DNA from: a virus
DNA length: 38,053 nt
Direction: 5' to 3' (one strand)
Virus record (IMG/VR): IMGVR_UViG_3300029913_000057
Location: 1-38,053 of that record
A program made the translations under genes and the position numbers. The notes beneath the pieces are model-generated. The model was given only the letters and a program-made list of their open reading frames with translations. It made no database searches and was not told the DNA's origin. Numbering within the stretch: the first letter of the stretch is position 1; every line of letters begins with the position of its first letter. Of this stretch, positions 1 to 38,053 are shown one piece after another.

Positions 1-127
1 TTGCGCGGAATTTGTTGACCCTTTCCGTGCTTGAGTCCGACACAAATTGGCGCTTATTCCAGTTCAAAACAGCCCAATTTTCATCGATAAAACCCTTCGC
101 TTGAAACGATGATTTTGTTTCATGAAA
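1..127. repeat. Terminal direct repeat, left copy
   Basis: Bases 1-127 are identical to 37927-38053. A perfect overlap of exactly 127 bases is what a de Bruijn assembler with k=127 leaves on a circular contig, so this is probably an assembly overlap and not a biological terminal repeat. The reading frame of the replisome organiser continues through the join without a stop, which supports true circularity or circular permutation. A genuine short terminal redundancy cannot be excluded from sequence alone. Confidence 0.93.
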
Positions 128-304
128 CGTTTCGTTATCGTTGCACCCGAGCCCATACTTCAACTCATCCTCTGAGAGTTTTTCGGTGAGCCCGGAGCTA
201 CGCAGGCAAAACAGGCGAATAAGCCGGATCTGTAGAGAATCGCTCATAGTGCGAATTTTTGGGTCGGTGGCGAATTCCGCGTACATCCTGAACCATTGGT
301 TCAT
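1..304 (-). CDS. Replisome organiser / helicase-loader protein, N-terminal part (continues across the circular join at 37409-38053)
   Basis: This is the first 101 residues of a 273-residue protein whose reading frame leaves the window at base 1 and resumes at 37926. The ATG at 304 follows a strong ribosome site (AAGGAGGG, five bases upstream). Residues 1-100 form the small winged-helix-like N-terminal domain typical of phage replication initiators: MNQWFRMYAEFATDP, then a helical stretch with Cys33, then GFIDENWAVLNWNKRQFVSD and SSTERVNKFR. That last block is a family hallmark as I know it. Such proteins bind the phage origin and recruit DnaB, and dnaB lies two genes downstream. Any annotation that starts at the internal TTG (position 67) loses the DNA-binding domain. 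Family assignment is from motif recognition only. Confidence 0.85.
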   Translation of the reverse strand, partial: MNQWFRMYAEFATDPKIRTMSDSLQIRLIRLFCLRSSGLTEKLSEDELKYGLGCNDNETFHETKSSFQAKGFIDENWAVLNWNKRQFVSDSSTERVNKFRA

Positions 305-325
305 ATCCCTCCTTCAAGGGCGCTC

Positions 326-347
326 CGGGGGAGTGAAGGCTCCCCCG
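326..347 (-). promoter_or_regulatory. Perfect 8-bp hairpin upstream of the replisome organiser
   Basis: CGGGGGAG (326-333) and CTCCCCCG (340-347) form a perfect eight-pair stem with a six-base loop. It lies 22 bases upstream of the replisome organiser start and downstream of the Gly-X repeat gene. No U-run follows it on either strand, so it is not a classical terminator. It may set the expression ratio between the upstream genes and the replication genes, by attenuation or mRNA processing. The rest of 305-442 holds no gene that I can support. Confidence 0.55.
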
Positions 348-442
348 AAACTGGACGCGGTGATCAGGCCGCATCGTGTGATCCTCTGCGTGGCGCGTCG
401 GATCATTCAAGTATACATCAAGCCTAGATGCGCTTCAAATAG

Positions 443-700
443 CTAACAAGTGCCGTCGCCGGAGCCATAGCCGTAGCCGGAGCCATAGCCGGAGCCGTCG
501 CCGTCGCCGGAGCCGTAGCCATAGCCGTCGCCGTAGCCATAGCCGGAGCCGTCGCCGGAGCCATAGCCGTAGCCGGAGCCATAGCCGGAGCCGTCGCCGT
601 CGCCGGAGCCGTAGCCATAGCCGTCGCCGTCGCCGGAGCCGGAGCCGGAGCTATAGCCGGAGCCGTGATACTTACTTTTTGTCTTCGATGAATCTGACAT
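443..700 (-). CDS. Gly-X dipeptide-repeat small protein
   Basis: This 85-residue protein has a short Ser/Lys-rich head (MSDSSKTKSKYHGS) followed by about 65 residues in which every second residue is Gly and the others are only Ser, Tyr or Asp (GSGYGYGSGDGDG type), ending in Thr-Cys. The ATG at 700 has a GGAGG site six bases upstream and lies inside the last codons of the DUF6948-like gene (28-bp overlap), so translation is probably coupled. Gly-X repeat micro-proteins are, as I recall, found after DUF6948-type genes in other phages, but no function is established. Low-complexity protein with no transmembrane segment. An alternative frame gives an Ala-Pro/Thr/Met repeat, but it lacks a start as good as this one. 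Confidence 0.7.
   Translation of the reverse strand: MSDSSKTKSKYHGSGYSSGSGSGDGDGYGYGSGDGDGSGYGSGYGYGSGDGSGYGYGDGYGYGSGDGDGSGYGSGYGYGSGDGTC
452..660. repeat. Hexanucleotide-type GCCGNN repeat tract with an 83-bp internal duplication
   Basis: The tract is built from GCCGGA, GCCGTA, GCCATA and GCCGTC units. Within it, 452-534 is repeated perfectly at 548-630 (83 bases identical, 96-base period, equal to 32 codons), so the present gene probably arose by in-frame unequal crossing-over or slippage. All unit lengths are multiples of three, so copy-number change keeps the reading frame of the Gly-X gene. Confidence 0.9.
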
Positions 701-1034
701 AAGTGGCCTCCGCCTCTGCTGTTGTGGGGATGAACTCGATGGCGTTCGTGAGGTAGATTTCTCCCGTGATATTCAAGCGTCCTCCCTTGATTCCCTGCGA
801 GGCAACCACAGAGAGAGATAGACCGCCTCCCTCCCATTTCCATAGTCGCAGAGCGTTTTCGAGCTTCACTTCCATCTCGTTGACGAAAACCACATCGCCG
901 ATATGCACGCCTGCGCTGTACGTGCGAATCAGGCATCTACGCCCGATCATTGGGTGGACTGGTTTTGTGGCACTATTGCCAAAGAACGCTGCGAGTTGCT
1001 TTGCCTGCCCGATTGTCAAATCTTCGATGTTCAT
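672..1034 (-). CDS. DUF6948-like phage protein
   Basis: A 120-residue soluble protein that begins MNIEDLTIGQAKQLAAFFGN. It carries the blocks RCLIRTYSAGVHIGDVVFVN, then LRLWKWEGGGLSL, then LTNAIEFIPTTAEAEA. This order of blocks is that of the uncharacterised phage family I know as DUF6948, where the protein is usually full length at about this size. The ATG at 1034 has AAGGAG five bases upstream. It is followed, with overlap, by the Gly-X repeat gene, a pairing that suggests a joint role. No catalytic motif is seen. Confidence 0.75.
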   Translation of the reverse strand: MNIEDLTIGQAKQLAAFFGNSATKPVHPMIGRRCLIRTYSAGVHIGDVVFVNEMEVKLENALRLWKWEGGGLSLSVVASQGIKGGRLNITGEIYLTNAIEFIPTTAEAEATYVRFIEDKK

Positions 1035-1053
1035 TTTTCTCCTTCGACGCTGC

Positions 1054-1075
1054 TGGTTGAAGTGCGTTATCGGTT
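1054..1075 (-). promoter_or_regulatory. Recurrent early-operon intergenic element, copy 1
   Basis: Read on the minus strand this is CCGATAACGCACTTCAACCA, 20-40 bases upstream of the DUF6948-like start codon. It matches five other intergenic sites in this operon (consensus GATA-N-GCACTAC followed by AACCA or a hairpin arm). Function unknown. Confidence 0.45.
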
Positions 1076-1108
1076 AGCTATCCCACTGCAACTGCGCACA
1101 GCGTCAAG

Positions 1109-1516
1109 CTATTTCGCCAGCGCTTCGATGAAGTCCTGCAGGTCTTTGGCGTCCTGCTTGAAATCAACTTCGCAGTTCACCGCGACACGCTTGGCGTCTT
1201 CCCAGTTCTTCAGCGTCTCATTTCGCGCAGCTACTAGTCGAATAAGCTCCTGCGCCTGCTCGGCGCTCATCGCGCTCACTGCCTCGATGCTCAACGTTTG
1301 CGCCTTCGGTGTGCGCTTGGTGTCCTTGTCGCTACGCGGAGAGCGCGCGGGTGGTTCTGGCGACGGAACGGGGAGCGTAAGATGTGCGATTCTCTCTGCA
1401 CTCGTCATTCCATCGCGGCCGCGCTCTGATTCGGGTTCTGGTGCGCTCAGGTTCATGGCGGCCAATCGTGCGGTTGCGGCCTCAAATGTCTCTGCGTCAA
1501 GTTCTAGTTTATTCAC
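1109..1516 (-). CDS. Small early protein of unknown function
   Basis: 135 residues. The start is GTG at 1516, with GAGGAA seven bases upstream and an 8-base overlap with the end of the preceding gene (GTGAATAA). The protein has a helical N-terminus (ELDAETFEAATARLAAMNLS), a Pro/Ser/Arg-rich linker (about residues 45-72) and a helical C-terminal half (SMSAEQAQELIRLVAARNE-like) that ends in acidic and basic residues. No membrane segment or Cys cluster is present. I do not recognise the family. Early genes of this kind are commonly host-modifying, but nothing here shows that. Confidence 0.7.
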   Translation of the reverse strand: MNKLELDAETFEAATARLAAMNLSAPEPESERGRDGMTSAERIAHLTLPVPSPEPPARSPRSDKDTKRTPKAQTLSIEAVSAMSAEQAQELIRLVAARNETLKNWEDAKRVAVNCEVDFKQDAKDLQDFIEALAK

Positions 1517-1673
1517 TTTTTTCCTCAGCTTTCTTTGATGCGCGATATTCCCTTAATTCGCTCATCGCGTCCGAATACCCTTCCCAGTTGTCTACGCCCA
1601 TATTTTCAAGAGCGCTCAGTTTTTCTTCCGCCTCAATTAGTTCCTTGAGGCGTGATTCGGTAATCTCTGGCAT
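1509..1673 (-). CDS. 54-residue early protein (VDNWEGY motif)
   Basis: The start chosen is ATG 1673, which has GAGG five bases upstream. An in-frame extension to 1745 would run into the previous gene and lacks a ribosome site. The protein is a single helical unit: MPEITESRLKELIEAEEKLS, then LENMGVDNWEGYSDAMSELR. The G-V-D-N-W-E-G-Y block is familiar to me from many small phage proteins of unknown role. It is highly charged and may be a dimeric coiled coil. Confidence 0.7.
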   Translation of the reverse strand: MPEITESRLKELIEAEEKLSALENMGVDNWEGYSDAMSELREYRASKKAEEKSE

Positions 1674-1703
1674 TTCATCCTCGTTTCTGGTTGGTGCTGC
1701 GCT

Positions 1704-1726
1704 GTGGTTGTAGTGCGTATCGCGAG
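1704..1726 (-). promoter_or_regulatory. Recurrent early-operon intergenic element, copy 2
   Basis: On the minus strand this reads CTCGCGATACGCACTACAAC followed by CAC, 31 bases upstream of the start at 1673. GCGATACGCACTAC is shared exactly with the copy at 7097-7116. It lies between two genes of the operon. Confidence 0.5.
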
Positions 1727-1731
1727 AGTGC

Positions 1732-1974
1732 CTAGCCTCGTGCAAGTCTCAACTTAATCTCCTCAGGCAAAAGTGCAAGGAACTCATCGGTCACTGCATC
1801 CGAAAGTCCTGCCCCCGCGTTGCGTCCGCACTTAATCAAAATTCCTCGCAGACGTGCGATGCGCTCGATTAGTTCTCGAACGAATACATCATTGAATGTA
1901 GTGTCGAGTTCTGTTCCTGCAAGGGCCTCGCTATGCGCCTCTTTCAAGTCTTGCGGTATATTCAAATCGTCCAT
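1732..1974 (-). CDS. Small early protein of unknown function
   Basis: 80 residues, mainly helical, starting MDDLNIPQDLKEAHSEALAG and ending LPEEIKLRLARG. The ATG at 1974 has the same ribosome-site context (GAGGATGAAATG) as the next gene at 1673, suggesting that the two came from a duplication of the leader or share translational control. Composition is acidic, with one Cys and no membrane segment. Not recognised. Confidence 0.7.
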   Translation of the reverse strand: MDDLNIPQDLKEAHSEALAGTELDTTFNDVFVRELIERIARLRGILIKCGRNAGAGLSDAVTDEFLALLPEEIKLRLARG

Positions 1975-2012
1975 TTCATCCTCAATTCTTGGTACCGAAG
2001 CGCCAACGGCGC

Positions 2013-2034
2013 AGGCACTGTAGTGCCTATTCAG
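2013..2034 (-). promoter_or_regulatory. Recurrent early-operon element, copy 3 (hairpin type)
   Basis: On the minus strand CTGAATAGGCACTACAGTGC is followed by CT. AGGCAC and GTGCCT form a six-pair stem with a TACA loop. It differs from copy 4 (7436-7456) at one base over 21, and the change is in the loop, so the stem is kept. The stop codon of the 30-residue gene lies in it. Confidence 0.55.
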
Positions 2035-2119
2035 CGCGGTACTGGTTCGCGTCGTCCAGTAGCTCGGGCGGCTCGATGGTTCCGCGCCGAAGTGTGAAGA
2101 CTACGATAAAGCGCGTCAT
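2027..2119 (-). CDS. 30-residue micro-protein downstream of RusA
   Basis: The ORF MTRFIVVFTLRRGTIEPPEL continues for ten more residues (LDDANQYRAE). Its ATG at 2119 overlaps the RusA stop (TGATG), and GAGAAGG lies seven bases upstream, so it is well placed for coupled translation. It is short and has no recognised relatives. The evidence is position and ribosome site only. Confidence 0.45.
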   Translation of the reverse strand: MTRFIVVFTLRRGTIEPPELLDDANQYRAE

Positions 2120-2532
2120 CAATCTACCTTCTCGACTGAAATCACTGTGCGCTCTGGTAGGCCGTAGTGCTTGACTGCCTTGATGCCGACGACCTGCCCA
2201 TCATCGTAGTACAGGATTCCTGTCAGCGCGTCCAAGGTGGCGCGGCAGAGCTTGTCTATGTCCGGCTTCGTTGGAGGGTGCGTCCACGCCTTACGGTGGC
2301 CCTTTGGGCGCTTGAGGTAGAAGTCGCACTGCACAGAAACCGCAACGTGTGGGCCTGCGAAAATCGCATCGCTGTCCCGCGCGGTGAGTGCAGCGTATCC
2401 AACTGCTTGCCGATAGGGAATCGTGTGCGCGTTGTCGCAGGTTAGCTTGGCTTTTCCGTTGACAACATAGCCGCGCATACTTCCCTGTGGCGCTGCGCGT
2501 CCTAGGACCTCGAACTTGATGTAATAGCTCAT
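2119..2532 (-). CDS. rusA: RusA-family Holliday-junction resolvase
   Basis: 137 residues, close to the usual 120-140 of RusA. The family's active-site region is clear: KPDIDKLCRATLDALTGILY (residues 89-108) then YDDGQVVGI, with acidic residues D91, D93, D110 and D111 and a basic K75 region before it (FYLKRPKGHR). RusA is a dimeric, metal-dependent nuclease that cuts four-way junctions; in phages it clears branched DNA before packaging. The start is taken at ATG 2532 because GGAGG lies eight bases upstream. An ATG at 2547 would place that ribosome site inside the gene. It belongs with the Erf and YqaJ recombination genes upstream. Confidence 0.9.
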   Translation of the reverse strand: MSYYIKFEVLGRAAPQGSMRGYVVNGKAKLTCDNAHTIPYRQAVGYAALTARDSDAIFAGPHVAVSVQCDFYLKRPKGHRKAWTHPPTKPDIDKLCRATLDALTGILYYDDGQVVGIKAVKHYGLPERTVISVEKVD

Positions 2533-2534
2533 CT

Positions 2535-3044
2535 TTAACGCCTCCAAGCAAAATCACCATGAATTTGTTTCGCTACCAAGCAATACTTTTCGTAGGCTAA
2601 TTCCGGAGTATCAAATAAACCAAGATAGCTACGCTTTCCTTTTACTTCTATGCAAGCGCGCCACTTCTTGTCGCGCTTATACCACGAGACTCCCTTGAAT
2701 CCACTTTTATTATTTCTCTGTGGGCCCCGGTTACATTGATTCTGCGATGAAGTTGCAATTCTTAGGTTTTCATCCCGGTTATCTAAAGTGGCTTGATTTT
2801 TATGCTCTCCTTGGCGCTTGTCTCCGAACTTAAGTCCTAGAATTTCACGATGCATTCCAATCACCACGCGTCTACCGTTTTCGAGTTTAATCTTTCGGAA
2901 GGCATAAAATGTTCGCGTGTGGGAAATCCAGCATGCCCACCACTTATATGCATTCAACTCATCAAATCGATGCGCAGAAACAAGCGCAACTTGTCCCTGA
3001 GTGAGCGGAATTTCGCGGTACAATGGCGTAGATGGGGTTGTCAT
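2535..3044 (-). CDS. HNH homing endonuclease with C-terminal AP2 DNA-binding domain
   Basis: 169 residues from ATG 3044 (GGGAGG seven bases upstream). Residues 1-50 hold the usual N-terminal block of these enzymes (IPLTQGQVALVSAHRFDELN, then YKWWACW). The HNH core is at about 64-100 (MHREILGLK, GEHKNQATLDNRDENLRIAT) and an AP2-type domain at 113-165 (SGFKGVSWYKRDKKWRACI, then YLGLFDTPELAYEKY). Such free-standing homing endonucleases spread by cutting alleles that lack them. The gene is co-oriented with the operon and squeezed between the cold-shock-like gene and rusA; its last codons contain the rusA ribosome site, so insertion has left downstream translation intact. Confidence 0.88.
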   Translation of the reverse strand: MTTPSTPLYREIPLTQGQVALVSAHRFDELNAYKWWACWISHTRTFYAFRKIKLENGRRVVIGMHREILGLKFGDKRQGEHKNQATLDNRDENLRIATSSQNQCNRGPQRNNKSGFKGVSWYKRDKKWRACIEVKGKRSYLGLFDTPELAYEKYCLVAKQIHGDFAWRR

Positions 3045-3100
3045 GATTCGCCCTCCCAGGCGATAAGGCTTGCCGGTGCTGATAACACCTGACAGCCCCA

Positions 3101-3334
3101 TTATACAACGATTTCTACATTAAATGCACGCGATTGTTTGTCCTCTTGGGGCACGCGCCCAATCAGCCCCTTGACGCGTGCGCCGATCTCTGGCACAGTG
3201 CGCTCCTTGGCGTAGTTTTTGTGGCAGAAAAGCGTTTCCCCCGCGTCTGTGCGCACCCAGAAAATATCCTTGTGCGTGACTGTGTTCTCTACCACTCCGG
3301 TAAATCTCTCTGCGTTGGTCACTTTCAAGCTCAT
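3101..3334 (-). CDS. Cold-shock/OB-fold-like small protein
   Basis: 77 residues from ATG 3334 (AGGA five bases upstream). The pattern FTGVVENTVTHKDIFWVRTD, GETLFCHKNYA, GARVKGLIGRVPQEDKQSRA, FNVEIVV follows the five-strand plan of a cold-shock OB fold: an aromatic strand, a short FxH-like turn (LFCHKNY), then V-G and a final N-V strand. It probably binds single-stranded nucleic acid and may assist the adjacent recombination genes. The similarity is by pattern, so moderate confidence only. The in-frame extension to 3439 has no ribosome site. Confidence 0.55.
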   Translation of the reverse strand: MSLKVTNAERFTGVVENTVTHKDIFWVRTDAGETLFCHKNYAKERTVPEIGARVKGLIGRVPQEDKQSRAFNVEIVV

Positions 3335-3350
3335 GATTTCCTTTCTGCTG

Positions 3351-4103
3351 TTAGTCCAAAAATGCAAGATCAGAGTCCGTAAGGCCAAGCTCGCCGAAGT
3401 CCTGCACGGGACGCTCAGGCTCTGCAACTTCCGGAGCACGCAACTTCAGCCGCTCGATTGTCGCGTCAACGTCCGCAAGGAACCTATCCGTCGCTTCGCG
3501 CATCTTGGCAATTTGCTCCTCACATTCAGCGCGATGCAAGCGTATAGTGAACTGTTGATAGCGCCTCGGAAGGATAGGGCCAAACATCTCCGGGTTGTTG
3601 CTCATACCTCCATCGCGGCTGATCCAATCAATCCACTCTAATTCTGTATCAACCATGAATCCGAACCATAACTGCGGCAAGTTACCTTCAGGTATCGCGC
3701 CCAGGTCCAGCGTTTGAAGGTGTGTTGTCGTCGTAGGCCCTTTGATCTCGACTGCGCCATTCACGCCCACCAATCCATCTGGGCTATAAGCTGTGCGCTC
3801 GTTGTCTCCGATGATGATGCCAACAGTCTCCACCATGACGCCCTCTTCAAGCTCATAGAAGGCGCGGGCTGGACCTTCGGCGAATGTTCCGGCGCGCATC
3901 GGAGCAGAAACGAACTTGTCTTGAACCGCGATGCCGCTGAGGATCTGCGCGACGATCTCCAGTCGGTAGAGTTTGCGCTTGCTGCCCTCGACTCCAGCCT
4001 TTGTAAAATCGAGTATTGCAGCGGAGTTGGACGCGGTGGCACGTCCGCAGCGCTCTTGGTGCCAATCATCTGTGCCCTGTGCGAAGTTGCGTAAAATCTT
4101 CAT
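3351..4103 (-). CDS. YqaJ-family (lambda-type) exonuclease
   Basis: 250 residues. It starts at ATG 4103 with GAGGAG five bases upstream. The family signature is complete: TDDWHQERCGRATASNSAAI (residues 11-30, the W-x4-R-x3-T/A-S block), GTFAEGPARAFYE (72-84), then SPDG with D109, VEIKGP with E119 and K121 (the D-E-x-K nuclease core), and a PQLWFGF helix at 143-149. These enzymes digest one strand of duplex ends, leaving a 3' overhang for an annealing protein; the Erf gene two genes upstream fills that role. A coiled-coil gene lies between them. Confidence 0.92.
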   Translation of the reverse strand: MKILRNFAQGTDDWHQERCGRATASNSAAILDFTKAGVEGSKRKLYRLEIVAQILSGIAVQDKFVSAPMRAGTFAEGPARAFYELEEGVMVETVGIIIGDNERTAYSPDGLVGVNGAVEIKGPTTTTHLQTLDLGAIPEGNLPQLWFGFMVDTELEWIDWISRDGGMSNNPEMFGPILPRRYQQFTIRLHRAECEEQIAKMREATDRFLADVDATIERLKLRAPEVAEPERPVQDFGELGLTDSDLAFLD

Positions 4104-4110
4104 AGTCTCC

Positions 4111-5520
4111 TCAGTACTGGATGCTGATGTGCGGGATTTCGTTCTTTGCGATGGACTCGATAAGCTCCTTGCCTTGCTCCTGCGTCATGCCGAAGGTGCA
4201 GAGCGCTTGCAGCGCTTCCCGGTGAATCGCGCCCCGGTGCGCACGGTTCTTTGCGCGCTTCTCAGCCTCTTCGAGTTCCGCCTTCTTCTGCGCTGCTACC
4301 CGCTGGCGCTCGGCTTCAACCGCCGCGATCTGGTCACGTTCCGCCTTCTGCTGCGCTTCGTATTCGCGGCGCTCTGCTGCCTCTGCTTTAGCGATGCGCT
4401 CCTGCTCTATTCGTGTCCGCTCGGCGGCGGCGCGTGATTCCATCTCGGCAAGTAGCTGTTCCGTGCGCTCAGCCTCCGCAATGCGCCGTGCCTCGGTATC
4501 CCGCATAGCCTGCTGCGCGCGCTCTTCCGCTTCCGCTGCTTCGCGGCGTTCCTTTGCCAATTGCGCCTGATAGGATTCGGCCTCTGTTAGGCGCAATGCT
4601 TCTGCGCGTAATTCCGCTGCGATCTTCTCCGCTTCGGCTTGCTTCGCCCGCGCCTCAGCCTCTGCGCGCTCATTCTCGACCCGCTGGCGCTCACGCTCGG
4701 CGGCTTCGCGTGCGATACGTGCTTGTTCGGCTGCGCGGCGCTCTGCGGCATCCTGGGCGGCTTTGGCGGCTGCTTCCTCGCGTTCCTTGATGGCGCGTTC
4801 AGCTTCAGCGGCGCGTAAGCGTTCCAACTCCTCGCGCAGGCGAATGGATTCCAGTGCGCGGTCTTGCGCTTCAGATAGCGCTTCCATCGCCATCACCTTG
4901 GCTCCGGTAGCCCGCTGCTTGAACTCCTGCCAATCGCGATCAGCAAGGATGCTCACCTGCGCGGCGCGCGCCTCGATCTCGTCAAGGTTCAACGGGCGGT
5001 CCATCTTGCCAAGTTCTTCTATCTGGTGAATCACAGCCTCGTGCGCCGCAACGCGCACTTTCTCCGCGTTTTCCAGATCGGTAACCGGCTTGCGCACTTC
5101 GACCTTGAATGCGTCCAAGTCATCGCGCATTGTCTTGCGGTCGGCATTGACGGCCGTCACCACGGCGCGGTGCTCCTCGGTAAGGTCAGCGCCCATCTCG
5201 TCGAGCTTGACTTTCGCTTTGGCGACCCGCGCAGAGAGCGAGATAATGCGCGCTTTGTCTTTCGGAATGGATACGTCCAGCGTTGCAAGTTGGCTGCGGA
5301 CTTCCTGCTTGAGCTTATCGACCAGCGCGGCGAGGGCGCCGGGGGCGTAAACCAGCGATGCTGGTGTGGTTTCGATCAGCGCCAGCGATGTGATAGTGGA
5401 TTCCTCAGTCTCGGGCGCGATGATTTCAGGTTGGCAGCGGCCAACATGAGGAGGAAAACCGCATCCACAAAGTTTCTCCGATGATTTAGGTTGTGCGTGT
5501 GCTTCTGCGTTCAGTCTCAT
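4111..5520 (-). CDS. Long coiled-coil protein between Erf and exonuclease (recombination accessory?)
   Basis: 469 residues. Residues 15-30 contain a Cys cluster (CGCGFPPHVGRC) that could bind metal. Residues 60-190 are helical. Residues about 215-430 are a continuous Ala/Glu/Arg-rich coiled coil of the TolA/SMC-hinge type. The C-terminus is a compact helical end (ALCTFGMTQEQGKELIESIA, ending HISIQY). The ATG at 5520 overlaps the previous stop (ATGA). Position in an Erf-YqaJ cassette suggests a structural role in recombination complexes, but coiled coils are poor evidence of function. The compositional bias is coded with ordinary codons, so this is a real gene. Confidence 0.8.
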   Translation of the reverse strand: MRLNAEAHAQPKSSEKLCGCGFPPHVGRCQPEIIAPETEESTITSLALIETTPASLVYAPGALAALVDKLKQEVRSQLATLDVSIPKDKARIISLSARVAKAKVKLDEMGADLTEEHRAVVTAVNADRKTMRDDLDAFKVEVRKPVTDLENAEKVRVAAHEAVIHQIEELGKMDRPLNLDEIEARAAQVSILADRDWQEFKQRATGAKVMAMEALSEAQDRALESIRLREELERLRAAEAERAIKEREEAAAKAAQDAAERRAAEQARIAREAAERERQRVENERAEAEARAKQAEAEKIAAELRAEALRLTEAESYQAQLAKERREAAEAEERAQQAMRDTEARRIAEAERTEQLLAEMESRAAAERTRIEQERIAKAEAAERREYEAQQKAERDQIAAVEAERQRVAAQKKAELEEAEKRAKNRAHRGAIHREALQALCTFGMTQEQGKELIESIAKNEIPHISIQY

Positions 5521-5714
5521 GCCTCTACTCCTGTCGGAAACGGTGAAGGATGCTCATCTTCGGGGTCTTTCTCTTCCGCAAGCATCATTTGAACTGCCAA
5601 GCATAGCCCAATCAGGAAATACTTTTGAGCTGAAGGGTTGCGCGATCCGCGAAGCAATTCAAGCGTATCGCTAGCCATAAATTCGTACATCTGATCGCGC
5701 TTCTCTTGATCCAC
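5517..5714 (-). CDS. 65-residue early protein of unknown function
   Basis: The start is taken at GTG 5714: a very strong ribosome site (GGAGGAAGGA) lies just before it, and the Erf stop ends two bases upstream, giving compact packing. A longer reading from 5876 would lie inside erf. The protein is helical (DQMYEFMASDTLELLRGSRN, then KYFLIGLCLAVQMMLAEEKD) with an acidic, Pro-rich tail. The hydrophobic stretch is too short and mixed for a sure membrane helix. Not recognised. Confidence 0.65.
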   Translation of the reverse strand: MDQEKRDQMYEFMASDTLELLRGSRNPSAQKYFLIGLCLAVQMMLAEEKDPEDEHPSPFPTGVEA

Positions 5715-5715
5715 G

Positions 5716-6495
5716 CTAAATCCTTCCTCCCGCTTGCAGTTCCCTGTACCGCTTGTTCTTCGCGTCCGCGAAGGTGATCGTGCTCTTGGTATCGCCGGTC
5801 GCGTCTGCGGCATTCTGCGCGGCCATGTACATCTTGCGGAGCTCATCGGCGTCATTGGCGTTGCGGATGTTATCAAGGTGGGTCAGGTGTTCGCGCTCAT
5901 CGAGTGTACCCGGCTGCTTTCCTCCTGCGCGGTTGCCGTCATCGTCTTTCTGCTTGAATTGCAGATCGAAGATGAAGTTCTTTAGGTAGCGCTTCGCGTA
6001 GGTCATCGCGCTACCAGTGGCATGCGTTCGGGTCATAACCTGCCCACCCTTGGGCCCTGCGCCATCTGCAGGCATCTCCAGCGGATAGCGCCGCTCGTAT
6101 GCTCCTTGGGCGAGAATGGCGGTCACAACGATAGTGCTCTGCTTGTCGCTGATTGCCGGTTCAAAGGTTAGGTTCATGCGCTCTTCCGCGAGTAGGGGAT
6201 TCAGCGCCGCGTCAATGTCTTCAATGAGCGCGTATTTTGCTCCTGGCTTTTCGCCGGTGCCGCGCTTGACTATTGGTTTCAAGGTTTGCTGAATGCGGAG
6301 CAATGAAGAGTTGAACTTGTCGCGCGCTTCAAAGTCGCGCTGCTTTTCCATCTGCTCAAGGATCTCTTTTGCTACTGCTAGGGCAGCCGCGCCGCCATCA
6401 TCCATCGCCTTTTGAAAGGCCACCTGGATCATCTGCATAGGCTGCATGGGAGCGAGTGGTGCTGGCTGCTGTTTGGTTAATGATGTATCTGTCAT
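5716..6495 (-). CDS. erf: Erf-family single-strand annealing protein
   Basis: 259 residues. The ERF core runs from about 50 to 190: KFNSSLLRIQQTLKPIVKRG, AKYALIEDIDAALNPLLAEE, then the hallmark GSAMTYAKRYLKNFIFDLQF (161-180) followed by KQKDDDGNRA. P22 Erf and relatives form rings that anneal complementary strands and circularise or recombine phage DNA. With the YqaJ nuclease and RusA the early operon has a complete anneal-resect-resolve set. The ATG at 6495 overlaps the stop of the 30-residue membrane peptide (ATGA), and the ribosome site (AGGGG, eight bases) is moderate, which suggests coupling. Confidence 0.9.
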   Translation of the reverse strand: MTDTSLTKQQPAPLAPMQPMQMIQVAFQKAMDDGGAAALAVAKEILEQMEKQRDFEARDKFNSSLLRIQQTLKPIVKRGTGEKPGAKYALIEDIDAALNPLLAEERMNLTFEPAISDKQSTIVVTAILAQGAYERRYPLEMPADGAGPKGGQVMTRTHATGSAMTYAKRYLKNFIFDLQFKQKDDDGNRAGGKQPGTLDEREHLTHLDNIRNANDADELRKMYMAAQNAADATGDTKSTITFADAKNKRYRELQAGGRI

Positions 6496-6584
6496 CGGTT
6501 ATCCCCTAAGGCGCATGTAATCAGTAATAACGCAAAGAAACCCACAAGACAAATAATGCCCACAATGTCGCCTGTTGTCCACAT
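6492..6584 (-). CDS. 30-residue single-pass membrane micro-protein
   Basis: MWTTGDIVGIICLVGFFALL continues as LITCALGDNR. About residues 7-24 form one hydrophobic helix. GGAGG lies ten bases upstream. The stop overlaps the erf start (ATGA), and the start is two bases after the preceding stop, so it fits the operon tiling exactly. Too short for homology. A host-membrane or leader-peptide role for Erf expression is possible but unproven. Confidence 0.55.
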   Translation of the reverse strand: MWTTGDIVGIICLVGFFALLLITCALGDNR

Positions 6585-6586
6585 AG

Positions 6587-6763
6587 CTATTTTTCCTCCT
6601 CGTCAATCTCGCGCTGCCGTGCGCTTTCGTGTGCCGCGTCTTCGTCGTCATGGCTATGATTGATTGCGCGATAGTAGGCGCGATCTACAGCCGCAAGTCT
6701 ACGCCTTTCGATCCCGTCTCCATCATGCTCACCGCGATAGTCTTGTGGGCTATACCAGCTCAT
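6587..6763 (-). CDS. 58-residue charged early protein
   Basis: Reads MSWYSPQDYRGEHDGDGIER, then RRLAAVDRAYYRAINHSHDD, then an acidic end (REIDEEEK). The ATG at 6763 overlaps the preceding stop (ATGA). It has many Asp, Glu, His and Arg residues and no membrane segment. The gene is supported by exact tiling between neighbours; its function is unknown. Confidence 0.6.
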   Translation of the reverse strand: MSWYSPQDYRGEHDGDGIERRRLAAVDRAYYRAINHSHDDEDAAHESARQREIDEEEK

Positions 6764-6990
6764 GATGCGGCCTCTTCCTGGCGCTTGAATTCGGCCATAA
6801 GGTAGCGCAGTTGGTCAAGGTGATTGCGGTCGGAGCGCAGAGTCTTCAGCGCTTCCAGCAGGTTGCGTCCGCATTCGTCCACGCGAGATTCAGACGCCTT
6901 TACGTCTTCCTCCCAGCCTGCGAGGATCTCTGTGTAATCTTGTAATTTTTTGGGGGTTGATGCGGGCGAAGAAGAAAAGGAGTTATTCAT
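6760..6990 (-). CDS. 76-residue coiled-coil early protein
   Basis: The start is ATG 6990 (GGAG six bases upstream). An in-frame extension to 7065 lies across an inverted repeat and has no ribosome site. The protein has a Ser/Pro-rich head, then a long helix with heptad spacing (YTEILAGWEEDVKASESRVD, LLEALKTLRSDRNHLDQLRY). Likely dimeric. Not recognised. Confidence 0.65.
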   Translation of the reverse strand: MNNSFSSSPASTPKKLQDYTEILAGWEEDVKASESRVDECGRNLLEALKTLRSDRNHLDQLRYLMAEFKRQEEAAS

Positions 6991-7019
6991 GATGCTCTCC
7001 GGTACTGCGGTTGATTGTT

Positions 7020-7040
7020 TTGGTTGTGCTCTATCGTGAT
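7020..7040 (-). promoter_or_regulatory. Recurrent early-operon intergenic element, copy 6 (diverged)
   Basis: On the minus strand ATCACGATAGAGCACAACCA, 30-50 bases before the start at 6990. It keeps the GATA core, GCAC and the AACCA tail of copy 1 but has one extra base and lacks the ACT of the full consensus. Confidence 0.35.
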
Positions 7041-7069
7041 AACTAGCGCAGATCAAATGTAGCATGATT

Positions 7070-7108
7070 TACGCACTGCGCACATGTTTATTTTGCGTGT
7101 AGTGCGTA
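7070..7108. repeat. 8-bp inverted repeat with the recurrent element in one arm
   Basis: TACGCACT (7070-7077) and AGTGCGTA (7101-7108) are perfect inverted arms around a 23-base AT-rich loop. The right arm is part of the recurrent element (copy 5, 7097-7116, minus-strand GTCGCGATACGCACTACA). This is the longest gap (130 bp) inside the early operon and is the likeliest place for an internal promoter, operator or processing site. It codes only a 10-residue ORF. Confidence 0.55.
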
Positions 7109-7120
7109 TCGCGACGTTAC

Positions 7121-7423
7121 TTACTTGTCTTCGGGAAACTCGATTCCCGTCGATCCGTCTTCCAATGCCGCGACGTTCATCTTGTCGAGGAATCGAGAGA
7201 GCGGGGTGCTGCCGTCTTCGCCCTCGTTCAACATCGCCCTCTTTACATCTCTGGAGAACTCCAGCGGGCCCGTAACCTTGAATTTCTGCACCCAATCTCC
7301 AGTATCAAGGTCGTAAGTTTTGAAGTGGTCGCTCTCGTTTGCAGCGAACGCAACAACATCGATACCGATGCGAATTACTAGCTCTTCGCCATCAACAGAA
7401 ACTTCCAGAGGTTGATTTTTCAT
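7121..7423 (-). CDS. Conserved-looking 100-residue phage protein
   Basis: The start is ATG 7423, with GGAGG seven bases upstream; the ATG at 7441 would put the ribosome site in the gene. It opens MKNQPLEVSVDGEELVIRIG, a two-strand beta unit, then DTGDWVQKFKVTGPLEFSRD, and ends in STPLSRFLDKMNVAALEDGS. I recall this layout from a widespread family of uncharacterised phage proteins. No catalytic residues can be named. Confidence 0.7.
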   Translation of the reverse strand: MKNQPLEVSVDGEELVIRIGIDVVAFAANESDHFKTYDLDTGDWVQKFKVTGPLEFSRDVKRAMLNEGEDGSTPLSRFLDKMNVAALEDGSTGIEFPEDK

Positions 7424-7435
7424 TACAATTCCTCC

Positions 7436-7456
7436 AGGCACCGTAGTGCCTATTCA
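7436..7456 (-). promoter_or_regulatory. Recurrent early-operon element, copy 4 (UACG-tetraloop hairpin)
   Basis: On the minus strand CTGAATAGGCACTACGGTGC is followed by CT. AGGCAC-TACG-GTGCCT is a six-pair stem closed by a UACG (UNCG-type) tetraloop, immediately before the GGAGG ribosome site of the gene starting at 7423. Being this close, the hairpin could affect ribosome access or mRNA end stability. Confidence 0.55.
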
Positions 7457-7462
7457 GAGTTG

Positions 7463-7780
7463 TTACTTGCGTGGATTCCTTGCACCGCACATGGGGCAAG
7501 CGGTGCGCCTCTCTCGTGCGCCCAGAAGCGCTCCACATCCAACGCACGGGCGTTCGTTCTTAGGCTTCTTTCGGCCATGCACAACGCGGCGTTTGACCTC
7601 TGCTCGAATGATCGCGGTAGGCATAAGCTCAAGCGGCGGACTCTGCCTGTCAAACTCCTCGATCATTGCGCGCCAGTCGTCGTCGTTCCAGGCGATGCGG
7701 TCATGGTCACGTGCCGAGCGGTATCCTGCGCTGATTGCGGCTGTCCATATTGCTTCTCGGTCCAAGTTACCACCCCACAA
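7463..7780 (-). CDS. Zinc-ribbon early protein
   Basis: Up to 105 residues. Its C-terminal third is a clear zinc ribbon with two CxxC knuckles (CVGCGALLGARERRTACPMC). The first 60 residues are helical and Trp/Asp-rich (IAWNDDDWRAMIEEFDR). The start is uncertain: TTG 7780 or TTG 7765, both overlapping the end of the previous gene, with GGGGTGG as a possible ribosome site. Zinc ribbons of this size bind nucleic acid or protein, so it is one candidate for a phage transcription regulator, for which no other gene is obvious. Confidence 0.7.
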   Translation of the reverse strand: MWGGNLDREAIWTAAISAGYRSARDHDRIAWNDDDWRAMIEEFDRQSPPLELMPTAIIRAEVKRRVVHGRKKPKNERPCVGCGALLGARERRTACPMCGARNPRK

Positions 7781-8063
7781 TCGCGTGATAGATAGCCCAG
7801 ACCGCTGCGCCTTCGATCACCAAACAAAACAGCAGCGCACCAATCATCGGCCAGTTCATGCCGCACACAAAGCGCCATGCGCGCCGAATCCATGACTCGC
7901 GCAGGATGTTTGCGAAAGGGTAGATGTTAAGCGAGTGCGCAGTGTCCATATGCTCTGGGCAGTCCATCCACTCGCCGACGATCTGCTTGGCAATCTCTGC
8001 GCGGACTTGCGCGTCTTCGGCCGCCTCGCACAGAACCGATAGTGGTACGCCTACTCTTTCCAT
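7767..8063 (-). CDS. Membrane-anchored early protein
   Basis: 98 residues. ATG 8063 has GGAGG six bases upstream. Residues 1-65 are soluble and helical. Residues about 70-92 (NWPMIGALLFCLVIEGAAVW) form a single membrane helix near the C-terminus, a tail-anchor-like layout. It probably faces the cytoplasm. No family recognised. Confidence 0.65.
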   Translation of the reverse strand: MERVGVPLSVLCEAAEDAQVRAEIAKQIVGEWMDCPEHMDTAHSLNIYPFANILRESWIRRAWRFVCGMNWPMIGALLFCLVIEGAAVWAIYHAIVGW

Positions 8064-8158
8064 GCGCGGCCTCCAATCCAGGTGTCGCGGGTGATGATTG
8101 CGGCCATGAACAGCAGGCCGATGGCCGGGAAAATTGCGAGTACTGCTAATGCTTGCAT
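8051..8158 (-). CDS. 35-residue single-pass membrane micro-protein
   Basis: MQALAVLAIFPAIGLLFMAA, then IITRDTWIGGRAWKE: one N-terminal hydrophobic helix with a short basic tail. The ATG at 8158 has GGAGG four bases upstream. It overlaps both neighbours by 8-13 bases, as the rest of the operon does. Function unknown. Confidence 0.55.
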   Translation of the reverse strand: MQALAVLAIFPAIGLLFMAAIITRDTWIGGRAWKE

Positions 8159-8352
8159 GGTGCCTCCTGCGTTACTCGTGCGTTGAGCTGCGGTCCGCCT
8201 GGCTGCGTCAAGGATGCGAGACCTTCGTTGAGTTGTGCGAGTTGCGCGGCGATCTCGCGTAGCATCTCAACTGCATCACGTATAAGAGGCTCTGCGCTTT
8301 GGCGATTCGTGAAATCGTAAATTTCGAATTTCCTTATTTCTTCGCTGGTCAT
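8146..8352 (-). CDS. First gene of the early operon, unknown function
   Basis: 68 residues from ATG 8352, which has AAGGA four to five bases upstream. A second in-frame ATG at 8397 (AAGGAG eight bases upstream) would add 15 residues of Gly/Ala/Lys. The protein is helical (MTSEEIRKFEIYDFTNRQSA, then EMLREIAAQLAQLNEGLASL). It is the first well-supported gene after the early promoter and so among the first products made, but the family is not recognised. Confidence 0.65.
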   Translation of the reverse strand: MTSEEIRKFEIYDFTNRQSAEPLIRDAVEMLREIAAQLAQLNEGLASLTQPGGPQLNARVTQEAPCKH

Positions 8353-8397
8353 ATAATCCTTCCCCTTTCGCGCATGAGCGCCTTCCTCTGCGCCCAT

Positions 8398-8590
8398 TTT
8401 TGCTGCTCCTTATGCGGTTGAGTACCGCTGTGTGCTGTGCCGGAGGTTCCACTCTGCGCTCCGGCCCGCATAGCCACTAAAGGCGCGTTGCTTATTTATT
8501 CATTTTGGCTAGGAGCCAACACTGTGTGCTACATGCGCTCACCGGCCTTTCTGATTTTCGTTTGCGTCGAAGATGGACGCTCATCACCAA
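8398..8590 (-). promoter_or_regulatory. Structured leader of the early transcript
   Basis: About 190 bases between the probable start of transcription and the first gene. Three perfect hairpins stand in it: TTGGCT/AGCCAA with a three-base loop (8505-8519), GCCGGAG/CTCCGGC with a 13-base loop (8439-8465) and GCGGT/ACCGC with a five-base loop (8414-8428). None is followed by a U-run. Two weak ORFs occur (8492-8584, 30 residues; 8349-8471, 40 residues), without convincing ribosome sites. The leader could act as an attenuator or an antitermination RNA site. Confidence 0.5.
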
Positions 8591-8597
8591 CACAATC

Positions 8598-8627
8598 ATC
8601 ATGCGCCACAATGCCGGAATGTGTCAA
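8598..8627 (-). promoter_or_regulatory. Early promoter
   Basis: On the minus strand a perfect -35 box TTGACA (8627-8622) is followed after 18 bases by CATGAT (8603-8598), four of six matches to the -10 consensus. It faces the early operon and lies just downstream of a minus-strand terminator, as expected for an operon promoter insulated from upstream transcription. It would be read by the host's main sigma factor. Confidence 0.65.
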
Positions 8628-8656
8628 GAGGAATATTGATTATTTTCGCAAAATAA

Positions 8657-8684
8657 AAGCCCCCAGTTTTTAGGCTGAGGGCTT
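8657..8684 (-). terminator. Intrinsic terminator, minus strand
   Basis: A ten-pair stem with one mismatch, AAGCCCCCAG (8657-8666) with CTGAGGGCTT (8675-8684), and an eight-base loop. On the minus strand it is followed by TTTTATTTT. This fits a rho-independent terminator for transcripts coming from the HNH gene at 9394-9807 or from the region between. The plus-strand side has no U-run. Confidence 0.7.
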
Positions 8685-8689
8685 GAGAT

Positions 8690-9240
8690 TTGCGGGATGT
8701 CACGGCTAGGTGTCAACGCTGGCTGTGAAGGGATGATCGACAGGCACCCCGCAGTTGAAGTGTACCGCATCCATGTGCGACAATTCAAGTGTCAACGCAT
8801 GGCAGAGTCGAGAAATCGATTCGGGGAGTTCGCGGAACACTCAGCCCAATAACAACGGTCCGCTTGAGTACGACAGGTAGCGAAAGAGACACGCATGAAA
8901 GCAATCACAGCGAAAATCCGGGCAACGGGCGGCTGTTTGATGCCGCGACACGGCAACGCCCCGGTCAAATGGGCTTTCCAATACTAAGCTGATCAGATTG
9001 CAATCAAGACCTGACACGCCATGCCAAGAGATGCTGCGCAGAACGGGTATAGCCCGTAGGGATGCCGTATGTCTTAGATTAGAAATAGTTTACGTGAAGT
9101 GTTCGAATTTTGATTCCTGCCCTTCTCTCCACCTGACAATGTCGCCAGCACGCGCACAAATAACTGTGCCTCCTGTGGATACAGGAGAAGCGGGGTCCGG
9201 GGCGCAGTCCTGGAATTGTGCTGATATGTAGTAGGGAATT
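8690..9240 (+). ncRNA. Hairpin-rich non-coding region, possible structured RNA
   Basis: No convincing gene is present in about 700 bp (8685-9393). The region holds many stems: GAGTCGA-GAAA-TCGATTC (8805-8822, a GNRA loop and a G-U pair that only works in plus-strand RNA), TCACGGC with GCTGTGA (8700-8729, one G-U), an enclosing GCGGGATG/CACCCCGC pair, GCGGC/GCCGC near 8928-8946, ACGGG/CCCGT (9043-9057), GCACA/TGTGC (9154-9169) and CTCCTGT/ACAGGAG (9170-9187) side by side. Density and G-U use suggest a plus-strand RNA, but no family is recognised and no promoter is clear. 9240-9393 is AT-rich with nothing identified. Confidence 0.35.
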
Positions 9241-9393
9241 TAGGTACCGCTGGAATCACCTGAGTGATGGGCGGCGATGTCGTCTGTCACAACTGCTTGC
9301 TTTGTCGCTTTGCTCTTGCAAACAGCATAATTGGTGTGTCAAGAATAAGTTCGATCATATTATCTGAGTGTATATCGCTCACATTTAAGTTAT

Positions 9394-9807
9394 TTATTTT
9401 GAATAGTTTCGTAGTGCGCGCTCTAGGTTCCCATACTTATCGATCCTTTGGTAAAGCCTTTGCCTGGATATTCCAACCAGCGCAGCAATCTCCGAAGCGT
9501 TCAAATAATGCACGCTAGGTATCCTCTGATTTTCCCTTTGTTGCTTAGCTGTCGCCCATCGGCAGTTCGCCGGTTTGTAATCCCCATCGTTGTCGATGCG
9601 GTCTATGTTGTGCTTCTTGCTTGGCGCAGGCCCCATGTCGGAGAAGAAGTTTTCAAAGGAAAGCCATCTCTCGCACACTTTAATGCCTCTTCCCCCGTAG
9701 TACTTATAAGCAGTCACTTTAGGGTTACGACATCTGTTTTTCATAGAGGTCCAAACACCATAGATCAGAGTCTTTCTCATTCCGTGCGTTATGTTTCGCG
9801 GTTTCAT
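9394..9807 (-). CDS. HNH-type homing endonuclease
   Basis: 137 residues. The typical blocks of the small phage HNH-like family are present: [60 protein letters not shown] and [19 protein letters not shown]. Residues 102-125 ([20 protein letters not shown]) form a helix-turn-helix that would give target specificity. The ATG at 9807 has AGGGG eight bases upstream and its own TTGACA promoter. It lies in the space between the divergent blocks, and its transcript would end at the 8657-8684 terminator. Same family as 13948-14562. Confidence 0.85.
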
Positions 9808-9830
9808 GTGAGCATCCCCTTGACATATAT

Positions 9831-9859
9831 ATTACTCAATAAATTGCCAATGCTGTCAA
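9831..9859 (-). promoter_or_regulatory. Promoter of the HNH gene, within a TTGACA inverted repeat
   Basis: On the minus strand TTGACA (9859-9854), 17 bases, then AGTAAT (9836-9831); TAATAT two bases further on is an alternative -10. A second TTGACA on the plus strand (9819-9824) faces this one, so CTTGACA and TGTCAAG make a 7-bp inverted repeat 28 bases apart. The plus-strand box has no good -10 at the right spacing; the pair may instead be an operator. Confidence 0.5.
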
Positions 9860-9892
9860 GATGTTGTTGTCATCACTCCAATCCGGCGCTTG

Positions 9893-9901
9893 TGGTAGAA
9901 T
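9893..9901 (+). promoter_or_regulatory. Late promoter, extended -10 (leaderless)
   Basis: TGGTAGAAT is an extended -10 (TGn plus TAGAAT at 9896-9901). No good -35 stands 17 bases upstream. Six bases separate the hexamer from the lysozyme ATG at 9908 and there is no ribosome site, so transcription would begin at or next to the A of the ATG. A similar CTTGGTGGTATGAT occurs at 13427-13439. Confidence 0.5.
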
Positions 9902-9907
9902 CTTCCC

Positions 9908-10357
9908 ATGTTGCATCCCAGCCAAAATTGCCTCGACCTGATCAAGCGCAGCGAAGGCCTGCGCCTGACGCCGTACCTCGATCTTGCAGGGTACTGGACG
10001 GTTGGGTATGGGCACAAGCTCACAAGCGCAGAGCTGGCCGGAGATGCCAAGACGCGCAATATCACCGCGTCGGATGCTCTTTTACTGCTGATCGACGATG
10101 CGGACTGGGCCGCCGAGCAGGTAGCGCGGATAGTGCATGTGCCGCTCGCTCAAGGCCATCTCGACGCGCTCACGGACTTTGTTTTCAACCTCGGCGCTGG
10201 CCGCCTGGCAGGATCGACGCTGCTCAAACTGCTCAACGCTGGAGACTACGCCGCAGCCGGCCAGGGGCTGCTCAAGTGGGACATGGCCGCAGGCGTGCAC
10301 CAGCCGGGACTAACTGCTCGGCGCAAAGCTGAGCTTGCGATGTGGGAGACAGCATGA
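9908..10357 (+). CDS. Endolysin, T4-type lysozyme (glycoside hydrolase 24)
   Basis: 149 residues, full length for the family. The catalytic triad has exact spacing: E16 (KRSEGLRL), D25 (YLDLAG) and T31 (WTVGYGH). It continues with the usual helical domain (HLDALTDFVFNLGAGRLAGS, GLTARRKAELAMWE). It cleaves the N-acetylmuramic acid to N-acetylglucosamine bond of peptidoglycan. There is no signal peptide or SAR helix, so it needs the holin at 11150. First gene of the late block. The spanin-like gene starts inside its stop (ATGA). Confidence 0.93.
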   Translation: MLHPSQNCLDLIKRSEGLRLTPYLDLAGYWTVGYGHKLTSAELAGDAKTRNITASDALLLLIDDADWAAEQVARIVHVPLAQGHLDALTDFVFNLGAGRLAGSTLLKLLNAGDYAAAGQGLLKWDMAAGVHQPGLTARRKAELAMWETA

Positions 10358-10983
10358 CAATCTCGCGAACTTTTGCGATTGTGGCCGGCGCGATCCTGGC
10401 GCTTGCGCTGGTGCTCGGCGGCTATGAGCTGCTTCAGGAGCATGACGCGCACCTCAAGGCTGAGAGTATGCAGTCTGCGCAGCAGCAGGTAATCACCGCG
10501 GCGCAGAAGTCCATCGACCAGGCCAAGGCCGACCAAGCGCAGACTGCCAACGATCTCAAGGCGCAGCTTGCCGCTATTGCTAATCAGCGCACCATTGTGG
10601 TAACGCCTCAGCAGGCGGCCGTAGTCGCCAACACTACGCCCAACCTTCCGGCGCAGGTCCAAGTCCAGCAGGTTCCGGCTACGGCCACCGCGCCAGCCTC
10701 GCAAGAGCTCGTGATTCCGCAGGCCGACATTCCCGCGTTCCAGGCCTACAAGCTAAATTGCGATGAGAGCAGCGCCAAACTCAACGCCTGCACACTCAAC
10801 GCGGCCAGTGCGGCGGTGATTCAGCAGGGCACGGCCAGCCAGCTCGCCGCGGTGACCAAAGAGCGCGATACCTGGGAGGCTACCGCCAAGGGTGGAACGT
10901 TCTGGAAGCGGTTCAAGCATGATGCAATTCAGATCGGCGTGACGGCCGGCGTCGCCTACGCGGCAGGAAGGCTGAGCAAATGA
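10354..10983 (+). CDS. Spanin-like (Rz-type) membrane-anchored protein
   Basis: 209 residues from ATG 10354 (GGGAG five bases upstream). One N-terminal membrane helix (FAIVAGAILALALVLGGYEL), then a periplasmic coiled coil (AQKSIDQAKADQAQTANDLK), a Pro/Ala/Gln-rich stretch and a second helical part with two Cys (KLNCDESSAKLNAC). The C-terminus has another mildly hydrophobic segment (IGVTAGVAYAAGRL). Position between lysozyme and holin and the topology fit an inner-membrane spanin subunit, which helps fuse inner and outer membranes. It is longer than Rz (about 150) and lacks a nested Rz1-like lipoprotein that I can see. Confidence 0.6.
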   Translation: MTISRTFAIVAGAILALALVLGGYELLQEHDAHLKAESMQSAQQQVITAAQKSIDQAKADQAQTANDLKAQLAAIANQRTIVVTPQQAAVVANTTPNLPAQVQVQQVPATATAPASQELVIPQADIPAFQAYKLNCDESSAKLNACTLNAASAAVIQQGTASQLAAVTKERDTWEATAKGGTFWKRFKHDAIQIGVTAGVAYAAGRLSK

Positions 10984-11153
10984 GCGGACGTTGGGCAACT
11001 GAACAGGCCGCGTGGGACGCAAGACAAGTAGAGCGCTATTGCGGCCCTCATGTTCTTACAGCCAAAGACGGGACTAAAGCCCGCTGTACTGGTGATCCTC
11101 GATCTTGCGAGTTTTGCGCTAAGGGAAGGCCAGCTTCTCAGGAGGAAGCATGA
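10980..11153 (+). CDS. 57-residue Cys-containing protein in the lysis cassette
   Basis: MSGRWATEQAAWDARQVERY, then CGPHVLTAKD, CTGDPRSCEFCAKGR and a short acidic end. The ATG overlaps the previous stop and the stop overlaps the holin ATG (ATGA at both ends). The CGPH and CEFC pairs could bind zinc. GGAAGG lies eight bases upstream. Not a recognised lysis protein. Confidence 0.6.
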   Translation: MSGRWATEQAAWDARQVERYCGPHVLTAKDGTKARCTGDPRSCEFCAKGRPASQEEA

Positions 11154-11473
11154 GCGGCAACTGGGCAGCGGGATTTCTCCGGTCGCAACTGAGCGACAAG
11201 GACGGCACGGTGAGCAATACCAAGGTCTGCGTGCTGATCGTCGTAATCGCTGTAGTATCATGGGTTTCCTGTCTGCTTTACAAGCTCCACGCGGTCGTCA
11301 CAGTGACAGACATTGTGACTTTTCTTGGCTCGGCGGGCACATTTGCAACAATGCTTTGCGGTACGCTTGCAGCGCTCAAGTATGGCGCTGACTCGATCAA
11401 TAACCGGGCACCCAACGCGCAGGCGCAGGTACAGCCGCCAGACGCGCCCTGCCCCCCAACCAATCCGGAATGA
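11150..11473 (+). CDS. Holin-like protein with two membrane helices
   Basis: 107 residues. The ATG at 11150 has GGAGG four bases upstream. Two hydrophobic helices (VCVLIVVIAVVSWVSCLLYK, residues 26-45, and IVTFLGSAGTFATMLCGTLA, 55-74) are followed by a polar Pro/Ala/Gln tail. The size, two-helix topology and lysis-cassette position are those of class II holins. It would form the membrane holes that release the lysozyme. Confidence 0.65.
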   Translation: MSGNWAAGFLRSQLSDKDGTVSNTKVCVLIVVIAVVSWVSCLLYKLHAVVTVTDIVTFLGSAGTFATMLCGTLAALKYGADSINNRAPNAQAQVQPPDAPCPPTNPE

Positions 11474-11480
11474 GGATGAT

Positions 11481-11624
11481 ATGGCATATGTTATCGGTGT
11501 AATCGTTGCGTTCGTGGCGGGCGTTGTCCTGACCGCAGTCTACAAAAACAAGGCTATTGCCGAAGCGAAGGCCCTTGCCGCATCCGCACAGTTGGAAGCG
11601 CGAAGCGTAGCAGCGAAGCTATAA
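11481..11624 (+). CDS. 47-residue membrane protein
   Basis: MAYVIGVIVAFVAGVVLTAV is a near-perfect membrane helix, followed by a basic-helical tail (YKNKAIAEAKALAASAQLEA). The ATG at 11481 has GAGG five bases upstream. It could be a second holin or antiholin, or the outer partner of the spanin; there is no lipobox Cys, which argues against the latter. Confidence 0.6.
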   Translation: MAYVIGVIVAFVAGVVLTAVYKNKAIAEAKALAASAQLEARSVAAKL

Positions 11625-11645
11625 AGAACGGGAAGCGCTGAAACC

Positions 11646-12122
11646 ATGGAGCAAAGATCCACGTACGACCCAATCATCGCCGAAGAGATCCTGATGCGCA
11701 TGAGCGAGGGAGAGAGCCTGCGGACAATATGCTCAGACCCCAAGCATCCTGAGTATCCATGCCGCAGGTCGGTGATCCGCTGGAGCGTGCGCGACACTGA
11801 TGGGTTTGCCTCAAGGTACGCCGCAGCGCGCCGCGCCGGGGTCGAGTCGAGGATTGAGGACGCTAACGAGATCGCTGCCGAGGTACCTACCTATATCGAT
11901 GAAAAAGGGGCTGTGCGCGTTGATGCCGCCGGCATTGCACGCAACCGACTGCGCGTTGATACGGCCAAGTGGGAAGCATCGCATCTGCTGCGCGGATTCA
12001 GCAAGCCGGGTGCTCCCCTGGACTACGGCGACAAGATTCAACAGGAATTGAGCGGGCCAGATGGTGGCGCGATTCAATCCGAGCACCGAATTATATTCGT
12101 CGATCCGCCGAAAGCGCCATGA
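11646..12122 (+). CDS. terS: Terminase small subunit
   Basis: 158 residues, directly before and overlapping (ATGA) the large subunit. The N-terminal half has a helix-turn-helix-like DNA-binding layout (DPIIAEEILMRMSEGESLRT, then RSVIRWSVRDTDGFASRYAA), followed by the usual amphipathic helix (RIEDANEIAAE) and the RLRVDTAKWEASHLL block of many TerS proteins. It recognises the packaging start site (pac), which in P22-like phages lies within this gene. The ribosome site is weak (GGGAAG, distant). Confidence 0.82.
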   Translation: MEQRSTYDPIIAEEILMRMSEGESLRTICSDPKHPEYPCRRSVIRWSVRDTDGFASRYAAARRAGVESRIEDANEIAAEVPTYIDEKGAVRVDAAGIARNRLRVDTAKWEASHLLRGFSKPGAPLDYGDKIQQELSGPDGGAIQSEHRIIFVDPPKAP

Positions 12123-13405
12123 ACATCGAATTCCCCTCAAAGCTTCGCCCGTTATGGGAGTCGCACCGATTCAAAAATATCTGGGGCGGTAGAGACGGCG
12201 CGAAATCTTGGAACGTGGCGCGATATCTGCTTGAAATCGGGGCAGTTGGCACGGAATTTATAGTGTGCGCCCGTGAAAACATGAACTCGATTGCCGATTC
12301 CTGCCACCGAACGCTTGTTTCCCAGATCAGCATGATGGGCATGGGCGATCAGTATGTGGTGGAAAAGGCTAAAATCTGGCATAAAACCACAAAAACTGAG
12401 TTTGTTTTCAAGGGTTTGCGTCATAATCCCGACGCAATTAAATCACTCGAAGGTGCCACAAAACTATGGGTCGAGGAAGCGCAGAGTGTATCCAAGGACT
12501 CGTGGGACAAGAGCATCCCGACCATCCGTCGCCCCGGTTCTGAGATCATCCTAACGTGGAACCCTGAGCTAGAGACCGACGACACATGGCGGCGGTTCAT
12601 GGTCAATCCGCCGCCTAATACTGTTGCGATCAACATGAATTTCTCGGACAACCCTTGGGCGTCTGAGGTTCTGCGCGCTGAGCGTGAAAAACTAGAAGTA
12701 GAAGACCCTGATGAATATGCGCACATTTGGCTAGGACAGCCCCGGCGCACGGTTGTCGGAGGAATCTACGCCGCGGAGTTCCGCAAGGTGGACGCAGAGA
12801 GCCGAATTACGCGCGTTCCCTACGATCCGTCGCGCCCGGTGCATACCTGCTGGGATCTTGGTTGGGGCGATCTGGTGGCGATCTGGATGTTTCAGAGCGC
12901 GCCGTTCGAGTGGCGCTTTATCGACTACATTGAGGGAAACAACCGCGATGTGGGGTCTTTTGTGCGTGAATTGCAGGATCGTCCCTACGTGTGGGGAACC
13001 GATTACCTCCCGTGGGACGCGGCTAGCACAGGCAGACTGGCGACGGGAAAGAGCGTAGAGGCCGTCATGCGCGGCCTGGGGCGCAAGGTGCAGGTGGTAC
13101 CGCAGAACCTCATTCATGTTGGGATCGAGGCCGTGCGTAGAATGCTCCCACTATGCTGGTTCGACATTGACAAGTGCGCGGACGGGCTCCAGGCCCTCAG
13201 GCATTACCGCTATGGCGAGATTAAGGTGCTGAGCACGCCTGACCACCGCACGCCCACCCGTGATCCGGTTCACGACTGGGCCTCACATACTGCCGACTCG
13301 CTCAGGACTGGAGCAATGGGAGTGGAGAGCGCAAACAGTGGTAGAGAAGTTGAAAGGCATGTCTCGCAGCCTATTTATCAAGGTCAAGATGGGTGGATGT
13401 CGTGA
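12119..13405 (+). CDS. terL: Terminase large subunit
   Basis: 428 residues from ATG 12119. ATPase part: Walker A variant WGGRDGAKSW (22-31), Walker B KLWVEEAQ (115-122) with the catalytic Glu pair, and the coupling motif LTWNPE near 145. Nuclease part: CWDLGWGD at about 243, DYLPWDAAST at about 300 and HDWASHTADSLRT at about 384 carry the acidic residues of the RNase H-like fold. It belongs to the Terminase_3 (PBSX) type. It packages DNA into proheads by headful cutting. A longer frame upstream lies inside terS. Confidence 0.93.
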   Translation: MNIEFPSKLRPLWESHRFKNIWGGRDGAKSWNVARYLLEIGAVGTEFIVCARENMNSIADSCHRTLVSQISMMGMGDQYVVEKAKIWHKTTKTEFVFKGLRHNPDAIKSLEGATKLWVEEAQSVSKDSWDKSIPTIRRPGSEIILTWNPELETDDTWRRFMVNPPPNTVAINMNFSDNPWASEVLRAEREKLEVEDPDEYAHIWLGQPRRTVVGGIYAAEFRKVDAESRITRVPYDPSRPVHTCWDLGWGDLVAIWMFQSAPFEWRFIDYIEGNNRDVGSFVRELQDRPYVWGTDYLPWDAASTGRLATGKSVEAVMRGLGRKVQVVPQNLIHVGIEAVRRMLPLCWFDIDKCADGLQALRHYRYGEIKVLSTPDHRTPTRDPVHDWASHTADSLRTGAMGVESANSGREVERHVSQPIYQGQDGWMS

Positions 13406-13430
13406 TATTTTCGTGTTGCGTATTTCTTGG

Positions 13431-13439
13431 TGGTATGAT
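13431..13439 (+). promoter_or_regulatory. Possible internal late promoter, extended -10
   Basis: TGGTATGAT between terL and the next gene; the wider CTTGGTGGTATGAT resembles CTTGTGGTAGAAT before the lysozyme gene. No clear -35 is present. The next good start (13462) lies 22 bases on and has a ribosome site (GAGGTG), so here the transcript would have a leader. Confidence 0.35.
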
Positions 13440-13461
13440 TTCACCAGCATGAGGTGTTGAG

Positions 13462-13788
13462 ATGGACGAAGTAGTAGAAACAGCCGCTCCCGTTGAAAGC
13501 TCCGATCCGGAGGCAGCACCCGCTCCCAGCGTTCCCGCGGTTGAACCTGCGCCCGTTTCGACAATCCAGGATACTCCTGCCGAACAGGACGCTCTCGCTG
13601 TGCCGGTCCCGGACGAAACCGTTCTGACAGGAAAGACAGTGGAGTCCGTTCAGACATACCAGCGGGCCTCCGTGACGGTGATCGACATTCTGGGCACCAA
13701 CGGCGTGCATTATTTTGTCAAGGTCGCCCACAACCAGGCAGAGGTTGGCGGCACTGAAGTGTGGGGCACGGGAGTTCTGCAGGCCTGA
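13462..13788 (+). CDS. Small late protein with a Pro/Ala/Glu-rich head
   Basis: 108 residues. The first 55 are rich in Pro, Ala, Val and Glu (SSDPEAAPAPSVPAVEPAPV), a flexible spacer. The last 50 are beta-forming (ESVQTYQRASVTVIDILGTN, GVHYFVKVAHNQAEVGGTEV). It lies among small structural-type genes between terL and portal. It may be a minor head or decoration protein. Not recognised. Confidence 0.65.
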   Translation: MDEVVETAAPVESSDPEAAPAPSVPAVEPAPVSTIQDTPAEQDALAVPVPDETVLTGKTVESVQTYQRASVTVIDILGTNGVHYFVKVAHNQAEVGGTEVWGTGVLQA

Positions 13789-13789
13789 T

Positions 13790-13942
13790 ATGTGGACAGC
13801 GCCCAAGATTCACGCGATGATGATGAAGGTTGCGCCAGCGCGGCCAGCCGCCAGCCTACGACCGGGCAAGGCAACCGCCGTGCATTCACCATCGCCGCGC
13901 GCATTTGCGGCTGAATCGCAGAGCGGTTACGGGAGAAAATGA
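13790..13942 (+). CDS. Short basic protein beside an HNH insertion (possibly shortened)
   Basis: 50 residues: MWTAPKIHAMMMKVAPARPA, a Pro/Ala/Lys-rich middle, then ESQSGYGRK. The opening and the GYGRK end recall the first half of small basic phage proteins (MKAPKIGAMMM-type) that usually run on for about 40 more residues. Here a stop follows at once and the antisense HNH gene begins six bases later. It may be the remnant of a gene cut by that insertion. Based on memory of the family only. Confidence 0.4.
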   Translation: MWTAPKIHAMMMKVAPARPAASLRPGKATAVHSPSPRAFAAESQSGYGRK

Positions 13943-13947
13943 TGTCG

Positions 13948-14562
13948 CTAGCGGACAGCCCGAGTAAGAGATTGCTCGATGCTCCATCCGAGTTTTCCCA
14001 ATCGCTGATAGATCACGTCAGCGTTTATCCCGGTTCGAGCAGCCCATTGCACAAGGTTGAGGGTCTCTCCTCTCCATGTTATTCGTCGATTGTTTCTTTT
14101 GTTGTTTGCTTGTTCGATGGGCGTAGACCACTTGCAATTTGTAGGTTCATAGTGGCCGTCATTGTTAACTCGGTTAATCGAGTGATTACGAGATGGCCTT
14201 ATCCCCATATCGCTAAGAAATGCCGGGAAACTGCTCCATTCCTCACACACTCGTATTCCCCTTCCGCCATAGTCTGCATAGTCTCCCGACAAAGGATTGA
14301 AGCACCGATCTCGAATTCGACGCCATGTTCTATATTCGACCGATTTCGACATTCCGTGAATAGTTGCTCGGTCTCGGCTCAATTCTCGGCGAACGCATCC
14401 GCAGGATGTCGATGTTCCTCTTCGCAGGGCCTTGGTGTATACTTCAGCCAGTTTTCCGCATCGGCACATGCAGAGCCACTTCGTTTCATGCTTGACTGGA
14501 TCGGCCTGAGAAACCACCGTCCAGAATCCAAATTTTTGGCCGGTAATATCGGTTATTTTCAT
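13948..14562 (-). CDS. HNH-type homing endonuclease with N-terminal zinc ribbon, antisense in the late block
   Basis: 204 residues. Residues 1-58 are a zinc-binding module (DITGQKFGFWTVVSQADPVK, CMCRCGK, TSCGC). The nuclease core follows (YRTWRRIRDRCFNPLSGDYA, YGGRGIRVCEEWSSFPAFLS, then NHSINRVNNDGHYEPTNCKW), with a C-terminal helix-turn-helix-like end (WAARTGINADVIYQRLGKL). It is the same family as 9394-9807 but longer. It runs against the late operon, between 13942 and 14598, with its own promoter. No ribosome site precedes the ATG at 14562. Confidence 0.85.
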   Translation of the reverse strand: MKITDITGQKFGFWTVVSQADPVKHETKWLCMCRCGKLAEVYTKALRRGTSTSCGCVRRELSRDRATIHGMSKSVEYRTWRRIRDRCFNPLSGDYADYGGRGIRVCEEWSSFPAFLSDMGIRPSRNHSINRVNNDGHYEPTNCKWSTPIEQANNKRNNRRITWRGETLNLVQWAARTGINADVIYQRLGKLGWSIEQSLTRAVR

Positions 14563-14568
14563 ATGTCA

Positions 14569-14598
14569 ATCGTACCTGAACTGGGGGGGTAATTTCAA
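14569..14598 (-). promoter_or_regulatory. Promoter of the antisense HNH gene (leaderless)
   Basis: On the minus strand TTGAAA (14598-14593), 18 bases, TACGAT (14574-14569), then TGACAT and the ATG at 14562. The -10 box is six bases from the start codon and no ribosome site exists, so the mRNA should begin at or near the ATG. The run of seven G inside the spacer (14583-14589) also serves as ribosome site for the plus-strand gene at 14598. Confidence 0.6.
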
Positions 14599-14801
14599 TG
14601 GCTAAGTTGACTTCTGAAGAGCGAAACAGGCTACCGTCGAGCGATTTTGCTTTAAGCGGAAGACGCTTTCCAATGCCAGATAAAAGCCACGCAGCCAACG
14701 CGAAGGCCCGTGCCACGCAGATGGTGAAGCGTGGTAAACTCAGCCCAGCCAGCGCCGCAAAGATTCGCGCAAAAGCAGACCGCCTTTTAGGTGAGAAATA
14801 G
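14598..14801 (+). CDS. 67-residue basic protein (DUF6582-like)
   Basis: MAKLTSEERNRLPSSDFALS, then GRRFPMPDKSHAANAKARAT, then a Lys/Arg/Ala-rich helix. The S/T-x-E-E-R-N-x-[IL]-P-S-S-D-F-A-L-x-G-R-[RK]-[FY]-P opening is familiar from small bacterial and phage proteins of unknown role. The ATG has a G7 run eight bases upstream as ribosome site. Basic, probably nucleic-acid-associated, perhaps packaged in the head. Confidence 0.7.
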   Translation: MAKLTSEERNRLPSSDFALSGRRFPMPDKSHAANAKARATQMVKRGKLSPASAAKIRAKADRLLGEK

Positions 14802-14810
14802 GAGATAAAC

Positions 14811-15224
14811 GTGGCAAATTCGCCAGTCGCAGGTCAAAATTCACTTCCACGCGCAGGATGCCATGATGCATCCATGTCCAAGGACCTTCAAGATACATTC
14901 TGCCAGGGAGCGTTTACGTCGCTCACCGGATCGGCAGACCCGCTACCGTTTCCCGGAAATGTCTCTCTCGATGGAACCGGCGTGGATAATCTCACTCTCG
15001 CCACACCGCTTCCTGGAAACCAGCCTGCCGGTGACGATGGAAAGTCTGTTTTCATCGTTGATACTGGTGGCCATGCGCACACGATCACAACCGCAGCGAA
15101 CAAGATCGCCCCCTCGAAGCACATTGCCACGTTTGGCGGAACTGTCGGCAGCAATATCGAGTTGCAAGCCAGAAACGGTATTTGGTATCCCGTTGGCAGC
15201 CCACTCGGCGTGACATTCAGTTAG
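14811..15224 (+). CDS. Beta-rich small structural protein
   Basis: 137 residues. GTG start at 14811 with GGAG six bases upstream. The C-terminal half is beta-structured (DDGKSVFIVDTGGHAHTITT, FGGTVGSNIELQARNGIWYP). That pattern is usual in head decoration or fibre domains of phages. Its place among terL-to-portal genes suggests a minor virion protein. Not assigned to a family. Confidence 0.65.
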   Translation: MANSPVAGQNSLPRAGCHDASMSKDLQDTFCQGAFTSLTGSADPLPFPGNVSLDGTGVDNLTLATPLPGNQPAGDDGKSVFIVDTGGHAHTITTAANKIAPSKHIATFGGTVGSNIELQARNGIWYPVGSPLGVTFS

Positions 15225-15232
15225 GAGGCGTC

Positions 15233-15517
15233 ATGGCGACCAAGACTTTGCAGGTCACGCAAACCGGCAGCGCTATACAGGTTTCGTCTGCGGTTATCTT
15301 TGCGCGCTGGATTCTACTACAGAACACAGCGGCGGCTACGATGACAATTGGCGATGCAACCGTAACGGCAACCAAGGGATACGTAATACCAGCTACCACG
15401 GGTTCCCTTCTACTTCCAGCGCTCGCCGATGTTTCGCAGCACTACGATTTGAGCGATTTCTTTACCATCGGAACCAGCACTCAGGTTCTCAATATCGTCT
15501 ACGATTCAATGACATAA
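15233..15517 (+). CDS. Beta-rich small structural protein
   Basis: 94 residues from ATG 15233 (GGAGG four bases upstream). Ser/Thr/Ala-rich strands throughout (LQVTQTGSAIQVSSAVIFAR, LQNTAAATMTIGDATVTATK, FFTIGTSTQVLNIVYDSMT). It looks like a head decoration or fibre-like unit, similar in style to the previous gene, from which it may have diverged. Unassigned. Confidence 0.65.
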   Translation: MATKTLQVTQTGSAIQVSSAVIFARWILLQNTAAATMTIGDATVTATKGYVIPATTGSLLLPALADVSQHYDLSDFFTIGTSTQVLNIVYDSMT

Positions 15518-15538
15518 TGACATGTGGAGTTAATCGAA

Positions 15539-15835
15539 ATGGCAAAGAAAGAGATTCGCCGCATGGTGATCGAGCCCGCAGAGAACGGCGGGCACACGGT
15601 TTCTCATGAATACAAGCCCATTCAGCGCGAAGGGCGTCACGGCATGAGCGAAAGTTATTTAGAACCCGAGAAACATGTCTTCGGCGCAGACGAGGGGCAC
15701 GAAATGCTGGCGCATGTCGCCAACCATCTGGCGATTCCTGAGCACGAGGAATCCGAGGAAACGCCTGAGATGGAAGCGAAATCGCACCCGGCATCGTTCC
15801 TCAAGGCTGCGCTGAAGGAAAAAAAGGAAGCCTAG
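15539..15835 (+). CDS. Conserved portal-adjacent protein
   Basis: 98 residues from ATG 15539. MAKKEIRRMVIEPAENGGHT, then SHEYKPIQREGRHGMSESYL, EPEKHVFGADEGHEMLAHVA. I recall this sequence type just upstream of portal genes in many podoviruses, where it has no assigned role. His- and Glu-rich, soluble. Ends six bases before the portal start. Confidence 0.72.
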   Translation: MAKKEIRRMVIEPAENGGHTVSHEYKPIQREGRHGMSESYLEPEKHVFGADEGHEMLAHVANHLAIPEHEESEETPEMEAKSHPASFLKAALKEKKEA

Positions 15836-15841
15836 CCCCTC

Positions 15842-17929
15842 ATGGCAGATGCGAACGACAGTGCGACAGTTGATTTCATGGCGACAGCCCGCAAGCGGTT
15901 TGCGGCGGCCGCCGAGGATGAGCGCGAACTGCGCGTCAAGTTCGTGCAGGATCTCAAACTGGCTTCCCCGGATGGCGATGACCAGTGGGACCCGCAGATC
16001 AAGTTGCAACGCGAGATGGCAGGCCGCCCGGCGATGGCCTTCCCGCGCTGCCATACGTTCGTTCAGCAGGTCAGCAATGAGGCCCGCCAGAATAAGCCTC
16101 AGGTTAAGTTTGCGCCGCGACTGGATGCCGACAAGGACACCGCCGAGGTCTACGAGGGCCTAGCACGGTTCATCCAGTACGAATCCAACGCGCAGATCGC
16201 CTACGAAACAGCCATCGAATACAGCGCGGGCGGTTCATTCGGCTACTACCGCTTCCTGACTGAGTATGCGGAAGACGAAGGCGACGAACTCGACCTCAAG
16301 ATTCTCCCCGTCATGGACCCTATGACAGTCTATGGGATCGTTGTTCCCACCTGCTTCAATCGCAAGCCGCGTTTTGCGTTCGTAGTTGAGGAAATCCCCA
16401 AGGAAGAGTACAGGGCGCTTTACGGCGACAGCGAAATGGCTTCGCTCTCGTGGGATTCCGCTTCGCAGCGCGCAGAGGGGTGGGTCGGTTCCGACTCGGT
16501 GCGTATCGCAGAGTACTGGTGGTGCGAAGAGGTAAAGATCAAGGGAAAGCGCCCAAAAACCAAGGTTTTATTCTGCAAAATCAATGGGCTGGAAGAACTT
16601 CCTGATACGCGCACCGAATGGGCAGGTTCTGAAATACCGATTATCCCGGTTCTTGGCAAGCAGATGATTATTGAGGGCAAGCCCCGTCTGTCCTCAGTAG
16701 TTCGCTCGCAGAAATCCGCTCAGCAGATGCTGAATTACGCAAAATCGCGCGTTGCTGAGACGTTGGCGCAGTCTCCGGTGTCGCCATACATGATCGCCGA
16801 GGGCCAAGACGCTGGATACGAGAAGGAATGGGCGACGATCAATACGGTTCCGCGTCCTAGTGTGCATTTCAAAGTCGTTGATATGGCCGGTCGTCCGCTC
16901 CCTGCACCCACGCGCAACACGTTCGAGCCTCCGATTCAGTCGCTTTCTGAGTTCATCGCCCAGGAAGTGGACGATATGAAGGCCACTACGGGCATCTATG
17001 ACGCATCGCTGGGCGCTAAGGGGAACGAGACTACCGGCAGGGCGATTCAGGCCCGCCAGCAGTCCTCCAACCTTACCACCATGCATTTTCTCGATAACCT
17101 GGAGCGCTCATTCCGGCAGGCGGGCGACATTATCGAGGAGATGATCCCCAAGATTTACGACACCGAGCGCGAAGTGACCATTCTCGGCCAGGACGAGAAA
17201 TCCAAGGTGGTAACCATCAACGCGGAGCACACTGACGAAGCCGGAAAGTCGCATCACTACAAGATCGCCGGGAAGCGCGTGCCGCTGGTGGTCACTATGG
17301 GCCGCGCGTATGACTCGAAGCGGATGGAGACGTTCGATTTTGTACAGAATTTGATTCGCTCCGTGCCGACGATGGTCCCGATTCTCGGCGATTTGATGAT
17401 GAAGAATTCGGACATGGCTGGCGCGGATGAAGCAGCCGAGCGGTTGCACAAGATGCTGCCGGCGCAGTTGCAGGACAATGAAAACGCGCTTCCGCCCCAG
17501 GCGCAGGCCGCCGTTGCGCAGGCTCACCAGCAAATGCAGGCCATGCAGGGTGAACTCGCCAAGCTGACAATGGAGAAGCAGGCCAAGCACCTTGAGCACA
17601 TGGGCAAGATGGAAGAGATTGCGGCCAAGGCTCAGGCCGATATGGCGCTCGAGGACAAGAAGTTGCTGACGGCTATCACTGTCGCGGAGATAAACACCAA
17701 GGCGCAGAACGCGGCCGACCGCGAAGCAGATCGCAGGGCGCTTGAGGCGCAGTTCCACGATCAGGCGCATGATGTAGCAATGCAGGCTCAACAGCAACAG
17801 GCCGCGCAGCAGATGCAGCAACAGCAGGCTGCGGCACAGAGCCAACAGAGTTCACAAGATGCGGCGCAGCAGCAAGAGCAGCAAGTAGCACCGCAGCAAA
17901 CCGCTGACCCGGCGCAAGGGGCGAATTGA
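15842..17929 (+). CDS. Portal protein, P22 type
   Basis: 695 residues, close to P22 gp1 (725). It opens with a helical clip (DFMATARKRFAAAAEDEREL) and carries blocks of the P22 portal family: AFPRCHTFVQQVSNEARQNK, FIQYESNAQIAYETAIEYSA with GGSFGYYR, and NETTGRAIQARQQSSNLTTM. Residues after about 560 are Gln-rich coiled coil, matching the barrel extension of P22 portal. It forms the twelve-fold ring through which DNA enters and leaves. The ribosome site is weak, suggesting coupling to the previous gene. Confidence 0.92.
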   Translation: MADANDSATVDFMATARKRFAAAAEDERELRVKFVQDLKLASPDGDDQWDPQIKLQREMAGRPAMAFPRCHTFVQQVSNEARQNKPQVKFAPRLDADKDTAEVYEGLARFIQYESNAQIAYETAIEYSAGGSFGYYRFLTEYAEDEGDELDLKILPVMDPMTVYGIVVPTCFNRKPRFAFVVEEIPKEEYRALYGDSEMASLSWDSASQRAEGWVGSDSVRIAEYWWCEEVKIKGKRPKTKVLFCKINGLEELPDTRTEWAGSEIPIIPVLGKQMIIEGKPRLSSVVRSQKSAQQMLNYAKSRVAETLAQSPVSPYMIAEGQDAGYEKEWATINTVPRPSVHFKVVDMAGRPLPAPTRNTFEPPIQSLSEFIAQEVDDMKATTGIYDASLGAKGNETTGRAIQARQQSSNLTTMHFLDNLERSFRQAGDIIEEMIPKIYDTEREVTILGQDEKSKVVTINAEHTDEAGKSHHYKIAGKRVPLVVTMGRAYDSKRMETFDFVQNLIRSVPTMVPILGDLMMKNSDMAGADEAAERLHKMLPAQLQDNENALPPQAQAAVAQAHQQMQAMQGELAKLTMEKQAKHLEHMGKMEEIAAKAQADMALEDKKLLTAITVAEINTKAQNAADREADRRALEAQFHDQAHDVAMQAQQQQAAQQMQQQQAAAQSQQSSQDAAQQQEQQVAPQQTADPAQGAN

Positions 17930-17937
17930 GGAGAAAG

Positions 17938-18129
17938 ATGCAGCCACATCAGCAACGCGTAGTAGACGAGAAAGCGGAATTATCCGGCAAGCTGTACAAG
18001 TTGGAAACGTTCCATGATACCGCTATTTTTGCTTCTCTACCGCCTGCTGAGCAAACGCGTCTTACGCGCCAGCTCTACATCATGAAGCTTTACGAGCAGG
18101 TTTTGTCTGAGCGCATCGCAGCGTTCTAG
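17938..18129 (+). CDS. Small helical protein (crAss001_48-related type)
   Basis: 63 residues from ATG 17938 (GAGGAG four bases upstream). MQPHQQRVVDEKAELSGKLY, then KLETFHDTAIFASLPPAEQT, then RLYIMKLYEQVLSERI-like end. The Q-R-V-V-x-E-K-x-E-L-x-x-K-x-x-K-L start and Y-x-x-V-L-x-x-R-I end fit a small phage family first named from a crAss-like phage. Two helices, function unknown. Confidence 0.65.
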   Translation: MQPHQQRVVDEKAELSGKLYKLETFHDTAIFASLPPAEQTRLTRQLYIMKLYEQVLSERIAAF

Positions 18130-18171
18130 TAATCACCGGCGCAACCACAGAATTTTCAAGGGGAATCAACC

Positions 18172-19137
18172 ATGGCAACAGAGACGCAAGCGGCATCGTC
18201 ACCCGTCGAAGCAACAGACCCATTCAACGGGCAGTCCCCCACGCTCCACGAGTTCAATTCGTACCGTGCGACAGGGGAAGTCCCGGCCAGATTCGCACCA
18301 GCCGAAGACGCGGACCCGGAACCCGCAGATGAGACACCAGCCGAGGGCGAAGAGCCCGAAACCGCACCGGAAACGGCACCGGAAGACGATCAGGAGCCGC
18401 CCGAGGGCATTGGCAACAAGGCCCGCAGGCGATTCGAGAAGTTGCTCGCTGAAAACAAGGCACTCAAGGCAGCACAGCAGGCCAAACCAGACGTTACCCC
18501 GGTCCCGTCTCCCGCGCCGCAAGCCGCCCAGGTTGCCCCGACAAGTCCAGAGCCGACCGTGAACGACACGAAAGATGATGGAACGCTGAAATATGCGGAC
18601 TATGCTGATTTCGTGAAGGCATTGGGCCGGTGGTCAGCCGAGCAAACTCTCCACGAAGCGCATCAGCGCGAAGTTCAGCAGAGGCAAGTCAGCCAGGTAC
18701 AGGAAAACGTCGAAGATGCCCGCAAACGGTACGGCACCGAGTTTGACTCGGTGATCGAGCCCACTGCAGCAACCATTATGGGAGACAAAACCATTCCCAT
18801 GCAGGTCAAGCAGATGCTGTCAGAATCAGACGTGCTTCCAGAGTTGATTTACACGATTGGGACGGACCAGAAAACCATGAAGGAACTGGAACGACTTTCG
18901 CGTGTGAATCCATCGCAGGCGATTCGTTACATCGCAACTCTCGAAGCTGGTATCCGACTTGAACTTGCTGCCGAACCGAACGCTGCCGCTACTCCTGAGC
19001 CGAAGAAAACCGCCGCCCCGAAACCGCCGTCCCCTGTAAATGGGGCGAGTTCCAGGGCCTTTGACGTGAGCGACGAAAGCCTTTCCCCGGACGACTGGGC
19101 GCGTAAGCGCAACCAGCAACTCGCCAGTAGAAGGTAA
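18172..19137 (+). CDS. Scaffolding protein
   Basis: 321 residues between portal and coat, the usual place. The first 100 residues are acidic and Pro-rich, then a long helix (NKARRRFEKLLAENKALKAA), a Pro-rich linker, and a helical core (AEQTLHEAHQREVQQRQVSQ, KTMKELERLSRVNPSQAIRY). The C-terminal part is basic (WARKRNQQLASRR), as in P22 gp8, whose basic end binds coat. It directs prohead assembly and then leaves. Assignment rests on position and composition. Confidence 0.8.
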   Translation: MATETQAASSPVEATDPFNGQSPTLHEFNSYRATGEVPARFAPAEDADPEPADETPAEGEEPETAPETAPEDDQEPPEGIGNKARRRFEKLLAENKALKAAQQAKPDVTPVPSPAPQAAQVAPTSPEPTVNDTKDDGTLKYADYADFVKALGRWSAEQTLHEAHQREVQQRQVSQVQENVEDARKRYGTEFDSVIEPTAATIMGDKTIPMQVKQMLSESDVLPELIYTIGTDQKTMKELERLSRVNPSQAIRYIATLEAGIRLELAAEPNAAATPEPKKTAAPKPPSPVNGASSRAFDVSDESLSPDDWARKRNQQLASRR

Positions 19138-19160
19138 TCGAGCACTCAGGAGAATTAATC

Positions 19161-20360
19161 ATGGCTAATAGCCTCCTTTCACCGACCATCATTACTCGTG
19201 AAGCACTTCGAATTTTGCACGCCAACCTGAATTTCATTGAGAACTGCGACAAGCAGTATGACAAGCAGTTCGCCAACAGCGGAGCCTCGCCTTCAGGCAA
19301 GATCGGCCCCTCGCTGACCATCCGTATGCCGAACCAGTACACGGTTCGCACCGGCTCGGTCATCAGCGTTCAGGACACCACCGAAACCAGCCAAGTGCTC
19401 ACCGTTTCTACGCAGAAGGGCGTGGACACCAACTTTACCTCCGCAGATCTCTCCCTCACCATCGATGAGTTCAGCGAGCGCTACCTGAAGCCCGCCATGT
19501 CGGTTCTGGCATCGAATATCGAAGCTGATGCATTGAGCATGATGCTGAACGTCTACAACGCCATCGACGACAACGCCAACACGCTCACCTACAAGGACAT
19601 TGCCCTGGGTCGCCGGATGCTCAACCAGAACCTTGCGCCGGATGAGGGCGAGCGGGTAGGCATTCTGACTTCGCAGCATGTGCCCAGCTTCCTCGACGGG
19701 ATCAAGGGACTGTTCAACCCGCAGGAAAGCATTTCGCGTCCGTACCTTACCGGAAAAATCGGCAAGGTGAGCGGGATGAACACCTACGAGAACACGATCA
19801 TCCCCAACTTCCAGAGCGGCACGGCGGCGGCCGCCACCGGCTACACCGCAACATTGGCAAGCGGCAGCGCCACGGCGACACTCGCCGCGGGTTCAGCTAC
19901 ATTCACGGCTGGCGATATCGTCACATTCGCCGGCATTTACGCCGTCCACCCTGAAACCAAGGCCAATCTCGGATACCTGCAGCAGTTCGTGTTCACCGCT
20001 GCCGTAGCCGGGGCCGGCGCGGCCACCATCTCCCCTACTCCGGTAAGCTCTGGAGCCACGCAGAACGTGACCGGCACGCTGACCTCCGGCCTTGCGGTCG
20101 TCAAGGTTGGCGGCGGCGCTTCTGCCCTCTACAACCAGTCGATCCTCTTCCACCCGGAAGCGTTCGCCTTCGTCACCGCCGATCTGATCGACGTATCGAA
20201 GTTCGGCGCATGGGGCGCGCGCGAGGTCATGGACGGCATTTCCATGCGCATCGCTCGGCAGTACGACATCACGAACGACAAAATCCCGTGCAGGATTGAT
20301 GTTTTGTACGGATATCGAACCATCCGTCCCCAGCTTGCTGTGAGAGTTATTGCACAGTAA
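19161..20360 (+). CDS. Major capsid protein, P22 coat family
   Basis: 399 residues, near P22 gp5 (430). AGGAG eight bases before the ATG. The family opening is clear (LLSPTIITREALRILHANLN, then FIENCDKQYDKQFANSG), followed by IGPSLTIRMPNQYTVRTG and FTSADLSLTIDEFSERYLKP. Residues about 220-320 (Gly/Ala/Thr-rich beta) match the position of the inserted I-domain of P22 coat. The end (DITNDKIPCRIDVLYGYRTI) is typical. HK97-fold shell subunit. Confidence 0.93.
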   Translation: MANSLLSPTIITREALRILHANLNFIENCDKQYDKQFANSGASPSGKIGPSLTIRMPNQYTVRTGSVISVQDTTETSQVLTVSTQKGVDTNFTSADLSLTIDEFSERYLKPAMSVLASNIEADALSMMLNVYNAIDDNANTLTYKDIALGRRMLNQNLAPDEGERVGILTSQHVPSFLDGIKGLFNPQESISRPYLTGKIGKVSGMNTYENTIIPNFQSGTAAAATGYTATLASGSATATLAAGSATFTAGDIVTFAGIYAVHPETKANLGYLQQFVFTAAVAGAGAATISPTPVSSGATQNVTGTLTSGLAVVKVGGGASALYNQSILFHPEAFAFVTADLIDVSKFGAWGAREVMDGISMRIARQYDITNDKIPCRIDVLYGYRTIRPQLAVRVIAQ

Positions 20361-20363
20361 CGG

Positions 20364-20392
20364 TTTACCTCCATTCCTTGCTGGTGTATCAT
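20364..20392 (+). promoter_or_regulatory. Promoter of the HNH gene in the head operon (leaderless)
   Basis: TTTACC (20364-20369), 17 bases, TATCAT (20387-20392), then six bases to the ATG at 20399. No ribosome site is present. The -10 to ATG distance equals that before the lysozyme gene and before the antisense HNH gene. The CTTGCTGG preceding it also resembles the other plus-strand sites. Confidence 0.6.
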
Positions 20393-20398
20393 GTCAAT

Positions 20399-21025
20399 AT
20401 GAACATGACACCAGCGGGGAATCGAGTGGAATTCTTTGGCGGACTTTGTTCCATCAAGGGTTGTGACCTTCCGGAATTGGCGGCGGGTTTCTGCAACAAG
20501 CACTGGCGGCGTTTACGGAAGTATGGTTCTCCGCTATGGCTGGCAAATCCATCAGGGTCGTATCGTGGACTTCCGGCCGAGGTCAGATTCTTCAAGCGAG
20601 TCATTAAGACAGACGCTTGCTGGGACTGGCAGGGTGGAGTGGACGCAGACGGGTATGGAGTCTTTATGGGAGAGGTTTTAGGAACGGTATTACGAAGGGC
20701 GCACCGCTTCTCGTGGTCCTTTCACAATAACCGCACTATTGCTCCCGGCATGGAGATTCTGCATTCTTGCGATAACCCAAAATGTGTTAACCCAGACCAT
20801 CTGTCTCTTGGAAACGCTGCTGAAAATCAGCGAGATAAGTGGACAAAGGGTAGAGGTTGGGTACATAAGGGAACATCTCACTGGTCCACGAAACTAAGCG
20901 AAGAACAAGTCCGTGAAATCCGCTCCAGCACGGAGACGCAGAAGCAACTAGGGATGAAATATGGTCTCAAGCAGTCCACCATCTCATGTATCGTTAGTCG
21001 TAAATCGTGGAAGCACGTAGACTGA
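20399..21025 (+). CDS. HNH endonuclease inserted after the coat gene
   Basis: 208 residues from ATG 20399. The N-terminal Cys/His module (CSIKGCDLPELAAGFCNKHW) is a zinc knuckle. The HNH_3 core is at about 90-135 (CWDWQGGVDADGYGVF, RAHRFSWSFHNN, ILHSCDNPKCVNPDHLSLGN, then AAENQRDKW). The C-terminal end (KLSEEQVREIRSSTETQKQL, GLKQSTISCIVSRKSWKHV) is a helix-turn-helix for target choice. It lies between coat and a small head gene, a common site for homing endonucleases. Not related to the other three HNH genes beyond the fold. Confidence 0.88.
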   Translation: MNMTPAGNRVEFFGGLCSIKGCDLPELAAGFCNKHWRRLRKYGSPLWLANPSGSYRGLPAEVRFFKRVIKTDACWDWQGGVDADGYGVFMGEVLGTVLRRAHRFSWSFHNNRTIAPGMEILHSCDNPKCVNPDHLSLGNAAENQRDKWTKGRGWVHKGTSHWSTKLSEEQVREIRSSTETQKQLGMKYGLKQSTISCIVSRKSWKHVD

Positions 21026-21039
21026 TAAGGAGAATCATC

Positions 21040-21279
21040 ATGGCAGCAGGAAAGCAGCTCAGCGACAATAACGGCAGCGGAACCGCCCTCGGACAGTCCT
21101 CTACCGATACCATCAGCTTCTACGGGGCAACGCCCGTAGCGCAACGCGCCAGCATCGCGGGGAATGCAAGCACGCTCATCTCCGTATCGTCCAATGCCAC
21201 CATTGCCTCCAATTTGGGCGCATGGATGGCCGAGGTGAACGCAACCCTTCAGGCACTTGGAATCTGGGCCGCCCACTAA
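21040..21279 (+). CDS. Small coat-adjacent virion-type protein
   Basis: 79 residues from ATG 21040 (AAGGAG seven bases upstream). GKQLSDNNGSGTALGQSSTD, then TISFYGATPVAQRASIAGNA, ending EVNATLQALGIWAAH. The L-G-Q-S-x-T-D-x-I-x-F-Y-G-A-T-P-V block is common beside coat genes in phages, where such proteins are head fibre or attachment pieces, so this is probably a virion component. Confidence 0.65.
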   Translation: MAAGKQLSDNNGSGTALGQSSTDTISFYGATPVAQRASIAGNASTLISVSSNATIASNLGAWMAEVNATLQALGIWAAH

Positions 21280-21984
21280 ATGACGGGCAAGAAAAAAGTC
21301 GTATTCGCAACGCCGAGTATAGCGGGGCCGACAGCGCCTTACATTGAGTCGCTGAAAGCCTCGCTCCCTCTTATCGTCGCGGCTGGATGGGATGAGGGAT
21401 ACGCGCAGAAAGTAGGGTGCCCGTATATCTCCTGCGCTCGTGCAGATATGCTGCGCATGGCACTAGATGCCAAGGCCGATGTGATTGTGTTTCTTGATTA
21501 CGATCTTTCATGGGATGCGCCTGACCTCTTGAATCTGATTGAAACTAAGGGCGATGTGGTATCAGGAACTTATCGTTTCAAAGAGGAAAACGAAGCGGAG
21601 CCTGAGCGCTATATGGGCAATTGGGATATGAATCCAGATTGGACCCCAAAGATTCGTGAATCTGACGGCGCAATCAGCGCGACTCTCATTCCCGCAGGTT
21701 TCCTCAAGATCACCAAAGAGGCCGTCGACAAGTTCATGGGCGAATATCCTGAACTGAGCTATGGGCCGAGATACAGTCCTACGGTGGATTTATTCAATCA
21801 TGGGGCAAGGGATCGTATATGGTGGGGAGAGGATTACTCATTTGCGCAGCGGTGGAAGGAAAAATGCGGCGATATCTGGCTGGTTCCTGACCTGAACATC
21901 GACCACCACGCCGCCGACAAGGTTTATCCAGGCAATTTGCATGAATTTCTTATGCGCCAACCTGGGGGGAGCAAGGCAAAATGA
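21280..21984 (+). CDS. Glycosyltransferase-like protein (GT-A fold)
   Basis: 234 residues, starting right after the previous stop with no ribosome site, so translated by re-initiation. KKVVFATPSIAGPTAPYIES opens a Rossmann-like strand; ADVIVFLDYDLSWDAPDLLN (about 66-85) holds the DxD metal and sugar-nucleotide motif; GDVVSGTYRFKEE and IPAGFLKITKEAVDKFMGEY follow; WWGEDYSFAQRWKEKCGDIW carries the E-D pair usual in acceptor activation. It probably transfers a sugar to a virion protein or to host surface material. Placed between head and tail genes, so made late. Confidence 0.72.
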   Translation: MTGKKKVVFATPSIAGPTAPYIESLKASLPLIVAAGWDEGYAQKVGCPYISCARADMLRMALDAKADVIVFLDYDLSWDAPDLLNLIETKGDVVSGTYRFKEENEAEPERYMGNWDMNPDWTPKIRESDGAISATLIPAGFLKITKEAVDKFMGEYPELSYGPRYSPTVDLFNHGARDRIWWGEDYSFAQRWKEKCGDIWLVPDLNIDHHAADKVYPGNLHEFLMRQPGGSKAK

Positions 21985-22154
21985 CAAGCAAGGAAATCCA
22001 ACTCATCGCACCGACCGATCTCAGCACAAACGCTTGGCTCAAGATAATCGCGCTTCAGTTGTCGATTCTGATTGAGGCGCTGGCATCGGAAGCTCCACAG
22101 GTTCAGCCGATCCCCGAGAAGCGCGGTCCCGGCCGTCCCCGAAAGGTCGCATAA
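21981..22154 (+). CDS. 57-residue protein with an AT-hook-like end
   Basis: MTSKEIQLIAPTDLSTNAWL, KIIALQLSILIEALASEAPQ, then EKRGPGRPRKVA. The RGPGRPRK end matches the AT-hook core (GRP flanked by basic residues), which binds the minor groove of AT-rich DNA. It overlaps both neighbours (ATGA, TAATG). It could be a packaged or DNA-tethering peptide; the function is inferred from the motif only. Confidence 0.6.
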   Translation: MTSKEIQLIAPTDLSTNAWLKIIALQLSILIEALASEAPQVQPIPEKRGPGRPRKVA

Positions 22155-23005
22155 TGGCGCTGATTCTCACGGACCAATCCGGCAACCAGTATTCGCTATC
22201 GGTGGACGCGGCGAGCGGATCGCTGCTGACCAATCCGGTATCCAACCTGACGCCGACAACCGCCGACAACTCCATCTTCTTCACGACGCTTTCGCTCATC
22301 ACTGCGGCGATGCGCCTGATCAATGTGGTAGCCTCTGGCGAGCTGCCCACCAGCGACGAGGCAAACGATGCGCTGATGGCGTTTCAGTGGATGGTGGACT
22401 CGTGGAACGCAGACAGCCTATCCATCTTCACCATGAGCGCCTCAGACTATCCGCTGTCGCTCGGCAAGCAAGCGTACACTTTGGGGCCGGGTGGAGATTT
22501 CAACGCAACGCGCCCCTCGCAGATCGTGGGAATGAGCGCGATCCTGCTCAATAATCCGACGAACCCAGTTGAGGTTCCGATTGACCTGTACACCATGACC
22601 CAGTGGCAGACGCAGGTTCCGGTAAAGAACGTCCCGGGCACATTCCCGCTGGTCTGCTATGACGATGGCGGCGCACCGCTACGCACGCTGTCTTTCTGGC
22701 CCATCCCCAACTCACAGCCAAACAATGTGCGCATTTACGCCTGGCAGTCGCTCGTCTGGCCGGCCACGCTGCAAACCATCCTCAATTTCCCGCCGGGGTA
22801 TGCGCGGGCCTTCGTCTACAATCTCGCCCTGGAGTTGGCTCCGCAATTCGGAGCGCAGATCCACCCCGCAGTTGCGAAAATAGCTGTGGAGTCGCTTGCA
22901 ATGGTCAAGACGCAGAATGCGCCTGATTTGAACCTGATTTCTGACCTTCAAACCAACCCTGCCGGTTACCAATGGAAAGCGGATATGTTCGGGATACCGT
23001 ACTAA
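22154..23005 (+). CDS. P22 gp4-like tail accessory protein with an N-terminal beta module
   Basis: 283 residues. From residue about 45 it follows the gp4-like plan: SLITAAMRLINVVASGELPT, DEANDALMAFQWMVDSWNAD, then PLSLGKQAYTLGPGGDFNAT, and a PPGYARAFVYNLALELAPQF block. Such proteins form the ring joined to the portal that keeps DNA in the head. P22 gp4 is shorter (166); the first 32 residues here are an added module (LTDQSGNQYSLSVDAASGSL) also found inside the gp10-like protein. Confidence 0.82.
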   Translation: MALILTDQSGNQYSLSVDAASGSLLTNPVSNLTPTTADNSIFFTTLSLITAAMRLINVVASGELPTSDEANDALMAFQWMVDSWNADSLSIFTMSASDYPLSLGKQAYTLGPGGDFNATRPSQIVGMSAILLNNPTNPVEVPIDLYTMTQWQTQVPVKNVPGTFPLVCYDDGGAPLRTLSFWPIPNSQPNNVRIYAWQSLVWPATLQTILNFPPGYARAFVYNLALELAPQFGAQIHPAVAKIAVESLAMVKTQNAPDLNLISDLQTNPAGYQWKADMFGIPY

Positions 23006-23018
23006 CGATTGGAGCTAT

Positions 23019-23483
23019 ATGAAAATGATCCAGATCAAGAAAAGCCCCACGGCTGATACACGCACCTGCGACTTTGCAAACACAAGCAAAGACACTTTGC
23101 TATCCAGTAGTTTCCAGCACATTGAGGACGTGCGATTCGCTCTTGAGTTCTTTATCGAGAAAATGCAGAGATCGCGGGATGCGCACGACCACGACAAGAT
23201 CAGCGATATCGATGGATTCCATCGCGACTTCTTGACCGGCTTCAAGGAGCATTCATGGTGGGACAATCACCGCAAGGTCAACCGTCACCATCTGCTCGAG
23301 GCAGACGGCGTTCCCGCCGATGTGAACCTGATCGACGTTTTGGACATGATTTCAGATTGCGTCATGGCCGGCATGGCTCGTTCTGGTTCTGTTTATCCGC
23401 TCAATATCGACCCTGAAGTTCTCGTGCGCGCATTCCAGAACACCGTAGAATTGCTCAAGAAAAACGTGGAGGTCGTCGGATAA
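23019..23483 (+). CDS. DUF5662-like protein in the tail operon
   Basis: 154 residues from ATG 23019 (GGAG four bases upstream). It has a His/Asp pattern: IEKMQRSRDAHDHDKISDID, FHRDFLTGFKEHSWWDNHRK, VNRHHLLEADGVPADVNLID, then DVLDMISDCVMAGMARSG. H-D-H-x-K, H-R-x-x-x-H-H and D-x-x-D recall the HD-type metal pocket. I recall this family (DUF5662) next to tail genes of podoviruses. A hydrolase role is possible but untested. Confidence 0.7.
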   Translation: MKMIQIKKSPTADTRTCDFANTSKDTLLSSSFQHIEDVRFALEFFIEKMQRSRDAHDHDKISDIDGFHRDFLTGFKEHSWWDNHRKVNRHHLLEADGVPADVNLIDVLDMISDCVMAGMARSGSVYPLNIDPEVLVRAFQNTVELLKKNVEVVG

Positions 23484-25154
23484 ATGGCGAGATTTGGCCT
23501 CATCGGCTCCTCGTACCAGAGCCAGTCGACTATCGCGGACTGCCAGCGGACGATGAACTGGTACCAGGAAAACATCGAAAGCCAGATGGCGGCGTCTTCG
23601 ATGGCGCTCTATCCTACGCCCGGACTGGCAGCATGGGGAACAATCGACAAGCCCGTACGCGGTGAGATCGAGATTAACGGGCGCATGTTTGCCGTGGGGG
23701 GCGCGAAGTTCTACGAGATGAATGCTGCAGGTTCCCCGACGATGATCGACACCGTGGGTAATAATCTTCAGCCGGTCACGATGGCGACGAATGGCACGCT
23801 CGGCAATCAAGTGCTCATCTGCTCCGATGGTAAGCTATTCATCTACACGCTGGACGCAATCGGGAACATCCCCAAAGGTACGTTCACGCAGGTAAGCTCT
23901 TTGCAGGGAATTCCCGCATCCGTGGTGTTTTGCCATAGTTATTTCGTGGCTTTGCTGGCCGGAACGAACAAGTTTCAGGTGTCGAACCTGCTCGATGGTT
24001 CCACGTGGAATGCGCTCGGCGTCCAGCAGAACGAGACGTTTCCAGAGAATATCGCCTCCATTGTCTCCGCATACAACTTTCTCTTTGTTCTAGGGCAGGA
24101 TGGTCACTCGCAGGTCTACTACAACTCCGTAGCCAGCCAGTACACGCCGTTCAGCCCCATTTCAGGAGCCTACATGGAGGAAGGCTGCGGAGCGCCACTA
24201 TCGCCTGTCGTGATGGATAACACTGTTTTCTGGCTCGGCGGACGAGATGGCATGGGCGATATTGCTTGGCGCGCGAACGGTTACACCCCAACGCGGGTAT
24301 CAAATTTCGCCGTTGAGACTGCTTGGGCATCATATCCGTTGAAGGGTTCGGACGCGGTGGGATACACGTACCGCGACCAGGGCCACACGTTTTGGGTTCT
24401 GCGCTTCCCTTCGGCCAATGGAGGCGCTGGCGCTACTTGGGTTTATGACGCATCTAGCCAGCAATGGCACGAGCGCGGATTCTGGTCGCAGACTGGGCCT
24501 ACCGGATACAGCGCACACCTTTCAACCTGCCATGTATTCGCGTTCGGAAAGCATCTTGTAGGGGACTGGAATTCAGGCAATATTTATTCGATGGATATTG
24601 CCAACCTTACGGACAATGGTACCGCGATTCGCCGATGGCGGCGCTCTCCTCACATCTCCGCTGAGCGCGAGCGCGTGTTCCTCGACCGTTTGCAGATCGA
24701 TTTAGAGGTAGGCTTGGGCCCAGAACCACCGCTCATTGGCCTGACGCCGCCGATGGAGCAAACTGGCGTCTCAGAGGCGGGTAAACTGGTAATTGATGAC
24801 CAAAGTGGAGGTCGATATGCGCTATCGGTGGATAATTCCGATGGATCGCTCTCTGCAGCATCACTTACGCCAGCAGGGCAACAGCCTCCCTACTATCGCG
24901 GTCCGCAGTTGTCGGTTAGCATCTCCCGCGACGGGTCAAAGACGTTCGGACCGGAGCACTTGTTGGACTGTGGACAGGATGGTGAAACTAGGAAACGAGT
25001 CATCCTGCGGCGGCTTGGTCAGGCGCGAGACTTCGTATTCGACATTGTAGCCACGGACCCAGTACCTTGGCGCATAATCGACGGTTATATTGAAGGAACA
25101 GGCTTCCAGCAGCCAATGCAGCGGCTACAGAAGCAGATGGCACAGGTGCAATGA
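23484..25154 (+). CDS. P22 gp10-like tail needle-ring protein (packaged DNA stabilisation)
   Basis: 556 residues, slightly longer than P22 gp10 (472). The family start is clear (FGLIGSSYQSQSTIADCQRT, MNWYQENIESQ) and so is the end (GETRKRVILRRLGQARDFVF). The middle is repetitive beta, as in its propeller. It forms the six-fold hub below gp4 that closes the portal and holds tail parts. About 70 extra residues (from about 415) hold the DQSG module (LVIDDQSGGRYALSVDNSDG) seen in the gp4-like protein. Confidence 0.85.
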   Translation: MARFGLIGSSYQSQSTIADCQRTMNWYQENIESQMAASSMALYPTPGLAAWGTIDKPVRGEIEINGRMFAVGGAKFYEMNAAGSPTMIDTVGNNLQPVTMATNGTLGNQVLICSDGKLFIYTLDAIGNIPKGTFTQVSSLQGIPASVVFCHSYFVALLAGTNKFQVSNLLDGSTWNALGVQQNETFPENIASIVSAYNFLFVLGQDGHSQVYYNSVASQYTPFSPISGAYMEEGCGAPLSPVVMDNTVFWLGGRDGMGDIAWRANGYTPTRVSNFAVETAWASYPLKGSDAVGYTYRDQGHTFWVLRFPSANGGAGATWVYDASSQQWHERGFWSQTGPTGYSAHLSTCHVFAFGKHLVGDWNSGNIYSMDIANLTDNGTAIRRWRRSPHISAERERVFLDRLQIDLEVGLGPEPPLIGLTPPMEQTGVSEAGKLVIDDQSGGRYALSVDNSDGSLSAASLTPAGQQPPYYRGPQLSVSISRDGSKTFGPEHLLDCGQDGETRKRVILRRLGQARDFVFDIVATDPVPWRIIDGYIEGTGFQQPMQRLQKQMAQVQ

Positions 25155-25345
25155 TGGCTCAGACGATCAATGTTCCCTCCCCGGTATCCGCAGCGGTTCC
25201 GTTCGTTCACTCGCAGGCGAGTCAGATTCCTTCCCCTCCTAGCGGGCTCACTGAGTTCGGATACAAACACCTTTCAGACACTCAGACGGCGATTGCGGCC
25301 CTTGTCGCACAGGTTGCCGCACTAAACGCAAAGGCAGGACTATGA
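25151..25345 (+). CDS. 64-residue tail-region protein with a C-terminal helix
   Basis: MMAQTINVPSPVSAAVPFVH, a Pro/Ser head, then a helix (TQTAIAALVAQVAALNAKAG) with heptad spacing. It overlaps the gp10-like stop and the fibre start (ATGA at both). The layout (extended head plus short coiled coil) could be a tail-fibre linker or chaperone. Not recognised. Confidence 0.6.
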   Translation: MMAQTINVPSPVSAAVPFVHSQASQIPSPPSGLTEFGYKHLSDTQTAIAALVAQVAALNAKAGL

Positions 25346-27480
25346 AAAACCGTATTATCACATTTCTCGGAACGCTGGCACTATTCCTGAGCTCTGTCCC
25401 TGCTGTATCTCAGAATCCTGTGGTGCCTTTCCGGTCGCCGCGCGCCACGTTCACCACTCAGACAGGCCAGCCACTCTCGGGCGGATGCATCTACACCTAC
25501 CAAGGCGGCACAACCACTCAGCAGGCGACCTACACCGATTACACAGGCGGCACAGCCAACACGAACCCCGTCATTCTCGATACTACCGGCAGCGCTGTGA
25601 TGTGGCTTGGCGCGAACTCCTACAAGTTTGTCGCCTACAGCGCTGGTGGGTATCACTGCTCATCGGGAAGCCTCCAGTGGACGGTTGATCAGATTCCCGG
25701 CGATGCGTTCCTGAACGGGACCATAAGCGGCGCGACAATCACCAACCCTACAATCACCGGCGGCACGGATTCAGGCACAACAATTTCCAGTGCGGTAATT
25801 ACAGGATCGAGCATCAATAGTTCTGCAATCGGCTCCTCTGTGCCAGCATCAGGGTCGTTTACCAGCGTAGCCTCAGCGCTCCAGGCCGTGACCTTTAGTT
25901 CGACTCCCGTCTTTGCTGCTAGCAGTTACGGTTATTTCACTATGACGCTGAGCGGAAATGTCGCATCCAGCACAATCACCGGAGCAACTACGGGCCAGAC
26001 GATAGCTTTTCAGATTTGCCAGAACGGGACCGGTCAGGTGGTTAACAGCCAAACTACCGGATTTACGTTTGCGTGGCCTTCTACGTACCCGAATGCACCC
26101 ACGATAAACTCTGCGCTGAATGCTTGCACTGTGGTGACTGCTTTCTATAATGGCTCCAACTGGGTCACGATCTCGCAGAGCCAGCAGGTGATTCTTGGCA
26201 ATCTCGATACTCTAACGTTCACGTCTACGCCGATATTTCCAGCAACAAACTACTCGAATTTCCTGCTCACGCTCACAGGGAACGCGACAAGTAGCACAAT
26301 TGCAGGCGGAACCATTGGACAGGTTTCCACCTTCGACATATGCGAAGACTCGACCGGGGGGCGAACCTTCGTGTGGCCTTCGAATGTCCTAAATTCTCCC
26401 CAGTTTGTGACTAACGCGGGAGTGTGCAACTCGCTGATTACGGTTTACAACGGAACAAACTGGAACACGGTTGCAAGCTCCTCGACAAGCTCTACTCCGC
26501 TGACCGGGAACCTGGATATCATCGGTTTCACTTCTGCCCCGTCATTTAACGCGGCGAGCTACAGCGCTTTCCAGATGACACTAGGGGGTAATGTCACTTC
26601 CAGCTCGATCATCGGCGGATCAACTGGACAGTTGATTTCCATCGCACTGATACAGGGGTCGTCTACAACTACGGCTCCAGCGAGCGCTCCGACAGTCACA
26701 ACCTCTACCACTGGAGGCAGTCTCCCGGCTACGACAACCTATTACGCAAAATGCAGTTATCTGTTCGGGGTGACAGAGAGCCTGCCGAGCGCGGAGGCGT
26801 ATCAGGCGACAGGCTCAGGGTCTACGAACTCAATCACTTGGACCTGCCCAGCGTATGCGGGCGTGACGCAGTACAAGTTCTATCTGGGGGCGGGGACGGG
26901 TGCAGAAGCCTATTATTATCTGACAACCAGCACTTCATTTGTGCAGCAAAATATACCCAGCAGTTACACTCCGGGCTCGCCGTACGGATCAAGCATATAC
27001 ACCGTAGCGTGGCCTTCCAACCTGATAAACCCGCCACTGATGGCTACTGGTGTAGGCGCTACGACCGCTCTTACTGCCGTGTACAACGGTTCATATTGGG
27101 TAACGGTAGGATCAAGTGGTGCAGGTAGCAGCAATAGCGGCCCGGTGTGCGTGGGCGGTAATTGCTATCGGCAGAACCCTGATGGAAGCTATGACGAGTG
27201 GGGATCAACTCCCACGTTTGGAGGGCAGAATGGCGGTAGCTTCAGCATGGCTTTCCCTCATGCATTCACCACGCTTTCGAGTATTCAGGTAGTTTTTAGT
27301 CCGAACGGATGCGATGGCGGCAATGCGGCTACCTGCGCCGCGAATCCAAGCGGCAGCCCGAACAACGTGTACACGTGTGGAATTCTTACTCCAAGCGTAA
27401 GCGCGCCTACCGGCTTCTATTCGTCCTCGAATACGGTAACCGCCGGAGCGTCATGTTCCTGGATGGCGAAGGGGTATTGA
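25342..27480 (+). CDS. Tail-fibre protein with signal peptide, three tandem domains and an inserted Fn3-like domain
   Basis: 712 residues. Residues 1-24 look like a Sec signal (MKNR, hydrophobic core ITFLGTLALFLSSV, then AVSQ). Residues 25-180 are a beta-rich opening (FRSPRATFTTQTGQPLSGGC). Three repeats of about 95 residues follow, near 182, 287 and 391, each with a FTSTPxFxAxxYSxFxMTLxGN start and an AWPS...AVYNGSxWxTV end. The third is split by an Fn3/Ig-like insert (about 441-551). The C-terminus (NPDGSYDEWGSTPTFGGQNG, AFPHAFTTLSSIQVVFSPNG) is the familiar receptor-binding end of tail fibres, here with extra Cys. Made just before GNAT and ejection genes. A signal peptide on a virion protein is unusual. 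Confidence 0.75.
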   Translation: MKNRIITFLGTLALFLSSVPAVSQNPVVPFRSPRATFTTQTGQPLSGGCIYTYQGGTTTQQATYTDYTGGTANTNPVILDTTGSAVMWLGANSYKFVAYSAGGYHCSSGSLQWTVDQIPGDAFLNGTISGATITNPTITGGTDSGTTISSAVITGSSINSSAIGSSVPASGSFTSVASALQAVTFSSTPVFAASSYGYFTMTLSGNVASSTITGATTGQTIAFQICQNGTGQVVNSQTTGFTFAWPSTYPNAPTINSALNACTVVTAFYNGSNWVTISQSQQVILGNLDTLTFTSTPIFPATNYSNFLLTLTGNATSSTIAGGTIGQVSTFDICEDSTGGRTFVWPSNVLNSPQFVTNAGVCNSLITVYNGTNWNTVASSSTSSTPLTGNLDIIGFTSAPSFNAASYSAFQMTLGGNVTSSSIIGGSTGQLISIALIQGSSTTTAPASAPTVTTSTTGGSLPATTTYYAKCSYLFGVTESLPSAEAYQATGSGSTNSITWTCPAYAGVTQYKFYLGAGTGAEAYYYLTTSTSFVQQNIPSSYTPGSPYGSSIYTVAWPSNLINPPLMATGVGATTALTAVYNGSYWVTVGSSGAGSSNSGPVCVGGNCYRQNPDGSYDEWGSTPTFGGQNGGSFSMAFPHAFTTLSSIQVVFSPNGCDGGNAATCAANPSGSPNNVYTCGILTPSVSAPTGFYSSSNTVTAGASCSWMAKGY

Positions 27481-27935
27481 TGGCCGATATCCGCAAGGTA
27501 AGCTACGCGGACATTCTCGGAGCTCCGAACGCAAAGGAGCTATTTGCCGAGTACGAGTCCGAGTGCGCGAACCCTGAGCTAGCTCCAATCAATCCACAGG
27601 CCGATCTTTACGCTTTAATGGAGGCATCGGGAGGCTTGCAAGCGTTTGGGGTTTACGAGGGAGACGCGCTAATCGGATTCCTTACTGTGCTGGTTTGGAC
27701 GATTCCGCACTACGGTAAAAATATCGGTTCCAATGCTGATATTTTCCTCGCACCGGGGCATAGGATGAGCGGAACAGGCGCAAGAATGATAGATCTCGCA
27801 GAGGAATACGCGAAAAGCAAGGGAGGCGCCTGCTTTCAATGGACCGTCCCCGCGGGAAGCCGGTTTGCGAGGTTGCTGGCTCTCAACGCGGGACGGTACC
27901 GCCGCTCCAATTCTGTCTACCTGAGGACGTTATGA
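27480..27935 (+). CDS. GNAT-family acetyltransferase-like protein
   Basis: 151 residues from ATG 27480 (AAGGGG five bases upstream; TGATG overlap with the fibre stop). ECANPELAPINPQADLYALM, then GVYEGDALIGFLTVLVWTIP (GNAT strands 2-4), IFLAPGHRMSGTGARMIDLA (acetyl-CoA loop in the place of R/Q-x-x-G-x-G/A), then a final CFQWTVPAG strand. The R-M-S-G-T-G-A core is good. Substrate unknown; a virion or host protein amino group is possible. A longer frame begins inside the fibre gene and is rejected. Confidence 0.75.
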   Translation: MADIRKVSYADILGAPNAKELFAEYESECANPELAPINPQADLYALMEASGGLQAFGVYEGDALIGFLTVLVWTIPHYGKNIGSNADIFLAPGHRMSGTGARMIDLAEEYAKSKGGACFQWTVPAGSRFARLLALNAGRYRRSNSVYLRTL

Positions 27936-28360
27936 GTCTCGCTCTGATCGACAAAACGCTGCCGCCTACAACTCCAGAAATTATGGAGAAAATTGCGCTG
28001 GTGGAGGCGAGAATAAGGCCACACGAGAATACGCTCCAGGTGAAGATGGAGCATTCTCTCCATGCGGGAATGTATGCCCGTACCTGCCGTCTGGCCGCGT
28101 ATCAGGTCATCACCAGCGTTCTCATCAAGATCCCCACGTTGCTTATCGTCAACGGGGATTGCATCGTTCTGGCGGGCGAAGAATGGAAAGAGCTGAAGGG
28201 ATACAATGTTCTCAACGCTCCCTCCGGACGCAAACAGATTTATGTGACACGTGCGGAAACGGAAATTACGATGATTTTCCCGAGCAACGCGAAAATGGTT
28301 GAAGAAGCAGAGGACGAATTCAGCGACGAATCCGCCAATTTGCTCAGTAGGAGGTCGTAA
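27932..28360 (+). CDS. Conserved tail-region protein of unknown function
   Basis: 142 residues from ATG 27932 (GAGG five bases upstream, ATGA overlap). MSLALIDKTLPPTTPEIMEK, then KMEHSLHAGMYARTCRLAAY with a strand-rich middle (SVLIKIPTLLIVNGDCIVLA), ending in a Glu/Asp-rich tail. I recall similar proteins before ejection genes in P22-like phages. Probably a small virion or assembly factor. Confidence 0.68.
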   Translation: MSLALIDKTLPPTTPEIMEKIALVEARIRPHENTLQVKMEHSLHAGMYARTCRLAAYQVITSVLIKIPTLLIVNGDCIVLAGEEWKELKGYNVLNAPSGRKQIYVTRAETEITMIFPSNAKMVEEAEDEFSDESANLLSRRS

Positions 28361-29385
28361 TGTCGGGTGTGGCTACTGGTACGGCGCTAATGATCGGCGG
28401 GGGACTTGCGGCGGGCGGCAGTGTCGCCAGCGGCCTCATTGGAGCAAATGCTGCGGAGAATGCGGCGTCCACCCAAGCAACAGCAGCCGAGAAGAATGCG
28501 CAGATGCAGGGGTCTCTCGGCCAGGAAGGTCTTACCCTCGAAAACCAGCAGAACCAGCAGAACCAGGCCAATCTCCAGCCTTATTTGCAGACCGGCGACA
28601 ATGCGAACGCGACCCTGCAATATCTGATGGGCATGGGTGGCGAGAATCCAGGCGGCGGGGGTGCAACGACAGGTGCAGGACAAACGCTCTCGATCCCCGG
28701 AATCTCTGGATCTGTAGCCGTTCCCGGCGTCACTACCACAACCGGAACAGCAGCGACGAATCTGGGATCGTATGGCGAGCTGATGAAGGGATACGGGGGA
28801 GGCGCTTTTCAAGCTCCCACTGCGGATCAGGCCCGGCAGACTCCCGGATATCAATTCGGCTTACAGCAGGGAGAGGGCGCGCAGCAAGCCAGCGCGGCGG
28901 CGAATGGAACACTTCTCACTGGGGGGACGCAGGCGGCGCTCAACCAATACGGCCAGAACTATGCGGACACGAATTACAACAACGTCTACAACCAGGCTCT
29001 CCAGACCTACGGCACGAATTACAACAATTGGGCGAATCAACAAACCAGCGAATACAACAAGCTGGCGGGTATGGCTGGCATGGGTCAGACAGCGGCGAAC
29101 ACCATGAACAGCAACGGCTTGCAGTCTACCGGGCAGATGGAAAACACGCTCACCAATACCGGGCAGCAGGTCGGCCAGCAGAACACCAATGCCGCGGCTG
29201 CGACCGCTTCCGGTTACGTTGGGGCCGGAAATGCATACGGCGGCATGGCCAGCGGGGTGGGCAATAGCTTAAGTCAGATGATGATGCTCAAATCGCTATA
29301 CGGTGCATCGGGAACAAGCGGCAGCGGAAGCAGCGGTACGCAGTCAGATATTAACAACATGTTCAACTTGGATTACATGGGGTAG
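28360..29385 (+). CDS. Ejection (internal virion) protein, gp7-like
   Basis: 341 residues. A glycine-rich hydrophobic head (MIGGGLAAGGSVASGLIGAN) is followed by Gln/Asn/Ala-rich sequence. The PTADQARQTPGYQFGLQQGE, GTLLTGGTQAALNQYGQNYA and VYNQALQTYGTNYNN blocks are usual in DNA-transfer proteins of P22-like phages. These proteins leave the head before the DNA and form a conduit through the envelope. Confidence 0.8.
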   Translation: MSGVATGTALMIGGGLAAGGSVASGLIGANAAENAASTQATAAEKNAQMQGSLGQEGLTLENQQNQQNQANLQPYLQTGDNANATLQYLMGMGGENPGGGGATTGAGQTLSIPGISGSVAVPGVTTTTGTAATNLGSYGELMKGYGGGAFQAPTADQARQTPGYQFGLQQGEGAQQASAAANGTLLTGGTQAALNQYGQNYADTNYNNVYNQALQTYGTNYNNWANQQTSEYNKLAGMAGMGQTAANTMNSNGLQSTGQMENTLTNTGQQVGQQNTNAAAATASGYVGAGNAYGGMASGVGNSLSQMMMLKSLYGASGTSGSGSSGTQSDINNMFNLDYMG

Positions 29386-29388
29386 ACG

Positions 29389-31005
29389 ATGGGCAGCATT
29401 CCGCTTTTAGCTCTTGACGTTCGACAACCCGAGCAGCCTCCAAACCTGATTAGCCAGTACGGGCAGCTTATGGCAATCAAGGGGCAGCAGGCGCAACAGG
29501 CACAACAGCAGGCCATGGCCCCGCTCCAGCAGCAGCAAGCCCAGCAGCAAGTGCAGAGCGGCGCAATGGAGCTACAGCAGCGCCAGCAGGACCTAAAGGA
29601 CCAGCAGGGAATTTCCAACTGGTTCATGCATATCGACCCGAAAGACCCGGACGCCTTCAACCCCACTACGGTTGGGAAAACCCTCGCCTCACAGGGGGTT
29701 TCCGGCAAGGGGATCATGGCGGCGCAGGGTCAGCTTTTGCAGCACCAGCAGACAGCCGCAACGCTGACCAAGGACCAACTCGCAAACCAGCAGCAGATGA
29801 ACGATAGCCTCTACAGCGGAATCAATGGGATTATCGGCGTCACAGACCCTCAGCAGCGGGCGCAGGCTATCACCGCGCTTCTTCCGCAAGCGGTCCAGTC
29901 GAAAGCCTTACAGCCACAGCAAGCCCAGCAACTCGCGCAGAATCCCGCAGCGGTCACGGATGACCAGCTCAAGGCGCTCCAGCACGGGCTCGGCATCAGT
30001 TCAGCATTTCTTGGGTCGGTTGCGCGGATGCAGACGGCGCAGACCGGCGCGCAGACGGCCGCAATCAAGGCCCCCGGCGAACAGGCCGCATCGGATTCGC
30101 TGGTGCTCAGGAATGCGGCGCAACAGCTTGCGGCGTCTCCAGACCAGGCGACCTACCAGGCCGCGCTCGGCGAACTGCCGATGAAGATTGCGAAGAACTT
30201 CCCCGCGCAGTTCGACAAAAACGCGGTACTTCAGGCTGGGATGCCTCCAGATGAACAGATGAAGTATGATCCCGCAACTCAAGCTAACCTGGCCGCTGTA
30301 AAGGCGGGAGCGGAAGCGAAGGCGAGACAGCCGTTTGAAATGGCTCTTGCACGGCAAAGACAGGCGCTCTCCCAGGGCGATCCAAACGCGGCGGCGCAGC
30401 TTTTGCTCGACGGCGATGCGACCTTATCAGAATTGAAGGCGCGCGGATCGACACCTCAGTTTATCGCGCAGACATTGCAGGCTGCGCACCAAATGAGCGG
30501 TGGAAAATACAACGCTCAGAGCGCAGAATCTCAATTCAGTGTCGCTAAGTCGCCTCAACAGGTGCAATTCTTTGGATCAGCAAAGTCCCTTACTGACCCA
30601 GGCGGAACGCTCGACCAGTTGGCAGAATCTGCGAAAAAGATTCCGCAAAACCAAATTCCCAAATTCAATTCAATTGAGGATTGGGCGAGGGAAGCAGCCG
30701 GAAGCGGTCCTCTCGCCGAATACGCTTCGCGCGTTCTTGGGGTTGCCGATGATTATTCAAAGGTGATGGGCGGGGGTGTCGGTAGCGATCAATCTAGGCT
30801 GCAGGCTGCAAATCTCGTATCGGCAAAGCTCAGCAAAGAGGGAAGAGAAGGGGCGCTCAACGGAATCCGTGGATCTGTAAATTCGCAAATCAAGTCCCGC
30901 ATTGGCAATAACGCTATCCTCCAGAGAATGTACGGGGATGCTGGATCGGGTTCGCCCACATCTGGAAATGACCCGTTTGCGCAGTTCGGCGGAAAGGCTC
31001 ACTAA
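29389..31005 (+). CDS. Ejection (internal virion) protein, Gln-rich
   Basis: 538 residues, soluble and helical. Residues about 30-85 are almost pure Gln/Ala coiled coil (QQAQQAQQQAMAPLQQQQAQ), followed by long helices and a domain with W, G and P in its last third. It starts three bases after the gp7-like stop and overlaps the next gene (TAATG), which fits a three-gene ejection cassette. Low-complexity sequence makes homology weak; position and composition support the call. Confidence 0.7.
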   Translation: MGSIPLLALDVRQPEQPPNLISQYGQLMAIKGQQAQQAQQQAMAPLQQQQAQQQVQSGAMELQQRQQDLKDQQGISNWFMHIDPKDPDAFNPTTVGKTLASQGVSGKGIMAAQGQLLQHQQTAATLTKDQLANQQQMNDSLYSGINGIIGVTDPQQRAQAITALLPQAVQSKALQPQQAQQLAQNPAAVTDDQLKALQHGLGISSAFLGSVARMQTAQTGAQTAAIKAPGEQAASDSLVLRNAAQQLAASPDQATYQAALGELPMKIAKNFPAQFDKNAVLQAGMPPDEQMKYDPATQANLAAVKAGAEAKARQPFEMALARQRQALSQGDPNAAAQLLLDGDATLSELKARGSTPQFIAQTLQAAHQMSGGKYNAQSAESQFSVAKSPQQVQFFGSAKSLTDPGGTLDQLAESAKKIPQNQIPKFNSIEDWAREAAGSGPLAEYASRVLGVADDYSKVMGGGVGSDQSRLQAANLVSAKLSKEGREGALNGIRGSVNSQIKSRIGNNAILQRMYGDAGSGSPTSGNDPFAQFGGKAH

Positions 31006-32660
31006 TGGCAACCGCTCCCCAGGTTTACACCGGAATCACAGCGAGTCCGAGGGTCACTATTGACCCCTCACGCGAAGGCGTTTCTTCGCCTCCTGATGGA
31101 GGCAACGTATCCAACGTCAACAACCCGCCATCGGAAGCAGGCGCGGCCACCATCACGATGCTATCGCCGGATGGACGAACCGGGGATATCCCGATTTCAA
31201 ACATGCAGGCGGCTAAACAGGCAGGATTCAAAGTCGCTGTGCAAATGAAATCTCCCGAGGGCGTGAATGGATATGTTCCCGCCGAAAATGTCCATGATGC
31301 AGCCGCGAAGGGCTTCAAGATGGTTCCGATCGAAGTCCCAGATGCGGCAAAGGTGAGCTACTGGGATGCGCTCACAAACCCAGTAGGGTCAGGCGGCGCG
31401 CAGCAGGGTATTATAGGCGGCGTACAGCAAATTGGCGGTCAGGCTATCAAAGCACTAGCGCAGCCCGTCCTACACCCCATCGACACCGCTGAGGGGATCT
31501 ATAACACCGTGCGCCATCCCATTCAGACTGCTCAGGGAATTGGCCAGCAAGTGCAAGCTGATTACCAACAGGGCGGTGTTCCTCTCGCGGCTGAGAATCT
31601 TGCCGGCCAGGCGATTGGCGCTTATGAGGGCGGTAGACTAGCCGCACCGGTAGCCAATGCTGCCCTGAATGCGGTCCCCTCTGGATTGGGGCGCGCTGTT
31701 CTACTCGGCAAGAATCCAGAAGCGGCCTATGAGAGTGCAATGAAGCCGGGAACCACTATCAGCCAAGCGGATCGCGCGGCAATGGTGCGGACTGGGCTCC
31801 AGAATGCCATTCCGGTATCTAAGGCGGGAGTGGAAAAACTTGGCAACTTGATCGACGACCTAAATAGCGAAATCAAGGGAACCATCGCGCAAGATCCAAC
31901 ACGGCCAATTGATCCGAATGCGGTAGCGACACGCATCCAGCCCACGCTCGACAGATTCGGTAATCAAGTTGTCGCACAGCCGGACTTGAACGCTATCGAA
32001 GCGACACGACAGCAGTTCCTTGCGGAGCGCGGTGCCCGGCCTGGAACGCCTGGAACAGGTCCACGGCCTACGGGGCTGCTCGATGCCCAGGGGCGCCCTA
32101 TCATGTCACAGGGAATTCCAGCAAAGCCTCCCCAGCCAGCGCCTCCGATGAACGCTGCAGATGCGCAGGCGATGAAGCAGGGAACCTATGGGGTTCTCAA
32201 GGGTAAGTATGGAGAGCAGGGAAGCGCAACGGTCGAGGCTCAAAAGGCTTTGGCGCGTGGTCTGAAAGAGGAGATTGCAACGCAATTTCCAGAAATCAGC
32301 AACCTTAACGCAGCCGAGGGCAAACTGTTGGACTTGCAGCCAGTTCTTGAGCGCGCAGTGAATCGTATCTCGAATCATCAGGTTATCGGGATCGGAACGC
32401 CGGTAGCTGGGGCTGCAGCGACAGCGGTTACCGGAAGCACTACGCTCGGAAAAGTGGCAATGGTCGCAAAGGCTGTGCTAGACAACCCCAACATCAAATC
32501 TCGGTTAGCTATTGCGGTGAGCAAGGGCGGCAAGATTCCTTACGCTCAAGCTCTCGCTCGCGTTCAATCCTATGCAACATCTCTTGGATCAATATCTTCC
32601 GTTGGGCAGGAGAATTACCCCGGCGACAATCCCAATCAACCAATACCTGCCCAACAATAA
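31005..32660 (+). CDS. Ejection-type protein with twin small repeats
   Basis: 551 residues. Residues 48-107 hold two copies of a roughly 30-residue unit (MLSPDGRTGDIPISNMQAAK, then MKSPEGVNGYVPAENVHDAA), a module I know from phage and bacterial proteins that ends in A-x-x-x-G-F/G-K. Next come Gly-rich amphipathic segments (GGAQQGIIGGVQQIGGQAIK, AGAAATAVTGSTTLGKVAMV) and long helices. It is the third member of the ejection cassette and likely gp16/gp20-like in role. No lytic transglycosylase motif is seen. Confidence 0.68.
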   Translation: MATAPQVYTGITASPRVTIDPSREGVSSPPDGGNVSNVNNPPSEAGAATITMLSPDGRTGDIPISNMQAAKQAGFKVAVQMKSPEGVNGYVPAENVHDAAAKGFKMVPIEVPDAAKVSYWDALTNPVGSGGAQQGIIGGVQQIGGQAIKALAQPVLHPIDTAEGIYNTVRHPIQTAQGIGQQVQADYQQGGVPLAAENLAGQAIGAYEGGRLAAPVANAALNAVPSGLGRAVLLGKNPEAAYESAMKPGTTISQADRAAMVRTGLQNAIPVSKAGVEKLGNLIDDLNSEIKGTIAQDPTRPIDPNAVATRIQPTLDRFGNQVVAQPDLNAIEATRQQFLAERGARPGTPGTGPRPTGLLDAQGRPIMSQGIPAKPPQPAPPMNAADAQAMKQGTYGVLKGKYGEQGSATVEAQKALARGLKEEIATQFPEISNLNAAEGKLLDLQPVLERAVNRISNHQVIGIGTPVAGAAATAVTGSTTLGKVAMVAKAVLDNPNIKSRLAIAVSKGGKIPYAQALARVQSYATSLGSISSVGQENYPGDNPNQPIPAQQ

Positions 32661-32686
32661 CGGCGAGGTAAGCAAAGGCTAATCCA

Positions 32687-34738
32687 ATGACAAGACTCTC
32701 AAGCATGACGAAATTATACGCCACTATCGCTTTCGCATTCATGGCGGTTCTTGCTTCCGCGCAGACGAACCGTTTCCCGCCGATCAACCTCTACACCGGT
32801 GATCCGACAGGTGTAGCCTGCACTATCCCGAATAGTTTAGTGCAAAGCACTACAACTGAGGGGATTTACGGCTGTACCATCGGGGGAGTTTATGCTCCTC
32901 TCCCTCCAGATGCCACCAAACTCCCGCTCACCGGAGGAACGATCAACGGGAACCTCAACGTCACAGGCAATGCTACCCTTCCAAACATCGTAGGCCCAAC
33001 AACGCTCACCGGCCTGCTGAACGGAACAGATGCAACTTTCTCAGACACCGTCGCGGCTACAACTGAGACTTCATGCGTCAACAATAGGACCCTGAACCCT
33101 ACTTGCCCTACTTATGGAGCTGACCCGACAGGAGTAGCTGACTCCACTTCTGCCATAAATACCGCATGCTCCGTGGCATATTATGGGAATTTACAAGTCA
33201 AACTTCCAGCGGGAATCTACAAAGTCTCTGGACAACTCACGAACTGCGGATCTCTGCCTATAGGTTTTTTTGGGAGTGGCGTAGCGAACACAATTATCAA
33301 AAACTACAGCACCACGGCCTATATTTTCCCAGTCACCTATAGTATTTTAGGCGGCGGGACCACAACCACAACTGCCGCGCAATTTAAGGATTTTCAGATT
33401 GTTCAAGCGCCCGGTGTGACGCCCACTGCGGGTGGTGCGTTCCTAATCGGATCTGGTGTTACTGGCTATTACACAGTTGGGTTACGAATCGAAGATGTAA
33501 CAATCAACAACATGTGGGGTGGCCTTTATTTTCAGCAGGGACAGATTTCCAACTGGGTCAATAATGTATATGTAGTTTGGTCAACCAGCGGGGGGAATGG
33601 CTGCATTTATTACAATAGTGCCGTTCCAAGTGGGGATGATCATATCAACGATGTAGAGTGCAACGGGGCAAATACAGGAGTAACCATCGCCCAGTCTGAC
33701 ACGACAGAATACTCTAACCTGAAAACCAATGGATCGGGGGTCGTGTTCACAGGTAGCGCAATGACAGCCAATGTTCGATTTATTGATCCTTCGATTGAGA
33801 ATGCTCCCGCCTGCGGGTTCGATTTTGGTGTTGGTACACCACCTACTGAAACACAGATATTTGGCGGAGGCGTTGGAAATACAATTCACGCCCTTTGCAA
33901 CGAATCAAATGCGACTAACCTTATGTATTACTTCAACAATTACAACAATAGCGGAGATGGATCTACTAGCGGCGGAAGTCAGGTGGCGGGAAAGATTTTC
34001 ACTTCTGAAACTTTCAATACCCACTCTACTGTGGATTGCTCAACAGCAGTTCCCTTTGTGTGTGGAGCAAACAACGCTGAGAGTTATACGCAGCTTTATG
34101 GCTACTCTAATGAAAGCCCCTCCGCTTTGACTTTCGGTCCAGTATCTGGCGCTATTGCTAACCAAAGTCAGGGATGGATAGGAATCGAACCTGACGGAGC
34201 GTATTCGGGACGATTGGCATGGTTTGTACCGAAGGTAGGTAATGGAACACATACCGCGAGTGATGCAATTAGGGCATGCACTGTTTTAGGGGAACCCTCA
34301 AACAGTCAGGTATACATGCGATGCAATGGAGGAATGTTCATTGGTCCTGATGCGTCGAGCGCCGATCCGGGTGTAAATAATCTTTCCGTATATGGGAACA
34401 TCACAACTCAAGGAAGTTACGGAAACATGAACGGGCTGATTATTCCCTCTACGGTCAAAGGTAGCACAGGTACAGCTACGGGATACATCGAGATCGCGCA
34501 ATTGTGCACGACTGGGAGTATCACACCATCTGGAAGCGCAGGAGGTACGGCATCTGGAACGTGCACTCTGGCAACTTCGGCCACGGGCCAAACGGGTATC
34601 GCAGCGGCAAACGATGGAACCGTACAGGCTGGGTTGATATCGCAAGTGTCCGTCAATGGGACAACGGCGACTGTGACGATCACTACAGTGATAGCGGGAT
34701 CGCCTTTAGCTAAAGCCTACAACGTCAAAGTATTTTAA
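32687..34738 (+). CDS. Tailspike-like beta-helix protein with signal peptide
   Basis: 683 residues (or 677 from a second ATG at 32705). The N-terminus (LYATIAFAFMAVLASAQ) is a textbook Sec signal with an A-S-A cleavage site. Next is TGGTINGNLNVTGNATLPNI, typical of fibre shafts, then the pectate-lyase-type opening YGADPTGVADSTSAINTACS and LPAGIYKVSGQL. A right-handed beta-helix follows (SNLKTNGSG, GVGNTIHALCNES), ending with TGTATGYIEIAQLCTTG and a beta C-terminal. It has many Cys pairs, as in exported proteins. It probably binds or cuts surface polysaccharide. Export before assembly is unexpected for a tail protein. Confidence 0.75.
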   Translation: MTRLSSMTKLYATIAFAFMAVLASAQTNRFPPINLYTGDPTGVACTIPNSLVQSTTTEGIYGCTIGGVYAPLPPDATKLPLTGGTINGNLNVTGNATLPNIVGPTTLTGLLNGTDATFSDTVAATTETSCVNNRTLNPTCPTYGADPTGVADSTSAINTACSVAYYGNLQVKLPAGIYKVSGQLTNCGSLPIGFFGSGVANTIIKNYSTTAYIFPVTYSILGGGTTTTTAAQFKDFQIVQAPGVTPTAGGAFLIGSGVTGYYTVGLRIEDVTINNMWGGLYFQQGQISNWVNNVYVVWSTSGGNGCIYYNSAVPSGDDHINDVECNGANTGVTIAQSDTTEYSNLKTNGSGVVFTGSAMTANVRFIDPSIENAPACGFDFGVGTPPTETQIFGGGVGNTIHALCNESNATNLMYYFNNYNNSGDGSTSGGSQVAGKIFTSETFNTHSTVDCSTAVPFVCGANNAESYTQLYGYSNESPSALTFGPVSGAIANQSQGWIGIEPDGAYSGRLAWFVPKVGNGTHTASDAIRACTVLGEPSNSQVYMRCNGGMFIGPDASSADPGVNNLSVYGNITTQGSYGNMNGLIIPSTVKGSTGTATGYIEIAQLCTTGSITPSGSAGGTASGTCTLATSATGQTGIAAANDGTVQAGLISQVSVNGTTATVTITTVIAGSPLAKAYNVKVF

Positions 34739-34792
34739 GCTGCATAACCACTTCGTTTCTTGAACGCGAAGGACGCAAATAAAGGGAATCGC

Positions 34793-35257
34793 ATGACGCC
34801 CGGACAGATGGCAGAGCAGATTTCGGCGCACAATGAACGCCTAAAGAGCGTCGAGCAGGGCGTCTCCAATTTTCGATCATTCCAAATTGAATCCCGTGCA
34901 TTCCAAATTGAATCCCGCGAATTCTTTACGGAGTATCGCGCAGTGCGCCAGGAGCGCGAAGAGGCTGAAAGGAGGCACGATGCGGAGCGCAAAGAGCGCG
35001 AGGCGCACGCCGATGCACGAAGGAAAGAAAACCGATCAAGCAGAATCGCCATTGCCAGCATACTCACGCTGATCTGTCTGCCGCCTGCAAGCTGGGTGAG
35101 CACTCGATTTGTCCGTTACGCGTCGGATATTTACCAGATCGTGCAGGAGTGGGAGACTGTGCACAAGTCGGAGATTCAGCAAAAAAACTCGACCGGGCAA
35201 TCAGATCCAGCGTATTCTATGAACAAGAATACTCAAACCGCAGCAGGAGAAAACTAG
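34793..35257 (+). CDS. Coiled-coil membrane protein near the end of the late block
   Basis: 154 residues from ATG 34793 (AAGGG six bases upstream). A charged coiled coil with seven-residue repeats (SFQIESRAFQIESREFFTEY) leads to a Glu/Arg-rich helix, then a membrane segment (IAIASILTLICLPPASWVST), then a polar end. The head is probably cytoplasmic. It might be a second spanin, a lysis regulator or a superinfection protein. Not recognised. Confidence 0.65.
   Translation: MTPGQMAEQISAHNERLKSVEQGVSNFRSFQIESRAFQIESREFFTEYRAVRQEREEAERRHDAERKEREAHADARRKENRSSRIAIASILTLICLPPASWVSTRFVRYASDIYQIVQEWETVHKSEIQQKNSTGQSDPAYSMNKNTQTAAGEN
34879..34920 (+). repeat. 21-bp tandem duplication (one coiled-coil heptad)
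   Basis: TTCCAAATTGAATCCCG occurs at 34880-34896 and again at 34901-34917, a 21-base period. It duplicates FQIESR-x; with the following FFTEYR-x it gives three heptads. The duplication lengthens the coiled coil in register and looks recent, since the copies differ at only one or two bases. Confidence 0.85.
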
Positions 35258-35353
35258 ATGCCCAAGAAAATCGTAAAGAAGGCCAGCGCAAAACCGAAGC
35301 CAGCAGACAAGCCGTACCCTTTCGGCAAGCCCAGCGGACCCGTCAACGCATGA
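35258..35353 (+). CDS. 31-residue Lys/Pro-rich peptide
   Basis: MPKKIVKKASAKPKPADKPY, then PFGKPSGPVNA. AGGAG lies eight bases before the ATG; the stop overlaps the next start (ATGA). Short basic peptides like this are frequent at the end of phage late blocks. No function assigned. Confidence 0.5.
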   Translation: MPKKIVKKASAKPKPADKPYPFGKPSGPVNA

Positions 35354-35502
35354 TTTTCCGCACCACAACCCGCAAGCAACTCCCCGCTCCACTTCCGCAG
35401 CCCGCTAGGTGGCCCCGGCTCATCGGCGACCACCTACCGTGCGTTCTGTGCGCTGGCGTGCCATGCCACTGCGAAGCTACGCGCGAGTCGGGCAAGGAAT
35501 AG
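35350..35502 (+). CDS. 50-residue protein with Cys/His cluster, last late gene
   Basis: MIFRTTTRKQLPAPLPQPAR, then WPRLIGDHLPCVLCAGVPCH and CEATRESGKE. The CVLC and CHC groups may bind zinc. Its last 26 bases overlap, on the opposite strand, the end of the 35477-35680 gene. TAGGTGG/CCACCTA (35406-35436) within it could form a seven-pair stem. Confidence 0.5.
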   Translation: MIFRTTTRKQLPAPLPQPARWPRLIGDHLPCVLCAGVPCHCEATRESGKE

Positions 35503-35680
35503 GCGTGTCTTCTTTCTGGCACTCTGCGCACTTCTCCGCGTGCACCGCCTGCATACGTTGAGCTTCGAGCGCCCACTGCGCATAAAGCGTCTGCAAGTCT
35601 TTGGCCCCCATTAGCGGATTAGCCATCCAGTCCCGCGCATGAGCCTCGGCCATGCGTAGCATGTTCATTTCACTACACAT
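35477..35680 (-). CDS. 67-residue protein, last gene of the early block
   Basis: Start at ATG 35680 (TGATG overlap with the previous stop, GAGGTG eight bases upstream). It is helical (NMLRMAEAHARDWMANPLMG, LQTLYAQWALEAQRMQ) with a C-terminal CAEC pair. It reads against the late block and overlaps its last gene by 26 bases. Unknown function. Confidence 0.6.
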   Translation of the reverse strand: MCSEMNMLRMAEAHARDWMANPLMGAKDLQTLYAQWALEAQRMQAVHAEKCAECQKEDTPIPCPTRA

Positions 35681-35892
35681 CACAGTTCACCTCGCTCGCG
35701 CCGGTTAGCGCGATCCTGCCAAAAAGCATCGTCGAAGTTCAGTCGGCACTGCTCACTACACACACGCTTCTGCACCTTACCGATGCGCACAGACTCAAGC
35801 ACGTGATCGCCCTTTGCGATATGCTTTCCGCACTCCGAGCAAGCGCATGGTTTCAGCGCAACGCCCACAATAAAGTCGCTCCCGATCAGCAT
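35680..35892 (-). CDS. Small zinc-finger protein downstream of DnaB
   Basis: 70 residues from ATG 35892 (GAGG six bases upstream; three bases after the DnaB stop). CACSECGKHIAKGDHVL and RVCSEQC form a treble-clef-like two-CxxC zinc site, then a basic helix (FWQDRANRRERGEL). It likely binds nucleic acid. It could help replication or act as a regulator. The in-frame extension to 35982 has no ribosome site. Confidence 0.65.
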   Translation of the reverse strand: MLIGSDFIVGVALKPCACSECGKHIAKGDHVLESVRIGKVQKRVCSEQCRLNFDDAFWQDRANRRERGEL

Positions 35893-35893
35893 A

Positions 35894-37252
35894 TCAATCC
35901 TCCCCTTTGTCTTGATAATTGCTCGAACTCCCGCCCTCGTATCGGTCCACAAAGCCGCCCCATGGATTCGCCTTGATTCCAATCGGCTCTATCCCCTGCA
36001 ATTCGCGCATTTTGCCGATAAAGCAGAAGTCCTCCCCGGTGTATCGCTTCTCTTTGCGTTCACGATGGAGCAAAAGGATCATCTGCGCAGCCTGCTCGAA
36101 CTGGCTGGCTCCGAAGATCATTTCAATGTCTGGGTACAGGTTCAGGTCGTTCGGAGGGCTGCGCCTGAGTTGTGCTAGCGCGATTGTGCGGCAGTAGTCG
36201 CGGGCGATGTGCCGCAAGGTCTCCGCTTGCTTTGGAGCGGCCTTGATCGCGTCACCCTTCGCCGTGGGTACGATTAGAAGCTGCGCATAGTCCACGAGGA
36301 TCAGATCCGCCTTCCAGCGCTTGGAGGCTAGCACGGCGCGGGATCGATAATCGCTGCACGTCAGTTCGTGCGTGTCGTCGATGAAAATTGGCAGGTCTAG
36401 CAGTTCCTCACGGGCGTTGCGGATTGCCTGGCGCTCTTCCGGCCGCAAGCACCGAGGATCGCGCATGTGCGAAACCGGGATTCGCGCCATATAGCGCAGC
36501 ATCCGGCGCACAAGCTGCCAGCTTTTCATCTCCATGGACTGAAAATGCACGCGCAGACCATTCCGCGCATTCTCGACCGCGATCTGGATAGCCGCCTCAG
36601 TCTTGCCTTGCCCTGGGCGTGCGCAGAGCAGACAAAGCTCATTGTCTTGCAAGCCAGCAGTGATGCGCGAAAGCTCTGGCGTAAACAGACTTGCTCCCAG
36701 CACCCCGGTAAACGGCGCGTCAGCCTGATCCTCAAACCGCATCGCGTCCTCGACCACGATAGCGTCGATCTCTCGCCCGTGGCTAGAAACGCGCGAGGAT
36801 GCCTCCAGAACCGCGTCTGACATTTCCCCCGCTAAATCCTGCGCTGGCGTTCCACCGTCCGCAGCGCGGCCCTGCACAGCGCCGGCAATCTGCATTAGGC
36901 GACGTGCTAGTGATTTGTCGCGAACGATGCGGAGGTATTCGGCGATTACCGGCCTGCGTGGTAGCCCCTCTGTGAGCGCCGCGATGAAGGACACGCCGCC
37001 CACCGCCTCAAGCTCCTTGGTTCCGCGCAGTTCGTGCGCAACGGTCACGAGGTCAACCGGCTTTTGAGCGTCCATCAGACGGCACATTGCGGACCACGTA
37101 CGCTGATGGCTGTCGAGATAAAAGTCCTGCGCCTCGATGCCAGATTCCTGCGCCTCGTAGAAGGCCTGGTTTTCGAGCATGGTCGCGCCAAGGATAGTTT
37201 GCTCGGCTTGCGTGTTGCAGGGCATACCTGCGTCTAGCGTTAGATCGGTCAT
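35894..37252 (-). CDS. dnaB: Replicative DNA helicase, DnaB family
   Basis: 452 residues, full length. The N-terminal domain (1-100) has NTQAEQTILGATMLENQAF and FYLDSHQRTWSAMCRLMDAQ. The RecA-type motor holds Walker A CARPGQGKTE (210-219), the SMEMKSWQLVRR segment (239-250), Walker B LILVDYAQLL (317-326) and the GASQFEQAAQ arginine-finger region. It unwinds DNA 5' to 3' at the fork. The ATG overlaps the previous stop (ATGA). Works with the replisome organiser that heads this cluster. Confidence 0.93.
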   Translation of the reverse strand: MTDLTLDAGMPCNTQAEQTILGATMLENQAFYEAQESGIEAQDFYLDSHQRTWSAMCRLMDAQKPVDLVTVAHELRGTKELEAVGGVSFIAALTEGLPRRPVIAEYLRIVRDKSLARRLMQIAGAVQGRAADGGTPAQDLAGEMSDAVLEASSRVSSHGREIDAIVVEDAMRFEDQADAPFTGVLGASLFTPELSRITAGLQDNELCLLCARPGQGKTEAAIQIAVENARNGLRVHFQSMEMKSWQLVRRMLRYMARIPVSHMRDPRCLRPEERQAIRNAREELLDLPIFIDDTHELTCSDYRSRAVLASKRWKADLILVDYAQLLIVPTAKGDAIKAAPKQAETLRHIARDYCRTIALAQLRRSPPNDLNLYPDIEMIFGASQFEQAAQMILLLHRERKEKRYTGEDFCFIGKMRELQGIEPIGIKANPWGGFVDRYEGGSSSNYQDKGED

Positions 37253-37557
37253 TGCGCACCGCCAGGCGCACTCAGTATCCGCGGCTTCGAGTTCATCTCC
37301 CCGAGGATAGTCCCAAGGTCCAGCAGCGCAGACTCTCCATCTTTACGCGGTCGCTCTCCCAGATCCTTCAGCGCTCGGAACACACGCGCTGGGTCTTCCT
37401 GCGCAAGTCTAGCGCTCATCAGGTTGAGATACATCTCGTTCATCTGCGCACCGCGATAGCAGTGTACTTCCGTCAGTGCGAACATTACCCGCGACACCCG
37501 CGAGGCAATTTGCGAGGATGTCTCGGTTTGATTCGATCTTTCCAGCTTGTTTTCCAT
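37249..37557 (-). CDS. Small protein between replisome organiser and DnaB (helicase-loader helper?)
   Basis: 102 residues. ATG 37557 has a strong GGAGG five bases upstream, but this makes it overlap the replisome organiser by 149 bases. A later ATG at 37443 would reduce the overlap to 35. It is helical (NEMYLNLMSARLAQEDPARV, FRALKDLGERPRKDGESALL, DLGTILGEM). Its position suggests a helicase loader or inhibitor, as in other phage initiator-loader-helicase sets. No motif supports ATP binding. Confidence 0.6.
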   Translation of the reverse strand: MENKLERSNQTETSSQIASRVSRVMFALTEVHCYRGAQMNEMYLNLMSARLAQEDPARVFRALKDLGERPRKDGESALLDLGTILGEMNSKPRILSAPGGAQ

Positions 37558-38053
37558 TGGTGCCTCCCATGGTGATTGTTCTGCCGCTATCTTGCGATCT
37601 TGTAAGCCAGGAAACGATAGCTCGATTGATCCCCTTCGGAGTTTTCTTCCGCGTAGGGTTCGCGTCCATCCAAACTTTCATCCGCTTGAGCTCTGATTTC
37701 ACATCTACGCCCGGAAACGCCTGCTGCCATTCGGACACTTGCTGCTTGGAAATCTCGTGCATATCCCCTCCGAGTAGCGGAAGGGTTCCCGCCAGTTCTT
37801 CCGGCGGAACGCTCCGCGCAATAGTCTTTTTCTGTTCTGTTCTGTTCTGTTCTGTTCTGTTCTGGTGCGTTTCATTTTGCGTTTCATCGCGTTTCTGAAA
37901 CGTTTCAGACTGTTTCAATGCTTGTCTTGCGCGGAATTTGTTGACCCTTTCCGTGCTTGAGTCCGACACAAATTGGCGCTTATTCCAGTTCAAAACAGCC
38001 CAATTTTCATCGATAAAACCCTTCGCTTGAAACGATGATTTTGTTTCATGAAA
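37409..38053 (-). CDS. Replisome organiser / helicase-loader protein, C-terminal part (starts at 304, across the join)
   Basis: Continuation of the 273-residue protein starting at 304. 37927-38053 repeats the coding of 1-127. Residues about 100-138 are a polar linker partly made by a TTCTG repeat (HQNRTEQNRTEQKK). Residues 155-215 are a compact C-terminal domain (DMHEISKQQVSEWQQAFPGV, LKRMKVWMDANPTRKKTPKG, INRAIVSWLTR), as in phage initiators that bind helicase. The last about 50 residues are double-coded with the next gene. Confidence 0.85.
   Translation of the reverse strand, partial: FHETKSSFQAKGFIDENWAVLNWNKRQFVSDSSTERVNKFRARQALKQSETFQKRDETQNETHQNRTEQNRTEQKKTIARSVPPEELAGTLPLLGGDMHEISKQQVSEWQQAFPGVDVKSELKRMKVWMDANPTRKKTPKGINRAIVSWLTRSQDSGRTITMGGTNGKQAGKIESNRDILANCLAGVAGNVRTDGSTLLSRCADERDVSQPDER
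37830..37864. repeat. (TTCTG)x7 pentanucleotide repeat in the replisome organiser gene
   Basis: Seven perfect copies of TTCTG (CAGAA on the coding strand) in 35 bases. Gain or loss of one unit shifts the frame of the replisome organiser after its DNA-binding domain. Such tracts are prone to slipped-strand mispairing. Confidence 0.92.
37927..38053. repeat. Terminal direct repeat, right copy
   Basis: Identical to bases 1-127. Together they mark the closure of a circular assembly; the unique genome length is then 37,926 bp. The coding frame of the replisome organiser passes through without change. Confidence 0.93.

Follow-up and report, generated by a model that had tools for sequence, protein, structure and literature searches.

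Organization of the late operon

The sequence analysed, referred to below as the window, was the whole of the 38,053-base IMG/VR virus contig IMGVR_UViG_3300029913_000057. Its late operon was of the P22 type (Table 1), with genes for the terminase (a match to phrog_3717), portal, scaffold, coat, gp4-like adaptor, gp10-like head closure protein (Hc3) and fibre, followed on the 3' side of the fibre by genes for a GNAT-like protein, a small protein, the gp7-like, gp20-like and gp16-like proteins and a spike. The same synteny of the P22-type tail region was seen in relatives. A candidate gene for an Rz-like spanin lay in a region separate from this operon. A glycosyltransferase-like gene, several relatives of the window phage having one as well, was present between the coat and gp4-like genes (21280-21984), and a 64-residue open reading frame (25151-25345) lay between the Hc3 and fibre genes. 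In four related loci (L029, L031, L150 and L051) the latter gap held genes for proteins of 190-280 residues, each a possible tail needle.

Table 1. Positions of features in the window and, for the third protein family, in related loci
Feature	Position	Strand	Basis	Remarks
Rz-like i-spanin candidate	10354..10983	+	phrog_1152, E 0.0074	N-terminal signal anchor; lysis region
Portal protein, P22 type	15842..17929	+	PF16510, E 3e-124	No signal peptide
Scaffolding protein	18172..19137	+	phrog_8865, E 9.6e-21	No signal peptide
Major coat protein	19161..20360	+	Position and homology to coat genes of relatives	No signal peptide
gp4-like head-tail adaptor	22154..23005	+	phrog_637 and phrog_12985	No signal peptide
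gp10-like head closure protein (Hc3)	23484..25154	+	phrog_578, E 5.6e-86	No signal peptide
Tail fibre, 712 aa	25342..27480	+	ORF and translation	Between gp10-like (Hc3) and gp7-like genes
Fibre predicted signal peptide, aa 1-23	25342..25410	+	Heuristic score; 25 homologues compared	MKNRIITFLGTLALFLSSVPAVS
Fibre head-binding (virion-docking) domain, about aa 30-117	25429..25692	+	Profile, single-sequence and AF2 fold matches	Cys49/Cys106 pair
Fibre modules, about aa 180-505	25879..26856	+	Cys conservation	Cys pairs 226/262, 334/362 and 471/502
gp7-like DNA ejection protein	28360..29385	+	phrog_598, E 2.4e-13	No signal peptide; 0 Cys
gp20-like and gp16-like ejection genes	29389-31005, 31005-32660	+	Position and synteny	No signal peptide; 0 Cys
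Tailspike-like protein, 683 aa	32687..34738	+	ORF	gp9 position, downstream of gp16-like gene
Spike predicted signal peptide, aa 1-25	32687..32761	+	Scoring and alignment of relatives	MTRLSSMTKLYATIAFAFMAVLASA
Conserved mature spike N-terminus (QTNRFPPINLY.GDPTG..C...C)	32762..32893	+	62-66% identity to L036 and L004	2 invariant Cys
Third signal-peptide family	L039:5828-6850, L005:5553-6578, L038:4950-5984, L034:5773-6750, L040:5641-6708

Homologues of the fibre were found in 15 viral contigs (52-74% identical) and in two Acidobacteriota genomes (60-61% identical), one of them from a soil isolate, Acidicapsa dinghuensis 4GSKX (L039; Terriglobales), the fibre of which has QVAVSP as its predicted mature N-terminus. 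Among 397 genomes of the order Terriglobales, the portal protein nearest to that of the window was that of genome G198 (55% identical), and the phage module of this genome also encoded a fibre and spike-like proteins with signal peptides. Thus, the host of the window phage is most likely a bacterium of the Terriglobales, an order of abundant soil bacteria for which few phages have been cultured. Within the Acidicapsa prophage, the match to the portal (L170, G001:C10:664434-666353) ran across one TAG codon.

Signal peptides of the fibre and spike

The coordinates, frames and starts assigned to the fibre and spike genes in the initial annotation were correct, and the Sec-type signal peptides reported there were again recognized in both proteins from a hydrophobic core preceded by a basic n-region and followed by an AxA-like end. 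In the fibre, the predicted signal peptide was followed directly by QNPVVPF, with predicted cleavage between AVS and Q and a mature start at Q24, while in the spike it was followed by QTNRFPP, with predicted cleavage between ASA and Q and a mature start at Q26. A ribosome-binding-like stretch, AAGGCAGG, was located immediately 5' of the fibre ATG. The spike gene contained a second in-frame ATG (position 32705), use of which would leave the signal peptide intact. Export by the Tat pathway was rejected for the window proteins, neither of which had the twin arginine of the S/T-R-R-x-F-L-K motif when read by eye; RR occurred in some signal peptides of relatives, again by eye, without the F-L-K part.

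Signal peptides were scored with a home-made rule for n-, h- and c-regions, the false-call rate of which on internal start codons of the same loci was 2.1% (86/4104). The rule called a signal peptide in 25 of the 26 homologous fibres, and reading by eye recognized one in all 26; this set includes the near-identical loci L006/L007/L010, L017-L019 and L146/L151 and comprises 22 distinct docking domains. Signal peptides were likewise called in 11 of 12 spikes, the one miss being due to a wrong start, and in all 11 proteins encoded in the slot after the coat gene, as opposed to none of 208 core morphogenesis proteins. The glycosyltransferase-like gene, with weak false calls in five of its seven copies, was excluded from the 208. 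The genomes were split between host-facing proteins with a signal peptide and portal, coat, scaffold, adaptor and ejection proteins without one.

Tests of conservation are stronger evidence than the scorer. Identity in the signal peptide region averaged 30-35% between pairs of fibres with mature parts 41-68% identical, and over the 26 fibres it was about 30%, as opposed to 40-84% in the mature domain, yet every fibre retained the basic start and hydrophobic core and usually small residues at -3 and -1 and Q at +1. Single members departed from the -3/-1 rule, with M at -3 in L147, L at -3 in L008 and L017, and an unsure site in L146. Retention of the three-part design in sequence that is near saturation points to selection on signal function. 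As to the question raised by the initial annotation, the signal was kept across the related phages, cleavage site included.

A scan of the 397 Terriglobales-order genomes with the mature domain only, which for this reason was not biased towards signal peptides, gave matches in eight genomes, and all eight matching proteins had one. None of 14 named phages from other hosts (i.e., Rhodoferax, Xanthomonas, Vibrio, Thalassomonas, Shewanella, Pseudoalteromonas and Pseudanabaena phages as well as uncultured podoviruses) had a signal peptide on this protein, and its docking domain began within 2-16 residues of the Met. Similarly, 79 of the best 80 docking-domain matches in IMG/VR were without a signal peptide, and the sole exception (L077) was from a contig whose genes for Hc3, gp7 and the fibre are those of the present phage group. 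A protein with the head-binding domain but without a signal peptide was noted in another Acidobacteriota genome (L157, G572:C402), which indicates that the trait is not phylum-wide. On a tree of docking domains, rows with a signal peptide fell in approximately four places, four changes were needed and no bootstrap tree had a single origin; in an AU test, a single origin was not rejected (p 0.077).

Head-binding domain of the fibre

Searches of PHROG and Pfam with the fibre gave no match. Whole-protein tblastn against 50,697 phage records was equally negative, as was a search with the repeat module of the fibre. The mature N-terminus, however, matched the head-binding domain of the Pam1 tailspike (PDB 7eeq) with an E value of 5.9e-13 in a profile search and 5.6e-4 in a single-sequence search. 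An AF2 model of this domain alone (pLDDT 82, from an alignment of 43 rows) matched Pan3 9vyg with a Z of 9.6 and P22 1lkt with a Z of 8.2 (rmsd 2.1 A over 81 residues), and the list of fold matches was headed by the head-binding domains of Pan3, P22 and Sf6, although a Z near 8 is modest when taken alone. The AF2 model of the full fibre (pLDDT 42) was not used. Judged from sequence and predicted fold, the mature N-terminus of the fibre is a P22/Pam1-type tailspike head-binding domain, and thus the fibre appears designed for docking to the tail of a podovirus. Since this domain lies directly behind the signal peptide, the signal for export is joined immediately to the virion-docking domain. The suggestion that the gene had been captured from host surface genes found no support, because this domain is of the phage tailspike type and because only 8 of 397 genomes of the host order matched, 7 of the 8 beside phage-like genes. 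It is simpler to suppose that a phage adhesin was fused to a host-like signal peptide. Of the eight, one was a lone gene among ordinary host genes (L147:10128-11858, G104:C7) that encodes a signal peptide and head-binding domain and may be either a prophage remnant or a domesticated adhesin.

Cysteine pairs

The high Cys content ascribed to both proteins in the initial annotation was borne out, with 14 Cys in the 712 residues of the fibre and 16 in the 683 residues of the spike. Among 16 aligned fibres, Cys49/106 and Cys226/262 were invariant, Cys471/502 was near-invariant, Cys603/608 was lost together in three sequences, and Cys334/362 was retained as a pair in 14 and lost as a pair in the two others (Fisher p 0.008, a value that overstates independence because the counts include related sequences). 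At least two Cys were present in the docking domain of 18 of 22 proteins with a signal peptide compared with 1 of 86 without, and the same reservation applies to these related sequences; the most distant docking domains with a signal peptide (L146, L147, L149 and L151) lacked the Cys pair. The N-termini of spikes contained two invariant Cys. Conservation of Cys in pairs fits disulfides and hence folding outside the reducing cytoplasm; as read from the alignments, the invariant and co-lost pairs indicate folding in an oxidising compartment. Cys was absent from all 46 gp7-like, gp20-like and gp16-like ejection proteins of the group.

Spike and third protein family

The spike had no sequence match in Pfam, PHROG or PDB. 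Thus, of the domain layout proposed earlier, the tail-anchor domain of the fibre was substantiated while the beta-helix of the spike found no counterpart in these databases. The protein was called a tailspike because of its gp9 position and because relatives shared the conserved N-terminus but differed in their C-termini. The first 69 or so residues were common to the spikes of L036 and L004 and the remainder was different, and this mature N-terminal segment is a candidate virion anchor. In relatives the gp9 slot encoded proteins of approximately 980-1140 residues with a signal peptide and a conserved N-terminus (QNTTTFGN...CG..NCVYYQLP), again with differing C-termini, which included a GDSL-like hydrolase in L038 (PF13472, E 8.7e-5, under the Pfam cut-off) and unrelated ends in L039 and L034.

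A third family of proteins with signal peptides (approximately 240-345 residues) was encoded directly 3' of the coat gene in relatives; the window was without one. The longer members contained four invariant Cys, and an N-terminal stretch of the family resembled tail protein phrog_1101 (E 1.1e-8).

Proposed route of assembly and alternatives

Export and cleavage of the fibre and spike are strongly suggested by their sequences. We propose, with a probability of roughly 0.55, that both proteins are Sec-exported, cleaved and disulfide-bonded and that they dock on the particle at lysis. According to this proposal, the fibre and tailspike, as the host-binding parts of the virion, would be made with Sec signal peptides, would cross the inner membrane and would be cut by host signal peptidase before Gln (A-x-A/S, then Q), after which the mature proteins would fold with disulfide bonds in the oxidising periplasm. 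Portal, coat, scaffold, head-tail adaptors and ejection proteins would assemble in the cytoplasm, and opening of the envelope by the lysis system would allow the two pools to mix and the head-binding domains to attach to a completed tail hub. When and where docking takes place is what we infer by analogy. In P22 the spikes are the last part to join the particle. It counts against the proposal that spikes of the P22 type ordinarily reach their folded, trimeric state in the cytoplasm, since here a 700-residue trimer would have to fold in the periplasm. A precedent for late joining is that P22 spikes reportedly add to spike-less heads in vitro (Israel et al. 1967, in the reference list of PMC2989905). 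The odds are about even that such a split assembly, in which all host-binding proteins (i.e., fibre, tailspikes and the coat-adjacent protein, taken to be associated with the capsid or tail) are exported, cleaved, disulfide-bonded and added at lysis, is a trait of Terriglobales podophages in general.

Of the three options offered in the initial annotation (i.e., a virion anchor, export by an unusual route or capture from the host), export was thus best supported, given the conserved signal function, the retained cleavage site and the Cys pairs. It is unlikely, by comparison, that the proteins remain periplasmic, or stay on the outside of infected or lysogenic cells, and act mainly off the virion, with few or none of them on virions. 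Signal peptides and Cys pairs do fit a stable extracytoplasmic protein, as might be used to block superinfection or to trim surface glycans at release, and both the hydrolase-like domains of some spikes (the GDSL of L038) and the isolated fibre-like gene of L147 would suit such a role. Against this, the head-binding domain is conserved, the genes lie where tail genes are standard in late operons of the P22 type, their C-terminal swaps are typical of virion receptor-binding proteins and no other host-binding protein for the virion was evident within the window.

The hydrophobic segment might instead remain uncleaved as an anchor, either in the membrane near assembling virions or inside the tail hub. 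Such a segment was always present in the group, and with the docking domain right behind it a buried or membrane-held extension is conceivable. An anchor, however, would have no need of small residues at -3 and -1 or of Gln at +1 and would leave the disulfide-like Cys pairs of the mature part unexplained, and homologous docking domains of other phages are without any such extension. This part of the initial annotation is therefore less likely than export and is, on balance, improbable.

Dual targeting, with one part of the protein exported and another part, the product of leaky export or of an internal start, built into virions from the cytoplasm, was considered more doubtful still. In the window fibre, in-frame GTG codons did follow closely behind the site at which cleavage is predicted, but the matching codons in L035 and L017 were GTC and ATC, which are not starts, no ribosome-binding site was evident before the GTG codons and no ATG was present between the signal peptide and the domain. 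An internal start after the fibre signal peptide was accordingly rejected as a candidate. Finally, although the scorer was simple and had approximately 2% false calls, chance hydrophobic N-termini, wrong starts or captured host surface genes were largely refuted and are very improbable in view of conservation over 26 fibres, the spikes and one further protein family, of controls that were clean, and of a docking domain of phage type with few matches in host-order genomes.

Implications and comparison with known systems

Tailed phages are taught to assemble wholly within the cytoplasm. If the proposed export and late docking are correct, part of a virion matures in another compartment and joins the rest at lysis, and disulfide-stabilised adhesins are available to phages. 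The presence outside the cytoplasm, before lysis, of sticky and perhaps enzymatic spikes could then shape superinfection and exit. Signal-tagged adhesins may also provide a genome-readable marker for phages of Terriglobales. In the open-licence literature, a scope that makes the negative result weak evidence, no description was found of virion adhesins with signal peptides or of signal peptides in phages of Acidobacteriota, and the exported phage proteins that it did describe belonged to lysis.

The docking fold, P22-type portal and late gene order of the window phage are common to the system of P22 gp9 (PDB 1lkt/2vky/8u10), a cytoplasmic protein without a signal peptide. The fibre differs from gp9 in having a signal peptide before the domain and an added Cys pair within it. 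The adhesins of the window phage would be a set of the P22 type that matures by an altered route. P22-like phages have a conserved N-terminus with exchangeable C-termini (PMC2629481), and the same pattern was seen here. By sequence, the nearest solved relatives of the docking domain are the tailspikes of cyanopodophages Pam1 and Pan3 (7eeq, 9vyg/9vyh), in which, unlike in the fibre, the domain begins a few residues after the Met with no signal peptide. The domain is also shared with Rhodoferax phage P26218, Xanthomonas phage PBR31, podovirus ctNMl277 and podophages of Vibrio, Shewanella and Thalassomonas, being 45-63% identical between these phages and an Acidobacteriota member, and in ctNMl277 the fibre gene follows soon after that for a stabilisation protein, as in the window. 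The fibres of those podophages, in contrast, have no signal peptide and about half the Cys content (0.92% compared with 1.86% in the present group). Exported lysis proteins, such as SAR endolysins and Rz/Rz1 spanins, also use the host export system, and esterase gp40 of PBR31 bears a signal peptide (PMC10975493). These proteins, however, are thought to act in lysis, whereas the fibre and spike described here are proposed to be parts of the virion.
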